Shown in pieces: positions 1 through 64,000 of a stretch of 64,000 nucleotides of DNA. Made by a program: the position numbers and the translations under genes. The stretch lies in the NCBI GenBank assembly GCA_002723255.1, contig PBNW01000038.1, positions 19,102-83,101 on the forward strand, in the 5' to 3' direction. Position 1 is the first letter of the stretch. Every line of letters starts with the position of its first letter. Below the pieces are notes generated by a model, which was not told where the DNA came from, ran no database searches, and saw only the letters and a list, made by a program, of their open reading frames with translations. The DNA is from Pelagibacterium sp. (GTDB lineage: Bacteria; Pseudomonadota; Alphaproteobacteria; Rhizobiales; Devosiaceae).

Positions 1-2
1 TT

Positions 3-395
3 ACAGCCAACGTCATCCACGGCGCCATGCGCGCGGTGCCCCAGGGCCAACTCGAAGCCGCGCGCGCCTACGGCATGAGCGATTTTCAGGTCTTGACGCG
101 CATCCATATCCGCCAGATGTGGGTCTATGCCCTGCCCGGCCTTTCCAATGTCTGGCTGCTGCTCATCAAGGCCACATCGCTCCTTTCCCTGCTCCAGATC
201 GCCGATATCGTCTGGTGGGCGGGGCAATTGGGTTCTCCCAACTTCCTGCCTCAGGCAGGCCTTGTGCACGGCGATTGGCGCTGGGCCTATTTCATTGCGC
301 TGTTTGTCTTTTACATCCTCATCACCCTGCTTTCGGAAAAGGGCTTTTCGCGGCTCACGACCTGGGCCCGGCGCGGCATGCCGGTGGAGGGCTAG
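3..395 (+). CDS. Polar amino acid ABC transporter permease, AotQ/HisQ-like (5' end outside window)
   Basis: This is the C-terminal part of an inner-membrane permease of the histidine/arginine/ornithine/opine importer family. The reading frame is open from base 3 with no start, so the gene begins upstream. The conserved cytoplasmic EAA loop that docks the ATPase is visible (VPQGQLEAARAYGMSD, roughly the first third of the fragment), followed by hydrophobic segments. It ends 3 bases before a second permease of the same family, as in HisQ-HisM and AotQ-AotM pairs. The AotO-like gene two positions downstream favours an arginine/ornithine-type system, but substrate cannot be read from sequence. 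The binding protein and ATPase are not in the window and probably lie upstream. Confidence 0.85.
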   Translation, partial: TANVIHGAMRAVPQGQLEAARAYGMSDFQVLTRIHIRQMWVYALPGLSNVWLLLIKATSLLSLLQIADIVWWAGQLGSPNFLPQAGLVHGDWRWAYFIALFVFYILITLLSEKGFSRLTTWARRGMPVEG

Positions 396-398
396 GCG

Positions 399-1157
399 AT
401 GGACCTGATCGAAACACTGCTCGCCGAAATCCCGCTCTACGCCGGACCGGCACTGTTCAACATCTATTTTGCGGCCGCTTCCCTGCCCATCGGCTTTGTC
501 TTTGCGGTGCTGCTCGCGCTCGGCAAGAATTCGAAAAACCCCATCGTCCGGCGCCTGTGCTCGGCCTATATCTATGCTTTTCGCGGCTCGCCGCTGTTTA
601 TCCAGTTCTTCATGTTCTATTCCATCATGCTGGCGCTCAACGCTGTCTGGTGGCGCCCATTGGGCATTGCGTGGCTGATGATGAACCCGCTTTTCATCGG
701 CCCGCTCGCCCTGGTGATGAACACCGCCGCCTACAGCGCCGAAATCATCTACGGCGCCCTGCGCACGGTTCCCCGCGGCGAAATCGAAGCCGCCCGCGCT
801 TACGGCATGACCCCCTTTCAGGTGTTCAGGACCGTCACATGGCCCAACACGATCCGCATTGCCTGGCCTGCCTACACAAACGAAGTCGTGTTTCTTTTCC
901 ACTCGACCGCGCTTGTCTATTTCACCCTGCCGGTCATCAATGCCCAGCGTGATATCCTCAACACAGCGCAAAACCTGTTTGAGCGCGACTACAACGCCTT
1001 CCTCCATTTTTCGGTCGCTGCTCTATGGTTTCTCGCCGTTACCATGGTCATTTTCTTTGTCTTCGGGCGCGTTTATGAACGCATGATGCGCCACATGCCC
1101 AAAGAGCGCGCCACCTCCCGTCCGCGCCTGCGCTTCGGTCCCAAATATATCCGGTAA
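399..1157 (+). CDS. Polar amino acid ABC transporter permease, AotM/HisM-like
   Basis: A complete 252-residue inner-membrane permease of the HisM/AotM family. The N-terminal half is strongly hydrophobic, and the EAA loop is clear near residues 125-145 (VPRGEIEAARAYGMTPFQ), the site where the ATPase contacts the permease. It starts 3 bases after the preceding permease stop and ends 6 bases before the AotO-like gene, so the three are surely one transcript. It should form a heterodimer with the upstream permease and import a basic or opine-like amino acid. The 25-residue basic tail is typical of cytoplasmic C-termini. Confidence 0.88.
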   Translation: MDLIETLLAEIPLYAGPALFNIYFAAASLPIGFVFAVLLALGKNSKNPIVRRLCSAYIYAFRGSPLFIQFFMFYSIMLALNAVWWRPLGIAWLMMNPLFIGPLALVMNTAAYSAEIIYGALRTVPRGEIEAARAYGMTPFQVFRTVTWPNTIRIAWPAYTNEVVFLFHSTALVYFTLPVINAQRDILNTAQNLFERDYNAFLHFSVAALWFLAVTMVIFFVFGRVYERMMRHMPKERATSRPRLRFGPKYIR

Positions 1158-1163
1158 TTTCTC

Positions 1164-2300
1164 ATGGCCTTTGACCGCATCACCCACACCATCGACGCCG
1201 ATGCTCCCGGCACGACGTCCGAGTTGACGGTTTTCAAGATCGGCCCCGCCGACGCGGCGACCAAAATCTATATGCAGGCCGCGCTCCATGCCGACGAGCA
1301 GCCGGGCATCATGGCGCTGCACCATCTTCTGCCGCTGCTCAAGTCCGCCGACGAAAAAGGCGAACTCAGCGCCCGCTTCTCCATTTTTCCAATGGTCAAC
1401 CCGCTTGGCATGGGCCAGCGGGTGTTCGAAGACCATTTGGGACGATACGACTTCCGCTCGGGCACCAATTTCAACCGCCGCTGGCCCGATCTCTTTGCCG
1501 CCGTGGCCACAAAGGTCGCCCAGAACCTCACCGACGATGCAGCTGCCAATGTCGCAATGATCCGCCAGGCGGTGCGCGACTGGCTCGACACCCAGAGGCC
1601 AACCACGGCCATGCAGAAATTGCGGCATCTGGTGATGACCGAAGCCTATGACGCCGACTACGTCCTTGACCTCCATTGCGACAACGAAGCGTTGGTCCAT
1701 CTGTTCGTCACCCCCGATTCCATGGCCGAACTCTCAGAGCTTGCCGACCACATGGGCTCGGTTGCCCAGCTGACCGCAGAGGACTCGGGCGGCGGCTCGT
1801 TCGACGAAGTCTGGCCCTCGCTCTGGACGCGCCTGCGCCAGGCCCATCCTGATAAGCCCATCCCCTTTTCAGCCCGCGCCGCAACGCTCGAATATCGCGG
1901 CCAACCCGATGTTTTCGACGATATCGGCAAGGACGACGCAGCCCGACTCCTTGGCTTCTTTCGGGCCAAAGGGTTTGTTGCCGGCCCACCGCCCAAGGTT
2001 GGGCCGGCCCCCGCGCCATCCCCCCTGAGCGCCACCGAAATGCTGCGCGTCGACCAGGCAGGGCTGCTCGCCTACCGCGTCGAATTGGGCGATCAAGTCG
2101 AGAAGGGACAGCCCATCGCCGATCTCATCGCCCTTGCCGGCCCCGGTGCCTTTACCGAGCGCACACCGATCCTTGCGGGCACGTCGGGCCGGGTCATATC
2201 GCGCAACGTCGCCAAATTCGTCGTGCCGGGCAATTCCATCGCGAAGATCGTCGGCACCGAGCCTCTGGCCAGCCGACAGGGCTACCTCTTGGAGGACTGA
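1164..2300 (+). CDS. Succinylglutamate desuccinylase/aspartoacylase-family zinc hydrolase, AotO-like
   Basis: A 378-residue member of the AstE/AspA family of zinc amidohydrolases (M14-like fold). The zinc ligands are visible: His42 and Glu45 in LHADEQPG, and His171 in DLHCDNEA. The substrate-binding N-x-N-R-R signature (NFNRRWPD) lies near residue 110. After a proline-rich linker the C-terminus (about residues 295-340, GLLAYRVELGDQVEKGQPI) resembles a lipoyl/biotinyl-type barrel, common in this subfamily. Its place behind two polar amino acid permeases matches aotO in the Pseudomonas aotJQMOP arginine/ornithine operon as I recall it. It may hydrolyse an N-acylated amino acid after uptake; the substrate is unknown. 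The 3' end overlaps the convergent channel gene by 19 bases. Confidence 0.8.
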   Translation: MAFDRITHTIDADAPGTTSELTVFKIGPADAATKIYMQAALHADEQPGIMALHHLLPLLKSADEKGELSARFSIFPMVNPLGMGQRVFEDHLGRYDFRSGTNFNRRWPDLFAAVATKVAQNLTDDAAANVAMIRQAVRDWLDTQRPTTAMQKLRHLVMTEAYDADYVLDLHCDNEALVHLFVTPDSMAELSELADHMGSVAQLTAEDSGGGSFDEVWPSLWTRLRQAHPDKPIPFSARAATLEYRGQPDVFDDIGKDDAARLLGFFRAKGFVAGPPPKVGPAPAPSPLSATEMLRVDQAGLLAYRVELGDQVEKGQPIADLIALAGPGAFTERTPILAGTSGRVISRNVAKFVVPGNSIAKIVGTEPLASRQGYLLED

Positions 2301-2914
2301 TCGCGCACCGGAACATAGACGAAGCGCGGCATTTCGATCTTGAAGACGATGGCCAGTGTCCGAAGCGTAAAGCCCAAGACCATGGCTGCTATCGTCATTA
2401 GCTCGACCGGAAATCCAGCCTGTATTCCGAAAAAGAACACGCAGGCGGTGATCGCCGATACGGTTGCGTAAAGCTCGCCGGAAAACAGCAACGGCACATC
2501 GTTGCACAAGACGTCACGCAAGACGCCCCCCACGCACCCTGTAATGATTCCGGCCACGATGACGATCAGCACCGGCTGGCCCATTTCCATGGCCACCATG
2601 CAGCCAGAAATAGTGAACACCACGAGCCCCACGGCATCGAGCAACAGGAAGATCAGCTTGAGCCGTTCCATGATCCGGGCCACCGCAATTGTGAACAGCG
2701 CCGCGGCCGTTGTAACCAGCAGATAGGCGGGCTGATCGACCCACAACAGCGGGTAGTGACCAAGCAGTAGATCCCGCGCCGTGCCTCCGCCCAGCGCCGT
2801 TACGCATCCCAGAACGCAGACCCCGAACCAGTCCATGTTGCGCCGTCCCGCCGCCAGCGCCGCGGACATCGATTCGGCGGCCAGAGCGATGACGAAAAGC
2901 GTGTGCAGCAACAT
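2282..2914 (-). CDS. TRIC-type (UPF0126) membrane channel protein, YicG-like
   Basis: A 210-residue polytopic inner-membrane protein of the bacterial trimeric intracellular cation channel family (formerly UPF0126/YicG). It has two copies of the family's glycine-rich signature: ALGGGTARDLLLGHYPLLW in the first half and GCVGGVLRDVLCNDVPLLF in the second, matching the known internal duplication. About seven hydrophobic segments are visible. The start is preceded by a good AGGAGG site. It converges on the AotO-like gene with a 19-base overlap and diverges from the transglutaminase cluster across a 127-base gap that must hold both promoters. Structural work on the family shows cation-conducting trimers; the bacterial role is unclear. 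Confidence 0.85.
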   Translation of the reverse strand: MLLHTLFVIALAAESMSAALAAGRRNMDWFGVCVLGCVTALGGGTARDLLLGHYPLLWVDQPAYLLVTTAAALFTIAVARIMERLKLIFLLLDAVGLVVFTISGCMVAMEMGQPVLIVIVAGIITGCVGGVLRDVLCNDVPLLFSGELYATVSAITACVFFFGIQAGFPVELMTIAAMVLGFTLRTLAIVFKIEMPRFVYVPVRDQSSKR

Positions 2915-3041
2915 AAGAGCCCTCCTTGTGGATGGCCCTGACCATGCCGGCTAACGCATTGCCGGTAAAGCGCGATTGCGGAAGCCTTTGCTTTACCGCT
3001 ATCGTTACAGAGCGAGCGTGGGAACAATCAGGAGTCTGCCT

Positions 3042-6000
3042 ATGGCGATCAAGGCCGCGATCTATCATCTCACGCACTACAAGTACGACCGACCGGTCAC
3101 TCTCGGCCCGCAGATCATCCGGCTCCAGCCCGCCCCCCATTCGCGCACCAAGGTGCTCAGCCATTCGCTAAAAGTCAGTCCTTCCAATCACTTCGTCAAT
3201 ATTCAGCAGGACCCCTACGGTAACTTTCAGGCGCGATACGTCTTTCCCGAGCCGGTGACCGAGCTCAAGATCGAGGTCGATCTCGTTGCCGACATGACGG
3301 TTTACAACCCGTTCGACTTTTTCGTGGAGCCCGAGGCGGGGACCTGGCCGTTTACCTATCCCGAGGCCATTGCGCCCGATCTGGAGATTTACAGCAAGCC
3401 CGATCCGAGCTTTGGGCCCCTGTTTAAGGATCTGCTGGCTTCCATCGACCGGACGCCCAAGAACACTGTCGATTTCGTGGTCGAACTCAATGCGCGGCTG
3501 CAGCGCGAGATCGGCTATATCGTCCGGCTCGAACCGGGCGTGCAAACGCCAGAGGAGACACTGGAAAAGGCCAAGGGGAGTTGCCGAGACACCGGGTGGC
3601 TGCTGGTTAACACCTTGAGACATCTGGGCTTTGCTGCGCGGTTCGTTTCGGGATACCTCATTCAGCTCAAGCCCGACCTGAAAGCGCTCGACGGCCCATC
3701 GGGCACCGAAAACGACTTCACCGACCTCCATGCCTGGTGTGAGGTGTACCTGCCTGGGGCCGGCTGGGTTGGGCTCGATCCGACCTCGGGATTGCTGACC
3801 GGGGAAAGCCATATTCCGCTCGCGGCGACCCCCCATTTCGCCAATGCCGCCCCGATTTCAGGGCTCGCGAGCTTTGCCAATGTCGAGTTCGATTTCGACA
3901 TGACGGTCACCCGCGTGGCCGAACATCCGCGCATCACCAAGCCATTTTCCGACTCCGATTGGGTGGAGTTGTGCTCTCGGGGCCGCCAGATTGACCAAGA
4001 TTTGGCAAACAATGACGTTCGGTTGACGATGGGGGGCGAGCCGACCTTCGTTTCCATCGACGACTTCGAATCCGGCGAGTGGAATGCCGATGCGGTCGGC
4101 CCCACCAAGCGCGAAAAAGCCGACATCCTGATCCGCCGTCTCCAGCAGCGTTTCGCGCCCGGTGGGTTCCTCCATTACGGGCAGGGCAAATGGTATCCGG
4201 GCGAAACTTTGCCCCGCTGGACCTTCTCGCTCTATTGGCGCAAGGACGGCGAGCCGGTCTGGAAAAATCCCGACCTGATCGCCCACGAGACCTCGGACAA
4301 GACCCCGAGCCCCGACCAGGCCAAGGCCTATCTCACCGAATTTGCCATGGCACTGGGTCTGGACGGCTCGACCGTCCAGCCGGCCTTTGAAGATCCCGCC
4401 GACTGGATCTTGAAAGAAGGCAATCTGCCCGAGAACGTCGATCCGACAAATCCCAAGCTCAAGGACCCCGAAGAGCGCATGCGCATGACGCGGGTCTTTG
4501 AGCGCGGGCTGACCGATCCGACCGGCTATGTGCTGCCGGTCCAGAAATGGAACGCCCCCGCGCAAGCCTCGCGCTGGCTGACCGAGGTGTGGCAGACACG
4601 GCGCGGCAAGCTGTTTCTGGTGGCCGGGGATTCGCCCGTCGGCTACCGCCTGCCGCTGGGCACCCTGCCCCATATCCCCGAAAGCGATTATCCCCATATC
4701 GTGGCCGAGGACCCCACCATCCCGCGCGCGCCCCTGCCGCCGCGCGACGAATTGCCGGTGGCCAGCCTTGTCGCCGACGAGGTCATTGCCCAGACGCAGA
4801 TCGAACAGGAAATCACCGACATCGAAGGCAAGGTGCGCACCGCGCTTTCGGTCGAACCGCGTGACGGCCGGCTGACGGTGTTCATGCCGCCAACCGAAAA
4901 ACTCGAAGACTATCTCGAACTGATCGCCGCCGCCGAAACGGCCGCCGAAAAGCTGGGCCTGCCGGTCCATATCGAAGGCTATTCGCCCCCATCGGACCCG
5001 CGCCTCAACGTGATCCGGGTGGCGCCCGATCCCGGGGTCATCGAGGTCAATGTCCACCCGGCGGCCAATTGGGACGAGTGTGTCTCGATCACCGAGGCGG
5101 TTTATGAAGAGGCGCGGCTGTCCCGGCTGGGCGCCGACAAATTCATGATAGACGGCAAGCACACCGGCACCGGCGGCGGCAATCACGTCGTTGTCGGTGG
5201 CGCGACGCCCAATGACAGCCCGTTCCTGCGCCGCCCCGACCTGCTCAAATCGCTGATCCTGCACTGGCAGCGCCATCCCTCGCTGTCCTATCTGTTTTCC
5301 GGCCTGTTCATCGGCCCCACCAGCCAGGCTCCACGCTTTGACGAGGCGCGGCACGACAGCCTTTACGAGCTTGAAATCGCCATGGCGCAGGTGCCAGCCC
5401 CCGGCGAGGGTGATGCGCCACGGCCCTGGCTGGTCGACCGTCTGTTCCGCAATCTGCTGGTCGATGTGACCGGCAACACCCACCGCTCGGAAATCTGCAT
5501 CGACAAGCTCTATTCGCCGGATGGTACGACCGGACGGCTGGGGCTCGTCGAATTCCGTGGCTTCGAGATGCCGCCCAACGCCAAGATGAGCCTCGCCCAG
5601 CAATTGCTGGTCCGCGCGCTGATCGTGAGGTTCTGGAAAGACCCGATCAAGGGCAAGCTGGTCCGCTGGGGCACAAGGCTGCACGACCGGTTCATGCTGC
5701 CCCACTACGTCTGGGCCGATTTTCTCGACGTGCTCGATGACCTCCGCCAGCACGGCTATGACTTCAAACCCGAATGGTTCCAAGCCCAGCTCGAATTCCG
5801 CTTTCCCTTCTGCGGTGAGGTGACGGTCGCGGGCCACACACTCGAAATCCGTCAGGCGCTCGAACCCTGGCACGTCATGGGCGAAACCGGCGCCATCGGC
5901 GGAACCGTACGCTATGTCGATTCCTCGCTCGAACGGCTACAGGTCAAGCTGACCGGCGCCGAGCCCGAACGCTACACTGTTGCCTGCAACCGCCGCCCGG

Positions 6001-6353
6001 TTCCGCTGACCAGAACCGATCTGTCCGGCGTCTCGGTGGCGGGGGCGCGCTACAAGGCCTGGCAACCCGCCTCGGGCCTCCATCCCGAACTGCCGGTCAA
6101 CACCCCGCTGGTGTTCGACGTTTATGACAATTGGACGGGACGTGCCGTGGGCGGGTGCATTTATCACGTCGCCCACCCGGCCGGCCGGAACTATGAAACC
6201 TTTCCTGTGAATGCCAACGAGGCCGAAGCAAGACGGCTTGCGCGATTCATAGCCAATGGACATAGTGCCGGATCGTATGATTTGCCGGCCGAAGCGCCCA
6301 CGCCCGAGTTTCCTCTGACGCTGGACCTGAGGCGACCCCACCAGTGGCTTTAG
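3042..6353 (+). CDS. Transglutaminase / DUF2126 putative amidoligase fusion protein
   Basis: A 1103-residue cytoplasmic protein with two units. Residues 1-300 are a bacterial transglutaminase-like domain with its N-terminal beta region and a complete Cys-His-Asp triad: Cys181 in GSCRDTGW, His230 in DLHAW and Asp246 in GLDPTSG. The remaining roughly 800 residues match DUF2126, which Pfam describes as a putative amidoligase (families compared in the Iyer et al. amidoligase survey). I chose the ATG at 3042, 22 codons inside the longest frame, because it has AGGAG 8 bases upstream and begins the conserved [18 protein letters not shown] core. It is the first gene of the cluster with the ATP-grasp/alpha-E and second transglutaminase genes. 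The substrate is unknown; a role in making or trimming an unusual peptide or protein tag is predicted only. Confidence 0.85.
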
Positions 6354-8757
6354 ATGACCGCTTCTCCCTCCGCCGCCAAGGCACAAAAGATGCCTGACCT
6401 GATCGGCGCGTATCGCCCGATCTCGGGCGTGCCCGATGAAATGGTCGCGCCCGACGGCACGGTCAAACCCGGCTGGTTCAAATTCATGTCGGCGCTGGAC
6501 GCGCTGGGGGCCGAGGAGCTGACCAACCGCTTCCAGCACGCCGACCAGTATCTGCGCGACGCGGGCGTTTTCTACCGCATGTATGACGGGCTCGAACAGG
6601 GCGAGCGCGACTGGCCGCTGGCCCATATCCCGCTGTTGATCGCCGAGGACGAATGGCGCGGCATCGAAGCCGGCCTCGCCCAGCGCGCCGACCTGCTCGA
6701 AACGGTGATTGCCGATATCTATGGCAACAACGCTCTGGTCCGCGATGGCCTGCTGCCGCCCGAGCTGATTGCCGGCAATCCCGAATTCCTGCGCCCCATG
6801 GTCGGCATCGAACCCATGAGCGGCCATCACCTTCATTTCTGCGCCTTCGAGCTTGGCCGCGGCCCCGATGGGCGCTGGTGGGTGCTGGGCGACCGGACAC
6901 AGGCACCCTCGGGGGCGGGGTTTGCTCTGGAAAACCGGGTGGCGACCACCCGCGCTTTGGCCGATATCTATGCCGATCTCAACGTCCACCGCCTGGCCGG
7001 CTTTTTCCGCGATTTCCGCAACGCGCTGACCGACATGGGCGGCAATGGATCGGGCCGCGTGGCGATCCTCACCCCCCGGCCCGCTCAACGAAACCTATTT
7101 CGAGCACGCCTATATCGCGCGCTACCTTGGCTTCCTGCTGGTGCAGGGCGAGGACCTCGTTGTCGTCGATGGTGAGGTCATGGTGCGCACCGTCTCCGGG
7201 CTCAAGCCGATTTCGGTGCTCTGGCGGCGGTTGGACGGGGACTTTACCGACCCGCTGGAGTTGCGCCAGGACAGCCACATCGGCACCCCCGGCCTGACCG
7301 AAGCGGTGCGGCGCGGATCGGTGGCGTTCGTCAATTCGCTGGGAGCGGGAATTTTGGAAACCCGTGCGCTCGGCGCCTTCCTGCCGGCCATCGCCAGATC
7401 ACGGCTGGGCTCCGATCTGGCACTGCCCAACATCGCCACATGGTGGTGCGGCGGCGAAGAGGCCCGCGCCTATGTGCGCGACAATTTCAATGACCTGCTG
7501 GTCGGCCCGGCGCTCTCCACCCTTTTGTCCATCGACGATGACGGCGGCACTGCCGCCATTGCCGATCTCGACCCGGCGGCGCGCGCCGACCTGCTGGCAA
7601 AAATCGAATCCGACCCCAAAGCCTTCGCGGCGCAGGAAGCGGTCAAGCTCTCAACGGCCCCGGTCTATGTCGGCGGCGCGCTCGAACCGCGCCCCATAAC
7701 GCTGCGGGTTTATGCCGCCCGCACGGCAGAGGGCTGGTCGATCATGCCGGGCGGCTTTGCCCGCGTCGGCTATGCGCTCGATACCGCCGCCATTGCCATG
7801 CAGCGCGGGGGACAGGCCGCCGATGTGTGGGTGGTCAGCGAAAGCGAGGTCGAACAGGTCACCCTGCTCGCCAAATCCAATTCAACGATCGAACGCAACC
7901 CGTCGGGCAATCTGCCCTCTCGCGCCGGGGACAATCTGATCTGGCTGGGGCGCTATGCCGAGCGCTGCGAGGCCAGCGTTCGCATCCTGCGCGCCTATCA
8001 TCTGCGGCTTGCCGAACTGGGCCGCGAGGACAACCCACTGCTGGTGGCCACAAGCGCCTATCTCGAACCGCTCGGCATCGACGCCACCGAAGCGGTCCCG
8101 GCCGGGCTTCTGGCCATTATCGATGGCGCGGTGCGCTCGGCCAGCCAGATCCGCGACCGCTTTTCGCCCGATGGCTGGCTGGCGCTGACCGATTTGCAAA
8201 AGACCGCCAGGCGGTTTGCGCGCACCATAAAGCCCGGCGACGACGCCACCCGCGCCATGACGGTGCTGCTGCGCAAGCTGGCCGGCTTTTCCGGCCTCGT
8301 GCATGAAAACATGTACCGCTTTGCCGGCTGGCGCTTCCTTGAAATCGGGCGCCGGCTCGAACGCGGCATCCAGATTGCCGAAATCGCCACATGGCTGTGC
8401 GCGCCCGACGCGCCGGAAGGGGCGACCGAAATGCTGCTCGAAATCGGCGACAGCGTGATGACCCACCGCCGGCGCTATGGATATGGCTATGGCAATCTGG
8501 GCGCTGTGGAATTGCTGATTTCCGATCCGCTCAACCCGCGCTCGGTGATGTTTCAGCTGACCGAACTGCTCGAGCAACTCAAGGAACTGCCCGGCGGCTA
8601 TGTCGATGGCCAGCTCTCGGCCGCCGCCAAGGCCGCTCTCAAACTCCAGACCGAACTGGCGGTGATCGACGCCGCCGACGTGAACCCCGACATGCTGGTT
8701 GGGGTCGGCAACGGGCTGGCCAACATCTCCAATTTGATCTCGGAGATGTATTTCTGA
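6354..8757 (+). pseudogene. Circularly permuted ATP-grasp / alpha-E domain protein, interrupted by a +1 frameshift
   Basis: Two overlapping frames together encode one protein of about 800 residues. The 5' frame (6354-7175) gives the N-terminal part of a circularly permuted type 2 ATP-grasp enzyme, starting directly after the preceding stop. The 3' frame, open through 8757, continues it with LNETYFEHAYIARYLGFLL and then the C-terminal alpha-E domain. The frames join at a run of six C (7072-7077); with five C the text reads smoothly through ILTPGPLNETYFEHAY. So there is a single extra base, either a real frameshift, a slippage site, or a sequencing error in a homopolymer. ATP-grasp enzymes of this type are predicted to form amide bonds with the partner amidoligase. 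Everything apart from the shift looks intact, with no other stops, so decay would have to be recent. Confidence 0.85.
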
Positions 8758-8789
8758 TGGCCAAGGACGGGGCTTTCCAATTCTCCGCC

Positions 8790-8887
8790 GTCACCCCGGC
8801 CTTGAGCCGGGATCCAGTAACCGGCAGCGCCCGTAAATCGTTCGCTCGCGCTGAGCGTACTGGACCCCGGCTCAAGGCCGGGGTGAC
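8790..8887. repeat. 98-bp palindromic interspersed repeat (REP/MITE-like), copy 1
   Basis: Two 30-base arms beginning GTCACCCCGGCC and ending CCAGTA face each other with a single mismatch, around a 38-base centre. It fills most of the 187-base gap between the ATP-grasp and second transglutaminase genes. A second copy of the same design lies at 13831-13929. The mirror-symmetric arms, intergenic position and similar length suggest a small non-autonomous palindromic element of the kind common in Hyphomicrobiales. In RNA it would fold into a long hairpin and could affect the transglutaminase mRNA. Confidence 0.8.
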
Positions 8888-8944
8888 CAAGTGGGGGGTG
8901 CGGGCGATGCGCTGCGATTTTGCTCACCGCCGGGCGTCCTGACC

Positions 8945-9823
8945 ATGCTCTACGACATCCGGCTCAAGCTCGATTATGCCTATGATGCCCCGGTTTCGGG
9001 TGGGCGGCATCTGGTGCGGGTGTTTCCGGCCAATCTGGCGGGCATCCAGCGGGTCGTGGCGGCGAGCCTGACCGTCGATCCCCAACCGGCCGAACGCTCC
9101 GAGTTTGTCGACTTCTTCGGCACCCGCGTGGCGGCGCTCGCCTATCGCAGCGCCCATGAGGCTCTCGATATCGCCATTGCAGCCCGGGTCGAAGTGCTGC
9201 GCGGCGATCCGGGCATCGATTTCACGCCAACGCTCGAGACGCTCCATGCCGAAATCGCCGGCAACTGGGACATGGGATCGCTCTCACCCCATCATTTCCT
9301 CAGCCCCAGCCCCCGCATCGCCATAGAGCCGGCGATCACCGCCTATGCCAGATCGAGCGTCAAGCAAGCGATTTCGGTGCGCGAGCTGGCCCACCATCTG
9401 GGTCTGCGCATCCATGCCGATTTTGCCTATGACGGCGAGGCGACGCTGGTCGATACCCCAGTGACCGAGGCCTTCGCGCTCAGGCGCGGCGTGTGTCAGG
9501 ATTTCGCGCACATCATGATTGCCGGCCTGCGCGGGCTGGGCGTTCCGGCGGGCTATGTCTCGGGGTTCCTGCGCACCATACCGCCCGAAGGCGAAGAGCG
9601 GCTCGAAGGCGCGGACGCCATGCACGCCTGGGTGAAAGTGTGGTGCGGGCGCGAAACCGGGTGGGTCGAGTTCGATCCCACAAACGCGATTTTCGCCGGC
9701 CAGGATCATATCGTCATCGGCTATGGGCGCGATTATTCCGACGTCACTCCAATCGTGGGCATGCTGCGCTCGGCGGGCGGGCAGGAAATGACACAGGCCG
9801 TGGACGTTCTGGAAGTCGGCTAG
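8945..9823 (+). CDS. Transglutaminase-like cysteine protease family protein
   Basis: A 292-residue cytoplasmic transglutaminase-fold protein with the bacterial N-terminal beta domain (LYDIRLKLDYAYDAPVSGGR). The catalytic triad is complete: Cys184 in GVCQDFAH, His227 in AMHAWVKV and Asp244 in EFDPTN. The ATG at 8945 starts the conserved beta domain; upstream in-frame codons read through the repeat element and are unlikely to be coding. It is separated from the ATP-grasp gene by 187 bases filled by a palindromic repeat, so it may be partly uncoupled from it. In comparable clusters the two transglutaminases are thought to act as peptidases or amide-exchange enzymes on the product of the ligases. 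No secretion signal is visible. Confidence 0.85.
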   Translation: MLYDIRLKLDYAYDAPVSGGRHLVRVFPANLAGIQRVVAASLTVDPQPAERSEFVDFFGTRVAALAYRSAHEALDIAIAARVEVLRGDPGIDFTPTLETLHAEIAGNWDMGSLSPHHFLSPSPRIAIEPAITAYARSSVKQAISVRELAHHLGLRIHADFAYDGEATLVDTPVTEAFALRRGVCQDFAHIMIAGLRGLGVPAGYVSGFLRTIPPEGEERLEGADAMHAWVKVWCGRETGWVEFDPTNAIFAGQDHIVIGYGRDYSDVTPIVGMLRSAGGQEMTQAVDVLEVG

Positions 9824-9833
9824 AGTGAGGTCA

Positions 9834-9854
9834 GAAAAAGTTGCAGACTTTTTC
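9834..9854. terminator. Bidirectional intrinsic terminator
   Basis: A perfect 8-base stem (GAAAAAGT / ACTTTTTC) with a 5-base loop sits between the convergent transglutaminase and YehW-type permease genes. The A-rich and T-rich arms give a U-tract in either direction, so it could serve both transcripts, though the stem is AT-rich and weak. Confidence 0.55.
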
Positions 9855-9876
9855 GGTTCGACCGCACGACCAACGC

Positions 9877-10614
9877 TTAGACACCTCCCATGCGGCGGGC
9901 CATGAATTTTTCCAGCCCCACGAACCCGTCATAGATCAAGACCGCCAGAGCGCCCACGATCAGCCCGCCCTGCAAGACGAAAGCCGTGTTGCCCGAAACC
10001 AGCCCGGCAATGATCACTTCGCCCAGGGTGCGGGCCGCAACGGTCGAGCCGATGGTGGCGGTCGAGAGCGAGATGACTGCCGAAAGCCTGATGCCCGCAA
10101 GGATCACCGGAAGCGCCAGCGGCAATTCGACCCCCGCCAGACGCTGCCAGCCGGTCATGCCGGTGCCGCGCGATGCCTCGCGCACCGAGGGAGCCAGCGA
10201 CGTCAGCCCGGTCAGGGCGTTCTCGAAAATCGGCAGCAACCCATACAAAAACAGCGCAACCAGAGTTGGCCCTGTGCCAAACCCGAGCATGGGCACAGCC
10301 AGCGCCAAAACCGCGACCGGCGGGAAGGTCTGCCCGATATTGGCGATGGCGCGCGAAAGGGGCAGGAATTCCTCGCCGAACGGGCGCGTGACCAGAATGG
10401 CCAGCCCGACCGCGAACAGCGTTGCGAGCACGGTGGCAAACCCCACGATGGCCAGATGACTCAGGGTGAGCGAGAGGATGGTCGTCTGGGTGTAGATCGG
10501 CGGTGTGCCCTCGCGCACCAGCGGCGCAAGCAGCGGCGCAAAGCTTTGCGGCGTCACGATGAACGCGATGAGCAACGCCAGAACCACCAGCCTTATGACG
10601 ACCCCGATCTTCAT
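9877..10614 (-). CDS. Osmoprotectant ABC transporter permease, YehW-like
   Basis: A 245-residue inner-membrane permease of the glycine betaine/carnitine/choline (OpuCB, YehW) family with about six hydrophobic segments. The conserved region EASRGTGMTGWQRLAGVELP (around residues 143-162) is the ATPase-contact loop. It is the last gene of a four-gene operon ordered binding protein, long permease, ATPase, short permease, exactly as in E. coli yehZYXW. Its ATG overlaps the ATPase stop by 4 bases, so translation is coupled. Together with the YehY-like permease it should form the membrane channel. Substrate is probably a compatible solute. Confidence 0.87.
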   Translation of the reverse strand: MKIGVVIRLVVLALLIAFIVTPQSFAPLLAPLVREGTPPIYTQTTILSLTLSHLAIVGFATVLATLFAVGLAILVTRPFGEEFLPLSRAIANIGQTFPPVAVLALAVPMLGFGTGPTLVALFLYGLLPIFENALTGLTSLAPSVREASRGTGMTGWQRLAGVELPLALPVILAGIRLSAVISLSTATIGSTVAARTLGEVIIAGLVSGNTAFVLQGGLIVGALAVLIYDGFVGLEKFMARRMGGV

Positions 10615-11546
10615 TGCGGCCGCGCTGCCCGTTTTTCCAGCGCCGCGCGGGTGACGATGCCGATGGGTACGCCGTCTTTGGTCACCGGCAGGGCCGGTCG
10701 CTGCGACCAGAGCATTGCCGAATAGGCGTCGCGCAGCGACAGGTGGGTGTCGACAGGCTGGCCCTCGGCCTCGCCCGGTTCGACCACCGAAGATACGTGA
10801 TCGAGGGTCAAAAGCCTAAACGCCTTGTCGCCAGATCCCAGCATCGCCTCGACGAAATCGTCCACCGGATTGGCGATGATTTCCTGGGGCGAAGCGTATT
10901 GCAAAACCTTGCCCTCGCTCATCACGGCGATGCGGTCGCCCAGCCGGATGGCCTCGTCCATGTCGTGGGTGACAAGGACGACGGTGGTGCCCAGCCGCTG
11001 CTGGATTTCCACCAGATCGGCCTGCGCCTTGGCGCGGATGATCGGGTCGAGCGCGCCGTACGGCTCGTCCATGAGCAGGACCAGCGGTCCGGCGGCGAGG
11101 GCGCGGGCGACCCCGACACGCTGTTTCTGGCCACCCGAAAGCTCGTGCGGCATGCGCGAGCGGTATTGGTCGGGCTCGAGCTGGAACATCTCCAAAAGCT
11201 CGTCCACCCGCGCGGAGATCTTGTGCTTGTCCCAGCCCAAAAGGCGCGGGACGGTGCCGATATTGTGGGCGACGTCGCGATGGGGAAACAGCCCGTGCCC
11301 CTGAATGGCGTAGCCGATCTGGCGCCGCAATTCGTAGGGGGGCAGATCGTGAGTATCCTGGCCGTCGATGCGAATGGCGCCGGCACTGGGCTCGACCAGC
11401 CGGTTGATCATGCGCAACAGCGTGGTCTTGCCCGAGCCCGAGGTGCCCACGATGGCAACGATTTCCCGGCTGGGGATGGAGAGCGTTACATCGTCGACGA
11501 CGGCGCGGCCGTCATAGGTCTTGGTGAGATGGTCGATTTCGATCAT
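10611..11546 (-). CDS. Osmoprotectant ABC transporter ATP-binding protein, YehX/OpuCA-like
   Basis: A 311-residue ABC ATPase with all nucleotide-binding motifs: Walker A at residues 34-42 (GTSGSGKTT), signature LSGGQKQR, Walker B VLLMDEPYGALDP and the switch His in VTHDMDEA. The C-terminal 70 residues (PALPVTKDGVPIGIVTRAALE) look like a CBS-type regulatory domain, which in OpuA-type ATPases senses ionic strength; here only about one CBS unit seems present. It overlaps both permease genes by 4 bases, giving tight translational coupling. It energises import of an osmoprotectant. Confidence 0.88.
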   Translation of the reverse strand: MIEIDHLTKTYDGRAVVDDVTLSIPSREIVAIVGTSGSGKTTLLRMINRLVEPSAGAIRIDGQDTHDLPPYELRRQIGYAIQGHGLFPHRDVAHNIGTVPRLLGWDKHKISARVDELLEMFQLEPDQYRSRMPHELSGGQKQRVGVARALAAGPLVLLMDEPYGALDPIIRAKAQADLVEIQQRLGTTVVLVTHDMDEAIRLGDRIAVMSEGKVLQYASPQEIIANPVDDFVEAMLGSGDKAFRLLTLDHVSSVVEPGEAEGQPVDTHLSLRDAYSAMLWSQRPALPVTKDGVPIGIVTRAALEKRAARPQ

Positions 11547-12727
11547 GGTCTTGCCCTCTGGCGGCCCTGGCTCAATTCCACCCCGGCGTCGAGCACGATG
11601 GCCGCCGCGAACGCCATGGCGACGGCGGGGATCGCCCCGAGCAGAACGAGCGGCATGGCGGTTTGCGAAATGCCCTGGAACACGAAGGTGCCAAGCCCCC
11701 CGCCCCCGATCAGCCCGGCGATGACCGCCAGACCGATATTCTGGACCAAAATGATGCGGATACCGGTGAGGATCACCGGGAAAGCCAGAGGCAGCAAAAC
11801 ACCTGTCATGCGCTGCCCATTGGTCATGCCCATGCCGCGCGCTGCTTCATTGGCATCGCGCGGCACCCCGTCAAGGCCGACGACGGTGTTGGACACAATG
11901 GGCAGCAGCGAATAGGCAAACAGCGCCAGAAAGGCCGGGGCGTAGCCGATACCGCCGATGCCAAGCTCGCGCGCGCCGGGCACGTTGGCGCCGATCCAGG
12001 CCATGGGCGCGATCAACAGCCCGAACAGCGCAATCGAGGGGACGGTCTGGACCACATTGAGGCTGCCCAGAATACCGGCCCGGACGCGGGGTATGCGGTA
12101 GCACACGATTCCCACCGGAACCCCGATCAGCACCGCCGCGGCCACCGATCCGAAGGCAAGAAACAGATGGACCTGCAATTGGGCAAAAAACGCCGACTGC
12201 CGACCCTGATATTCGCGCATCACCGCCAGATCGTCCCACAGGCCCGAAGCAAGGATGCCCCACAGAACCGCGGCCACACCGATCAGAATGCCGACCCGGG
12301 CGAACGGCCCGAGCTTGAGCCGCGCCAGTGCATCGGTCGCGGCCAGCGCAAAAGCAAAGACCATGATCCACACACCCGAGCCGGGCGAAACACGGGCATA
12401 GGTATCGCCTTCGGGGATCAAAGCGGATGCCCCCATGCCCACGGCGACCGCCAGCGCGATCAGCGCGAGGCTGGCGACCGCGAGCCGGATAGCGAGCGGG
12501 GTCTTGAGCAGCAGGACCAGGAGCGCAACGGCCAGCGCACCATAAAGCGCGATGCCGCCGACGCCCAGCGCGTCCCAGGCGGGAACCGCCTCGCCGGGGA
12601 CGATCCGGTTGGCGCGAAAGACGAGAAAGGACTGAAAGACGAGCGCGAAAAGCCCCAGAGCGGCAACAACCACTCCGAGCTTGTCGATACGCAATGAATG
12701 TGTCCCGGCCCGGGCGAGCGCCGTCAA
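11543..12727 (-). CDS. Osmoprotectant ABC transporter permease, YehY-like (long form)
   Basis: A 394-residue inner-membrane permease. The N-terminal half has extra hydrophobic segments beyond the usual core, which is what distinguishes YehY from the shorter YehW; the C-terminal half holds the standard permease core with the ATPase loop DANEAARGMGMTNGQRMTGV. The apparent start is a TTG at 12727 with no convincing ribosome site; a second TTG 11 codons further in is an alternative, so the exact start is unsure. It ends with a 4-base overlap into the ATPase gene. It pairs with the YehW-like subunit. Confidence 0.85.
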   Translation of the reverse strand: MTALARAGTHSLRIDKLGVVVAALGLFALVFQSFLVFRANRIVPGEAVPAWDALGVGGIALYGALAVALLVLLLKTPLAIRLAVASLALIALAVAVGMGASALIPEGDTYARVSPGSGVWIMVFAFALAATDALARLKLGPFARVGILIGVAAVLWGILASGLWDDLAVMREYQGRQSAFFAQLQVHLFLAFGSVAAAVLIGVPVGIVCYRIPRVRAGILGSLNVVQTVPSIALFGLLIAPMAWIGANVPGARELGIGGIGYAPAFLALFAYSLLPIVSNTVVGLDGVPRDANEAARGMGMTNGQRMTGVLLPLAFPVILTGIRIILVQNIGLAVIAGLIGGGGLGTFVFQGISQTAMPLVLLGAIPAVAMAFAAAIVLDAGVELSQGRQRARP

Positions 12728-12769
12728 GATGGTTGGGGCCGCGCGAGGTTAGGCGCGGCCCTTTCCCTT

Positions 12770-13675
12770 TTAGAGAAAGCCGTTTTCGGTCAGGTAGGAT
12801 TCGGCGACCGCTTCGGCCGGTTCGCCTCCCACCTGCACGCGGCCGTTGAGATCCTGCAGCACTTCGAGCGTCAGGCCCTCAAACACCGGGGCAAGGATTT
12901 CCGCGATCTGCGGATATTCGTCCAGCACGTCCTGGCGGATGATCGGCGCAGGCGCATAGACCGGCTGCACGCCCATATCGTCATCCATGACCACGAGCCC
13001 GGACGGCGCGATGCCGCCATCGGTGCCATAGACCATGGCCGCGTTGGCGCCCGAGGTCTGGTTGGCCGCAGCCGAAATGGTCGCTGCGGTGTCGCCACCC
13101 GAAAGCTGGATCAACTGGTCTGAAGAAAGCTCGAACCCGTAGGCCTCCTGAAAGGCGGGCAAGGCAGCAGGCGAGGTCACGAACTCGCTCGATGCGGCAA
13201 GCACGATTTCACCGCCATCAGCGATATAGGCGCCGAAATCGGACATGGTCGCCAGCCCGTTTTCCTCGGCGACATCCGAGCGCACGGCAATGGCCCATGT
13301 GTTGTTGGCCGGCGAAGGCGTGAGCCAGACGACACCGTTTTCGGAAAGGTCCATTTCGGCAACCCGGTCGAACCCGGCCTGCGCGTCATTCCAGACGTCT
13401 TCGTCCTCAAGACCGAAAAAGAACGCGCCATTGCCCGTATATTCCGGGTAGATGTCGATCTGGCCGGCTGCAATCGCCTCGCGCACGATGGGCGTCGCGC
13501 CAAGCTGGATGCGGTTCTCGGTCTCGATATCGTTGGCCTGCAGCATCTGGGCAATGATGTTGCCCAAAACACCACCCTCGGTATCGATCTTGGACGAGAC
13601 GACCACCTGCCCGTAGGCAGTCGTGGTCAGCGCGGCAGCAACAGCCGCGCCAGCAATGATGGAAAGCAGTTTCAC
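12770..13675 (-). CDS. Osmoprotectant ABC transporter substrate-binding protein, YehZ/OsmF-like
   Basis: A 301-residue periplasmic binding protein with an N-terminal signal peptide (hydrophobic core IIAGAAVAAALTTTAYG, cleavage near residue 22). The mature protein begins with VVVSSKIDTEGGVLGNIIAQ, the start of the OpuAC-type fold, and contains the family stretch DIYPEYTGNGAFFFG. It leads the four-gene yehZYXW-type operon and sits 42 bases upstream of the long permease. In enterobacteria this system is osmotically and stationary-phase induced and has low glycine betaine affinity; whether that holds here is not visible. A palindromic repeat lies in the upstream intergenic region. Confidence 0.87.
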   Translation of the reverse strand: MKLLSIIAGAAVAAALTTTAYGQVVVSSKIDTEGGVLGNIIAQMLQANDIETENRIQLGATPIVREAIAAGQIDIYPEYTGNGAFFFGLEDEDVWNDAQAGFDRVAEMDLSENGVVWLTPSPANNTWAIAVRSDVAEENGLATMSDFGAYIADGGEIVLAASSEFVTSPAALPAFQEAYGFELSSDQLIQLSGGDTAATISAAANQTSGANAAMVYGTDGGIAPSGLVVMDDDMGVQPVYAPAPIIRQDVLDEYPQIAEILAPVFEGLTLEVLQDLNGRVQVGGEPAEAVAESYLTENGFL

Positions 13676-13830
13676 GGATTTTCTCCCGGTCTGACTCTGG
13701 TCATGGACTCAGCCTCGTAGCCTACAGCCTGAAGCCGGGATGACCACCCCTGAGTTTAGAAATTATCGTGAACGGATTTTGTTCCCTTTGAGGTCCGCGA
13801 TGAACTGGCCGCCACGCAAAATAACCTCGT

Positions 13831-13929
13831 GTCACCCCGGCCCGGAGCCGGGGTCCAGTACACTCGGATTTTTTGGCTGAAGCCCAGGCGCTGCCGTTTA
13901 CTGGATCCCGGGTCTTCGCCCGGGATGAC
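13831..13929. repeat. 99-bp palindromic interspersed repeat (REP/MITE-like), copy 2
   Basis: Left arm GTCACCCCGGCCCGGAGCCG and a right arm that is its near reverse complement (ending CGGGATGAC) bracket a 38-base centre, with both arms carrying the CCAGTA inner end seen in copy 1 at 8790-8887. The arms here are more diverged than in copy 1. A half copy, GAAGCCGGGATGACCACC plus the same TGAGTTT flank, lies at about 13731-13757, suggesting a partly decayed neighbour. The 287-base gap between the OsmF-like gene and the NTF2-like gene otherwise holds only the OsmF promoter. Confidence 0.78.
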
Positions 13930-13962
13930 CGCTGAGTTTGTGTAGCCTTCACGGGAAAAGCG

Positions 13963-14445
13963 CTACCCCATCGAATAAGGCAGATACCCGATAAACCCCG
14001 TGAGCTTCCACGCGCCCTCGATCCGCGCCAGCGTATAGACCGACTGCCAGTCGAGGATGTCGAAGGTGCCGTCTTTCATGGCGACCTTGCCGTTGAACTT
14101 CTTGTGCGCCAGCGCGCGGTCTGCGGTGATTTCGATGTCGGTGAGTTCGGTCGCGCCGAATACGCCGGCCCGGGCGGTTTCGATTTCGGCCCGAGGCGCG
14201 AAATCGCGGGCGCCGGCCAGCCAGGAATCGCGATAGCTCTCCAGCGTCGGGAAACTGACCCGCCAGTCATCGGGATTGCCCGAGGCCCTGCCATCGATGC
14301 CCATGAAGCGCTCGGCGGCGAAATCGGGTTCGACCATCGACCAGTCACACGCCAGAAACGCCTCGATGTCGCGCGCCACCAGCATTTCCCAGATGGCATG
14401 GCGATCGGGGTCATCGGCGAAGGGATTGAGCGCGTAAAGGTCCAT
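13963..14445 (-). CDS. Hypothetical NTF2-like (SnoaL-fold) protein
   Basis: A 160-residue soluble protein. Its pattern of an N-terminal helical region, a W-x-V-S-F stretch and a C-terminal beta region ending in a conserved-looking W-K-L-T-G-F motif (EGAWKLTGFIGYLPYSMG) suggests the cone-shaped NTF2/SnoaL fold. No catalytic function can be assigned. Its ATG directly abuts the stop of the GNAT gene (TAAATG), so it is the last gene of the chitin-oligosaccharide importer operon and is probably translated by re-initiation. It may bind a small molecule related to that pathway; that is only a guess from context. Confidence 0.6.
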   Translation of the reverse strand: MDLYALNPFADDPDRHAIWEMLVARDIEAFLACDWSMVEPDFAAERFMGIDGRASGNPDDWRVSFPTLESYRDSWLAGARDFAPRAEIETARAGVFGATELTDIEITADRALAHKKFNGKVAMKDGTFDILDWQSVYTLARIEGAWKLTGFIGYLPYSMG

Positions 14446-14907
14446 TTATTTGAGCATGTCCCTGTAGATGCCCGGTTTGGAATTGGGGATTTCCATGGCG
14501 TCGAGCTTCTTTTTGTAAAAGTCCACAGGCCCCGGATCGCCAATCACCGCGTAAGCAAAGCCCCTGTCGCGCAGATCTTCGAGCGTTCGGAACAACAGCG
14601 CCTCCCCGATCCCCCGCCCGCGCGCCGTTTCGAGCACGCCGGTCGGCCCAAAAAAGCCCCGCGCCGTGACATCGCCGCAGGCAAAACCCAAAAGGCCCGA
14701 CGCATCCGTCGCCAGCCACACATCGATGGGCTGGTGGGAAAACCCCACTTCGACCTCGCTGCGCCAATGGCGGGAAAAATGGGCCTCGACCCAGTCGGCA
14801 ACCAGCCCGCGCTCGGGAGGGAGCGCCCGGCGCAGGGTGGCACCTTGTCCCGAAACGCGCGAATAGTCGTAGCGGGGAAGATCGTAAAGGCGAACGAGAA
14901 GGTCCAT
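14446..14907 (-). CDS. GNAT-family N-acetyltransferase
   Basis: A 153-residue acyltransferase of the GNAT fold. The acetyl-CoA binding signature is visible in the ARGRGIGEALLFRTLEDL stretch (about residues 93-110), followed by GFAYAVIGDPGPVDFYKKK, the usual beta-5/alpha-4 region. I chose the ATG at 14907, which begins MDLLVRLYDLPRYDYSRV, because it overlaps the stop of the upstream ATPase gene as TGATG, giving tight coupling; the longer frame reads antisense into the ATPase gene. It sits in the chitin-oligosaccharide importer operon, so an amino sugar or its derivative is an attractive substrate, but the substrate is not visible from sequence. Confidence 0.75.
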   Translation of the reverse strand: MDLLVRLYDLPRYDYSRVSGQGATLRRALPPERGLVADWVEAHFSRHWRSEVEVGFSHQPIDVWLATDASGLLGFACGDVTARGFFGPTGVLETARGRGIGEALLFRTLEDLRDRGFAYAVIGDPGPVDFYKKKLDAMEIPNSKPGIYRDMLK

Positions 14908-15851
14908 CAGGTGGCGTCCATGTCCTGGAATCTGTGACGCACAAAATGCCCCGGCTCGACCTCGACGGGCAAGCCCGCCGGCTTGCGCGCCAGCGCCCGC
15001 ACCTTTTCGATGTTCTGGGCAAACGCCCTGCCCCCATCCGCATCGGCAACAAAGCGGACATTGGGGTCTGGCACGGCCGAGAGCAGCACCTTGGTATAGG
15101 CATGTTGCGGATTGGAAATAACGCTGTCCGAGGGCCCCCACTCGACCACCTGCCCACCGAACATTACCGCGGTGTCCTCAGCCAGATAATGGGCGGTGGC
15201 GATATCGTGGGTAATGTAGAGGAATGTGATGCCGCGCTCGGCCTTCATGCGTTGCATCAGGCCCAGCACCGATTTGCGGATCGACACGTCGAGCATGGAG
15301 GTGGGCTCGTCCGCAACGATCAGTTCGGCCCCCACCGCAAGCGCCCGGGCCAGATTGACCCGCTGGCGCTGGCCGCCCGACAGTTCGTGCGGATATTTTT
15401 CCAGCGTCACGGCGGGGTCCAGTTCCACATCGGCCAGAACGCCCCGCACCTCATCGGCCAGCCCGCTGCCGCCAAGCTTTTTGTGCAGTTTGAGCGGGCG
15501 TTCGAGGTGGTGACGGATGGTATGGGCCGGATTGAGCGCGGCAAACGGGTCCTGAAACACCATCTGCACGGCCTGCGAATAGGCAAGTTCCTCGGCGCGC
15601 CCCTTGATATCGGCAATGTTGCGGCCCTTGAACCTCACCTGGCCTTCAGAAAGCTGAAACAACCGGGTGACGGCCCGCCCGATTGTCGATTTGCCCGAGC
15701 CCGATTCACCAACGATGGCAAGGGCCCTGCCCTTTTCAACGCTCAGCGAGACATTGCGCATGGCAACGACCTCCTTGGCGGCGCCGAACATGGGCTTGAG
15801 ATGAAAGACTTTCGAGGCGTTGTCGATTTCGAGAAGCGGTGCGTCAGACAT
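14907..15851 (-). CDS. Oligopeptide/chitooligosaccharide-type ABC transporter ATP-binding protein, DppF/OppF-like
   Basis: A 314-residue ABC ATPase of the peptide-importer class with Walker A GESGSGKST, signature LSGGQRQR, Walker B LIVADEPTSMLD and switch His in ITHDIATA. The C-terminal region carries the oligopeptide-type extension with SDSVISNPQHAYTKVLLSAVP, typical of OppF/DppF. The ATG at 15851 is preferred over a TTG one codon earlier: it overlaps the upstream ATPase stop (TGATG) and has GGGAGG upstream. With the DppD-like subunit it powers the importer. The binding protein indicates chitin oligosaccharides rather than peptides as cargo. Confidence 0.87.
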   Translation of the reverse strand: MSDAPLLEIDNASKVFHLKPMFGAAKEVVAMRNVSLSVEKGRALAIVGESGSGKSTIGRAVTRLFQLSEGQVRFKGRNIADIKGRAEELAYSQAVQMVFQDPFAALNPAHTIRHHLERPLKLHKKLGGSGLADEVRGVLADVELDPAVTLEKYPHELSGGQRQRVNLARALAVGAELIVADEPTSMLDVSIRKSVLGLMQRMKAERGITFLYITHDIATAHYLAEDTAVMFGGQVVEWGPSDSVISNPQHAYTKVLLSAVPDPNVRFVADADGGRAFAQNIEKVRALARKPAGLPVEVEPGHFVRHRFQDMDAT

Positions 15852-16648
15852 CAACTTGCCTCCCTCACTGCGATCTTTGGCATCGCATCCCAGAGCTTGC
15901 GCGTGTAGTCGTGCTGCGGATCGGAAACGATGGCGGCGGTCGGCGCGTGTTCGACGATCTCGCCCTCGAGCATCACGGCGATCCGATCGGCAAACTGGCT
16001 CATCAGCGCCAGATCATGGGTTATGAACAGGATCGAGAACCCGAACTGCGCCTTGAGCGCCATGATTTCCTGCAGGATTTCGCGCTGCACCACCACATCG
16101 AGCGCCGTGGTGGGCTCGTCCATGATGATCAGCTTGGGGTTGAGCGCCAGCGCCATGGTCAGCACCACCCGCTGGCGCATGCCGCCCGAAAGCTGGTGCG
16201 GGTAATCGTCGAGCCGTGCGGCGGGGATGCCGACAAGAGCCAACAGCTCTTCGGCCCGCGCCCGGATTTCCGGCCGTGAAAGGCCAGTGTGCCGCGCCAG
16301 CATGTCACGGAACTGCTCGAATAGGGTCAGCACCGGATTGAGCGAGTTCATCGCGCTTTGAAACACCATGGACACCGACGACCAGCGCCATTTTTCCAGT
16401 TTGGCGGCCGGCATGGCCAGCACATCGGTGCCATCGATCGTAATGGAGCCCTTGGAGATGATGGCGGGCGGGCGGTGCAGGCGCATCAGGGAAAAGGCGA
16501 TCGTCGATTTCCCCGAACCCGATTCTCCGGCCAGCCCCATCACCTCGCCCTGCCCGATATCGAAATCGACGTTCCTGACGGCGGTGAACAACCCCTTGCC
16601 GGTGAGATAATCGACCTGCAAGCCGCGAACCGAAACCAGTGCTCTCAT
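15851..16648 (-). CDS. Oligopeptide/chitooligosaccharide-type ABC transporter ATP-binding protein, DppD-like
   Basis: A 265-residue ABC ATPase, Walker A GESGSGKST, signature LSGGMRQR, Walker B LIIMDEPTTALD and switch His in ITHDLALM. It is shorter than typical DppD (about 325 residues): it stops soon after IVSDPQHDYTRKLWDAMPKI and lacks most of the C-terminal oligopeptide extension, including the cysteines that bind an iron-sulfur cluster in some DppD proteins. Overlaps of a few bases on both sides tie it to the DppC and DppF genes. It forms the heterodimeric motor with the DppF-like protein. Confidence 0.86.
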   Translation of the reverse strand: MRALVSVRGLQVDYLTGKGLFTAVRNVDFDIGQGEVMGLAGESGSGKSTIAFSLMRLHRPPAIISKGSITIDGTDVLAMPAAKLEKWRWSSVSMVFQSAMNSLNPVLTLFEQFRDMLARHTGLSRPEIRARAEELLALVGIPAARLDDYPHQLSGGMRQRVVLTMALALNPKLIIMDEPTTALDVVVQREILQEIMALKAQFGFSILFITHDLALMSQFADRIAVMLEGEIVEHAPTAAIVSDPQHDYTRKLWDAMPKIAVREAS

Positions 16649-17562
16649 TGTGCTGCCTCCAGCTTGCCGGCCGCGCGCTGACGGTCGAGCTTTTCCTGCG
16701 CTTTGGCGGCCGCCGCTATGGTACCGAGCGTGCGCAGCCGCGGGTTGGAGATTTCATCGACCCCGAAATTGAGAAGCGAGAGCCCGATGCCGATGCCCGC
16801 CACCGCAACGGCCGGGGCCAGCACTTCCCACCACGCCCCCACGGTGATCGCCGATGAATTCTGGGCATGGTAGAGCATGGTGCCCCACGACACCGACATG
16901 GGATTGCCCAGGCCCAGAAATTCCAGCGTCGCCTGGGTGATGATGGTGTAGGTCACCGAACCGATGAAATTGAACCCTATGATCGAGAGCAGGTTGGGCA
17001 GCAATTCCACAAAGATCATCCGGTGGGCCGGCTCGCCGATCAACTCGGACGCCTGGATATATTCGCGCTGGCGCAAGGTCATTGTCTGGGCGCGCGTCAC
17101 CCGCGCCCCCCATGCCCATGAGGTCACCCCGATGATGATGGCGATGACGACGGGTGAGGTCTGGCCAACGAAGGCGGCGATCACCAAGAGCAGCGGCAGT
17201 TGGGGAATGACGAGCACGACATTGGTGCAGAAATTGATGATCTCGTCGATAACGCCCCCGAAATAGCCCGCGGCAATGCCCAAAACGGTGCCGATCATCA
17301 CCACCAGCAGCCCGGCGAAAAACCCTACGGCCAGCGAGGTGCGCGTGCCATAGACCAGTTGCGAAAAGACGTCGCGTCCCATCCGGGTCGTGCCCATCAG
17401 CGCCTCGCCATCGGGGGGCGTATGGGGGCGGCCCACCCGCGCCATGGGATCGGCGCCCAGGATCATCGGCCCGAAAACGGCGACCAGGACATAGGCGAGC
17501 ACGATCAGCAGGCCGAAGGCCGCCTTTCGGTTGCGCAGAAAAACCTTGAGGGTTTCAACCAT
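16645..17562 (-). CDS. Peptide-type ABC transporter permease, DppC-like
   Basis: A 305-residue inner-membrane permease of the DppC/OppC class. The N-terminal segment FLRNRKAAFGLLIVLAYVLV and the periplasmic stretch leading to GTTRMGRDVFSQLVYGTRTS are characteristic of the family, and the ATPase-contact loop is seen as QREYIQASELIGEPAHRM. The ATG at 17562 fits the family N-terminus; the in-frame codons before it belong to the adjacent gene. It is 4 bases from the DppB stop and overlaps the DppD start. A basic C-terminal tail of about 25 residues (AAAAKAQEKLDRQRAAGK) is longer than usual. Confidence 0.86.
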   Translation of the reverse strand: MVETLKVFLRNRKAAFGLLIVLAYVLVAVFGPMILGADPMARVGRPHTPPDGEALMGTTRMGRDVFSQLVYGTRTSLAVGFFAGLLVVMIGTVLGIAAGYFGGVIDEIINFCTNVVLVIPQLPLLLVIAAFVGQTSPVVIAIIIGVTSWAWGARVTRAQTMTLRQREYIQASELIGEPAHRMIFVELLPNLLSIIGFNFIGSVTYTIITQATLEFLGLGNPMSVSWGTMLYHAQNSSAITVGAWWEVLAPAVAVAGIGIGLSLLNFGVDEISNPRLRTLGTIAAAAKAQEKLDRQRAAGKLEAAQ

Positions 17563-17566
17563 GATC

Positions 17567-18544
17567 TCAGGCCCTCCGCAGACGCGGGTCGAGCAGCACA
17601 TAGGCCAGATCGACGATGAGGTTTGCCGTCAGGATCGCCAGCGTCATGATGAGCAGCTGGCCCTGGATGAGCGGGTAATCGCGGGTGACGATGCCGATAT
17701 AGAGCGTCTGGCCGAGGCCGGGATAGTTAAACACCACCTCGGTGACCAGCGAGCCGCCAAGGATTGCGCCCAGCGTCAGCCCCAGCGACGTGACCGAAGG
17801 CAGGAGCGCGTTGCGGGCCGCGTAGTTGAACTTGACCCGGCGTTCCGACAGCCCCTTGGCCAGGCCCATGATCACATGGTCCTCGCCGAGCTGGCCGATC
17901 ATGTTGTTGCGCATGGTGACCAGATAGCCGCCCACGAAAACGATCATCAGCGAGATGACCGGCATCAGGCCGTGGACGAAGACCGAGCTGATGTAGGTCC
18001 AGGTAAAGCCTGGGTCCAGGCTGGGATTGAAGGCATATCCGGTCGGCAGCCAGCGCAGGGCAACGCCGAAAACGAACAATGCGACAATGGCGATCACAAC
18101 CGGCGGAATGGCCTGCAGGGCCAGCGACGCGGGGGTGATGATGGCATCGAACGCCCCGCCGCGCTTCCAGGCGGCAAAAATGCCCATCAACGTGCCGATG
18201 GCAAAGGCCAGCACCGTCGCGCACCCGGCCAGAAGCAGCGTCCAGGGCAGCGCATAGCCGAGCCGCTCGTTGACCGTCTGGGGATAAAACCGGATCGAAT
18301 AGCCGAAATCGCCGGTAAACACCGATTTGAGATAGGAGAAATACTGCTCGTGCAGCGGACCTGTGGCAAACCCGAAGGTTTCGATCAGCGCGGCCCGCGC
18401 TTCGGGCGGGATCGTCGTTTGCGACTGGGCAAACATGATGTCGATGGGATTGCCGGGCATCAGCCGCGGCAGAATGAAATTGATGGTGGCCGCAACGAAG
18501 AATGCGGCGATGTAAAAGCCCAGTCGGCGCAGGACGAAAGCCAT
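17567..18544 (-). CDS. Peptide-type ABC transporter permease, DppB-like
   Basis: A 325-residue inner-membrane permease with the family start LRRLGFYIAAFFVAATINFI followed by LPRLMPGNPIDIM, typical of DppB/OppB. Six hydrophobic segments and the C-terminal GLGQTLYIGIVTRDYPLIQG motif of the class are present. It is the first permease after the binding protein, separated by 70 bases, and forms the channel with the DppC-like protein. In Vibrio the equivalent genes (VC0616-VC0619 as I recall) import chitin oligosaccharides; sequence similarity to peptide permeases alone would not have shown this. Confidence 0.87.
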   Translation of the reverse strand: MAFVLRRLGFYIAAFFVAATINFILPRLMPGNPIDIMFAQSQTTIPPEARAALIETFGFATGPLHEQYFSYLKSVFTGDFGYSIRFYPQTVNERLGYALPWTLLLAGCATVLAFAIGTLMGIFAAWKRGGAFDAIITPASLALQAIPPVVIAIVALFVFGVALRWLPTGYAFNPSLDPGFTWTYISSVFVHGLMPVISLMIVFVGGYLVTMRNNMIGQLGEDHVIMGLAKGLSERRVKFNYAARNALLPSVTSLGLTLGAILGGSLVTEVVFNYPGLGQTLYIGIVTRDYPLIQGQLLIMTLAILTANLIVDLAYVLLDPRLRRA

Positions 18545-18614
18545 TCTTTCTCTCCGCTACGAGGATGAGATGACGCGGCCCGAAGGCCGCGTCACAGAGA
18601 TGTCGGAGCAAGGA

Positions 18615-20288
18615 TCAGTCTTCGACCGGGCGCAGGGCGAGCAGGTGCAGCAGCCGCTCGGGAACGCCCGAATAATCGACCGGGCGCGCCACGGGGTTGT
18701 CAGCGTTGAAAAACCCGGTGAACCGCGTGGTGTTGTACTCGTACCAGAGCGGATTATCGAACACCCAGACCACCGGCATGTCCTCGGCGACCAGCATCTG
18801 GATTTCGTTCATGAACTCCTGCTGTTCGTCGGGATCGATGGTTGTGTTGAACGCATCGAGGGCTTCGTCGAGCTCGGGGTTGGAGTAGCGGGCCGACTGG
18901 AAGCGGCTCTGCCCGATATGGCGCGAATGGAGCGCCTGGTCGAGGAAGTAGTGCGGGGTAACGCCCGTGGTGACCGAGTTGATCGCCGCTTCGTAATCGC
19001 CGGCGATGAGCTGATCGGTCCAGGCCGGGCTTTCCGGGGTCTGCATGGTGGCGTTGATGCCGAGCGCGTTCAGGCCCTCGACAGCGAGTTGGACCGTATT
19101 GACCCAGTCGGTCCAGCCATTGGGAACGATGATGTCGAATGCGATCGGCTCGCCGCTCGGGCTGTCGATGAACCCGTCGCCATCGGCATCGGCATAACCG
19201 GCTTCCTCGAGGATCGCCTGTGCGCCCTCGATATCGAACTCGGTGTACTGGCCGTATTCGACTTCGACCTCGGGGTTGTTCCAGGTGTGATAGGCGCGTC
19301 CAAGGCCCGAGGGATAGTCGTTGACGGTGGGATAGCCGTAGCCGGCGATATCGACCATCGCTTCGCGGTCCATGGCCATGGAAAAGGCGCGGCGGAACGC
19401 AACATCGTTGAACGCTTCATTGAGGCCGGGGTCTTCGGTGGTCATGTTGAGCGAGAAATAGACCGGCGAACCCGAGGGGAACCAGTAGCCGTGATGGTCG
19501 GGGTCGAGCCCGACATAGGTGCGCTCGATATCGGGCAGGAACGAGCCGAACCAGTCAAGCTCGCCATTGGCGGCCGCGGCCAGAACCTGATCGTTGTTGG
19601 CAAGCTGAGGCAGACGCAGGCAATCGACGTGCAGGCTTTCGGCATCCCAGTATTCGGGGTTGCGGCACTGGATGTATTCCTGCGGGGTGAACCGCTCGAT
19701 CTCGGACATGGCGCCCGAGGCGACATGGTCGGGATTGGTGTAAGTCACCGGGTCTTCGACCTCGGCCCACACATGTTCGGGGACCGCATAGACCTGGACG
19801 AGCTGGTAGATCAGCCCGGCATCGACTTCGGTGAGCTTGAACTCGATGGTGCGATCGTCGGTGGCCGTGACGCTTTCGAGCTTGGGCCAGACCGCGCGGG
19901 TATCGAGCGCGGGAAAGTCCTTGATGAGGTTGAAGGTGAACGCCACGTCGTTTGCCGTGAGCGGCTCGCCATCCGACCAGCTCAGGCCCTCGCGCAGGGT
20001 GAAGGTGAGGGTCAAGAGATCGTCGGAATACTCATACGATTCCGCCAGCCGGTATTCCGGCGTGCCGCCCTGCAGGGCGTTGAAGATCACCAGCGGCTCG
20101 TACATGAAATCGATGACCGTCGGCAGCACGGTCGTTGTGTTGAACGGGTTGTAATTTTCGACCCAGGCCGTCAATTGCTGGGGCACCATGGTGAGGATGG
20201 CGCGGTCGTCGTCCTGGGCCTGGGCCAGGCCGGCCGGCAGGATCAGAACGCTGGCAAGCAGCGCCCCTTTCAAGAAAGTGGTCGTCAT
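18615..20288 (-). CDS. cbp: Chitin-oligosaccharide-binding protein, Vibrio CBP-like (family 5 solute-binding protein)
   Basis: A 557-residue periplasmic binding protein with a clear signal peptide (TFLKGALLASVLILPAGLAQ, cleavage after AQA near residue 25). Although built like a dipeptide-binding protein, long stretches match my memory of Vibrio chitin-oligosaccharide-binding protein: IDFMYEPLVIFN, YIQCRNPEYWDAESLHVDCL, LANNDQVL, VPNGWTDWVNTVQLAVEGL, YNTTRFTGFF and the end GVPERLLHLLALRPV. The length is also nearly identical. I start it at the ATG at 20288, the first codon of the signal peptide, with GGAGGG upstream. It is first in an operon with two permeases and two ATPases and is divergent from a ChiS-like kinase. 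In V. cholerae unliganded CBP holds ChiS inactive, so this protein may have both transport and signalling roles. Confidence 0.85.
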   Translation of the reverse strand: MTTTFLKGALLASVLILPAGLAQAQDDDRAILTMVPQQLTAWVENYNPFNTTTVLPTVIDFMYEPLVIFNALQGGTPEYRLAESYEYSDDLLTLTFTLREGLSWSDGEPLTANDVAFTFNLIKDFPALDTRAVWPKLESVTATDDRTIEFKLTEVDAGLIYQLVQVYAVPEHVWAEVEDPVTYTNPDHVASGAMSEIERFTPQEYIQCRNPEYWDAESLHVDCLRLPQLANNDQVLAAAANGELDWFGSFLPDIERTYVGLDPDHHGYWFPSGSPVYFSLNMTTEDPGLNEAFNDVAFRRAFSMAMDREAMVDIAGYGYPTVNDYPSGLGRAYHTWNNPEVEVEYGQYTEFDIEGAQAILEEAGYADADGDGFIDSPSGEPIAFDIIVPNGWTDWVNTVQLAVEGLNALGINATMQTPESPAWTDQLIAGDYEAAINSVTTGVTPHYFLDQALHSRHIGQSRFQSARYSNPELDEALDAFNTTIDPDEQQEFMNEIQMLVAEDMPVVWVFDNPLWYEYNTTRFTGFFNADNPVARPVDYSGVPERLLHLLALRPVED

Positions 20289-20588
20289 TGAGTGTTGAGC
20301 TCCCTCCAGTTGCACCACGGCCCCTTCGCCGCGGCTGACAGATATTCCCTCCCCGACAGCAAATGCGCCGGGATACGCCGAAAAGCGTGGGGACCATTGG
20401 GGCTGGTAAGGGAGGGTTCTGTCACGGGTGCTTTTCCGTCAATTGCGCACCCAAAACCGGCAAAACCGTCAAAATCGACGTTAAGGGGTGTGACCGGCTT
20501 TATGTATTGTACCATCCCCATATGAATAGACGATGTCACAGGTTCGGGCGAGGGGCTCTGCCTGGGCCGGGGAAAGGGAGAAACGACG
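20289..20588. promoter_or_regulatory. Divergent regulatory region between CBP-like and ChiS-like genes
   Basis: This 300-base non-coding gap must carry both promoters. It holds three tandem 9-base direct repeats at 20452-20478 (CAAAACCGG, CAAAACCGT, CAAAATCGA) and, just beside them, an inverted repeat GGGTGC (20426-20431) / GCACCC (20447-20452). A possible plus-strand promoter is near 20490-20515 (TGTGACC then TATGTATTGTACC). The direct repeats are candidates for binding by the DNA-binding tail of the ChiS-like protein. All of this is by eye; no start site is known. Confidence 0.5.
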
Positions 20589-23500
20589 ATGGGCGCGTTT
20601 GGGCTGGCACCGAAGGGTTTCCGCGGCCGCCTGTTTGCGATTCTGATCGCCATCACCACCATTCCACTGGTTTTGACCGCAACCGTCTTCTTTTCCATCC
20701 TCAACGCCAATGTCGAAGAGGAAACCTTTGCCCGCCTCGCCTTCGTGCGCGACGCCAAACGCTCCGAACTCGACCAATACCTGACCTTTGCCTTCCGGCA
20801 GGCCGATTCGCTGACCAAATCGAACGCCGTGCGCTATTCCATCGGCGATTTTTATGGCTTTTCCTATGCCTTCCGCCAGATCGACCCCGATCCCGAGCAA
20901 GCCCGCAACGTGCTCCAGGCCATTTTCGGCATCAATGGCCAGGCCCCGGCCAGCGACGGGGTGTTTTCACCCGACACCGACGCGATGGTCTCCAACGCGC
21001 TCGAATACGCCAACGCCCACCAGCGCTTCCACGAGGAATATTCGAGCTTTATCCGCTCGGCCGAATTCGACAATCTCTATCTGGTCAACACCGACGGACG
21101 GGTCGTCTATTCGGTCGAAAAGGACGCCTATCTCGGTGGCGATCTCGATGGGGGGATGGCCGAAACAGCGCTCGGGCAACTGGCCGCAGCGACCCTTGAG
21201 GGCTCTGAAACCATCCGGGTAACCGATTTTGCGCTCGATCCGCAGACCGGGACATTTGGCGCCTATGTCGCCGTTCGGGTGGAATTTTACCAGCGCCCGC
21301 GCGGCGTGGCGATCTTCCGCCTGCCAGCCAGCGGCGTCGGTGCCATCGTCCAGTCCCAGCAAGAAGAGACCGGCAATTTTTTCATGATCGCCGGCAACGG
21401 ATTGCTGGTTTCCGCGCCGGAGGACTATGCCCTTCCCATCGGTGCGACCGTTCCGACGCCACACCAGGGCCAGCCCGCCACATCCACCGCCCTTATCGGC
21501 GACGGCCTGTCGGGCGGCGCAGCACTGTCGGCCTGGGGGCCCGTCCAATTCGGAGACACCCAATGGGCGCTGCTTGCCGAAGTGCCCACCCGCAGCGCCT
21601 TTGCCAATTCCGAGGCGCTGACACGGTTTGTCCTGATGATCGCCGCCATCGCGCTGCCCATCCTGTTCTGGGTGGCATATCTGCTCTCGCGCACCATGAC
21701 CGCGCCGCTGCAAAAGCTGACCGAAGTGGCCGAATCGATTGCCGCTGGCGATCTGGAACGAACCATGCCCAGCGTGGAAAGACCGACCGAATTGGGCCGG
21801 CTGGCCGAGAGCTTCAAGCGCATGCGCGACGCCATCCGCGCCCAGCTATCCCTGATCGGGCAGAAGAATGTCGAGCTGGAGCGCCACGTCAGACTGATCG
21901 AGGAAAAGAACGCTGCGCTCGAAGAGGCCGACCGGCTCAAAGACACGTTCGTCGCCAACACCAGCCACGAATTGCGCACCCCATTGAACGGCATCATCGG
22001 CATTTCCGAAACACTCTCGGCCGGTGCCGTTGGCGAATTGACCCCGCCCCAGCGCAGCCAGCTCGACCTCATCAGCTTTTCGGCCCGCCGCCTGTCGCGG
22101 CTGGTCGATGACCTGATCGATATCTACCGCATCCGTCAGGGCCGCATGCGCCTCGATATCCACCCGGTCCACGTGGCGACCTCGATCCGCAACGTCATGC
22201 AACTGGCCGAACCGCTGCTGCGCGGCGAGCCGGTGACGCTCGACGTCGATATCCCCGAAACCATTCCCTATGTGATGGCCGACCCGGTGCGCTTCGAGCA
22301 GGTGCTCTACAACCTCCTGGGCAATGCCATCAAATACACCGACCAGGGCGCGATCTCGATCACCGCATGGCGGGCCGGCGACACCGTCGCCGTGGCCGTC
22401 ACCGATACCGGCGTCGGCATTGCGCCCGACAGTCTCGAGCGCATCTTCCAGCCGCTCGAACGCGGCGAAAGCCCCGAAATGATCGCCAAGCCCGGCGGTG
22501 CCGGACTGGGCCTGACCATCGCGCGGCAACTGGCCAGCGCCATGCACGGCAGGCTCGCCGCGCAATCGGATTTGGGCAAGGGATCGCGCTTCGTGCTCGA
22601 AGTCCCGGTCGCCGAAACCGAGGCGACCGAAGCGGAAATCCTGACCTATGGCGAGCGCAGCGAGGGCCTGCGCGAAACCATGGGCATGCTTTTGGCCGAC
22701 AGCGCCGAAATGAACTCCGCCAATGCAAACGAGGCGCCGATGATCCTCGTTGTCGATGACGAGCCGATCAACATTCAGGTCTTGCGCAACGTGCTCGCGC
22801 CCCAGGGCTATATCGTGCGCGCCGCCGAAAATGGCATGGACGCGCTGACCGCGATTGAAAATCACAAGCCCGACCTCGTGGTGCTCGACGTGATGATGCC
22901 GCAAATGGGCGGGCTTGAAGTCGCCAAGCGCCTGCGCGACCGCTACGGGCTGCTCGACCTGCCCATCATCATGGTCACCGCCCGTTCGCGCACCCGCGAC
23001 GTGATCGCCGGGTTCGAGCACGGCGCCAACGACTATGTGGTCAAGCCCTTCGTCAAGGACGAGCTTCTGGCCCGTATCGCGACGCTCCTCGAAGCCGGAC
23101 GCGCCCGTGGCACGGCACGCGAAAATATCGAACTCAAATCGGAAATCGAGCGCCGCGTGCAGGTCGAAGACGCCCTGCGGCTTTCCCAGCAACGCATGGC
23201 ACGGCTGCTCGATACGCTCGAAGCGGGCCTGCTCGGGGTCAGTGAGACCGGTCGCATCACCTACGCCAACCAGGCCGCAGCCGTGCTTGCCGGCCGTGTC
23301 ATCGACCCGGGCAAGACGCTGCTGAGCGATCTTTTGACCCCCACAATGGTCGACGCCATGACCCGCACGATTGCCGATGAAGGCCGCGTGGCGCTCGACG
23401 ATGTGCCCATGGGCAGCTCGGGCAATCCCGTCCTGCTCAACGCCTTCGAGATCGAGGCCGACGCGGGCGGCGGCTTTGCGCTGGTCATCACCCCCGACAC

Positions 23501-24023
23501 CGCGCAGACGCGCCGGCAGACCGACCATCTGGTGCGTTCGGTGCAGGGCGTTCTCGATACCGTCGGGCCGGTGCTGATCGAACAGCAGGCCATGCCCGCC
23601 AACTCCACCGCACTCGATGCAACGCCGCTCCCCGGCAAGGAAGTCTATCGCGAAACCATTGTGGCGGTGATGACCCAATCGATTGCCCTGTGGCGCCGCG
23701 CCAAGGGCGGCTCCAAGATCGACTTCGCCGAAAAAAGCGGCATCTGGCGGGTCAATCTCGACCGCTCCTCGCTGCAGGCGAGAACGCTCGACAAATATCT
23801 GCTGATCGAAACCCTGCCCGCCAACCCCCGCTGGCGCGACGTGATCCAGACCGCCGAGTTCGTGCTGGCCGACATCGAAGCCCAGATCGACCAGAACGCT
23901 GAATTCGCCGCCCAATACGAAAATCTGCGCACCCTGGCCCAGACTCTGCGCGACCTGGTGCGCGAACACATTCTCCCCAAGCCCCGGGGAGAAACCGAAC
24001 CGGCAGGCGCCCAGGACGCCTGA
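20589..24023 (+). CDS. chiS: ChiS-like membrane hybrid sensor kinase with C-terminal DNA-binding domain
   Basis: A 1144-residue inner-membrane hybrid kinase. Order: transmembrane helix (about 16-38), periplasmic sensor (about 39-345), second helix (about 347-367), HAMP, HisKA with the phospho-accepting His460 in SHELRTPLNG, ATPase domain with NLLGNAIKY near 575 and GGAGLGLTIA, receiver domain with Asp767 in VVLDVMMP, a PAS-like domain near 855-930, and a C-terminal domain (about 1015-1130) reading SGIWRVNLDRSS and RTLDKYLLIETLP. That last domain matches my memory of the DNA-binding domain of V. cholerae ChiS, and His460/Asp767 sit close to the ChiS phosphorylation sites (His469/Asp772, from memory). 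So this kinase probably binds DNA itself from the membrane and senses chitin oligosaccharides through the divergently encoded CBP. It is cotranscribed with the GH20 gene 44 bases downstream. Confidence 0.82.
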   Translation: MGAFGLAPKGFRGRLFAILIAITTIPLVLTATVFFSILNANVEEETFARLAFVRDAKRSELDQYLTFAFRQADSLTKSNAVRYSIGDFYGFSYAFRQIDPDPEQARNVLQAIFGINGQAPASDGVFSPDTDAMVSNALEYANAHQRFHEEYSSFIRSAEFDNLYLVNTDGRVVYSVEKDAYLGGDLDGGMAETALGQLAAATLEGSETIRVTDFALDPQTGTFGAYVAVRVEFYQRPRGVAIFRLPASGVGAIVQSQQEETGNFFMIAGNGLLVSAPEDYALPIGATVPTPHQGQPATSTALIGDGLSGGAALSAWGPVQFGDTQWALLAEVPTRSAFANSEALTRFVLMIAAIALPILFWVAYLLSRTMTAPLQKLTEVAESIAAGDLERTMPSVERPTELGRLAESFKRMRDAIRAQLSLIGQKNVELERHVRLIEEKNAALEEADRLKDTFVANTSHELRTPLNGIIGISETLSAGAVGELTPPQRSQLDLISFSARRLSRLVDDLIDIYRIRQGRMRLDIHPVHVATSIRNVMQLAEPLLRGEPVTLDVDIPETIPYVMADPVRFEQVLYNLLGNAIKYTDQGAISITAWRAGDTVAVAVTDTGVGIAPDSLERIFQPLERGESPEMIAKPGGAGLGLTIARQLASAMHGRLAAQSDLGKGSRFVLEVPVAETEATEAEILTYGERSEGLRETMGMLLADSAEMNSANANEAPMILVVDDEPINIQVLRNVLAPQGYIVRAAENGMDALTAIENHKPDLVVLDVMMPQMGGLEVAKRLRDRYGLLDLPIIMVTARSRTRDVIAGFEHGANDYVVKPFVKDELLARIATLLEAGRARGTARENIELKSEIERRVQVEDALRLSQQRMARLLDTLEAGLLGVSETGRITYANQAAAVLAGRVIDPGKTLLSDLLTPTMVDAMTRTIADEGRVALDDVPMGSSGNPVLLNAFEIEADAGGGFALVITPDTAQTRRQTDHLVRSVQGVLDTVGPVLIEQQAMPANSTALDATPLPGKEVYRETIVAVMTQSIALWRRAKGGSKIDFAEKSGIWRVNLDRSSLQARTLDKYLLIETLPANPRWRDVIQTAEFVLADIEAQIDQNAEFAAQYENLRTLAQTLRDLVREHILPKPRGETEPAGAQDA

Positions 24024-24067
24024 CCGAACCGCCCCAAAACCTCCGAATTTTTGTAAAGGCTGTCACC

Positions 24068-25975
24068 ATGCCCACGCCCTCGTTCCGCCTCGAAGCGGAC
24101 TGGAACCCCGAAATCGCGACGCCAGGCCAGCTCAAGATGACGCTGATCAACACCGGGCAGGAGCCGGTGGAAGGCTTCGCCCTTGGCGTCACCTCGCTGT
24201 TCCGCATCAAGCCCGACAGCCCTATCGACGGCGCAAGGCTGCTCGAGCAATTGTCCAATTACCATCTGCTCGCTCCCGCAGAGGGCTTCGTTCTCGAACC
24301 TGGCGGACGCTGGGAGATTGCGGCAAAACAGATTTCCCACACCCTGCGGCATTACACCTATGGGCCGAAATCGGCTGCCGTGACCCTGGCCGACGGCACT
24401 ATGGTGTTGCCCGAAATAGCGCCAATGACGCTGAAGGGCGAGGCGGGCACCCCCACCATAGCTCACCCGGCCCGCCAGCCCTTGCCTGAAGGCGAAACGA
24501 CGATCAGCGTCATCCCCTTCCCCGCCGCCGTGGAGGTCACCGGGAATTTGGTGCCGGCCATGATCGGCTTTGGTGAAGGGCCCGAACTCGCCTATAATTC
24601 ATACGAGGTCACAGCCGATCTGGCCCGCCGCCTGTTTCCCGGCGAAACCCTGTTCGGCGACGGATTGCCCATCCAATGCCTGACCGAAGCGCGGCTCACA
24701 GACGGCGCCTACGAGATCGTGTTTGGAGAAACCGTGACCCTGAGAGCCGGCGATGCCGACGGTTTCCAATACGGCTTTATCACCCTCGCGCAGATGCTGC
24801 GCGGCGCGCAAAAACATCCAGAAGATTTCATCTTCCCGACGTCGGGCACGATATCGGACGCCCCGCGATTTGGATGGCGCGGCAGCCATCTCGACGTGGC
24901 GCGTCAGGTGTACACAACCGACGAGATCATCGCTTTTCTCGACACCATGGCCTGGAACAAGCTCAACCGTTTCCACATCCACCTCAACGATGACGAGGGC
25001 TGGCGGCTCGATGTGCCCGACTATCCCGAACTTGCCGACAAGGCCGCATGGCGCGGCCCCGGCGAAATCCTCCCGCCCCTGCTCGGTTCACCCTTTGAAC
25101 GGCACGGGCTGGTCTATCGCGCCGCCGACGTGACGGCGATGGTCGAACACGGGCTGAGCCTGGGGATCCAGACCATCCCCGAAATCGACATTCCCGGCCA
25201 TTGCTATTGCGTGCTCAAGGCCCTGCCCCACCTCGCCGATCCCGAAGAAACCGGCATCTACCGCTCGGTGCAGTATTTCCCCAACAACGCGCTCAATCCC
25301 GCGTTGGACGAAACCTATAAATTTCTTGAAGCGGTCATCAGGACGCTGGTCGAATTGTTTCCGGCCAAATGGATCCACATCGGTGGCGACGAGGTGGCCG
25401 ACGAGGCATGGGCCGGTTCGCCCCAGGCGAAATCCCTGCAGGGACCGAACGGCTGGCAGGGCACGTTCGCGCTTCAGAGCCATTTTTTGAAACAGATCCA
25501 GTCGCTGCTGAAAAAATACGGCAAGGACACCGGCGCCTGGGAAGAGGCGGCGCTGGGCGGCGGGGTCGACCAGGACCGCTCCTACCTCGTTGCCTGGAAG
25601 AAATCGGAAAGCGGACGCGATCTGGCGCTGGCCGGCTATGACGTGGTGCTGGCCCCGGCCGAACACGCCTATTTCGACATGGCCCAATCGACCGAGTGGT
25701 GGGAGCCGGGCGCCAGTTGGGCGGGCACGGTGTCGGTCGAGACCTGTTACGCCTTCGATCCGGCTCACGATTGGCCTGCCGAGGTGCAGGACAAGCTGAT
25801 CGGCGTCCAGTCATGCCTGTGGAGCGAAAACCTCGCCAATCGGGCCCTGTTCGATCATCTGACATACCCGCGCCTGTCGGCCATCGCCGAAACCGCCTGG
25901 AGCCCGCGCGAGACCAAGGATTTCACCCGCTTCATGGCCATCCAGACCCTGATGCCCAGAGCACGGCTTGGCTGA
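24068..25975 (+). CDS. Beta-N-acetylhexosaminidase, glycoside hydrolase family 20
   Basis: A 635-residue exo-hydrolase. The catalytic Asp-Glu pair of family 20 is at Asp441-Glu442 in HIGGDEVADEAW; the (beta/alpha)8 barrel starts near residue 275 with FGWRGSHLDVARQ and continues with MAWNKLNRFHIHLNDDEGW. The first 130 residues form a beta-rich domain like the carbohydrate-binding N-terminus of many bacterial hexosaminidases. There is no signal peptide, so it should act in the cytoplasm, removing GlcNAc from chitobiose or longer oligomers brought in by the adjacent importer. It follows the ChiS-like gene by 44 bases and probably shares its promoter. Confidence 0.88.
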   Translation: MPTPSFRLEADWNPEIATPGQLKMTLINTGQEPVEGFALGVTSLFRIKPDSPIDGARLLEQLSNYHLLAPAEGFVLEPGGRWEIAAKQISHTLRHYTYGPKSAAVTLADGTMVLPEIAPMTLKGEAGTPTIAHPARQPLPEGETTISVIPFPAAVEVTGNLVPAMIGFGEGPELAYNSYEVTADLARRLFPGETLFGDGLPIQCLTEARLTDGAYEIVFGETVTLRAGDADGFQYGFITLAQMLRGAQKHPEDFIFPTSGTISDAPRFGWRGSHLDVARQVYTTDEIIAFLDTMAWNKLNRFHIHLNDDEGWRLDVPDYPELADKAAWRGPGEILPPLLGSPFERHGLVYRAADVTAMVEHGLSLGIQTIPEIDIPGHCYCVLKALPHLADPEETGIYRSVQYFPNNALNPALDETYKFLEAVIRTLVELFPAKWIHIGGDEVADEAWAGSPQAKSLQGPNGWQGTFALQSHFLKQIQSLLKKYGKDTGAWEEAALGGGVDQDRSYLVAWKKSESGRDLALAGYDVVLAPAEHAYFDMAQSTEWWEPGASWAGTVSVETCYAFDPAHDWPAEVQDKLIGVQSCLWSENLANRALFDHLTYPRLSAIAETAWSPRETKDFTRFMAIQTLMPRARLG

Positions 25976-25979
25976 CGAC

Positions 25980-26016
25980 ATCCCGGCTGCGGCCCTGCTT
26001 GTGCCGCAGCCGGGAT
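25980..26016 (+). terminator. Strong hairpin after the GH20 gene
   Basis: A perfect 14-base stem (ATCCCGGCTGCGGC and its complement) with a 9-base loop starts 5 bases after the hexosaminidase stop. Only a short T-poor tail (CATTTG) follows, so it may be an mRNA-stabilising hairpin as well as a terminator. It lies between convergent genes and could act on either transcript. Confidence 0.65.
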
Positions 26017-26076
26017 CATTTGCGCGATAAGGGTGATATTGCGCGGTCTAATGGATCGAGATCAGCCGAGAAAAGT

Positions 26077-26961
26077 TCAGGCGACGCTGTGCTGGGCGGC
26101 CTTGAGCGTATTGGCCATCAGCATGGCAATCGTCATCGGCCCCACCCCGCCCGGCACCGGGGTGATCGCCCCGGCGCGTTCTGACGCGGCAGCGAAATCG
26201 ACATCGCCGACCAGCCGGGTCTTGCCCTCGCCCTTTTCGGGCGCGGCGATGCGGTTGATGCCCACATCGATCACCGTGGCGCCGGGCTTGATCCAGTCAC
26301 CCTTGATGAACTCCGGGCGCCCGATGGCGGCAACCACGATATCGGCGCTGGCGCAAAGGGCGGGCAGGTCGCGCGTGCGCGAATGGGCGATGGTGACCGT
26401 GGCGTTGGCGTGCTGAAGCAGCGCGGCGACCGGACGCCCGACAAGGTTGGATCGACCGACAACGACGGCCGTCAGCCCCGAAATCCCTTCCGTATGGACG
26501 GTTTCGAGCAGTTCCATGCAGCCCTTGGGCGTGCAGGGCACCAAAGTCTTGTCGACCTGGCCCGAGGCCAGCCGGCCGATGGAGATATCATGCAGTCCAT
26601 CCACATCCTTGGCCGGATCGAGCGCGCCGATGGTGGTGCGTTCGTCAAGATGACCCGGCAGCGGCAATTGCACGAGAATGCCGTGGATGGCCGGATCGGC
26701 ATTGAGCGTGCCGATCACGGCCAAAAGCTCGTCCTGGGTGGTGTCGGCGGCAAGGGTGTGCTGGACCGAATGGAACCCGCATTCCCTGGCCATCCGGCCT
26801 TTTGAGGCGACATAGACCTGGCTCGCTGCATCCTCGCCGACCAGAACGACCGCCAGACCGGGCGGCACCCCGTTGGCGGCGCTAAACGCTTCAGCGCCCG
26901 CCTTGACCTTTTCGATTGCCGAAGCGGCAACGGCCTTGCCATCGATGATCGTTGCGGTCAT
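26077..26961 (-). CDS. folD: Bifunctional methylenetetrahydrofolate dehydrogenase / methenyltetrahydrofolate cyclohydrolase
   Basis: A 294-residue cytoplasmic FolD that interconverts 5,10-methylene-, 5,10-methenyl- and 10-formyl-tetrahydrofolate. The catalytic lysine is Lys54 in [14 protein letters not shown], the NADP site [14 protein letters not shown] and the C-terminal signature [14 protein letters not shown] are all present. Length is normal for the family. It lies 11 bases downstream of purU on the same strand, and metH is just beyond, so the three form a one-carbon cluster. The N-terminus fits the family start ([10 protein letters not shown]). Confidence 0.95.
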
Positions 26962-26972
26962 GGCGACCTCCT

Positions 26973-27821
26973 TTAAGCGAAAACGACTGTCTTGTGCCCG
27001 TTGAGCATGACGCGGTTTTCCAGATGGCTCTTGACCGCCCGACCCAGAACCCGGCTCTCGATATCGCGGCCCACCGCGATCAGATCGTCGGGGCTCATGG
27101 CATGGGTCACCCGCGCGGTTTCCTGCTCGATGATGGGGCCTTCATCGAGATCTGGGGTGACGTAATGGGCCGTCGCGCCGATGATTTTGACGCCGCGCTC
27201 ATGGGCCTGATGATAGGGCTTTGCGCCCTTGAACGAGGGCAGAAACGAATGATGGATATTGATGATCTTGCCGAACAGGCGCGTTGAAAGCTGGTCGGAG
27301 AGGATCTGCATGTAGCGCGCCAGAACAACGAGATCGGCATCGGCCGCCTTGATGATCTTGAGCACCTCGGCTTCCTGTTCGGCCTTTTCTCCCTTGACCA
27401 CAGGCAGATGATAGAACGGAACACCTTCCGCCTCGGCGATCGGGCGCGCCGCCTCATGATTGGACACGATCGCGGCAACCTCGGCCCGCAGCGCACCGAC
27501 CTTGATCTGGTAGAGCAGATGGAGCAGCGCGTGGTCGAATTTGGAGACCAGAATGACGATGCGCGGCACCCGCGCCGCATCGACGACAGCGGCCTTCATC
27601 TCGAACCGCTCGATCACCGGCTTGAGCGCGCGCTCGACTGCGTCCTTGTCCACGCCATCGGGCGCCGTGAACCCGATGCGCATGAAGAACTTGTCGGTGT
27701 CCTTGTCCCAGAACTGATTGGATTCGGCGATATTGGCACCCAATCCGAACAATTCGCTCGTCACACCGGCAACGATCCCGGGCTTGTCGGCACAGGACAA
27801 AGTGAGGATGAAATCGTGCAT
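26973..27821 (-). CDS. purU: Formyltetrahydrofolate deformylase
   Basis: A 282-residue enzyme that hydrolyses 10-formyltetrahydrofolate to formate and tetrahydrofolate. It has an N-terminal ACT domain (residues 1-80, [16 protein letters not shown]), which in PurU senses methionine and glycine, followed by a formyltransferase fold with [20 protein letters not shown] and the catalytic histidine/aspartate region [15 protein letters not shown]. It is 11 bases upstream of folD and 75 bases downstream of metH on the same strand. Adjacency to metH fits the known role of PurU in balancing the one-carbon pool. Confidence 0.94.
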
Positions 27822-27896
27822 GCGCGGATCGGCCCCCGAAGGCTAGGATTTAGCGGGGTTCATAAGGGGTTGGAGGCCTGATGTCGAGACGGCAGG

Positions 27897-31733
<3,837 letters not shown>

Positions 31734-31778
31734 AATGAAATTCCGTTCCTGCGGGCTGATCCCGCGAAGTGATACAAA

Positions 31779-31800
31779 GACATAAAGATATCTTTATGTC
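31779..31800. promoter_or_regulatory. Perfect 22-bp palindromic operator upstream of metH (SahR-like)
   Basis: The half-site GACATAAAGAT is followed directly by its exact reverse complement ATCTTTATGTC. It is AT-rich in a GC-rich genome and lies 46-67 bases before the metH start, overlapping the last codon of the upstream MocR gene. The core ATAAAGATATCTTTAT resembles my memory of the motif for SahR, the ArsR-family S-adenosylhomocysteine sensor that controls methionine genes in Proteobacteria. No sahR gene is in the window. Confidence 0.75.
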
Positions 31801-33223
31801 AATTAAGGAGCCCTTCGAGAAGCCCCGCAAACCGGGCCACCCGTTTGTCCGTGGCATCGGCAAAACCGACAACGAGGCCCTTGCGTTTCTGCCCGGCGCA
31901 ATAACTCGAAAGCGCTGGCGTTTCAAAGCCTTGATCGGCCAGAAGGGCCGCAACTCTGGTGTCGTCGACGTGGTCCGCAAACCCCATCACCGTCTGCAGC
32001 CCACCCATGGGCATGCCAATCGCGATGGCGCGGCCCAGCCTTGCACGCAAGGTCTCGACCAGCAACCGTCCACGGTCCTCATATAGACGGGCAATCCGTT
32101 TCAAATGGGTGACCAGCGCCCCGGTTTCAATCAGGTCCGCGTAAGCGGCCTGCGCGTGGATATTGACGCGCAGGCCCATATTGCGCTGCGCTTGTCTCAG
32201 TGGCCCGGCCAATGTGTCGGGCACCACCATATAGGCCAGCCGCAACCCCGGCAGCAGGCTCTTGGCGGTCGTGCCCAAATAGATCACCTCCCCACCCCGG
32301 CTGATCCCCTGCAGGGCGGCAATGGCCCGCCCCTGCCACAAAAACTCACTGTCATAGTCGTCCTCAAGCACCACGGCCCCCTCGCGACGGGCCGCTTCGA
32401 GCAGGCCCATGCGCCGCTGCAGATTCATCCGCGCGCCGGTGGGGTAATGGTGCGAGGGCGTGACATAGACCAGCCGTGCCCCGCTGCCGGCCAGCGCCGC
32501 CGGATCGGCGCCCTGTTCGTCCACTTCCAGTGTGCGCGTCACCAGCCCCGCCCCGGCAAATGCCGTCCGCGCGCCGAAATAGCCCGGCGATTCCACAAAG
32601 CCGACCTCCCCCGGATCGGCCAGGCACTGGGCCACGAGCGACAACCCCGCCTGGATCGAGGGCACAACGATGATCTGGGCGGGCGAGGCGTTGACCCCGC
32701 GCTGGCGGGCCAGATGATCGGTCAGCGCCGATTTGAGCCGAGGCAGCCCATCGACATCGCCATAGATCGCCGCGTGCCCAAAGGATTGCCGCGCCACCCG
32801 CCGCAGGGTTCGTGCCCACAGATCGGCGGGAAACAGCGCTTCGTCGGGCGCCCCGGGTTCGAGCTGGCCTGCATGGCGCCCGCCCTCCCAGTTGCGCAGA
32901 TCGCGCGCCAGCGCCTGACCGCGTTGCGACAGGCCGATATCCGGCCCATCCCCAACGAGCTCCGCGCCCTCTAGTTCGGCCCGCGCCACCACCTGCGGCG
33001 CGGCACCGGCCCGCACCGCGATCACCCCGTCGGCCCGCAACAAATCATAGGCCGCATTGACCGAATTGCGCGAAATTCCCAGCCCCGCCGCCAATTGCCG
33101 CGAGCTGGGCAGCACGAACCCGGCCCTAAGCCGCCCAGAGCGCGCCGCCTCGCCAACGGCGCGATAGATCTGCTCGGGCAACGGCGCGCCCGAGCGCTCC
33201 AGAACGATCAGACCTTCAAGCAT
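31799..33223 (-). CDS. MocR/PdxR-family transcriptional regulator (GntR HTH fused to aminotransferase fold)
   Basis: A 474-residue chimeric regulator. Residues 1-75 are a GntR-type winged helix (PSSRQLAAGLGISRNSVNAAYDLL); residues about 110-474 form a fold-type I aminotransferase-like domain that binds pyridoxal phosphate, with the lysine in YLGTTAKSLLPGLRLAYMV. It diverges from a pyridoxamine-oxidase-like flavoprotein gene, a common pairing for MocR regulators that respond to PLP. An inverted repeat, ACCAGTT/AACTGGT, lies in the 105-base gap between them. It precedes metH on the same strand, but the metH operator suggests separate control. Confidence 0.88.
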   Translation of the reverse strand: MLEGLIVLERSGAPLPEQIYRAVGEAARSGRLRAGFVLPSSRQLAAGLGISRNSVNAAYDLLRADGVIAVRAGAAPQVVARAELEGAELVGDGPDIGLSQRGQALARDLRNWEGGRHAGQLEPGAPDEALFPADLWARTLRRVARQSFGHAAIYGDVDGLPRLKSALTDHLARQRGVNASPAQIIVVPSIQAGLSLVAQCLADPGEVGFVESPGYFGARTAFAGAGLVTRTLEVDEQGADPAALAGSGARLVYVTPSHHYPTGARMNLQRRMGLLEAARREGAVVLEDDYDSEFLWQGRAIAALQGISRGGEVIYLGTTAKSLLPGLRLAYMVVPDTLAGPLRQAQRNMGLRVNIHAQAAYADLIETGALVTHLKRIARLYEDRGRLLVETLRARLGRAIAIGMPMGGLQTVMGFADHVDDTRVAALLADQGFETPALSSYCAGQKRKGLVVGFADATDKRVARFAGLLEGLLN

Positions 33224-33263
33224 CTGGAACCTTCAAATCAGAGCAAAGTGGACCTTACACAGA

Positions 33264-33287
33264 ACCAGTTTATCACAGATAACTGGT
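33264..33287. promoter_or_regulatory. Inverted repeat in the MocR / flavoprotein divergent promoter
   Basis: ACCAGTT (33264-33270) and AACTGGT (33281-33287) are perfect inverted arms with a 10-base spacer, so the arm centres are about 17 bases apart. It sits midway between the two divergent starts and is the best candidate for the operator of the MocR-type protein. Nearby GGAACCTT and GGACCTT (33226-33257) could be accessory direct half-sites, a pattern known for MocR regulators. Confidence 0.55.
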
Positions 33288-33328
33288 CTCACGGCAAAGC
33301 CAAAACTTTAAATACACAAGGCACCAAT

Positions 33329-33985
33329 ATGAACGAGCACACCCTGCCGCCCTATGCCCGCGCCCGCCAGCCGCGCCGTGCCCGCTATGACGAGGAGACC
33401 ATCAACGACATTCTCGATGGTGGGCTCGTCGGCCATGTGGGCTTCATCGCCGATGGCCGTCCCATGGTGGTGCCCATGGCCTATGCCCGCTGGGGCCAGA
33501 CGATCTATCTGCACGGCGCCTCCAAGGCCCGCATCGTCGCCCTGCACAAGGATGGCGATCCGATCTCGATGACCGTTACCCTGCTCGAGGGCATCGTCGC
33601 GGCGCGCTCGGGCTTTCACCATTCAATGAATTATCGTGCCGCAACCATCCACGGCACAACGCGGCTGGTCACCGACCCCGGTGAAGCCGAAGAGGCGCTC
33701 AAGCTGATCACCGAGCACCTTCTGCCCTTGCGCTGGAACGAGGTGCGCCCCATGCACGACAAGGAGCGCAAGGCGACCGGCGTCATAGCGCTCGAGATCG
33801 AGGCGGCTTCGGCCAAAATCCGCCAGGCCCCGCCCGCCGACGATCCCGAGGATCATGACCTGCCGATCTGGGCCGGAGTGATCCCCATCATCACCGCCCT
33901 GGGTGCCCCAATCGGCGACGGTAAAACCCCCGGCGAGGTTCCGCCGCCGCCATCGACACACCTCGCGCGCAAGAAATTTGCCTAA
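33329..33985 (+). CDS. Pyridoxamine 5'-phosphate oxidase-like FMN-binding protein
   Basis: A 218-residue protein of the split-barrel flavin-binding family related to pyridoxamine phosphate oxidase and 5-nitroimidazole reductases. The core is seen in ILDGGLVGHVGFIADGRPMV and LHGASKARIVALHKDGD (about residues 25-80), followed by the RSGFHHSMNYRAATIHG segment. I chose the ATG at 33329, just before the conserved RRARYDEETI stretch; the longer frame runs back through the promoter and regulator start. It diverges from a MocR-type regulator that probably controls it. It may handle a B6 vitamer, but the enzyme activity of this subgroup is unproven. Confidence 0.8.
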   Translation: MNEHTLPPYARARQPRRARYDEETINDILDGGLVGHVGFIADGRPMVVPMAYARWGQTIYLHGASKARIVALHKDGDPISMTVTLLEGIVAARSGFHHSMNYRAATIHGTTRLVTDPGEAEEALKLITEHLLPLRWNEVRPMHDKERKATGVIALEIEAASAKIRQAPPADDPEDHDLPIWAGVIPIITALGAPIGDGKTPGEVPPPPSTHLARKKFA

Positions 33986-33997
33986 CGATTATGCAAA

Positions 33998-34732
33998 TTG
34001 AAAACTTGCCTATTCACTTGGCAGAAATTTCTATCCATAGTCCCACAGCTTTCAACCGTTGGGACCGGACCGGTGCAACAAAGCCTGCCGCGCAAGGGCG
34101 ACACAGTCGATGACATTGTCGGGCAACTGGCCGATGCCATTGTGGCCGGCCAGTTCCGTCCGGGCGAAAAGCTTGACGAATTGACGCTGGCCAACCGCTT
34201 TTTTGTTTCGCGCACACCGATCCGCGAGGCGCTGAGCCAGCTCGCCGCCATGGGGCTGGTCTCCCGCCGGCCCAATCGGGGCGCGGTTGTGGCCGAATTG
34301 AGCGAGGAACATCTGGCCAATCTCATCGAGGTGATGGCCGAGCTCGAGGCGGTCTGCGCGCGCCTGGCCGCCGAGCGCATGTCCGGCCCCGAACGGCGCA
34401 GTCTCGAAGCCGATCACCTCGCCGCCGCCGAAATGGTGCGCCTTGGCCGTACCGACGCTTATGCCGCGTACGACACCTTGTTCCACGCCCGCGTGCAATC
34501 GGCCGCCCGCAACCCGCAATTGAGCGAAATGGCCGCCCTCTCGCGCTCGCGCCTCACCCCGTTCCGCACCGATCTCTTCGCCTATCCGGCCCGGCTGGCC
34601 CGTTCTTATGAGGAGCACGAAATGATCGTCACCGCCCTGCTGCAGGCCGATGGCGCAAGAGCTGAAACCTTGATGCGCCAGCACATTCTAGGCTCAAAGG
34701 CACAGATGACGCCGGTTCCGGTGGCGCGATAG
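33998..34732 (+). CDS. GntR-family transcriptional regulator with FCD ligand domain
   Basis: A regulator of up to 244 residues: a GntR winged helix (VDDIVGQLADAIVAGQFRPG, then VSRTPIREALSQLAAMGLV) and an all-helical FCD domain (about residues 100-230, with HARVQSAARNPQLSEM and EEHEMIVTALLQADGARAE). The start is uncertain: a TTG at 33998, or a GTG at 34073 which would give a tighter protein (218 residues). It lies 12 bases after the flavoprotein gene and 130 bases before an esterase gene it may control. FCD regulators usually respond to small organic acids; the ligand here is unknown. Confidence 0.82.
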   Translation: MKTCLFTWQKFLSIVPQLSTVGTGPVQQSLPRKGDTVDDIVGQLADAIVAGQFRPGEKLDELTLANRFFVSRTPIREALSQLAAMGLVSRRPNRGAVVAELSEEHLANLIEVMAELEAVCARLAAERMSGPERRSLEADHLAAAEMVRLGRTDAYAAYDTLFHARVQSAARNPQLSEMAALSRSRLTPFRTDLFAYPARLARSYEEHEMIVTALLQADGARAETLMRQHILGSKAQMTPVPVAR

Positions 34733-34862
34733 ACCGGCGGCGCGGGCCCGGAAAACCGGATCGTCGCCACGCCCATACAATTGAATCGATTGCCACAATC
34801 CCGATTTAAGTCCTCCCCACTATAAGAAGGATTTTTACTTAGCTTTATTATAGTATGATTTT

Positions 34863-35834
34863 ATGCAAAACGGTTCCAATTCCGACCCCCGGCTCGACGA
34901 AGGGCTCGACCCTGAACTCATCGCCTTTGTCGACGACATCCTCGCCGCCTATGGCAGCTTTCCACCCTTCCAAACCCTCGATATAACCGCCCAGCGCAAG
35001 GTGGCAGAAGCGGTGCGCGCACCCTGGGCTAAAGGCGGCCCGACGCTTTGCCGATCGGCCAACCGGGTCATCGGCCAGTTGCGCGCCCGCATCCACATAC
35101 CCCGACCCGGCCCGCTGCCAGCACTGATCTATCTGCATGGCGGCGGCTGGACATTTTTCAGCCTCGATACCCATGACCGGCTGATGCGCGAATATGCATC
35201 GCGCGCCGGCATCACGGTGATCGGTGTGGAATACCCGCTGGCCCCGGAAACCAAATTTCCCAACCAGCTCACCCTTCTGGCCGATCTGGTGCGCCTGCTG
35301 GCCAATCGTGGCGAAGAATGGGGGATCGACGCCACACGGCTGGCCATTGGCGGGGACTCGGCGGGCGCCAATCTTGCCCTCGCGACAGCGCTCACCCTGC
35401 GCGAAAGCGACTATGGCGACGCGCTCGCCGGCCTGCTCCTCAATTACGGTGCCTTCGATGCCCGCATGGACAGCGCGAGTTATCGGCTTTTCGCCGATGG
35501 CCGCTATCTCCTCGCCGCCTCGGAAATGGAAGCGCTGTGGTCCAATTATGTCCGCGAGCCCGCCCAGCGCGCCGACCCCTTCGTCAGCCCCATCCTCGCA
35601 AACCTTGCGGGCCTGCCGCCCATTTTCATGACCATCACCGACCTCGATATCCTCCGCGACGAAAATCTCGCGATCAAATCGGCGTTGGAAGCGGCCAACG
35701 TGCCGGTGTCCGGCGGTCTCTACCCCGGCTCGATCCACGCGTTTCTCGAAGCATCCTCGGTCTCGTCCCTCGCCGCAGGGGCGCTCGACGATGGGGCTGG
35801 CTGGCTCAAGGAAAGGCTCGGCGTTCCCTCTTAG
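34863..35834 (+). CDS. Alpha/beta hydrolase, hormone-sensitive-lipase family esterase
   Basis: A 323-residue cytoplasmic esterase. The HSL-family oxyanion motif HGGGW and the nucleophile elbow GGDSAGAN are both clear, with the acid residue in the TDLDILRDE region and the catalytic histidine in YPGSIHAFLE. There is no signal peptide. The 60 bases before the ATG are strikingly AT-rich (TTAGCTTTATTATAGTATG near 34840-34858), giving plausible -10 sequence close to the start. It follows the GntR-type regulator, which may control it. Natural substrate unknown; short-chain esters are usual for the family. Confidence 0.87.
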   Translation: MQNGSNSDPRLDEGLDPELIAFVDDILAAYGSFPPFQTLDITAQRKVAEAVRAPWAKGGPTLCRSANRVIGQLRARIHIPRPGPLPALIYLHGGGWTFFSLDTHDRLMREYASRAGITVIGVEYPLAPETKFPNQLTLLADLVRLLANRGEEWGIDATRLAIGGDSAGANLALATALTLRESDYGDALAGLLLNYGAFDARMDSASYRLFADGRYLLAASEMEALWSNYVREPAQRADPFVSPILANLAGLPPIFMTITDLDILRDENLAIKSALEAANVPVSGGLYPGSIHAFLEASSVSSLAAGALDDGAGWLKERLGVPS

Positions 35835-35878
35835 AGCCAAGGATTTGTTGAATCAAACCCATGGCTCCAAGTCGTTGT

Positions 35879-35992
35879 TTTGTCGTGTGTCCGAACCGCA
35901 AAACCGTTTCCACTTTTGCTGGACACGCTATAAGCCTTTGCTTTGTCGCGTGTCCGAACCGCAAAACCGTTTCCACTTTTGCTGGACACGCT
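35879..35992. repeat. Tandem pair of 51-bp repeats with terminal inverted GTGTCC/GGACAC
   Basis: Two nearly identical 51-base units at 35879-35929 and 35942-35992, 63 bases apart, differ at one base (TCGTGTGTCC versus TCGCGTGTCC). Each contains GTGTCCGAACCGCAAAACCG, then TTTCCACTTTTGCTGGACAC, so its ends form an inverted repeat. I recall this unit as a frequent intergenic repeat in Hyphomicrobiales genomes. The pair fills most of the 182-base gap between the convergent esterase and cupin genes and may act as a terminator. Confidence 0.85.
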
Positions 35993-36016
35993 CTGGAGTC
36001 CGCACCCCAGAGCGCC

Positions 36017-36412
36017 TCAGGCTTCGTACTGCGCGTCCGACACCGGCTCCATCCAGTCGACCGTCTTGCCGTCCTGCACCTCGTGGATCGCGATATGGGT
36101 CATGGCAATATCGGGCGCTGCGCCGTGCCAATGCTTTTCCCCCGGCGCAAACCAGACAACGTCACCGGGCCGGACGTCTTCGATCGGCCCATCCCAACGC
36201 TGAACCCGTCCGGCGCCGGAGGTAACGACAAGCGTCTGCCCCAGCGGATGGGTATGCCACGCCGTCCGCGCGCCCGGCTCGAACGTCACGGCCGCACCCT
36301 GAACGCGCTCGGGGTCGAACCGGTTGAACAGCGGATCGATCCGCACTGTTCCCGTAAACCAGTCCGCCGGACCTTTTCCCGATACGCTCGAACCTGCCCT
36401 GATGATCTCCAC
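36017..36412 (-). CDS. Cupin-domain protein
   Basis: A 131-residue single-domain cupin. The two metal-binding motifs are visible: motif 1 [20 protein letters not shown] and motif 2 [17 protein letters not shown]. Spacing and the leading [24 protein letters not shown] N-terminus match the subgroup often annotated as (R)-mandelonitrile lyase-like or quercetin dioxygenase-like cupins found near nitro- and oxidoreductases. It is the last gene of a same-strand run with DUF1801, AraC and nitroreductase genes. The activity cannot be deduced. Confidence 0.8.
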
Positions 36413-36431
36413 GGTCTCTCCTTGCCGGTTC

Positions 36432-36848
36432 TTACGCCTTGTCCCGACGATGATAGGTCAGCGCCATGCATAGACACAACCAAAGCGGCGTCTCCGCAAG
36501 GCGGGCCGACGCAGGAACGATAAGAGCCCGATTGCCCTCGAAGGTAAAGCTCTCGGGGAAATGGGTTCTGAAATTTTCAATCAGGGCAGTGCGACAATTG
36601 ACAAAGATCGCGGCTCTGTCGGGCGCCAGTTTCGATACGCCCAGCCGGATCGTCGTGCCCGAACGGGTCTTTTCGGTCAGATAAGCCGGCTCGCCCCATT
36701 TGAGGGTTTCAGTGAGAGGGCCAACGCCGTCCGTTGCCGATGCGACCGCAAAGATCATCTGGCGGATGTCGAGCAATTGTTCCCCGATCCGCTCGGGATG
36801 ACGCGATAGCGCCTGCGCTATCTCAAGCGGCACCGGCGGCGCGCTCAC
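36432..36848 (-). CDS. DUF1801 domain protein
   Basis: A 138-residue protein whose [18 protein letters not shown] and [10 protein letters not shown] stretches match the DUF1801 (YdhG-like) family, a small alpha/beta fold of unknown function. It starts with a GTG that overlaps the stop of the AraC-type gene (GTGA), so the two are translationally coupled. Family members are often next to AraC/GyrI-like regulators, as here. A ligand-binding role is likely but unproven. Confidence 0.78.
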
Positions 36849-37705
36849 GGCACAGCCTTGAGGGGCAGATGGATGTCGGTGCGCAACTGGCTTTGTGGCA
36901 CGACGCGCGGATCGTCGAGATAGACTTCAAAGATCGGCGCGTCATCGGGTTCGTGCCCCGAACCGGGCAGCCAGGTGCCCAACAGCCAGCGATAGGCCCC
37001 ACGCATATCGGCATAAGGGCCGGTATAGTGCAGCCGCACATAAAGCCCGCCGCGCAAGGTGGTTGGGACCATTGGCGGATCGATGGCCACGCCCTCACCA
37101 ATCGGCAGGCAGGCGCGCGAGCGAAGCTCTTTTTCAGGGCCAAGATCGGGATCGTCGAAAAACACACCGATCATTTCCGGCGCCGCGGGCAACGCCTGAC
37201 GCACGGCAAGCTCGGAAAACAGCCGCCCCATGGCGTGGTCTATTTCCATGTAGCTGCCGATGTGATCGATCCCTGCACAACGCCGTTCGCCAAGCGTGAC
37301 CAACTCGACGGCAAATCCGTCGGCATCGGCCGCTCCATTGGCCCGCGTGAACGCTGCGTGCGACCCCGCCTCGCGATAAGCCGCCGGGCTCATATCGAAG
37401 ACGACCCTGAAGGCTCGTCCGAACGTTTCGGTCGAACCATACCCCGCCCGGCCAGCGATCGCGCCGATATCTGCCGCAGAATTGGCCAGCCGGTCGGCGG
37501 CGCGCTGGAGCCTGAGACGGCGCACGGTCGCGACAATCGTCTCCCCGCGCATCGCCGAATAGATCCGGCTCCAGTGATAGGGCGACAGACACGCAATCTC
37601 GGCCAGCCGATCAAATGAAATCTCGTCTTCGAGATGAGCAAAGATGTAATCGTCAACCCGATTCAACCGATCGAAATAACGCGCCTGTGTCTGATCCTTG
37701 GCCAT
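36845..37705 (-). CDS. AraC-family regulator with GyrI-like effector domain
   Basis: A 286-residue regulator with an N-terminal AraC double helix-turn-helix (FDRLAEIACLSPYHWSRIYS and IGAIAGRAGYGSTETFGRAF) and a C-terminal GyrI/SOUL-like effector domain (about residues 130-286), the layout of Rob and related multidrug sensors. I chose the ATG at 37705 because GGAGGAA lies 7 bases upstream; the longer frame has no such site. It overlaps the DUF1801 gene start. The effector domain usually binds hydrophobic cations. Confidence 0.85.
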   Translation of the reverse strand: MAKDQTQARYFDRLNRVDDYIFAHLEDEISFDRLAEIACLSPYHWSRIYSAMRGETIVATVRRLRLQRAADRLANSAADIGAIAGRAGYGSTETFGRAFRVVFDMSPAAYREAGSHAAFTRANGAADADGFAVELVTLGERRCAGIDHIGSYMEIDHAMGRLFSELAVRQALPAAPEMIGVFFDDPDLGPEKELRSRACLPIGEGVAIDPPMVPTTLRGGLYVRLHYTGPYADMRGAYRWLLGTWLPGSGHEPDDAPIFEVYLDDPRVVPQSQLRTDIHLPLKAVP

Positions 37706-37845
37706 TGCTTCCTCCGCAGTCAAAACCATAGCCAGACTGCCATGACACCAACAGACAAATCCTGCGCAACAGCGGCGCCCAAGCGCCCCCCTTGCGCTCG
37801 CTCCTTTATGCTTGGAAACGCCTAACTTTGATCGGCAACCTTGAT

Positions 37846-38433
37846 CTAGTCGGGCCAGCCCACGCACAATAGAATTATCGGAGACAATGGCGCTTTAAGG
37901 CCAAGTGCGCTTGCGACTGCTCCATCGTCAAATCCGCCCACCCACACGCTTCCCAAACCCTCGGCAACGGCCTGCAGTTGAATGTTCTGAAGAGCGGCGC
38001 CGGCTTCAAGGTAAACATAGCGCGCGCCCCGAGCGCCATATGGTCTTTGTTCGGAAAAAGCCTGGATCGGGCCGAGCATGTCTGCACAAACTACAATGAT
38101 ACAGGCGGCGTCCGTAATCCATGCAGGGCTCCCGATGCTGGCTTCGCGCAGAGCGGAACGGGTATCCGGCAGGTCCAGTGGTGTCAGCGACAGGTCAGCC
38201 GAAGATACGTCATAAAGTCCTTGAGCCAGTCCACTCACATTATCGGCCACGATACGCATTCGAAGCGGGTGCAATGAATGGGCGGAGGGGGCGGTTCGTT
38301 TGCTCTGGTCGCCGGTGATGCCTTGTGCAGCCCAAATCAACCGTTCAAGTGCTTCCAAGGCAACCGCCTTATTTGAGAACTGGCGAACCGTTCGGCGCTG
38401 TTTCAAAGCATCAACGAGCGAAATTTCGGCCAA
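37846..38433 (-). CDS. Nitroreductase-family protein (SagB-like)
   Basis: A 195-residue flavoprotein of the nitroreductase fold. LVDALKQRRTVRQFSNKAV is the family N-terminus that binds FMN phosphate; YVYLEAGAALQNIQLQAVAEG is the conserved dimer/FMN helix, and it ends GLKAPLSPIILLCVGWP. I set the start at a TTG at 38433, with AGGAG 8 bases upstream and the family motif right after; the longer frame begins GTG at 38517 without a good site. It resembles SagB-type members more than classical NfsB. Substrate unknown. Confidence 0.78.
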   Translation of the reverse strand: MAEISLVDALKQRRTVRQFSNKAVALEALERLIWAAQGITGDQSKRTAPSAHSLHPLRMRIVADNVSGLAQGLYDVSSADLSLTPLDLPDTRSALREASIGSPAWITDAACIIVVCADMLGPIQAFSEQRPYGARGARYVYLEAGAALQNIQLQAVAEGLGSVWVGGFDDGAVASALGLKAPLSPIILLCVGWPD

Positions 38434-38655
38434 TTGCGAACTCCTGTTTCCGTTGCCGGAGGCGTACCGCACGCGCGGCGTCCACGACAAGCCAGAATCC
38501 GGCGCCCGGCAGCGCACCCGGTCGGCGCCACGGCACTCAGCCCCTCGTCGTCCTCATGTTTGGCCCGCTTCATGCCCTTTGCGCCACCTGGCGCGCTTCT
38601 TGATGCTCCGCCTGCTCTCCCCCCGGATTCCTGTTCGATCGTCTAGGCGCCCACT

Positions 38656-38715
38656 ATTGCAAATCATTCTCATCTGCAATTGACTCTTTGAGAATGATTG
38701 TCATATTCAATTGCA
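38656..38715. promoter_or_regulatory. Nested dyads with Fur-like box upstream of the metal importer
   Basis: AATCATTCTC (38662-38671) and GAGAATGATT (38690-38699) are a perfect 10-base inverted pair; TGCAATTGA (38675-38683) and TCAATTGCA (38707-38715) are a second, overlapping pair. GAGAATGATTGTCATATTC (38690-38708) agrees with the classic 19-base Fur box at about 14 positions. In alphaproteobacteria a Fur-family protein (Mur) often senses manganese, so Fur/Mur control of the sitABCD-like operon is likely. The rest of the 311-base gap before sitA (38434-38744) holds only this and the nitroreductase promoter. Confidence 0.7.
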
Positions 38716-38744
38716 TATTCCCCGTAACGTGCAATACTGGCCCC

Positions 38745-39704
38745 ATGCTTTCCCGATCCATTCTCCTCGCCCCCCTTTCCTTGCTCCCCTTCGGCGTCTC
38801 GGCGCAGGAGCCGGTTTCCGTTGTGGCCACCGTCGGCATGATCGGCGACATTGCCCAGACGCTGGGCGGCGACTGCATTGCCGTTCAAACGATGATGGGG
38901 CCAGGCATCGATCCGCACCTTTATCAGGCCACTGCCCGCGACGTGCAGACGCTCAACCGGGCCGATCTGATCCTTTATTCCGGCTATGGGCTGGAAGGTC
39001 AGCTCGGCGATGTCTTTGCCCGCTACGCCGAACGCGTACCCACGCTGGCGGTGTCCGAAGCGGGGATCGCGCGTGAGACGCTGATCTCCACCGACAATGC
39101 CTATGGCGTCGATCCGCATTTGTGGATGGATGTCTCGCTCTGGGCCAATATCGTGCCGGTCATGGCCGCCCAGCTTTCCGAACGCGCCCCCGATTGCGCC
39201 GCCACCATCAGCGCCAATGCCGAGGGCTATGGGGCCGAACTTGCGGCGCTTGATGAATGGACGCGTCAGACCATTGCCTCGATCCCGCGGACCCAGCGCA
39301 TCCTCGTCACCGCCCATGACGCCTTTGCCTATTATGGCCGCGCCTACGATATCGATGTGGCCGGCATTCAGGGGATTTCGACCCAGTCCGAAGCCGCCAT
39401 CGCCGATATACGGCAAACCGCCGATTTGATCGTTGCGCGGGAAGTGCCTGCCATTTTCGTTGAATCCACGATCAACCCGCGCACCATTCAGGCCGTCGTC
39501 GAGGCGGCCAACCAGGCCGGCCAGCCGGTGGAAATCGGCGGGCAGTTGTTTTCCGACGCCATGGGCGATCCCGACACGGCCGGTGGAAACTATATCGGCA
39601 TGATCCATGCCAACACTGCCACCATCGCCGAGGCGCTGGGCGGCACGCCCGCACCCCTCCCTCAAGCGCTTGCAGATTGGGCTGCCCAATGGTCGATCGA
39701 ATAA
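38745..39704 (+). CDS. sitA: Metal ABC transporter substrate-binding protein, SitA/TroA-like
   Basis: A 319-residue periplasmic metal-binding protein of the cluster A-I (ZnuA/TroA/SitA) family, with a signal peptide ending VSAQ near residue 21. The expected metal ligands are seen: His in GIDPHLYQ, His in [10 protein letters not shown], Glu in FVESTINP and Asp near the C-terminus. It lacks the long His-rich loop typical of zinc-specific ZnuA, which favours Mn/Fe. I start at the ATG at 38745, the first codon of the signal peptide; the longer TTG frame crosses the operator. It leads a four-gene importer operon under a Fur-like box. Confidence 0.87.
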
Positions 39705-40474
39705 ACCCCGACCTCCACGAGCCCGGCCTTGCCGTGCATGTGGAGGACCTTACGGTCTCCTACCAGTCAAAGCCGGTGCTTTGGGATATCGATTTCGATA
39801 TCCCGCCCGGCGTCATGGCGGCAATCGTCGGCCCCAATGGCGCGGGCAAATCCACCCTGATCAAATCGATCCTCGATCTGGTCAAACCCACCGCCGGGCA
39901 TGTCACCATCCATGGCCGCCCCTATTCCGACCAGCGCCGCAAGGTCGGCTATGTCCCCCAGCGCTCCAGCGTCGACTGGGATTTTCCCACCACCGCGCTC
40001 GATGTGGTGACGATGGGGCTTTACGGCCAGCTCGGCTGGCTGCGCCGCCCCGGCCGTGCCGAACGCGACAGGGCCATGGCCGCGCTTACCCGCGTCGGCA
40101 TGGACAATTTCGCCCACCGCCAGATCAGCCAGCTTTCCTGCGGCCAGCAGCAGCGGGTATTCATCGCCCGCGCGCTGGTTCAGGATGCCGACGTCTATTT
40201 CCTCGACGAGCCCATGGCCGGGGTGGACGCCACGACCGAACGGGCAATCGTCAAAATCCTTCACGCCCTGCGCGACGCGGGAAAGACGGTGATCGTCGTT
40301 CATCACGATCTCCAGACCGTGCGCGATTATTTCGACTGGATGGTGATCTTGAACGTGCGCGTCATCGCCCAGGGGCCGGTGTCCGAAGTCTATACCTCGG
40401 ACAATTTGCGCAAGGCCTATGGCGGCCAGATCGCGCTGATCGACCGCGACGCCACCTTAGAGACCACCCCCTGA
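39689..40474 (+). CDS. sitB: Metal ABC transporter ATP-binding protein, SitB-like
   Basis: A 261-residue ABC ATPase with Walker [10 protein letters not shown], Walker [13 protein letters not shown] and switch His in VHHDLQTV. The signature motif is LSCGQQQR rather than the almost universal LSGGQ, a Cys for Gly change at the position that contacts ATP across the dimer. The start at 39689 lies inside the end of sitA (16-base overlap). It powers import of Mn, Fe or Zn with the two permeases that follow. Family assignment is firm; the metal is inferred from the operator and the binding protein. Confidence 0.88.
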
Positions 40475-40476
40475 CC

Positions 40477-41598
40477 ATGGTCGCCCTCCTCTCCGATTAC
40501 ACGATCCAGAACGTTCTGATCGGCGCCGCCCTGCTCGGCATCGTTTCGGGCGTATTGGGCAGTTTCGCCGTGCTGCGGCGGCAGTCGCTGCTCGGCGACA
40601 CGCTCTCGCACGCCGCCCTGCCCGGCATCTGCCTTGGATTCCTGATCGCCGGAACGCGCAGCCTGCCGGCCATCTTGATCGGCGCGCTGGTCACCGGCGC
40701 GCTGGCTGCGCTGATCGTTCTTGCGCTGAGCCGCACCACACGGCTCAAGACCGACGCGAGTCTCGGCATCGTGCTCTCGATATTCTTTGCGCTGGGCATC
40801 GTGCTTTTGACCTTCATCCAGAACGCCGGCAACGCGGCACAGGGCGGCCTTGAATCCTTCCTTTTCGGTCAGGCCGCCGCGATCCTGCGCTCCGATCTCT
40901 ACGTCATGGGCGCCATCGCTATCGTCGCGCTGGCGCTGGTCGCAGTGTTCTGGAAGGAATTCAAGCTCATCACCTTCGATCCGAGCTATGGCAGAACCCT
41001 GGGCCTGCCCGTTATTGCGCTCGAGGCGGGGCTGACCACCATGATCGCGCTGGCCGTGGTCATCGGGTTGCAGATGGTCGGCGTCGTGCTGATGGCCGCA
41101 ATGATCATCGCGCCCGCCGTCGCGGCGCGGCAATGGACCAACCGGCTGGGCATCATGGTCGGCCTCGCCGCCCTGTTCGGCATGATCTCGGGCGTATTCG
41201 GCGCTCTGGTCAGCGCCACAGCACGAGGGCTGGCCACCGGCCCGCTGATCGTTCTCGCGGTGTCGGCAATCGTGGTCATCTCGCTGTTTTTCGCCCCCGA
41301 ACGCGGGTTGCTCTCGGCCCTGTTCCGCCAGCGCGAAAACAGCAAGAGCCTGCGCGGTCGCCGTGTGCTGGCAACGCTTTATCGTCTCGCCGCCGAACAC
41401 AACGACCCAACCTATCCGGCCGAGCAGACAATGCTGGACGCTTATCACGGCACCGGCACCGCCGCCGCGCTCAAACGGCTCCAGTCGCGCGGTCTGGTCG
41501 CCGCAACCCGCCACCACCCCGAGCCCACGCCCCACTGGACATTGACCGAAGCCGGCATCGCCGAGGCCCGGTCCGATCTGGGAGGGGCCAGCCAATGA
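40477..41598 (+). CDS. sitC: Metal ABC transporter permease with C-terminal winged-helix-like tail, SitC-like
   Basis: A 373-residue inner-membrane permease of the SitC/MntB/ZnuB family. Residues 1-280 have about nine hydrophobic segments and the family stretches LLGDTLSHAALPGICLGFL and GLQMVGVVLMAAMIIAPAVA. Residues 288-373 form a soluble tail (SLRGRRVLATLYRLAAEH, then LKRLQSRGLVAATR and WTLTEAGIAEARSDL) that looks like a winged helix of the MarR/DtxR type; most SitC proteins are near 280 residues and lack it. Starts 2 bases after sitB and overlaps sitD by 4. The tail may bind metal or DNA and gate transport. Confidence 0.85.
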   Translation: MVALLSDYTIQNVLIGAALLGIVSGVLGSFAVLRRQSLLGDTLSHAALPGICLGFLIAGTRSLPAILIGALVTGALAALIVLALSRTTRLKTDASLGIVLSIFFALGIVLLTFIQNAGNAAQGGLESFLFGQAAAILRSDLYVMGAIAIVALALVAVFWKEFKLITFDPSYGRTLGLPVIALEAGLTTMIALAVVIGLQMVGVVLMAAMIIAPAVAARQWTNRLGIMVGLAALFGMISGVFGALVSATARGLATGPLIVLAVSAIVVISLFFAPERGLLSALFRQRENSKSLRGRRVLATLYRLAAEHNDPTYPAEQTMLDAYHGTGTAAALKRLQSRGLVAATRHHPEPTPHWTLTEAGIAEARSDLGGASQ

Positions 41599-42740
41599 AC
41601 GCCATGCTGTCCGCCTTTTTCAATTCGCCCGACGCCATGATCATGCTCACCGGCGCGCTGGTCGGCATCGCCGCATCGGTTCTGGGCACCTTCCTCATCC
41701 TGCGCGGCGCCTCGATGCTTTCGGACGCCATTTCCCATTCCATCGTTTTCGGGATCATCATTGTCTGGATGCTCACCGGACAGGCCAGTGGCCCCGTTCA
41801 GATCATCGGCGCGGCGCTGACCGGATTGCTCACCGTGGCGCTGACCGAGCTCTTGACCGCCACCCGCCGCGTCAAGGCCGATGCGGCCATCGGATTGGTC
41901 TTCCCGGCCCTGTTTTCCATCGGCGTGCTGCTGATTAACATCTACGCCCGCGACGTCCATATCGATCAACACACGGTGCTGCTCGGTGAAATCGGTTTCG
42001 TCTGGCTCGATACCTATGAGATCGGCGGCTATCTGGTGCCGCAGGCCGTCGTCTGGATGGGCGTCATGGCCTGTCTCAACCTTGCCTTCGTTGTGGGGCT
42101 GTTCAAGGAACTAAAGCTGGCAACCTTCGATGCGGCGCTGGCCAGGGCGCTGGGGTTCTCTCCAGTGCTGCTGTCCTACGCGCTTTTGGCGCTGCTCTCG
42201 GGAACCGCGGTTGCCGCGTTCGATTCCGTGGGCGCAATCCTGTTCATCGCCTTCGTCATCGTCCCGCCTTCGGCCGCCTATCTTTTGACTGACCGTCTTT
42301 CGCTGATGCTGGTTTATGGCGCCGCCGTCGCCATTGTCTCTTCGATTGCCGGCTACTGGCTGGCGGTGTGGTTCAACGTTTCGATCGGCGGCATGATGGC
42401 GATGATGACCGGCGCGTGTTTTGTCGCGGCCCTCGCCTTCGGCCCCCGTTACGGCTTGATTGCCCGGGATGCCCGCCGCCGGGCACGGGTTGCCGAAAAC
42501 GCGGCCCGCACCCTGGCCGTCCATCTGTTCAACCACGAGGACGACCCTCAGGCCAAAGAGGAAAACGTCACCGCCGCCCTGCGCGAGCACCTTCACTGGA
42601 GCCGGGCGAAATCGGACGCCATCCTCGCCAAATCCCTCGCCGACGGCCTCGTCACCAGAGCCGGCGATACCCTGCTCCTCACCGACAAGGGCCGCACCGC
42701 CGCCCGCGAGGTGCTCGAACCCTGGGCGCGGGCGGGGTAA
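41595..42740 (+). CDS. sitD: Metal ABC transporter permease with C-terminal winged-helix-like tail, SitD-like
   Basis: A 381-residue inner-membrane permease, partner of the SitC-like protein. Family stretches include MLSDAISHSIVFGIIIVWML and DSVGAILFIAFVIVPPSAAY. After about residue 295 it has a soluble tail of 85 residues (ENAARTLAVHLFNHED, then AILAKSLADGLVTRAGDTL and LTDKGRTAAREVLEPW) with the same winged-helix-like pattern as the SitC tail. The ATG overlaps the sitC stop by 4 bases. Together the two tails would place a pair of winged-helix modules at the cytoplasmic face of the channel. Confidence 0.85.
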   Translation: MNAMLSAFFNSPDAMIMLTGALVGIAASVLGTFLILRGASMLSDAISHSIVFGIIIVWMLTGQASGPVQIIGAALTGLLTVALTELLTATRRVKADAAIGLVFPALFSIGVLLINIYARDVHIDQHTVLLGEIGFVWLDTYEIGGYLVPQAVVWMGVMACLNLAFVVGLFKELKLATFDAALARALGFSPVLLSYALLALLSGTAVAAFDSVGAILFIAFVIVPPSAAYLLTDRLSLMLVYGAAVAIVSSIAGYWLAVWFNVSIGGMMAMMTGACFVAALAFGPRYGLIARDARRRARVAENAARTLAVHLFNHEDDPQAKEENVTAALREHLHWSRAKSDAILAKSLADGLVTRAGDTLLLTDKGRTAAREVLEPWARAG

Positions 42741-42771
42741 CCCGGACGGCGGCGCGGTCTGCGATTACGGC

Positions 42772-43308
42772 CTACAGCCGCTCGATCGTTCCCGCCAATT
42801 CATCGATCAGGCGCGCGCTCTCGAGAATCTTTTTCTCATCGAACCCCGGCTTGCGCGACGCGATGATCAGGACTTCGCGCAGATTGCCCATGGCCCGCCG
42901 TAGTGGCGCGGGATCGGCGCGGTCCTTGGCTTCGGCCAGCGCTTCGAGTCGCGATCGTGCGGCGGCAAGCGGCTTTTCGTTTTCGGCAAGATGAGCCCGG
43001 CCCGCATCGGTGATCGCAAAGCTCTTGCGAGCACCATCGGTGCTGGTTTCTTCAACCAGACCCATTTCGAGCAGCAAAGACAGCGTCGGATAGATCATGC
43101 CGGGGCTCGGGGCATAGAGCCCGCCCGACAACGCTTCGATCTCACGGATCAACTCATAGCCATGCCGCGACTGTTCGGTGATCAGGTCGAGCACCACCAA
43201 TTGCAGCTCGGCGGAATCAAAGACCCGACCGCGGCGCCCGCCACCCCGATGGTGGGGAAAGGGACCGCCCGGACCAAATCCGCGCCTGCCAAAATCATGC
43301 TCACGCAT
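42772..43308 (-). CDS. PadR-family transcriptional regulator, YqjI-like
   Basis: A 178-residue PadR regulator: winged helix with SAELQLVVLDLITEQSRHGYE and SPGMIYPTLSLLLEMGLVEE, then a helical C-terminal dimer domain. The glycine/arginine-rich stretch before it (PHHRGGGRRGRVFDSAELQL) closely resembles the end of the N-terminal extension of E. coli YqjI, a nickel- and iron-responsive regulator of a ferric reductase gene, but the long His/Cys-rich metal-binding part of that extension is missing. I start at the ATG at 43308 with AGGAG 8 bases upstream. It converges on the sit operon. A target gene is not obvious. Confidence 0.83.
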   Translation of the reverse strand: MREHDFGRRGFGPGGPFPHHRGGGRRGRVFDSAELQLVVLDLITEQSRHGYELIREIEALSGGLYAPSPGMIYPTLSLLLEMGLVEETSTDGARKSFAITDAGRAHLAENEKPLAAARSRLEALAEAKDRADPAPLRRAMGNLREVLIIASRKPGFDEKKILESARLIDELAGTIERL

Positions 43309-43400
43309 TCTCAAACTCCTGTTCAATTGGGAGTAAGATATATTTTGACTGCATCATAAATGCAAGGGGCGGGCCGTTATTTAATTGCGGCGCACCGCGC

Positions 43401-44174
43401 TTATCGGAACACCGGCTTGCGTTTCTGGAGAAACGCATTGAGGCCCTCTTCCGCATCCGGCCCGGTCTGGCTCAGCGCCGCGGCAAGGCTTTCCGCATAG
43501 AGCCCGGCTTCGGGCGGCATGGAGGAAATGCGGGAGATGGCGTGGATGATGAACTGGTTGATGGTGGGGGAATTTCCCGCAATCCGCTCGGCCAACTCGA
43601 ACGCCTTGTCGAGCGCGCTGCCTTCGGAAAGGGCGTAATGGGCAAGCCCGATCCGCTCACCCTCGGCGCCCGAATAGATGCGCCCGGTCAGCATCATTTC
43701 CGTCAGGCGATCTTCCCCGATAAGCTTTGCGATCCGCACCGACCCGCCCCCGCCCACGAAAATGCCGCGCATCCCTTCGGGCATGCGGAACTGCACACTC
43801 TCTTCGGCAACCCGGACGTGACAAGCCGCAGCCATCTCCAGCCCGCCGCCCATTACTGCACCATTGAGGGCAGCAACCACCGGAACGCGGGCGTACTGGA
43901 TGGCTTCCATGACCCGGTGCCAGTTGCGCGAATGGGCCATGACCTCGAGCGGTTCGCGGCGCACCTGTTCGGAAAGGTCCAGACCTGAGGAAAAATGACC
44001 GCCTGCACCGCTGATCACGATGGCGCGCGCAGTGTCGGGAACATCGGCAAAGAACCCATCGAGCGCGGCGATCGTCGCGTCATTGAGCGCATTGCGCTTT
44101 TCAGGGCGATTGAGCGTCAGGTGGACAATCGCGCCCTTGCGGTCAATCGAGAGCACATCCGTGTCCTGGGCCAT
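43401..44174 (-). CDS. Enoyl-CoA hydratase/isomerase (crotonase) family protein
   Basis: A 257-residue crotonase. Oxyanion-hole segments are GAGGHFSSGLDLS (about residues 55-67) and NGAVMGGGLEMAAACH (about 103-118); the acid-base region reads MRGIFVGGGGSVRIAKLIGE. It is the last of five same-strand genes encoding a CoA ligase, thiolase, dehydrogenase, thioesterase and this hydratase. In that set it would hydrate a cinnamoyl-type CoA ester, or act as a hydratase-lyase as in ferulate degradation; crotonase subtypes cannot be told apart by eye. Confidence 0.84.
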   Translation of the reverse strand: MAQDTDVLSIDRKGAIVHLTLNRPEKRNALNDATIAALDGFFADVPDTARAIVISGAGGHFSSGLDLSEQVRREPLEVMAHSRNWHRVMEAIQYARVPVVAALNGAVMGGGLEMAAACHVRVAEESVQFRMPEGMRGIFVGGGGSVRIAKLIGEDRLTEMMLTGRIYSGAEGERIGLAHYALSEGSALDKAFELAERIAGNSPTINQFIIHAISRISSMPPEAGLYAESLAAALSQTGPDAEEGLNAFLQKRKPVFR

Positions 44175-44198
44175 AATCTTTCCCTTCTGGTCAATTGG

Positions 44199-44615
44199 TT
44201 AGCCGAGTGCCGCGCGCACGTCGTCGGGGATCGGCAAAGAAATGATTTTTTCGCTGTCTTGCGGATCGCGCCCCACCCAGACGCGCTTCTCATGCGCTTC
44301 GATGGCGATTTCGCCTTCATTGAAAAGCGAGTGGCGGACACCGAAGCTGGAGCGTCCGAGATCGGTTATTTCCGAGCGGATTTCGACGACATCTCCGAAC
44401 CGTGAGGGCCGCGAGAACTTGGCGCCCGTATCGACCATCGGGATGCCGACAATGCCGTGATGGGCGATCCAGTGGCGCTTGTGCATCTTGAAGGCGGCGG
44501 ACAAAAGCGCCGCCGTGGCGTTGTCGAAAAAGCGGAAATAATTGGGGTAATAGACGATGCCCGCCGGGTCGCAATCGCCGAACTGGATTTCAACCTCACT
44601 CGTGTTGGAAAACAT
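44199..44615 (-). CDS. Acyl-CoA thioesterase, 4-hydroxybenzoyl-CoA thioesterase-like
   Basis: A 138-residue hot-dog fold thioesterase. The sequence QFGDCDPAGIVYYPNYFRFF near the N-terminus is the signature of the 4-hydroxybenzoyl-CoA thioesterase family, with the catalytic Asp in DPAGI. The rest follows the hot-dog pattern (RSSFGVRHSLFNEGEIAIEA). It sits between the hydratase and dehydrogenase genes, so it could release a benzoate-type acid from the CoA ester made by the thiolase. Close neighbours on both sides (24 and 9 bases) support one transcript. Confidence 0.84.
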   Translation of the reverse strand: MFSNTSEVEIQFGDCDPAGIVYYPNYFRFFDNATAALLSAAFKMHKRHWIAHHGIVGIPMVDTGAKFSRPSRFGDVVEIRSEITDLGRSSFGVRHSLFNEGEIAIEAHEKRVWVGRDPQDSEKIISLPIPDDVRAALG

Positions 44616-44624
44616 CGCCCCCTC

Positions 44625-45386
44625 CTATTTCGGCGCCATGCGCAGCGCGCCGTCGAGCCGCACGACTTCGCCGTTGAGATAGTCGTTGCCGATCATGGAC
44701 AGAACCAGATCGGCAAATTCCTCGGGCTTGCCCAACCGCGCCGGATTGGGGATGGAGTGCCCCAAAGCATCAAGCGCCTCGGCGGGCAATTCTTCGAGCA
44801 GGGGCGTTAAAAACAACCCCGGCGCGATGGCCAGAACCCGCACGCCGAACCGTGCAAACTCGCGCGCTGCCGGCAGGGTCAGGGACACGATTCCGCCTTT
44901 CGACGCCGCATAGGCCGCCTGCCCGATCTGCCCTTCAAAGGCCGCGACCGAGGCGGTCGAGATCACGACGCCGCGCTGGCCATTGGCGTCAGGCTCGAGC
45001 TGCTGCATGGCATCGACGGCCAGCCGCATCATGTTGAAACTGCCGACAAGATTGACCTTGATGACCCGCTCGAACGCATCTAGCGGCATGGGCCCCTCGC
45101 GTCCCACGATACGCGCTGCCGTGCCGATGCCGGCGCAATTGACGAGGATCGACGGCGTGCCGAGCGCGGCGATCGCATCGGCAATCGCAGCTCCCGCGCT
45201 TGTCGCATCCGAAACGTCGCAAGGGAAGAACCGCCCATCGATATGGGTGGCGACGGTGGCGCCTTTTTCCGCATCGCGGTCGAATACGGCCACCTTGGCG
45301 CCGGCGGCCGCGAGCGCTTTCGCCGTGGCTGCCCCAAGCCCCGACGCAGCCCCGGTCACGATTGCTGTTTTTCCGGCAATGTCCAT
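44625..45386 (-). CDS. Short-chain dehydrogenase/reductase, 3-hydroxyacyl-CoA dehydrogenase type
   Basis: A 253-residue SDR enzyme. The cofactor motif TGAASGLGAATAK starts near residue 11, the catalytic Tyr-Lys pair is in YAASKGG, and the serine lies in STASVAAFEGQIGQ. The pattern AFDRDAEKGATVA favours NAD(H). Overall it resembles type II 3-hydroxyacyl-CoA dehydrogenases (HSD17B10-like) rather than acetoacetyl-CoA reductases. Its start overlaps the thiolase stop as TGATG. In this cluster it would oxidise the 3-hydroxyacyl-CoA formed by the hydratase. Confidence 0.85.
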   Translation of the reverse strand: MDIAGKTAIVTGAASGLGAATAKALAAAGAKVAVFDRDAEKGATVATHIDGRFFPCDVSDATSAGAAIADAIAALGTPSILVNCAGIGTAARIVGREGPMPLDAFERVIKVNLVGSFNMMRLAVDAMQQLEPDANGQRGVVISTASVAAFEGQIGQAAYAASKGGIVSLTLPAAREFARFGVRVLAIAPGLFLTPLLEELPAEALDALGHSIPNPARLGKPEEFADLVLSMIGNDYLNGEVVRLDGALRMAPK

Positions 45387-46627
45387 CAGACAGCCCTCGG
45401 ATTTTCAATCAGAAGCGCAATCCCCTGCCCGCCACCAATGCAGGCCGATGCGATCCCGTAGCGCTCCCCCGAGCGTTCGAGTTCGTGGGCCAGTGTCAGG
45501 GCCAGGCGAATGCCCGTGGCACCAAGGGGGTGTCCGATGGCGATGGCTCCGCCATTGACGTTGAGCTTGTCTTCATCGAGGCCCAACTCATCGACACAGG
45601 CCAGGATCTGGGCGCCGAACGCCTCGTTGATCTCGATGCGCCCGATTTGGTCGAGCGTCAGCCCGCTCGCTTCCAGCACGGCGCGAATGGCAGGCGCAGG
45701 GCCGATCCCCATGATCTGCGGCGGAACCCCCACCGCAGCAGAGGCAATGATGCGGGCCTTGGGCGTCAGCCCGTGGGATTTGGCATAGTCCGAAGACGCA
45801 ACGAGCACGGCCCCGGCGCCATCGACGATGGCCGAGGAGTTGCCGCCGGTCTGAACACCACCGAAGGCCGGTCGCAGTTTGGAAAGAACCTCATAGGGCG
45901 AGGAGCGGATGTGGCTGTCGGTATCGATCTGCTCGACGCCACGCGGCAAGCGGATGGAGCGTTTGTCGATACCTTCGATTTCGAAGGTCTCGCTGACGAC
46001 GGGCACGATCTCCTCGGCCAGCACACCGCCATCACGCGCCGCAGTGGCCCGCTCGAAACTGCGGACGGCGAAGCGGTCGACGCGCTCGCGCTCGATGCCG
46101 TATTGTTTGGCGAGATTTTCGGCGGTGTCGCCCATGGTGACGCAACCGGCGGGATCATAAAGGGCTTCCCAGAGGAAATCCTTGAACTCGACCTTGCCCA
46201 TGGCAAAGCCGTTGCGGTGCGTATAGGCGGCGATGGGATTGCGGCTCATCGATTCCGTGCCCGCCGCCAGCGCGAGGTTCACGCGACCCAGAGATACAGA
46301 ATCGGCGGCCTGGGCGATCACTTCGAGCCCGGTGCCACAGATGCGTTGTACCAGATGGGCCGGTGCCTCGGTCGGCGCGCCGGCGTAAAGCCCGATATGA
46401 CGCGGCGTCATGAACGCATCGAACGAGGCCTGGGCCATCGAGCCGGCAATCGTGGTTTCGATATCGGCAGCATCAACGCCGGTTTTCGCGATCGCCGCGC
46501 GGGCGGCCTTGATGCCCAGATCGATGGGCGAAATCTCTGACAGCGCGCCGCGATAATCGATGAATGGCGTGCGCGCGCCCCCAAGCAACCAGGCATCCTC
46601 GAAGGTAAAACGCAATCCCTTGGTCAT
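45386..46627 (-). CDS. Thiolase-family acetyl-CoA acyltransferase
   Basis: A 413-residue thiolase. The nucleophilic Cys is in RICGTGLEVIAQAADSV, the His in GGAIAIGHPLGATGIR and the second Cys in ASACIGGGQGIALL, so all three active-site blocks are present. It directly follows the CoA ligase gene by 3 bases and overlaps the dehydrogenase gene. It would cleave a 3-ketoacyl-CoA to acetyl-CoA and a shortened acyl-CoA, the last carbon-carbon step of side-chain beta-oxidation. The biosynthetic direction is less likely given the neighbours. Confidence 0.87.
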   Translation of the reverse strand: MTKGLRFTFEDAWLLGGARTPFIDYRGALSEISPIDLGIKAARAAIAKTGVDAADIETTIAGSMAQASFDAFMTPRHIGLYAGAPTEAPAHLVQRICGTGLEVIAQAADSVSLGRVNLALAAGTESMSRNPIAAYTHRNGFAMGKVEFKDFLWEALYDPAGCVTMGDTAENLAKQYGIERERVDRFAVRSFERATAARDGGVLAEEIVPVVSETFEIEGIDKRSIRLPRGVEQIDTDSHIRSSPYEVLSKLRPAFGGVQTGGNSSAIVDGAGAVLVASSDYAKSHGLTPKARIIASAAVGVPPQIMGIGPAPAIRAVLEASGLTLDQIGRIEINEAFGAQILACVDELGLDEDKLNVNGGAIAIGHPLGATGIRLALTLAHELERSGERYGIASACIGGGQGIALLIENPRAV

Positions 46628-46630
46628 TGA

Positions 46631-48493
46631 TTATCCCTTTCTCGGCAGATCAAGAACGTCCGCGGGCACCGGTTCGCAATAAAGGGCTTCGACAAGGTCC
46701 CTGCGTGCCGCCAGAACGGCGCGCTGGTTGATCGAGCCCTTGTCGGTCACCTCACCCTTGTCGATATCGGGCAGCCCAACCATCACATGCGCCCGGGCAA
46801 CATGAGTGGAACTGCCCGTGGCGCGCCGCGCCAGCGCCGCAAGCTCGACGGAGAACTTGTCCCTGATGGCGCTGTGTTGTGCAATCTGGGCGGGGTCGGT
46901 TCCTGCCGGCAATCCGGCATGGCGGGCGCAGGCCTCGAAATCGGGGAAAATCAACGCGCCCAGATGGTTGCGGTCGGCGCCGGTCAGAACCACATCGCGG
47001 ATCAGGGGTGCGCAGGCACCGATCACGGCCTTGCGCACGCTGGCAAAATTGACCCAGGTGCCGGTCGAAAGCTTGAAGTCCTCGCTGACGCGACCGTCAA
47101 AGACAAAGCCCTTTGAAATATCGTTTTCGTCGGCCGGCTTTACGGCATCGCCGATCTTGTAAAATCCGTCCTCGTCGAACGCCTCGCGGGTCTTTTCAGC
47201 GTCGCGCCAATAGCCGGGCGTGACATTGGGCCCCTTGAGGCGCAATTCCATCTTGTCGCCATTGGGCACCAGCTTGATTTCCATGCCCGCCGCCGGAAGC
47301 CCGATATGCCCCGCCTCCTGCACCGGCCAGGTGGTGGTGAAGGCAAAGGGCGCGGTTTCGGTCGAGCCGTAGCCGGTGATGATCATCACCCGCTGGCCCA
47401 ACTCGGCCCGTGCCGCCCGATCCATGCCGTCAAAGACATGCTGGGACAGGCTGGCGCCGGCATATTGCATCAATTTCATGCGCGAAAAGAATTTGCGCCG
47501 AACCTCATGGTCGTCCTCGAACGCTGCGACCAGAAACTCGTAGCCTTTGGGCACCGTGAGATAAACGGTCGGTTGCACCTCGTGGAGGTTGCGCAGGGTA
47601 TTGCCGATTTTGGCCGGGGTGGGCTGGCCGTCGTCGATATAGAGGCTGCCGCCATTATAGAACGCGATGCCGGTATTGTGGCTCGAGCCCGCGACGTGGT
47701 TCCAGGGCATCCAGTCCAGAAGCACCGGCGGCTCGTCCTTGAGAAACGCCAGGGCGGTGCGGATCATTTCCTGATTGCAGGCCATCATGCGGTTGGTGGT
47801 GATCACGCCCTTGGGCATGCCCGTCGAGCCCGACGTAAAGAGCAGCTTGGCGATGGTATCGGGCGTAATGGCGTCGTGTGCCTGCGCCACGTCTGCGGTG
47901 ACGGGCGTTGCCACAAGCTCATCGAACAGGCGCGCGGGGTGGCCCGATGGCGGGTTGGATTTGACCACCAGCGGAACGGTATCGCCAAACACCGCATCGA
48001 TGGCCGGTCCGAATTTTTCGCCATCCGAGGCATAGACAAGTCCGGGCGTGAGCAGCGCGGCGATATGCTTGAGCTTGCCGAAATCGGTGGAGATCAGCGA
48101 ATAGGCCGGAGAAATCGGCGCGTAGGGAATGCCAACCCAGATCGCCGCCAGCCCGAGCAGCAGGTGTTCGATTTCATTGCCCGAAAGGATGATCAGTGGC
48201 CGGTCCTGCGACAGCCCGGCATCGAGAAGCGCCTGGCCGAGCGGCGCGATGGCCGCCACGACCTGTCCATAGGTCAGCTTGCGCCAATCGCCGGTCTCGC
48301 TGTTGCGATCCGCGACCATGAGCGCATCGGGCATTTTCTCCGCCCATTGGGCGATAGCATCGACGATGGAGCGCGGATAGGCCGCCAATTGCTCGCTTGA
48401 ACGCACATGAACAACGCCATCCGACGCCGTCTCGGCATGCGCCGCCATGTGGCCCATTCTGACCTCGCGAATGGGCGTCGATAGATCTGACAT
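46631..48493 (-). CDS. fcs: Feruloyl-CoA synthetase-like acyl-CoA ligase
   Basis: A 620-residue AMP-forming CoA ligase. The ATP-binding P-loop LLFTSGSTGMPKGVITTN, the YGSTETAPF block and the ADP-binding D-G-R-V block (FVFDGRVSEDFKLSTGTWV) are present. Overall it resembles feruloyl/p-coumaroyl-CoA synthetases, in which the start of the C-terminal domain reads like this rather than the usual acetyl-CoA synthetase pattern. I chose the ATG at 48493 with GGGAGG 7 bases upstream over a TTG two codons earlier. It is first in a five-gene operon whose promoter carries an inverted repeat at 48513-48530. Confidence 0.83.
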   Translation of the reverse strand: MSDLSTPIREVRMGHMAAHAETASDGVVHVRSSEQLAAYPRSIVDAIAQWAEKMPDALMVADRNSETGDWRKLTYGQVVAAIAPLGQALLDAGLSQDRPLIILSGNEIEHLLLGLAAIWVGIPYAPISPAYSLISTDFGKLKHIAALLTPGLVYASDGEKFGPAIDAVFGDTVPLVVKSNPPSGHPARLFDELVATPVTADVAQAHDAITPDTIAKLLFTSGSTGMPKGVITTNRMMACNQEMIRTALAFLKDEPPVLLDWMPWNHVAGSSHNTGIAFYNGGSLYIDDGQPTPAKIGNTLRNLHEVQPTVYLTVPKGYEFLVAAFEDDHEVRRKFFSRMKLMQYAGASLSQHVFDGMDRAARAELGQRVMIITGYGSTETAPFAFTTTWPVQEAGHIGLPAAGMEIKLVPNGDKMELRLKGPNVTPGYWRDAEKTREAFDEDGFYKIGDAVKPADENDISKGFVFDGRVSEDFKLSTGTWVNFASVRKAVIGACAPLIRDVVLTGADRNHLGALIFPDFEACARHAGLPAGTDPAQIAQHSAIRDKFSVELAALARRATGSSTHVARAHVMVGLPDIDKGEVTDKGSINQRAVLAARRDLVEALYCEPVPADVLDLPRKG

Positions 48494-48512
48494 AGCCAAC
48501 CTCCCAGTTGAA

Positions 48513-48530
48513 TTATGTTATGAAACATAA
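48513..48530. promoter_or_regulatory. Inverted repeat in the CoA-ligase operon promoter
   Basis: TTATGTT (48513-48519) and AACATAA (48524-48530) form perfect arms with a 4-base spacer, 20 bases upstream of the CoA ligase start. It is AT-rich and well placed for a repressor operator. No obvious MarR or TetR gene is adjacent; the divergent LysR regulator is one candidate, although the site is not the usual T-N11-A form. Confidence 0.6.
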
Positions 48531-48654
48531 CTAGGCGTCGTCAAGCCGGCAATTGCGCGATTGTGGCCGAGCGGCTATGGGAGGGTCGAGGAGTTGCCCC
48601 TGATACCGGACGGCTGAAGCCGATTTTTCATGTGGGGCCTTGAACAGTTTACCC

Positions 48655-49659
48655 ATGAACACCCAATCGATCCGTCCTCATCCCGACATATCGCTGCACC
48701 AGCTCAGGATATTCACCGCCGTTGCGCAAGCGACAACGCTGACCGAAGCCGCCAAGCAATTGGGAATTGCCCAGCCCTCCCTGTCCCAGCAGCTCTCCCG
48801 GCTCGAAACGCTTGTCGGCGCGCGCCTGTTCAATCGCCGGCCTGGAGAAATGGAACTGACCGAGGCCGGCCACTACCTCCTGCCCAAGGCCGAACACGTC
48901 CTGCGCGGCATGCGCGATCTCGAAGACGGACTGATGGAATATACGTCCGGGCGCCGCATGACGATAAGGCTGGCCGGGATCACCTCGGTGTTGCGCGTTC
49001 TCCTGCCGCCCGCGCTGCGGCGGCTGCAGGAGATTTTTCCCGATATCGATTTCGATATCCAGGACATGGCGCCGTCCGACATTCTCGAATTGCTCTATGA
49101 TCGCCGCATTGCGGTGGGGCTTCTGGCGGACAATTCACTGTCGGCCTCGGGCGGTGGTTTTGCCCAGATCCCCCTGCTCACCGATTCTCATGTGCTTGCC
49201 GTTCCCGGCCATCTCGATCTCTCCAGGGTAGAACGGCCCGAGCGCGATCTGCCTGCTGACCAGCTGGCCATTCTCAACCAGTCGATCCAGTTCGCGTTCG
49301 GTTCCCAGCACACCAAACGTGTCCAGAACTGGTATGAGCGGTTGTTCCCCGGCCACACCATCGTCGCCCAGTGCCGCAGCTTCGAGGTGGCGGCCGAACT
49401 GGTCAGGGCCGGCGCCGGCGTGTGCCTTGTTCCCGCACTCTCATTGCTGCATGGCGCCGAAACGCTCAAAGGCATTCGGCTCTATGCCGTCAACGCCGCG
49501 ACACGGCGCATCATGGCGCTTATCCCCACGCAATATCAGCATATCGAGCCCTATCGAACCTTCCTCGATACGCTTAAAGATGCCGCGCACACCATCGTCC
49601 TGCCGCAGATCTCGCCCATTCCGCCCTTCCTCGATAACGGCCCGCAGGCGCAATTCTAG
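48655..49659 (+). CDS. LysR-family transcriptional regulator
   Basis: A 334-residue LysR regulator. The winged helix is clear (LHQLRIFTAVAQATTLTEAA and LGIAQPSLSQQLSRLE), followed by a linker helix and a two-lobed effector domain (RMTIRLAGITSVLRVLLPPA onward). The ATG at 48655 is preferred to a TTG five codons earlier. It lies between two possible target operons: the CoA ligase operon, divergent and 161 bases away, and pqqA, 103 bases downstream in the same direction. The ligand is unknown. Confidence 0.85.
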   Translation: MNTQSIRPHPDISLHQLRIFTAVAQATTLTEAAKQLGIAQPSLSQQLSRLETLVGARLFNRRPGEMELTEAGHYLLPKAEHVLRGMRDLEDGLMEYTSGRRMTIRLAGITSVLRVLLPPALRRLQEIFPDIDFDIQDMAPSDILELLYDRRIAVGLLADNSLSASGGGFAQIPLLTDSHVLAVPGHLDLSRVERPERDLPADQLAILNQSIQFAFGSQHTKRVQNWYERLFPGHTIVAQCRSFEVAAELVRAGAGVCLVPALSLLHGAETLKGIRLYAVNAATRRIMALIPTQYQHIEPYRTFLDTLKDAAHTIVLPQISPIPPFLDNGPQAQF

Positions 49660-49688
49660 CCATAGGCGCATGGCTATGGGCTCCATAG
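49660..49688. promoter_or_regulatory. CCATAG inverted and direct repeats between LysR gene and pqqA
   Basis: CCATAG (49660-49665) and CTATGG (49674-49679) form an inverted pair with an 8-base spacer, and a third CCATAG follows at 49683-49688. It starts one base after the LysR stop, 75 to 103 bases before the pqqA ATG. It could be a hairpin ending the LysR transcript or an operator in the pqqA promoter; the third copy favours the latter slightly. Confidence 0.45.
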
Positions 49689-49762
49689 ATTGCGCGCAGC
49701 CCGCTCTCTTCGCAGCATGAACGATACGGCAATCATGCCGTGTTCAAATGAGGAGAAACACT

Positions 49763-49843
49763 ATGGCCTGGAACAAGCCCAAGCTCACTGAAATTCCTGT
49801 CAGCATGGAAATCAACATGTACGCCTGCGCAAAGCGCAAGTAG
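49763..49843 (+). CDS. pqqA: PQQ precursor peptide PqqA
   Basis: A 26-residue peptide, the ribosomal precursor of the redox cofactor pyrroloquinoline quinone. It starts MAWNKPKLTEIPVS and contains the required Glu16-x-x-x-Tyr20 pair (EINMY), the two residues that PqqE cross-links and that become the PQQ skeleton. AGGAG lies 8 bases before the ATG. It is directly upstream of pqqBCDE. A cysteine (Cys22) just after the tyrosine and a basic tail are not part of the core motif. Confidence 0.92.
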   Translation: MAWNKPKLTEIPVSMEINMYACAKRK

Positions 49844-49871
49844 TCGATTTTGCCTGCCGCGGTTTCCCGCT

Positions 49872-50780
49872 ATGACTAAAATCCTCATACTCGGTGCCGC
49901 GGCAGGCGGCGGCGTGCCGCAATGGAATTGCGGCTGCGACAACTGCCGTGATGCGCGCTCGGGCAAGCTCGATATCGGCGGCAACCAGGCTTCGATCGCC
50001 ATCAGTTCCGACGGCGAGCACTGGTTTTTGATCAACGCCTCGCCCGATTTGCGCCAGCAGATTGCCAATACCCCTGCGCTGTGGCCCAAGCCGGGCCTGA
50101 AGCGCCATTCGCCCATAACGGGCGTGATCCTCACCAATGGCGAAATCGACGCAATCACCGGGCTCTTGACGCTGCGCGAAGGCTCGCCCTTTACGCTCTA
50201 CGCCCATGATCGCGTGCTTTCGATCCTCAGGGCCAATTCGATCTTCAATGCGCTCAAGCCCGAAAACGTGACCCGTCAGCCCATTGCGTCCGGCCAAAGG
50301 TTCGTGCCGGCGCTGCCCGACGGATCGCCCTCGGGGCTGGAGATTTTTGCCTTTGCGGCGCCGGGCAAAACCGCACTGTTTCTCGAAGGCCATGATGAAA
50401 ATGCCGAAGGCGACACGCTCGGCCTCGTGATCACCGACCGTTCGAGTGGCGCGCGCATGGTGTTTGTGGCGGCCTGCGCCGCGATCACCGATGAGCTGTT
50501 GAGCCTGATCGAGGGGGCCGACGCCGTGTTTTTCGATGGCACGCCGTGGCGCGACGACGAGATGATTGCCCAGGGGCTGAGTTCAAAGACCGGCCAGCGC
50601 ATGGGTCACATTGCGATGAGCGACGTCATCCCGGCCCTGGCCGCTACACCGATCGGCAACAAGTTCTTTCTGCACATAAACAATTCCAATCCGGCGCTGC
50701 GTCCGGAGTCAGATGAGCGAAAAGCGCTCGAGGCGGCCGGGTGGTCCATACCCGCCGAAGGGACGGAGATTACACTATGA
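49872..50780 (+). CDS. pqqB: PQQ biosynthesis protein PqqB
   Basis: A 302-residue cytoplasmic metallo-beta-lactamase-fold enzyme that hydroxylates an intermediate tyrosine in PQQ biosynthesis. The family start KILILGAAAGGGVPQWNCGC is present, with a structural zinc site in NCGCDNCRDA (about residues 18-27) and the DGTPWRDDEM region near 230. It lies 28 bases after pqqA and overlaps pqqC by 4 bases. Length is normal for PqqB. Confidence 0.95.
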   Translation: MTKILILGAAAGGGVPQWNCGCDNCRDARSGKLDIGGNQASIAISSDGEHWFLINASPDLRQQIANTPALWPKPGLKRHSPITGVILTNGEIDAITGLLTLREGSPFTLYAHDRVLSILRANSIFNALKPENVTRQPIASGQRFVPALPDGSPSGLEIFAFAAPGKTALFLEGHDENAEGDTLGLVITDRSSGARMVFVAACAAITDELLSLIEGADAVFFDGTPWRDDEMIAQGLSSKTGQRMGHIAMSDVIPALAATPIGNKFFLHINNSNPALRPESDERKALEAAGWSIPAEGTEITL

Positions 50781-51541
50781 ACCAGATAACCGCGCTTTCA
50801 GTCGCCCCCGATCTCGAGCTCGATTCCCCCGAGGCGCTCGAAGCCCAGCTTCGCCATATCGGCGCCACCCGCTATCACAACCTGCACCCTTTTCACGGCC
50901 TGCTGCATGGCGGCAAGCTCAACAAGGGGCAGGTGCAGGCCTGGGCGCTCAACCGCTATTTCTACCAGTCGACCATCCCGTTAAAGGACGCGGTGGTCAT
51001 TTCCCGTTTCCGCGACCGGGCCACCCGCATCGAATGGCGGCACCGGATATCAGATCATGACGGCGACATCGGCAGCGAAGGCGGCATCGAACGCTGGCTA
51101 AAGCTCACGACCGGATTGGGTCTCGATCCCGATTACGTGGAATCGACCGAAGGTATCCTGCCGGCCACGCGATTTGCGGTGGAGGCCTACGTCCATTTCG
51201 TGCGCGACCGCACCCCGCTCGAAGCCATAGCCTCCTCGCTCACCGAACTGTTTGCGCCCAATCTGCATCAGGAGCGCATCGCCGGGATGCTCGAGCATTA
51301 CGATTTCATCTCCCCCGATGTGATGACCTATTTCTCGCGCCGGCTCGATCAGGCCACCCGCGATGCCGATTTCGCGCTCGACTACGTCAAGACCCATGCC
51401 CGCACGCCCGAGGAGCGGCGGCTGGTGTGCAACGCACTGATCTTCAAGACCAACGTGCTCTGGGTGCAGCTCGATGCGCTGCACCATGCCTATGTCGGCG
51501 GGCACATCCCGCCCGGCGCTTTCGTTCCGGATGCGACATGA
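50777..51541 (+). CDS. pqqC: Pyrroloquinoline-quinone synthase PqqC
   Basis: A 254-residue cofactorless oxidase of the heme-oxygenase-like fold that carries out ring closure and the eight-electron oxidation forming PQQ. Conserved regions include RYHNLHPFHGLLHGGKLNKG, ALNRYFYQSTIPLKDAVVIS and HDGDIGSEGGIERWLKL. The ATG at 50777 overlaps the pqqB stop (ATGA) and fits the family N-terminus; the longer frame reads inside pqqB. It also overlaps pqqD by 4 bases, so the operon is translationally coupled throughout. Confidence 0.95.
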   Translation: MNQITALSVAPDLELDSPEALEAQLRHIGATRYHNLHPFHGLLHGGKLNKGQVQAWALNRYFYQSTIPLKDAVVISRFRDRATRIEWRHRISDHDGDIGSEGGIERWLKLTTGLGLDPDYVESTEGILPATRFAVEAYVHFVRDRTPLEAIASSLTELFAPNLHQERIAGMLEHYDFISPDVMTYFSRRLDQATRDADFALDYVKTHARTPEERRLVCNALIFKTNVLWVQLDALHHAYVGGHIPPGAFVPDAT

Positions 51542-51861
51542 CCCAGGCAGCACCTGCATCGCGCCGCCGCATGGTGGCAACGCCCCAAAGCGCGCCGCGC
51601 CTCGCCCGCGGGGTCAAGCTGCGGCACGACGAAACGCGCGACCGCTGGGTGCTTTTGGTGCCCGAACGGGTGCTGGCACCCGACGATATCGCCGTTGAAA
51701 TCCTGCATTTGTGCGATGGCCAGCGTACCATCGCACAAATGGCCGACACGCTGGCGGAAAAATACGCTGCACCCGCTGACCAGATCGCGTCCGACGTGAT
51801 CGACATGATTCAGGATCTGGCCAATTCCGGGTTCCTGATCGATGGAGGAGGAAAACCATGA
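51538..51861 (+). CDS. pqqD: PQQ biosynthesis peptide chaperone PqqD
   Basis: A 107-residue RiPP recognition element protein that binds PqqA and presents it to PqqE. The family stretch LARGVKLRHDETRDRWVLLV is followed by PERVLAPDDIAVEILHLCDG and GFLIDGGG at the end. Unlike the PqqCD fusions of some methylotrophs it is a separate gene, with 4-base overlaps into both pqqC and pqqE. The first 20 residues (TQAAPASRRRMVATPQSAP) are a basic, probably disordered lead. Confidence 0.93.
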   Translation: MTQAAPASRRRMVATPQSAPRLARGVKLRHDETRDRWVLLVPERVLAPDDIAVEILHLCDGQRTIAQMADTLAEKYAAPADQIASDVIDMIQDLANSGFLIDGGGKP

Positions 51862-53072
51862 GCCCGACCCTCGACCGGCACCATCCCCCGATCGAAACCG
51901 ATCCCAATGACGGATTGGCCCTGCTCGAAGGCAGAGGGCAGCCAATTGCCGCCCAGTACGGCATTCCGCTCGCCGTGCTGATCGAGTTGACCCACAAATG
52001 CCCGCTGCAATGTCCCTATTGCTCCAATCCGGTCGAAATGGAGCGGGCCCGCAACGAATTGACCACCGAGGAGTGGAAGCGGGTCCTCGACGAACTTGCC
52101 GAAATCGGCGTGCTGCAGGTCCATTTTTCCGGCGGCGAACCGACGGCCCGCAAGGACATTGTCGAACTGGTCCAGCATGCGACCGACCGCGATCTCTATA
52201 CCAATCTGATCACCTCGGCCGTGCTCATCAGCCGCGAAAAACTGGCCGAGTTGGCCGATGCGGGCCTGTCTCATATCCAGATCAGCTTTCAGGGCAGCGA
52301 TGCGGTCAAGGCCGACCGGGTTGCAGGCTTTCGCAATGCCCACGCCAAAAAGCATGAAGTCGCGCGCTGGGCGCGCGAACTCGATCTGCCGCTGACCGTC
52401 AATGCCGTCATGCACCGGCAGAATCTCGACCAGCTCGAAGATATCATCGCCATGGCGGTGGATATGGATGCCGACCGCATCGAGGTTGCCAACGTCCAGT
52501 ACTACGGCTGGGCGCTCAAGAACCGCGCCGCGCTGATGCCCACCATCGCGCAGATCGATCGCGCCACCGAGGTGGTGGAGGACGCCCGCGAGCGACTCAA
52601 GGGCATTCTCGACATCGATTTCGTGATCCCCGATTATTATGCCGAACGGCCCAAGAAGTGCATGGGCGGATGGGGCCGCCAGTTCTTCAACATCACGCCC
52701 TCAGGCAAGGTGTTGCCCTGCCATGCTGCCGAAACGATTACCGAGCTCGATTTCCTTTCGGTGCGATCCAACCATTCCATCGCCTGGATCTGGCAGAACT
52801 CGGACGCCTTCAACCGTTATCGCGGCACCGGCTGGATGCCCGAACCATGCCAGAGTTGCGCCTTCAAGGAAGTCGATTTCGGCGGATGCCGCTGCCAGGC
52901 CTTCGCGCTGACCGGCAAGGCAGAGAATACCGATCCGGCCTGTGCCCTTTCTCCGCACCACAGCGAGATTTTCAAGACGGCCGAAACGGAAGCTGAAACC
53001 GGAACCACACGGTTCATCTACCGCAATTTTGCCGGCGGCACGCTCGAAGCGGAGCCAGTGGATGGAAAATGA
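51858..53072 (+). CDS. pqqE: PqqA peptide cyclase PqqE (radical SAM)
   Basis: A 404-residue radical S-adenosylmethionine enzyme that makes the carbon-carbon bond between Glu16 and Tyr20 of PqqA. The radical-SAM cluster cysteines are Cys48, Cys52 and Cys55 in THKCPLQCPYC. The C-terminal SPASM region supplies auxiliary cluster cysteines (CMGGWGRQFFNITPSGKVLP then CHAAE, and EPCQSCAFKEVDFGGCRCQA). It has a longer N-terminus (about 35 residues before the barrel) than many PqqE. It overlaps both pqqD and the downstream peptidase gene. Confidence 0.95.
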   Translation: MSPTLDRHHPPIETDPNDGLALLEGRGQPIAAQYGIPLAVLIELTHKCPLQCPYCSNPVEMERARNELTTEEWKRVLDELAEIGVLQVHFSGGEPTARKDIVELVQHATDRDLYTNLITSAVLISREKLAELADAGLSHIQISFQGSDAVKADRVAGFRNAHAKKHEVARWARELDLPLTVNAVMHRQNLDQLEDIIAMAVDMDADRIEVANVQYYGWALKNRAALMPTIAQIDRATEVVEDARERLKGILDIDFVIPDYYAERPKKCMGGWGRQFFNITPSGKVLPCHAAETITELDFLSVRSNHSIAWIWQNSDAFNRYRGTGWMPEPCQSCAFKEVDFGGCRCQAFALTGKAENTDPACALSPHHSEIFKTAETEAETGTTRFIYRNFAGGTLEAEPVDGK

Positions 53073-54042
53073 GGCGGCGATCAAGGCCGACCCGCATACC
53101 CCCCTCACCACGCAAATGCTGCCGGTGGGTGAGGGACATACGCTGTACGTCGAAACCGTCGGCAATCCCGACGGCGTCCCGGTGCTCTTTTTACATGGCG
53201 GACCGGGCAGCGGCTGCCAACCGAGCCATCGCCGCCTGTTCGATCCAGACCGGTATCATGCCGTCCTGTTCGATCAGCGCGGGGCCGGGCGCAGCACCCC
53301 GCACGCACAGCGATCGGCCAATTCCACCGACCGGCTGATCGCCGATATCGAAACGATCCGCATGGCATTGGGAATAGACCGCTGGCTCGTGGTCGGTGGG
53401 TCCTGGGGTGCGACACTGGCGCTGGCCTATGCGCAAAGCCATCCGGACCGCGTTACGGCCATTGTACTGCGCGCTACCTTTCTGGGCACGCGCCGCGAAC
53501 TCGACTGGGCGTTTGCAACTGCCATGCCGCATTTCTACCCGCGCCTTCATGCCGATTTCCTGGACCTGCTGACACCGTCAGAGCGCGCAGCCCCGCTCGA
53601 AGCCTACTGGCGCCGCATCCTCGATTCCGACCCCGAAATCCATCGGCCGGCAGCCTTTGCCTGGTATCAGGCCGAACGCATCCTGTCCCAGATTGCGCCG
53701 CCGGCCGACCGATTGGATTTATCGCAGCTTCCGGCTCCGGGCGCACGATTTCCCACCTCGCCTTTCATGGAAGCGCACTATTTTTCCAACGACTGCTTTC
53801 TCGAGCCCGACCAGTTGCTGGTCAACGCTGCAAGACTGGACGGCATTCCCGGTCGCATTGTTCAGAGCCGGTACGATCTCTTGTGCCCGCCGGCCACGTC
53901 TTTTGCCCTGGCCAAGGCGTGGCCCGATGCCAATGTGCGGATTGTCGACACGGCGGGTCATGGGCAGGGGGAGCCGGGTGTGGAGGCCGCGATAACCCAG
54001 GCCCTTGCCGATCTTCATCCCACTGTCACCAACGGGCAATAG
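53062..54042 (+). CDS. Proline iminopeptidase-like hydrolase (S33) linked to the pqq operon
   Basis: A 326-residue alpha/beta hydrolase of the proline iminopeptidase family. Oxyanion motif HGGPGSGC, then DQRGAGRS, nucleophile Ser114 in GGSWGATLALAYA, and a C-terminal catalytic His in the DTAGHGQG stretch. It has no signal peptide. The ATG at 53062 lies within the last codons of pqqE, so it is translationally coupled to the pqq operon. PQQ release from processed PqqA needs proteolysis, and several pqq operons carry peptidases, so a role in maturation is plausible; a housekeeping peptidase is the alternative. Confidence 0.85.
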   Translation: MENEAAIKADPHTPLTTQMLPVGEGHTLYVETVGNPDGVPVLFLHGGPGSGCQPSHRRLFDPDRYHAVLFDQRGAGRSTPHAQRSANSTDRLIADIETIRMALGIDRWLVVGGSWGATLALAYAQSHPDRVTAIVLRATFLGTRRELDWAFATAMPHFYPRLHADFLDLLTPSERAAPLEAYWRRILDSDPEIHRPAAFAWYQAERILSQIAPPADRLDLSQLPAPGARFPTSPFMEAHYFSNDCFLEPDQLLVNAARLDGIPGRIVQSRYDLLCPPATSFALAKAWPDANVRIVDTAGHGQGEPGVEAAITQALADLHPTVTNGQ

Positions 54043-54072
54043 ACAGGCCCGATTGATGCGTAGTTAAACTGC

Positions 54073-55476
54073 GTGACACCAGCTGATCTGTTTTGGGCGT
54101 GCATGCAGAACCGTTCCTACCCCACACTCGCCGAGGCCACGAGAATATGGGCTCGGATCGGCCTCTTGAGCTTCGGCGGGCCGGCCGGCCAGATCGCCAT
54201 GATGCATCGCATTCTTGTCGAAGAGCACAAATGGCTCGGCGAGCAGCGATTTCTGCACGCCCTCAACTACTGCATGTTGCTGCCGGGGCCTGAGGCCCAG
54301 CAGCTCGCTGTCTATATCGGCTGGCTGATGCATCGCACGGCAGGCGGCATCATTGCCGGTGTGCTGTTCGTGATACCGGGCATCGTCGCCATCATGGGGC
54401 TGAGCTGGATTTATGCCATCTGGGGCAATGTCGGGATTGTCGAGGGTCTGTTTTTCGGGCTCAAGGCTGCGGTCCTCGCCATAGTCGTTCAGGCCGTCAT
54501 CCGCATCGGCGGCCGGGCGCTCAGGAACGGCGCGATGCTGGCCATAGCAGCCGGGGCTTTTATCGCCATTTTCGGCTTTGCCGTTCCCTTTCCCATCATC
54601 ATTCTGGCAGCGGGCCTCATCGGGTTTTTGGGCGCGCGAGCCGGGGTGCCAGCCTTTGAACCCAGGATCAATCAGGGCAAGGTTGGAGCGAAACAGATCG
54701 CCGATGCCGACACGCTGCTCGGTGAAGAATCTCCAGCACATACCCGTGTCGACGCGCGATGGGCGCTTCGGATCTCCCTTGTCATTCTCTCACTTTGGCT
54801 CATCCCGGTCGCATTGCTTTTCGCGCTTTTGGGACCCGATGACGTGTTCTCGCAGATCGCGGGCTTTTTCAGTGTCATGGCTGTCGTCACCTTCGGTGGC
54901 GCCTATGCGGTTCTCGCCTATGTCGCCCAGGAGGCCGTCCAGAATTTCGGATGGCTGACGCCGGGCGAAATGCTTGACGGGCTGGGCATGGCCGAAACAA
55001 CGCCGGGACCGCTGATCATGGTCACCCAGTTCGTGGGCTTCATGGGCGCCTTTCGTGCACCCGGAACGCTGCCGCCTTTGCTGGCGGGCACGTTGGGCGG
55101 ATTGCTGACCACCTGGGTGACGTTCGCGCCGTGCTTTTTATGGATATTCCTCGGCGCACCGTTCATCGAGCGCCTGCGGGACAACACGGTCCTGACCGCC
55201 GCCCTGGGCGCCATCACCGCAGCCGTCGTCGGCGTGATCCTCAATCTTGCCGTCTGGTTCGGATTGCACGTCGTGTTTTCCGAAGTTGTGGAATTTTCCA
55301 GCTTTGGACTGGCTCTCGACATACCCGTTCTCGAATCCATCAACTGGTTCTCGGCACTTCTCGTCCTTGCGGCGATGATCGCGATCTTCCGGTTCGGACT
55401 GGGGCCGGTCACCGTATTGGCCGGTTGTGCAGCGGCCGGGGTTGCACTTCATTTGGCTGGCGGCCTCACCGCCTAA
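54073..55476 (+). CDS. chrA: Chromate efflux transporter ChrA (long form)
   Basis: A 467-residue inner-membrane CHR-family transporter with two homologous halves, each beginning with the chromate-transporter signature: FGGPAGQIAMMHR and LLPGPEAQQLAVYIGW in the first, TFGGAYAVLAYVAQ and TTPGPLIMVTQFVGF in the second. About ten hydrophobic segments are visible. The start is a GTG at 54073; an ATG ten codons on is the alternative. It expels chromate by proton motive force. It precedes the ars operon by 69 bases but the arsR operator suggests separate control. Length is typical of two-domain ChrA. Confidence 0.9.
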   Translation: MTPADLFWACMQNRSYPTLAEATRIWARIGLLSFGGPAGQIAMMHRILVEEHKWLGEQRFLHALNYCMLLPGPEAQQLAVYIGWLMHRTAGGIIAGVLFVIPGIVAIMGLSWIYAIWGNVGIVEGLFFGLKAAVLAIVVQAVIRIGGRALRNGAMLAIAAGAFIAIFGFAVPFPIIILAAGLIGFLGARAGVPAFEPRINQGKVGAKQIADADTLLGEESPAHTRVDARWALRISLVILSLWLIPVALLFALLGPDDVFSQIAGFFSVMAVVTFGGAYAVLAYVAQEAVQNFGWLTPGEMLDGLGMAETTPGPLIMVTQFVGFMGAFRAPGTLPPLLAGTLGGLLTTWVTFAPCFLWIFLGAPFIERLRDNTVLTAALGAITAAVVGVILNLAVWFGLHVVFSEVVEFSSFGLALDIPVLESINWFSALLVLAAMIAIFRFGLGPVTVLAGCAAAGVALHLAGGLTA

Positions 55477-55518
55477 CCGATACGCTTGGCCCAGATCGCA
55501 ATTCGCCACTTGACGCTG

Positions 55519-55552
55519 TATCCATATATCGATATTTCTCGATATATGGATA
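55519..55552. promoter_or_regulatory. ArsR operator: 14-bp perfect inverted repeat overlapping the arsR start codon
   Basis: TATCCATATATCGA (55519-55532) and its exact complement TCGATATATGGATA (55539-55552) flank a 6-base spacer. The right arm contains the arsR ATG (55546-55548). A TTGACG -35 element at 55510-55515 with a 17-base spacer puts the -10 region (TATTTC, weak) inside the spacer between the arms, so transcription would begin at about the A of the ATG and the mRNA may be leaderless. Confidence 0.8.
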
Positions 55553-55905
55553 CAGATCACGCCCTCGACGCTTTCGATGCACTTTCCCAGCCCACCCGTC
55601 TGGCCATATTCCGGCGCCTTGTGAAAATCGGACCGGAGGGCTTGCCAGCCGGGGAAATCGCCGAAGCCGTCAATGGCCGACAGAACACCATTTCGAGCCA
55701 CCTTGCCGCTCTCACGCGCTCAGGACTGATCGTCTCCGAGCGCGAGGGCAGGACCATCCGCTACAGCGCCAATTTCAAGACCGCCGGCGATCTCGTCGCG
55801 TTCCTGCTCGAAGATTGCTGCGGCGGTCGTCCCGAAGTGTGCGCCCCGCTGGTCACCAACCTCTCCTGTCTGCAACAAACCGCCACGGAACCCTGCTGTG
55901 ACTGA
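55546..55905 (+). CDS. arsR: ArsR-family arsenic-responsive repressor
   Basis: A 119-residue winged-helix repressor. The recognition region reads NTISSHLAALTRSGLIVSER. Arsenite ligands are probably the C-terminal cysteines in EDCCGGRPEVC (Cys-Cys-x6-Cys), similar to the type seen in Acidithiobacillus ArsR rather than the Cys-x-Cys of the plasmid R773 type; more Cys pairs lie at the very end (LSCLQQ, EPCCD). The ATG at 55546 sits inside the operator, so the longer TTG frame can be dismissed. It overlaps arsC by 8 bases and heads the ars operon. Confidence 0.9.
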   Translation: MDTDHALDAFDALSQPTRLAIFRRLVKIGPEGLPAGEIAEAVNGRQNTISSHLAALTRSGLIVSEREGRTIRYSANFKTAGDLVAFLLEDCCGGRPEVCAPLVTNLSCLQQTATEPCCD

Positions 55906-56398
55906 CACCCCCTACTCCGTCCTTTTCCTGTGCACGGGCAATTCCGCGCGCTCGATCATCGCCGAAGCCCTGCTCAATCGTGACGGAAAGGGCCGGTTCA
56001 AGGCCTGGTCGGCCGGAAGCAAACCCAAGGGAGAGGTCCATCCCTTTACGCTCGATCTGCTCAATAATTTGGGGATCGATACCCAATTTGCCCGCTCCAA
56101 GAGCTGGGACGAGTTTGCCGAGCCGGGCGCACCCGAATTCGACTTCATCTTTACCGTCTGCGATGACGCGGCCAACGAGCCCTGCCCGGTCTGGCCCGGT
56201 CATCCCATGACCGCCCATTGGGGGATTGCCGACCCTGCCGCTGCCGAGGGCACCGACGCTGAAAAGCACTATGCCTTTGCCGAAGCGGCACGCCATCTGG
56301 GCACCCGCATCTCCTTGCTGCTCAACCTGCCCATCGCCAGTCTCGATCGCCTGGCCCTCAAGTCCAAGCTCGACTCTATCGGCAAAACGCGGGACTGA
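55898..56398 (+). CDS. arsC: Arsenate reductase, low-molecular-weight phosphatase type (thioredoxin-coupled class)
   Basis: A 166-residue arsenate reductase of the low-molecular-weight tyrosine phosphatase fold. The P-loop is Cys12-TGNSAR-Ser in [10 protein letters not shown]; further cysteines are in [17 protein letters not shown], as in thioredoxin-linked ArsC. It begins with a GTG that overlaps the arsR stop. It reduces arsenate to arsenite for export. It is unrelated to the glutaredoxin-type ArsC two genes downstream, so the operon has two kinds of arsenate reductase. Confidence 0.9.
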
Positions 56399-56403
56399 AC
56401 CTT

Positions 56404-57471
56404 ATGACATTGGATACAAGCGCTCCCGCCCCGGCGGGCGGCATCGGCTTTTTCGAAAAATGGCTCTCGGTCTGGGTTGCAGCCTGCATCGTTGCCGGGA
56501 TCGTGCTCGGCAATCTCATTCCCGGCCTGTTTGCAGCGCTTGCGGGCCTCGAATATGCCTCGGTCAATTTCGTCGTCGCCGTGCTCATCTGGGCCATGGT
56601 CTATCCCATGATGGTCGCCGTCGATTTCACCGCCATCGGACAGGTCGGCAGGCAACCCAAGGGGCTAGTGCTGACCCTCGTGGTCAATTGCCTCATCAAG
56701 CCGTTTTCCATGGCCCTGCTCGCGGTCCTGTTCTTCAATGTGATCTTTGCGCCGCTGATCGATCCGGCCGATGCGCAGCAATATATCGCCGGCCTGATCC
56801 TTCTGGGCGCCGCCCCCTGCACCGCCATGGTGTTCGTCTGGTCGCAACTGACCAAGGGCGACCCCAACTACACCCTCGTCCAGGTTTCTGTGAACGATGC
56901 CATTATGGTGGTCGCCTTCGCGCCCATTGTCGCGGTGCTGCTCGGCCTTACCGAGATCACCGTGCCGTGGGAGACCTTGCTGCTCTCTGTCGGGCTCTAT
57001 GTCATCCTGCCGCTGATCGCCGGCGCCATCACCCGCCAGATCCTTCTGCGCGGCGACCCGACCGACACGCGCCGCATCGACGCCTTTAATGCGCGCATAA
57101 AGCCCGCCTCAATTATCGGACTTTTGGCGACCGTGGTCCTGTTGTTCGGCTTTCAGGGGCAGACGATCCTTGCCAATCCGCTGGTCATCGTTTTGATCGC
57201 CATACCCCTTCTCATCCAGTCCTACGGCATTTTTGGCATCACCTATTGGGCCGCCTGGAAGTGGAAGGTGCCTTTCAATATCGCCGCGCCCTGCGCCCTG
57301 ATCGGAACATCGAACTTTTTCGAATTGGCGGTGGCCGTGGCCATTTCGCTCTTCGGTCTCAATTCCGGCGCCGCGCTGGCCACCGTGGTCGGCGTGCTGG
57401 TTGAAGTCCCGGTCATGCTCTCGCTTGTCGCCCTCGCCAACCGCACCCGGCATCACTTTACGGAGGTCTGA
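56404..57471 (+). CDS. acr3: Arsenite efflux transporter Acr3
   Basis: A 355-residue inner-membrane carrier of the Acr3 (BART) family, which expels arsenite using the proton motive force. Ten hydrophobic segments are visible, and the conserved cysteine needed for arsenite transport is in [20 protein letters not shown]. The N-terminus [20 protein letters not shown] is typical. It follows arsC by 5 bases and is followed by the second arsC after 1 base. Acr3, not ArsB, is the efflux pump of this operon. Confidence 0.93.
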
Positions 57472-57472
57472 A

Positions 57473-57895
57473 TTGGCCATCACCATCTACCACAACCCCG
57501 ATTGCGGCACCTCGCGCAATACGCTCGCCATGATCCGTCAGTCGGGCGAAGAGCCGGAGATCATCCAATATCTCAAGACCCCGCCGAGCCGCGAAACGCT
57601 TGTCGATCTCATCACGCGGTCGGGCCTTTCGGTCCGCGGGGCCATGCGGAAAAAAGAAGCGCCCTACACCGATCTCGGTCTCGATGATCCCTCGGTCGCC
57701 GACGAAGCATTGATCGACGCCATGCTGGCCCACCCGATCCTTATCAATCGTCCGTTCGTTGTGACAGAAAAGGGTGTGCGCCAATGCCGCCCCTCCGAAC
57801 TGGTGCTCGATATCCTCCCCAACCCCGATATCGGGCCTTTCACCAAGGAAGACGGAGAGATCGTCATCGACGGAAACGGAAAGCGCATTGTCTGA
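57473..57895 (+). CDS. arsC: Arsenate reductase, glutaredoxin-coupled ArsC/Spx-fold type
   Basis: A 140-residue arsenate reductase of the ArsC/Spx fold. The catalytic cysteine is Cys11 in [12 protein letters not shown]; the arsenate-binding arginines lie in [21 protein letters not shown] and [11 protein letters not shown]. The start is a TTG at 57473 with CGGAGGT 5 bases upstream; no ATG fits. It overlaps arsH by 8 bases. Together with the phosphatase-type ArsC upstream, it gives a second electron route (glutathione/glutaredoxin) for arsenate reduction. Confidence 0.9.
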
Positions 57896-58607
57896 AATCG
57901 ATAATTTCCCCGCCCTCGCCGAGGAGCAATTTCACCCCATCGACGAAACGGCGCTGCTCTCTCCGCAACACAAGCAGCACGCTCCGCGAATCCTGCTGCT
58001 TTACGGGTCTTTGCGCGAGCGCTCCTATTCGCGTTTCGCGACAGAGGAGGCCGCCCGCATCCTGCGTCGGTTCGGGGCCGAGACGCGCATTTTCAACCCC
58101 GAGGGTCTGCCCCTGCCCGACGGCGCGCCCAAGGACCATCCCAAGGTCGTCGAACTGCGCGAACTGGCGCTGTGGTCCGAAGGCATGGTCTGGTGCTCGC
58201 CCGAGCGGCACGGGGCGATGTCGGGCGTCATGAAATCCCAGATCGACTGGCTCCCGCTCTCGATGGGCGGTGTACGGCCCACGCAAGGGCGGACGCTGGC
58301 CGTGATGCAGGTCAATGGCGGCAGCCAGTCCTTCAATGCCGTCAACCAGTTGCGCATTCTGGGCCGCTGGATGCGCATGGTCACCATCCCCAACCAGTCC
58401 TCGGTGCCCAAGGCCTTCAACGAATTCGACGAGGCCGGGCGCATGCGCCCCTCGCCGTTTTACAACCGCATCGTCGATGTGATGGAGGAACTGGTCAAAT
58501 TCACCCTCCTGGTGCGCGATCGGGCCGACTATCTGGTGGATCGCTATTCCGAACGGGTCGAAAGCGCTAAGGCGGTGGCCGAGCGCGTCAATCAGCGCTC
58601 GATCTGA
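57888..58607 (+). CDS. arsH: ArsH NADPH-dependent organoarsenical reductase/oxidase
   Basis: A 239-residue flavodoxin-fold FMN enzyme. The FMN-binding loop reads [34 protein letters not shown] and [20 protein letters not shown] are characteristic of ArsH. ArsH oxidises trivalent methylarsenicals and reduces quinones. The best start is a TTG at 57888 inside the end of arsC; the longer frame reads antisense-like sequence and lacks a site. It is the last gene of the ars operon, followed by a hairpin. Confidence 0.9.
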
Positions 58608-58616
58608 GGGCATGAA

Positions 58617-58640
58617 GGTCCGCCGCTTTCCCGGCGGACC
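58617..58640. terminator. Hairpin between arsH and the siderophore-binding protein gene
   Basis: GGTCCGCCG and CGGCGGACC form a perfect 9-base stem with a 6-base loop, 9 bases after the arsH stop and 7 bases from the stop of the convergent binding-protein gene. No long T-run follows on either strand, but the position suits a shared terminator. Confidence 0.6.
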
Positions 58641-58647
58641 CGATCAT

Positions 58648-59607
58648 CTATTCGGCCAGCGGCTCGAACCGGCGTCCGCTGATATGGGAAATGACCGTAT
58701 AGGCCATGACGCCCAGCGCATAATAGGACGAGGCCGACGCCTCCTCGCGCGGCATGACGATCATCTGGTTTTCCCGGCAAGCATGCAGGAAATCGCAGAA
58801 ATTGGGCAGAACCTGTTCAAGATGCCCGAACGCGTCTTCCGGGGTTTCCAATGCATCGGTGCGGTAGGTGACGAACAGGAAATCGGCATCGAGTTCGGGC
58901 AATGCCTCCGCACTCATGCGCGCGAATTCGCCCTCGGGGATGGCATCGACACGCTCGGGAAATGCAAATCCCGCATCGCGCAGCACGCGCCCCAAACCGC
59001 CATAGGTGTGCCAGGACAAAACTTCCCCATTTACGCCCTGGATGACATTGACCGAGATCGACCCGGTGTCGATCAGGCGCCGGATCTGCTCGATCTGGCT
59101 GTCATACCGGCCCTCAAGAATGGCCAGCGTATCGGTCGTGCCGGTAATTTCGGCCAGCGCTTCATACATGCCGAAATCGCCGCGCACCGTGTCATCGAGC
59201 ACAATGGTCGGCGCGATGGCTTCGAGCTGTTCCACCGGGGCGGTCTGCCACGGGGTCGTGATGATCAGGTCCGGCTCGGTCGCGGCGACGGCTTCGATGT
59301 CGACCGGCAGATTGCCCACAAAGGCAATGTCGGAATTGTCGAAATCGACGCCGGTCAAGACCTTGGACGAGCGGATGAACCCCTCGCCCGTCTCGGTGGT
59401 CCGTCCGTGACTGGCGACCGGATGGACACCGAGTTCGATCAGCGGAATGGTGATCGAAAGATCCTGCAGCGACGCGATGCGCTGAGGATCGGCCGGGATC
59501 TCCACTATTCTCCCGGCATCGTCGGTAAAGCTGCGCGTTTCCTGCGCCAGCACCGGCGCGGCGAAAGCGATCGCGCCAATTGCAATGATTGATCTCAACA
59601 GGCTCAT
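58648..59607 (-). CDS. Siderophore-type ABC substrate-binding protein, paralogue A
   Basis: A 319-residue periplasmic binding protein of the FepB/FecB-like class (TroA superfamily) with a signal peptide ending VLAQ near residue 22. Family stretches are DDAGRIVEIPADPQRIASL at the start, ASHGRTTETGEGFIRSS and a C-terminal LHACRENQMIV. It is the most distal of the tandem array, 23 bases after paralogue B. Its closest relative by eye is paralogue B (shared GVDFDNSDIAFVGNLPVDIE pattern). It should deliver a ferric siderophore or similar complex to a permease not in this window. Confidence 0.83.
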   Translation of the reverse strand: MSLLRSIIAIGAIAFAAPVLAQETRSFTDDAGRIVEIPADPQRIASLQDLSITIPLIELGVHPVASHGRTTETGEGFIRSSKVLTGVDFDNSDIAFVGNLPVDIEAVAATEPDLIITTPWQTAPVEQLEAIAPTIVLDDTVRGDFGMYEALAEITGTTDTLAILEGRYDSQIEQIRRLIDTGSISVNVIQGVNGEVLSWHTYGGLGRVLRDAGFAFPERVDAIPEGEFARMSAEALPELDADFLFVTYRTDALETPEDAFGHLEQVLPNFCDFLHACRENQMIVMPREEASASSYYALGVMAYTVISHISGRRFEPLAE

Positions 59608-59630
59608 GATTTGATCCCCCGGTTTCGATT

Positions 59631-60590
59631 TTACTGTTCGAGCGGCGTGTAGTCGCGGCCCACCACATGGGACGCGACAATCTGGGTGAGCGCGGTGAGG
59701 GAATCATAGGTCGCCGACGAGGCGATCTCGCGCGGGATATAGACAATCTGACCGTTGCGGCAGGCGTGCATCACCTCGCACCAGCCCGGCAGAACCTCGT
59801 CGAGCGCCGCGCGGGCCTGGGCCGGGCTTTCGCCCCGTTCTGCCGCGTAGGTGACGAAGATGAAATCGGCATCGAATTCAGGGTAGGATTCGCCTGAGAA
59901 AATCTGGCGCTCATTGCCCTCGATGGCGTCGATGACTGCGGGGAAGACAAAGCCGGCATCGCGCAGAACCTTGCCCAGCGAACCGTACGTATTCCAGACC
60001 TGCAATTCGCCGCCATAGGCCTGAATGACGCTGACTTGCGTTTCGGCGGGGTCGGTCAGGCCCGCGATCATGTCCAGCTGTGCCTGATAGCGGGTCTCGA
60101 GCTTGTCGAGCACATCGGTGGTGCCGGTCACTTCGGCAATGGTCCGGTAAACGTCGAAATCATCCATTGTCGAGATGGGAAAGACATAGGTGGGCGCAAT
60201 GGCGCGAAGCTGGCCGACATCGGCGGTCTGCCAGTCGGTGGTCAGGATCAGGTCAGGCTCCAGCGCCGCTATGGCTTCGACATCGGCGGGCAGGTTTCCG
60301 ACAAATTCGATGGTGGAATTGTCGAAATCATAGCCCGTGATCAGCTTGCCCGACCGGATATTGGGGGCGGCATTCTCGGCGGTGCGACCGTGACTGCCGA
60401 CCGGAACGATGCCGAGTTCGAGCAGCGCTACAGTCAGCGAGGTATCGTGCAGCGCCACGACCCGCTGGGGATCGGCGGGCACGGTGACATCGGTGCCCGT
60501 GCCGTCGGTGAGCGTTTGGGCATCCTGCGCAAAGACAGGCGAGATGGCCAGCATGGAGGCAAGGCCGGTGATGAGAAGGCGATTGATCAT
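59631..60590 (-). CDS. Siderophore-type ABC substrate-binding protein, paralogue B
   Basis: A 319-residue periplasmic binding protein with a signal peptide (LLITGLASMLAISPVFAQ). It shares with paralogue A the segments VPADPQRVVALHDTSLTVAL, GSHGRTAENAAPNIRS, DFDNSTIEFVGNLPADVE and MHACRNGQIVYIPREIA, so the two look like a fairly recent duplication. I chose the ATG at 60590, the first residue of the signal peptide, which overlaps the stop of the [2Fe-2S] gene by 4 bases. A ferric-siderophore ligand is inferred from family and context. Confidence 0.84.
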   Translation of the reverse strand: MINRLLITGLASMLAISPVFAQDAQTLTDGTGTDVTVPADPQRVVALHDTSLTVALLELGIVPVGSHGRTAENAAPNIRSGKLITGYDFDNSTIEFVGNLPADVEAIAALEPDLILTTDWQTADVGQLRAIAPTYVFPISTMDDFDVYRTIAEVTGTTDVLDKLETRYQAQLDMIAGLTDPAETQVSVIQAYGGELQVWNTYGSLGKVLRDAGFVFPAVIDAIEGNERQIFSGESYPEFDADFIFVTYAAERGESPAQARAALDEVLPGWCEVMHACRNGQIVYIPREIASSATYDSLTALTQIVASHVVGRDYTPLEQ

Positions 60591-61516
60591 GAAAAACTCT
60601 CTTGGGATCTGGATTTGACGGTGGTGAGATGATCGAGGCGCCAGCGCAGCACATTGCTGCCGCCGCCGTCGGCGACGACGCCGCAATTGCCCTGGACCAT
60701 GTAGGTTTGCGCCTTGAGGCGGATATCGAGTTCGGTATCGCGCACAGCGGCGCGGACGGTGAGTTCGTGACCCTCGACAGGGTCATCTGGCATTTCGAAT
60801 GGCAGCACGCGCACCTGACGCATGCTGGCACTGTGTGCCGCCGCCCATTCGAGCGCCGCCAGCTCGGCCACCTGAACGGGCTCGGGCAGGTCGGTGCGCC
60901 CCTTATAGGCGGGAAGAAAGACTTCACCGCGCGACAACGCCTCAAGAAAGGCCGGCGCCTGCCCGGCGGTCATCCGGCCGTAACGCTGCCGATCGGGCAT
61001 AACGACAAGCGAAGCCGCAAACCGGCACCCGCCCAGATGGGTTGCCTGCACGATGTTGAATTTGTTCCGATCGGCAATGGCGACCAGTGCCTTGTATGTC
61101 GAAAAGCCATACCGCGCGCAGCAGGCATCCCGACGCGAATCCGTGCAGACAAGAATGGTTGTACGTGGATCGGTTTGGCCGGGAAACATCTTGCCATCGG
61201 CGTAGCCGTCGATCGCGGCGATCAGTGCCGCTTCGCTTTCAAAGTCAGCAAAGACTCCCTCCGGCTGTGCCATCAGACGCGGCAAAGCCTCGCTGTCGCC
61301 GACCCGATCGACGAGCGCGACGTGCAGACCACTTTTTGCGGCATTGTGAATGGAGGCGGCGAGCAGTTCGCTCATGTCCGCCGACTCCCACCTTGGGGTT
61401 CGCCATTTGCCGCGCGGCCAGGCGAGCAGCAACACCCGCCCCGGCGCATTGCCAGTGCCCTGCAAGGGCTCGTCGCGCTCAAGACAAAGATCGCGGCAGA
61501 ATTGGTGTTTGCTCAT
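60587..61516 (-). CDS. Sucrase/ferredoxin-like (Suc_Fer, Apd1-type) thioredoxin-fold [2Fe-2S] protein
   Basis: A 309-residue cytoplasmic protein of the Suc_Fer family (PF06999), whose eukaryotic members Apd1 and Aim32 hold a [2Fe-2S] cluster with two Cys and two His. Cluster ligands here are likely Cys124 and Cys133 (CTDSRRDACC), then His160 and Cys164 in THLGGCRFA; in Apd1 the last is a His (HxGGH), so this copy would have three Cys and one His. It lies in the middle of a siderophore-binding-protein array, translationally coupled on both sides by ATGA overlaps. A role in reducing the imported ferric complex to release iron is a reasonable inference. Confidence 0.75.
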   Translation of the reverse strand: MSKHQFCRDLCLERDEPLQGTGNAPGRVLLLAWPRGKWRTPRWESADMSELLAASIHNAAKSGLHVALVDRVGDSEALPRLMAQPEGVFADFESEAALIAAIDGYADGKMFPGQTDPRTTILVCTDSRRDACCARYGFSTYKALVAIADRNKFNIVQATHLGGCRFAASLVVMPDRQRYGRMTAGQAPAFLEALSRGEVFLPAYKGRTDLPEPVQVAELAALEWAAAHSASMRQVRVLPFEMPDDPVEGHELTVRAAVRDTELDIRLKAQTYMVQGNCGVVADGGGSNVLRWRLDHLTTVKSRSQESFS

Positions 61517-61596
61517 TCGGCCGCCTCTTCAAACGCAGGTGCGGTGAGGAGCGTCAGAACTGTGATCGCACCGGCAAAAAGGCCGAGATGGTTCAT
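61513..61596 (-). CDS. Small hydrophobic ORF, 27 residues, coupled to the [2Fe-2S] gene
   Basis: A 27-residue frame with an ATG at 61596, AAGGAA about 9 bases upstream, and a stop overlapping the next ATG as ATGA. The product starts MNHLGLFAGAITVLTLLTAP and ends in an acidic tail (EEAAE), so it has one hydrophobic segment long enough for a membrane anchor. It fills most of the gap between a binding protein gene and the Suc_Fer gene. It may be a real membrane micropeptide, or only a leader that couples translation; sequence alone cannot decide. A hairpin-capable stretch (about 61624-61647) lies just upstream of it. Confidence 0.5.
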   Translation of the reverse strand: MNHLGLFAGAITVLTLLTAPAFEEAAE

Positions 61597-61662
61597 TGTT
61601 CAAATTCCTTGGAAAGCCTTGCACCGGATCCGCGCCCGCGGACCCGGCACCAGTGTGCAGCC

Positions 61663-62625
61663 CTATTGGGCCTGCCCTATGGGTGTGAAAGCGCGGCCAG
61701 CGATATGCGTCGTCAGCAGATCAAGGTTCAGCCCCAGGGCGCCGAAGGAATAGCCAAAGCTCGCATATGGGAAGAACACGTACTGATCGTTCCTGCAGGC
61801 ATGTAAAAAGTCGCACCAGCCCGGCAAGAATTTGTCCAGTCCGGCACGCACCTGAACGGGACCGTCCTGCGGAGTCGTGCCATAAAAATTGATGACAAAG
61901 TCCGCATCGATGTCCTGCCAGCGCTCCGGGCTGATGGCCATGGAGCGGCCGTCCATGTCCGCGGCGATCTCGGGCAGGTTCAACCCCAGATCGGCCATCG
62001 CGACCGTGAGTGCTCCAAGATCGTTATAGACATAGACAGAATCCCCTGCCGGAAACGAGAACGTAACGCTGACGGAAACGTCGCCCGCTTCATCAAAGAA
62101 AGGCCTGACCGTCTCCAGCTTACGATCGTACGCTCCTGACAGGGCCTCATAGGCATCCAAGCGACCAGTAGCCTCCGCGAGTACCCTCATACCGTCGCGG
62201 ACGGGATAAAGGTTGGGGTCGATGACAAGCGTTGGTGCGATCACCGAGAGCTTTTCGACCTGTTCTTCAAGCATGGTGATGATGAGATCGGGATCAAGCG
62301 CCGCGATCGTTTCGTAATCGAGATCGTTGTAAGTGCCGATAAACTCGAAATCGGCTGTATCGAAATCAATACCCAGCAAGTCCGGCACCACCCGCAGATA
62401 GGGCTTGCCCTCGGCATCGACCCGCCCCGAACTGCCCACCAGCGGGACGCCGAGTTCAAGCAGCGGCAGGGTCAGCCGATTGTCATTTTGCGAAATGACG
62501 CGCTCGGCCGTTAAGGGCACCTCAACGACACGCCCGGCATCATCGGTGACCATGCGCGTTTCCGCCGCCAGCACCGGCGTGGCCATAAGGGCGAAAACGG
62601 CGAATATGGCTCTAATCGGTTTCAT
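61663..62625 (-). CDS. Siderophore-type ABC substrate-binding protein, paralogue C
   Basis: A 320-residue periplasmic binding protein with a signal peptide (AIFAVFALMATPVLAAE). The family pattern is TDDAGRVVEVPLTAERVISQ, GSSGRVDAEGKPYLR and a C-terminal FLHACRNDQYVFFPY. The GSSGRVD motif groups it with paralogue D rather than A and B (GSHGRT/ASHGRT). The ATG at 62625 is preferred to a TTG one codon earlier. It lies 15 bases after paralogue D and is followed by the small ORF and [2Fe-2S] gene. Confidence 0.83.
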   Translation of the reverse strand: MKPIRAIFAVFALMATPVLAAETRMVTDDAGRVVEVPLTAERVISQNDNRLTLPLLELGVPLVGSSGRVDAEGKPYLRVVPDLLGIDFDTADFEFIGTYNDLDYETIAALDPDLIITMLEEQVEKLSVIAPTLVIDPNLYPVRDGMRVLAEATGRLDAYEALSGAYDRKLETVRPFFDEAGDVSVSVTFSFPAGDSVYVYNDLGALTVAMADLGLNLPEIAADMDGRSMAISPERWQDIDADFVINFYGTTPQDGPVQVRAGLDKFLPGWCDFLHACRNDQYVFFPYASFGYSFGALGLNLDLLTTHIAGRAFTPIGQAQ

Positions 62626-62640
62626 CAAGATGACTCTCCG

Positions 62641-63663
62641 CTAAATCTGTTCGTCTGTGGTCAAGGGCACGAAGTCGCGGGTAGCGATTTGCGAGACCAA
62701 AATGTTGAGGACGGAGCGCAACGCGGCAAAGCTGACGGCCCGCATCTCCTCGCGGTGCACCATGAAATATTGATTGTTGCGCGCCGCATGCAGTTCCTGC
62801 CGCCAATTGGGGACGGCCGCATCCCAAAGCTCGTAGATCGTCTGAACCGTTGTGCCCGTGGCCGGCCAATAGGTGCTGATCATGAAATCGGCGTCGAACT
62901 GGTGGACCAGTTCGGGGCTGAGATCGATGCGCGACTCTTCAAGCTCGGCGATCGTCTCGGGCATGGAAAACCCCAGCGCGTGAATGATCTGGGTCAGCGC
63001 ATCATAGGTGCGAAAGCCCCGAACCGACCCCGACCGGGGCTCGATCACCCCGACCGATACACTTGCTGGATCGCCAATGGTTTGCGAGATCACGTCCTGG
63101 GCTCCTGCAAAGCGTACCTCCCAATCTGCCAAAAGCTGCTCGTAGACATCGAGCTTGCCTGCCACGTCGGCGATCTTGCGGTAGCGGGCCAGAAGGTCCT
63201 CCTGCCAGCCGGCGATAACGACCGCTGGGGCAATCAGCGAAAGCTGTTCGTAGCTGTCCACTCCGCCTTCCGAGAGCAAGATAAGGTCCGGCTCGGCTAT
63301 GGCGATGGCTTCGAGGTCGTATTCATTGGGATCGCCGACCCAGGCGATATCGGAATTTTCAAAGCGGAAGCCGAGCGCGTCATAGGCGCCCCGGACATAG
63401 GGATCGCCATTATTGACGCCCGGGTCCACCCGGCCGCTCGAGCCGACAAGAGCGGCACCGAGTTCTAGCAGGGGCGACGTGATCTGCTCACCGCGCAGGG
63501 AAACGATGCGCTGGGGATCGACCGGGACTTCGACCTCATGCCCCATGTCGTCGACAAAGAGGCGGATTTCCTGAGCCAGAGCTGAAAAAGAGGACAGGCC
63601 CGCAACCATGGCAAGCGCAGCAACACGCGTCAGCCGGCCAACCGATTGAAATGAAAAGCTCAT
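62641..63663 (-). CDS. Siderophore-type ABC substrate-binding protein, paralogue D
   Basis: A 340-residue periplasmic binding protein with a signal peptide (LAMVAGLSSFSALAQ, cleavage near residue 31). Mature start EIRLFVDDMGHEVEVPVDPQ is typical; GSSGRVDPGVNNGDPYVRGA and LHAARNNQYFMV (Ala in place of the Cys seen in the other copies' HACRN) follow. It is slightly longer than its paralogues because of an extended segment after the first lobe. It is 25 bases downstream of the partial fifth binding protein. Confidence 0.83.
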   Translation of the reverse strand: MSFSFQSVGRLTRVAALAMVAGLSSFSALAQEIRLFVDDMGHEVEVPVDPQRIVSLRGEQITSPLLELGAALVGSSGRVDPGVNNGDPYVRGAYDALGFRFENSDIAWVGDPNEYDLEAIAIAEPDLILLSEGGVDSYEQLSLIAPAVVIAGWQEDLLARYRKIADVAGKLDVYEQLLADWEVRFAGAQDVISQTIGDPASVSVGVIEPRSGSVRGFRTYDALTQIIHALGFSMPETIAELEESRIDLSPELVHQFDADFMISTYWPATGTTVQTIYELWDAAVPNWRQELHAARNNQYFMVHREEMRAVSFAALRSVLNILVSQIATRDFVPLTTDEQI

Positions 63664-63688
63664 GGGTAAATAACTCCAAAAAAAAGCA

Positions 63689-64000
63689 TCAGCGGTCGTC
63701 GGCGTTGGTTTCCGGATCGCCGTCCAGCGCGGCCTCGATCATCGGCACAAGACGCTCGATGCCGTAGGGCAGAGACAAAAGCGTTGCGTGCGAGAAGGCG
63801 CCGGTCATTTCCTTGCCCGCCAGCACCTCACCGCCGCGCTGGACGACATCGAGATAGGGCCTGTCGGGCAGGGCCAGCACGTTGTCGAAATTTCCATCCG
63901 AGGACACCCAGACAATCAGATCGCCATCGAGCGGGGAAAGATCTTCAAGCGACAGCGACGCCCAATAAGGGCTGTCTTCGGTCGCAAGCGCCTCGATCTC
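63689..64000 (-). CDS. Siderophore-type ABC substrate-binding protein, C-terminal part (5' end outside window)
   Basis: The last 103 codons of a gene that enters from beyond base 64000; the frame is open to the window edge. The encoded end contains DLIVWVSSDGNFDNVLALPD, then TGAFSHATLLSLPYGIERLV, the usual C-terminal lobe of iron-siderophore binding proteins (the A-T-L/S-L-P-Y-G pattern near the end). It appears less close to paralogues A-D, lacking HACRN. It is probably the original binding protein of the transporter whose permeases lie further upstream. Confidence 0.7.
   Translation of the reverse strand, partial: EIEALATEDSPYWASLSLEDLSPLDGDLIVWVSSDGNFDNVLALPDRPYLDVVQRGGEVLAGKEMTGAFSHATLLSLPYGIERLVPMIEAALDGDPETNADDR

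Follow-up and report, generated by a model that had tools for sequence, protein, structure and literature searches.

One of the nearest known counterparts of the locus studied here is the ChiS/CBP/chb operon system of Vibrio cholerae, whose ChiS we take to be VC0622. In this species, deletion of CBP has been reported to activate ChiS (PMC10208484), and the conserved histidine and aspartate of ChiS are described as not important for activation of Pchb (PMC5519180). The ChiS-family DNA-binding domain is C-terminal in sensory proteins of diverse proteobacteria, most of the matches being ChiS homologues (Klancher et al. 2021, PMC8092284). The Introduction, Results and one methods section of that study mention no CBP linkage outside Vibrio, no kinase-less form beside CBP and no common operator, and its Data Set S1 may list some such proteins. 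Among the papers listed in searches of the open literature, none dealt with kinase-less ChiS or with ChiS/CBP in alphaproteobacteria.

We analysed a DNA stretch of 64 kb (hereafter, the window) from a Pelagibacterium-like alphaproteobacterium. It contains a CBP-type binding protein gene, an ABC importer composed of two permeases and two ATPases (14907-18544, minus strand), a divergent 1144-aa hybrid kinase and, 44 nt behind this chiS gene and on the same strand, a GH20 gene without signal peptide (Table 1). A sequence-only reading of this DNA had described a CBP-like protein heading an importer operon, a divergent membrane hybrid kinase with a ChiS-like C-terminus and a signal-less GH20 enzyme, and all these parts were found where it had placed them. 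We confirmed that this layout is real and not a product of chance, since the two points on which that reading had made itself depend, namely the similarity of the kinase C-terminus to the ChiS DNA-binding domain and the separation of the binding protein from dipeptide binders, were both examined and both held (see below). The longest CBP ORF spans 18615-20318 on the minus strand, and its start was placed at 20288 because of the 557-aa database copy and the position of the signal peptide; in the other loci, CBP start codons were set by protein length (about 555 aa). Relatives of the GNAT acetyltransferase occur in 27 of 80 CBP loci, mostly after the second ATPase gene. The ORF at 13963-14445 probably lies outside the module, because it belongs to no family and has so few relatives among these loci.

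Table 1 Features of the chiS-cbp region of the window.
Feature	Position	Strand	Basis or remark
ORF without family	13963-14445		Relative in 2/80 CBP loci
GNAT acetyltransferase, last gene of the importer operon	14446..14907	-	Start placed at 14907; Pfam PF13508/PF00583, weak, on longer ORF 14446-15141
ABC importer ATPase 2 (DppF-like)	14907..15854	-	Pfam/NCBIfam
ABC importer ATPase 1 (DppD-like)	15851..16648	-	Pfam/NCBIfam
ABC importer permease C	16645..17601	-	Pfam/NCBIfam
ABC importer permease B	17567..18544	-	Pfam/NCBIfam
CBP-type periplasmic binding protein, 557 aa with signal peptide	18615..20288	-	Vibrio CBP structures
Predicted ChiS operator, 9-bp direct repeat ATTTTGACG GTTTTGCCG	20458..20475	-	Motif score
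ChiS-type membrane hybrid kinase with C-terminal DNA-binding domain, 1144 aa	20589..24023	+	Pfam, PDB 7kpo, catalytic residues
Kinase sensor part	20631..21686	+	Hydropathy; dCache_1 E 1.9e-8, under Pfam cut-off
ChiS-type DNA-binding domain, residues 1018-1114	23640..23930	+	7kpo
GH20 hexosaminidase, predicted cytoplasmic	24068..25975	+	PF00728 E 9e-91

The window kinase has two membrane helices (residues 15-33 and 348-366 by hydropathy) around a dCache-like periplasmic domain, followed by HAMP, histidine kinase, receiver and PAS domains. HAMP, HisKA, HATPase and REC matched above the Pfam cut-offs, dCache and PAS below them, and the predicted phosphorylatable residues are His 460 and receiver Asp 767. 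Alignment of the C-terminus with the ChiS DNA-binding domain, the check suggested beforehand, showed significant similarity: residues 1018-1114 matched structure 7kpo (E 1.9e-24 with the C-terminal piece alone) with 44% identity over 97 residues, and the counterparts of the five critical residues R1068, R1074, K1078, R1090 and R1092 were all identical. We infer that 7kpo is the ChiS DNA-binding domain because label and length agree and because these five published residues fit exactly.

The module shares with the V. cholerae system the domain order of ChiS, the C-terminal DNA-binding domain with its five critical residues, the adjacency to CBP and the presence of an importer and a GH20 gene nearby, and Vibrio relatives also carry a direct repeat upstream of cbp. 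In contrast, chiS and cbp are divergent in the window, tandem in 6 of 7 canonical Vibrio-type genomes and far apart in the remaining one (G722), and the window has a GH20 gene behind chiS and a GNAT gene in the operon. Its sensor domain and that of a Vibrio ChiS share 26% identity across 312 residues, 4 of 10 contacts of the CBP pocket differ, and none of the genus genomes examined yielded a GH18 chitinase (see below). A second type of ChiS/CBP module, which we found in some Vibrio and in Motilimonas, resembles that of the window in its divergent gene order, in a CBP about 56-57% identical to the window protein and in a residue other than Trp at CBP position 513 (His in this type, Tyr in the window); in all five genomes examined that carry it there was another ChiS-domain gene.

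CBP denotes a chitooligosaccharide-binding SBP of cluster C. The window CBP matched the Vibrio CBP structures with E values of 4e-161 to 1e-157, whereas proteins of any other kind reached 2e-53 at best, and it is 45.6% identical to VhCBP over 528 residues. Six of the ten VhCBP sugar contacts are kept (N204, S221, W363, D365, R436 and F437) and four are altered (E10Q, N409S, F411T and W513Y). In VhCBP, W513 is reported to contact the non-reducing GlcNAc, and R436 and F437 have been linked to N-acetyl recognition (PMC8449061). The likely ligand is (GlcNAc)2, with the reservation that those four contact residues differ. The GH20 enzyme, in which the HxGGDE motif is present, had Nag2 as its closest solved structure (E 1.9e-94) and showed neither a membrane nor a signal helix by hydropathy. 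Searches of 13 genomes of the genus yielded no GH18 chitinase, and the host therefore probably imports sugars that others release.

The four altered contacts, together with the fact that most alphaproteobacterial CBPs have His or Tyr at position 513 and with the recurrent GNAT gene, make it possible, though rather unlikely, that the switch is as proposed and responds to some other disaccharide containing GlcNAc. One candidate is partly deacetylated chitobiose, which the GNAT enzyme would re-acetylate before cleavage by GH20. However, the residues linked to N-acetyl recognition are conserved, as are W363 and D365, and 16 Aeromonas loci have His513 but no GNAT gene in the stretch examined, so that an altered position 513 and GNAT are not simply coupled.

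Between chiS and cbp lies a 9-bp direct repeat, (ATTTTGACG)x2, which we predict to be the ChiS operator. Its 15-bp core scored 21.2 bits, the top score of the window, which was itself part of the training set of the motif used. Two earlier motifs came from a training set of 17 loci (Rhodobacterales, Pannonibacter and Nitratireductor) that did not include the window. They gave the repeat 12.9 bits (22-mer; 0/60 random stretches of the window sequence as high) and 7.7 bits (16-mer; 3/60 as high), but they detected the site in fewer Vibrio loci, and two negatives were placed high (L157, 0/60, and L156, 1/60, with the 16-mer). A later motif, trained on 23 alphaproteobacterial loci, was detected upstream of cbp (p <= 0.05) in 6/7 canonical Vibrio, 15/15 Aeromonas and 3/3 second-type Vibrio loci, and in none of 13 CBP-type genes away from chiS, seven of them from genomes without a ChiS domain at E 1e-8 and six being extra CBP copies with ChiS elsewhere in the genome. 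Of the 15 motif-bearing Aeromonas loci, three (L068, L069 and L074) had no ChiS gene in the stretch examined. The later motif was not found in any of four Osedax, Oceanospirillaceae, OCS116 and L053 loci, in 2/3 Motilimonas loci, in 1/7 Vibrio loci or in locus L063, and its matches in the three loci of the Niveispirillum type were weak, being equalled or surpassed by 11, 17 and 24 of 200 controls. A second copy is located 30 bp away in 5/7 Vibrio and 29 bp away in 8/15 Aeromonas loci, in keeping with the report of a pair of ChiS sites in Pchb (PMC8092284); in the window, no second copy stood above background (67/200 controls). We dropped the definition of a genome-wide regulon by this pattern and claim no wider regulon, because the scan of the window's own genome was not selective (4 exact and 84 one-mismatch matches, 88 in all, against 10 for the reversed pattern).

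The repeat starts with TTGACG, a sequence similar to a -35 box, and is on the cbp strand in all the best matches from Vibrio and Aeromonas, as expected if it were a promoter element; it nevertheless seems improbable that it serves as a -35 box or is recognised by some other factor in place of ChiS. TATAAT-like boxes (>=4/6) at 16-18 bp accompany 4/44 aligned sites, with no excess over elsewhere (43/396), the second 9-bp unit is conserved nearly like the first, and both the second copies in many gammaproteobacteria and the 13 motif-free CBP-type genes argue against a simple promoter box. A sigma-70 promoter scan of 20200-20700 found none.

The sequence-only reading had also suggested that the regulatory set moves or is conserved as a unit. 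Its conservation as a unit is well supported: a ChiS-type gene is present within the fetched stretch in 70 of 80 named CBP loci, and 6 of the other 10 loci end at a contig end. In the genome survey proposed at that stage, neither CBP nor the ChiS domain occurred without the other among 385 alphaproteobacterial genomes sampled across the class (9 with both, the window's own genome included, and 376 with neither) or among 82 genomes sampled from the order (14 with both, 68 with neither). The association was looser in a phylum sample of 398 genomes (10 with both, 5 with the ChiS domain only, 7 with CBP only and 376 with neither). Movement of the unit fared less well. Recent transfer from Vibrio is unsupported, as 46 rows (45 alphaproteobacteria and the window) separate from Vibrio in the unrooted CBP tree (99*); with most alphaproteobacterial CBPs apart from Vibrio, old inheritance fits as well as old transfer. 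With the G851 outgroup, the same alphaproteobacterial sequences form a grade around the group containing Vibrio, an arrangement compatible with either direction. Two alphaproteobacterial bins inside a gammaproteobacterial clade (L043 and L053) hint at transfer between the classes, but both are metagenome contigs of 10-16 kb. The ChiS and CBP trees, compared by eye, give the same main groups; 10 near-identical loci were left out of the ChiS tree, 17 loci out of the second CBP tree and L148 out of both.

The window module itself is of an already known type; what is new is a kinase-less form. In three or four lineages, we found ChiS-type proteins of about 470-660 aa that have neither kinase nor receiver and keep the sensor, two membrane helices (9/9 locus proteins examined) and the DNA-binding domain. 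Six of the 70 named loci lacked any HK or REC match, as did L144, L145, L148 and L149, and by ORF length the form accounts for 7/9 cases in the class sample and 13/14 in the order sample, samples that overlap one another and the named loci. Between the forms with and without kinase, the ChiS tree calls for four changes, each of them imposed by starred branches; the rows of the CBP tree need only two, or three with the P0018 type, which is absent from that tree and consists of metagenome proteins without genomic context; L031 is on a long branch and its placement is unsure. Most kinase-less forms adjoin CBP, including all those with known context. The motif occurs within 260 bp upstream of cbp in 1/7 kinase-less loci. 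We also scanned the chiS-GH3 gap, as a GH3 gene takes the place of the divergent partner in these loci, and found strong copies (0/200 controls as high) in 4/7 loci of the largest lineage: L066, L070, L145 and, in a wider, shifted stretch, L144 (41/200 in a first, misplaced stretch).

Since these lineages retain the sensor, helices and DNA-binding domain without the kinase-receiver block, we infer that ChiS is at its core a one-component membrane transcription factor for which this block would be an optional modulator. The kinase probably does something where it is kept, as its catalytic residues are invariant in 73 full-length copies apart from one gap (phospho-His in 72/72, receiver Asp and Lys in 73/73). 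The same invariance could be taken to mean that the kinase is the real output, ChiS acting by phosphorelay with the C-terminal domain secondary. We judge this unlikely in view of the kinase-less lineages, of their association with CBP and strong operator copies, and of the reported dispensability of His and Asp for Pchb activation in V. cholerae (PMC5519180). On balance we favour, with some caution, a CBP-gated one-component ChiS carrying the kinase and receiver as an optional insert, in which case the Azospirillales-type 'hypothetical protein' family would be a chitin-sugar regulator reading the (ATTTTGACG)x2 repeat common to Vibrio, Aeromonas and the window genome.

It is very unlikely that the genes without kinase merely reflect gene decay or faulty assembly. 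Metagenome bins are the source of L012 and L031, and the P0018 type is represented by metagenome proteins, but the record titles for Niveispirillum lacus, TMPK1, AAP38 and Aerophototrophica crusticola do not describe metagenome bins, the TMPK1 protein has 61 homologues in the protein database and the DNA-contact residues are kept. Finally, an ordinary dipeptide importer beside an unrelated hybrid kinase, to which the matches of the importer proteins to Opp/Dpp-type models (all under their cut-offs) could point, was rejected as hardly credible, since the window CBP scored at most 103 bits against the NCBIfam peptide/nickel models listed (passing no curated peptide-binder model; cut-off 650 for the best) and >500 bits against Vibrio CBP chains, co-occurs with ChiS and falls inside the CBP tree. 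That tree includes no true dipeptide binder, the score gap coming from the NCBIfam and structure searches, and these sequence comparisons place the protein with Vibrio CBP, away from peptide binders.

Taken as a ChiS/CBP-type module, the locus probably works as a sugar-dependent switch. By analogy with V. cholerae, empty CBP would hold ChiS off from the periplasm and thereby keep the pathway off, and CBP loaded with the GlcNAc disaccharide would release it. Conserved FYGF..AF, RFH and GRVVYS segments may be where the sensor and CBP touch each other directly. The released ChiS, still membrane-bound, is predicted to bind the 9-bp direct repeat between the two operons and turn the pathway on, and the imported sugar would then likely be cleaved by the cytoplasmic GH20 enzyme encoded behind chiS.

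The direct repeat provides a concrete candidate DNA target for ChiS in two classes of bacteria, and proteins labelled as hypothetical in databases gain a predicted function. Both forms of ChiS can be compared in non-pathogenic alphaproteobacteria, and the existence of natural kinase-less forms beside the same CBP, several of them with the same candidate operator, makes the role of the ChiS kinase directly testable.

The binding protein of the window's importer operon had been read as CBP-like, and the PDB ranking bore this out: chains of Vibrio CBP scored highest (E 4e-161 to 1e-157), the next kind of protein following at 2e-53, and it shared 45.6% identity over 528 residues with VhCBP, the structurally characterized Vibrio chitooligosaccharide-binding protein. 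None of the peptide and nickel models matched it at the cut-off (best 103 bits of 650). Of the ten VhCBP residues given as (GlcNAc)2 contacts in PMC8449061, six were retained (N204, S221, W363, D365, R436 and F437) and four changed (E10 to Gln, N409 to Ser, F411 to Thr and W513 to Tyr), the structure chain compared being an F411A mutant and the wild-type Phe411 being taken from that paper. Since R436 and F437, tied there to N-acetyl recognition, are among the retained contacts, the predicted ligand is a disaccharide that contains GlcNAc, (GlcNAc)2 being the most likely one; recognition of the non-reducing sugar end is less certain. A CBP 87% identical to that of the window (database protein P0103) sits in a eukaryotic protein set, probably as a bacterial contamination.

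Features of the window and of related loci
Location	Strand	Feature
Window, 2976-8757		Transglutaminase/DUF2126 amidoligase close to circularly permuted ATP-grasp/Alpha-E genes
Window, 13963-14445		160-aa ORF behind the GNAT gene
Window, 14446-14907	minus	GNAT gene, last of the importer operon
Window, 14446-20288	minus	CBP-type binding protein, two permeases, two ATPases and GNAT, head to tail
Window, 20458-20475	minus	Candidate operator, between chiS and cbp
Window, 20589-25975	plus	1144-aa hybrid kinase, then GH20 44 nt behind
L055, 8660-9691 and 3993-6608		GH3 replacing GH20, and TonB-dependent receptor adjoining chiS
L109, G051:C1:1225436-1225804		194-aa ORF matching the DNA-binding domain, the sole ChiS-type match of this genome (window's family)
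L012 (Devosia bin)		Kinase-less: sensor, HAMP, linker, domain
L031		Kinase-less domain protein at a CBP locus
Niveispirillum lacus, AAP38, TMPK1, Aerophototrophica		One clade: sensor, two helices, proline-rich linker, domain

A relative of the GNAT, which might re-acetylate imported glucosamine sugars, was found at 27 of 80 CBP loci. The ORF behind it matched nothing in Pfam or NCBIfam, and relatives were listed at only two of the 80. No chitin link was found in the ten flank genes scanned or in FolD.

Residues 1018-1114 of the hybrid kinase align with PDB entry 7kpo (108 aa, 'Response regulator'), taken as the ChiS DNA-binding domain, whose chain numbering matches ChiS 1024-1129. The likeness to this domain noticed in the sequence-only reading held: searched alone, the C-terminal piece matched 7kpo with an E value of 1.9e-24, and all five arginines and lysines described as critical in ChiS (PMC8092284) were identical. 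In the 71 sequences compared, from 70 loci plus the window, the counterparts of R1074 and R1090 were invariant, while those of R1068 (R in 50, K in 21), K1078 (K in 69, R in 2) and R1092 (R in 59, K in 12) were always Arg or Lys. The aligned full-length copies retained the phospho-His (72/72, one gap), the receiver Asp and Lys (73/73) and likewise the N-box. The sensor shared 26% identity with a Vibrio ChiS sensor over 312 residues, which counts against the ChiS reading.

We searched named genomes with 21 CBPs and kept as loci the best 80 of 393 relatives, fetching up to 10 kb per side. A ChiS-type domain lay inside the fetched stretch at 70 of the 80; six of the other ten reached a contig end, and none was found at L043, L068, L069 and L074, where there was room (3.9 kb at L074). 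In genome samples, the kinase-CBP co-occurrence proposed earlier was complete among 385 Alphaproteobacteria (ChiS domain at E 1e-8 and CBP at E 1e-100, both in the same nine, own genome counted) and among 82 genomes from the order that includes Niveispirillum (the same 14), two samples that share G391 and G295. It was looser among 398 genomes of the phylum, with both in ten, the ChiS domain alone in five and CBP alone in seven, six of these last forming one clade from a single family of the window's order. Related genomes and loci in these counts are not independent samples, which weighs against the reading. Compared by eye, the ChiS tree shows the main CBP groups again. In the window's family, ChiS-type proteins were matched in 29 of 121 genomes, in one case through the DNA-binding domain only; the L109 ORF is perhaps a further cut-down ChiS form or a remnant.

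Six genomes from one family of the window's order (L137-L142) carry a CBP-type importer without ChiS or motif, with GNAT in five of the fetched stretches and GH20 in two. Extra CBP copies in Vibrio-type genomes (L153, L154, L156, L157) have no adjoining ChiS, and three of the four no recognised importer in the stretch. Two ChiS-domain genes occur per genome in three Vibrio (L033, L036, L047) and two Motilimonas (L034, L038); in these five the ChiS gene adjoining an alpha-like CBP points divergently from it, and the pair looks like a second module.

Six of the 70 ChiS-domain proteins at CBP loci had neither a kinase nor a receiver match. Four further loci (L144, L145, L148, L149) of the Niveispirillum lacus/TMPK1 clade agree. 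Among the proteins scanned with Pfam, L055 gave a weak dCache, L012 HAMP plus a weak dCache, and L066, L031 and L144 no match. A further kinase-less type, P0018 and its relatives, metagenome proteins known from protein sequences alone, retains a PAS domain into which the second helix runs almost directly. Domain ORFs of kinase-less size made up seven of nine in the class sample (498-632 aa; G134, G391 and G367 being the records of L066, L055 and L031) and 13 of 14 in the order sample (502-691 aa; one fragment of 152). The protein database held 61 relatives of the TMPK1 protein, those names shown being hypothetical, uncharacterized, and cache or CHASE4 domain-containing. In a tree built from 79 sensor-plus-domain rows, the kinase trait changed four times, and starred branches forced every change; both Devosia cases are nested in full-length clades and are therefore read as losses. 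The placement of L031, on a long branch, is uncertain, and for the rows in the CBP tree two changes suffice; the kinase-less lineages would therefore number three or four, three being the safe number. At L055, a TonB-dependent receptor and kinase-less chiS are followed divergently by GH3, CBP and the importer; L144 has the receptor at the same place, and L066, L070 and L144 have genes matching this layout in size and position.

Alignment of the divergent chiS-cbp gaps revealed a conserved block. Expectation-maximisation on 23 alpha loci gave the consensus TTGACGAWTTTKMCG; with flanks, the pattern over 44 sites is ATTTTGACG ATTTTGACG, which is a direct repeat of 9 bp. For loci not used in training, sites were ranked against 100 random stretches of 260 bp from their own locus (p <=0.05, floor 0.01); by this measure the motif lay upstream of cbp in canonical Vibrio chb (6/7, the label "Vibrio" resting on CBP 82-93% identity to VhCBP), Aeromonas (15/15, these loci being close relatives and including L068, L069 and L074 without ChiS in the stretch), second-type Vibrio (3/3), L146 (1/1), L031 and L063 (1/2 together), Motilimonas (1/3) and kinase-less loci (1/7). 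It was absent at this threshold from L043, L049, L053 and L054 (0/4), and from 13 CBP-type genes away from chiS (0/13; seven of them from genomes that yielded no ChiS domain, the other six extra copies in genomes carrying ChiS at another place). That several loci are missed counts against the operator reading, as does a pattern search of the whole host genome, which was not selective. Earlier 16- and 22-mers (3/60 and 0/60 controls as high in the window) found fewer Vibrio sites and ranked the negatives L156 and L157 high. The chiS-GH3 gap of kinase-less loci held a strong site in 4/7 (0/200 controls) and a weak one in three Niveispirillum-type loci (11, 17 and 24 of 200). A second copy was the next-best site in 5/7 Vibrio, at a distance of 30 bp (between 0 and 23 of 200 controls scoring as high), in 8/15 Aeromonas, at 29 bp (<=3 of 200), and in 5/6 Devosia/Rhizobium loci, at 21 bp (strong in four); none rose above background in the window or in the other Pelagibacterium, Rhodobacterales and Nitratireductor loci examined. 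Pchb, the V. cholerae chb promoter, has two ChiS sites and intrinsically bent DNA (PMC8092284), with which, compared by description, phased T-tracts agree.

The kind of module in the window, ChiS/CBP, is already known, and the window adds one more case. Searches of the open-access literature turned up no description of kinase-less ChiS beside CBP or of the cross-class direct repeat; some of these proteins may already be listed in the ChiS-domain data set published in 2021.

In V. cholerae, empty CBP keeps ChiS off and loaded CBP frees it to act, as described in PMC10208484 and PMC5519180. By analogy, ChiS of the window would be off under empty CBP and active once CBP is loaded; it would then bind the 9-bp repeat and raise both operons, the importer on one side and chiS with GH20 on the other. 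Judging by the relatives that lack the kinase, phosphotransfer would lie outside the minimal switch; being invariant where retained, the kinase therefore has a job there, perhaps as a second input. By the nearest genus-named relatives of both its kinase and its CBP (Pelagibacterium), the host (assembly of 3.0 Mb, 84% complete) is Pelagibacterium-like. Since 13 genomes of the genus yielded no GH18, and for GH19 only two short matches in one genome, the host probably lives on oligosaccharides set free by others.
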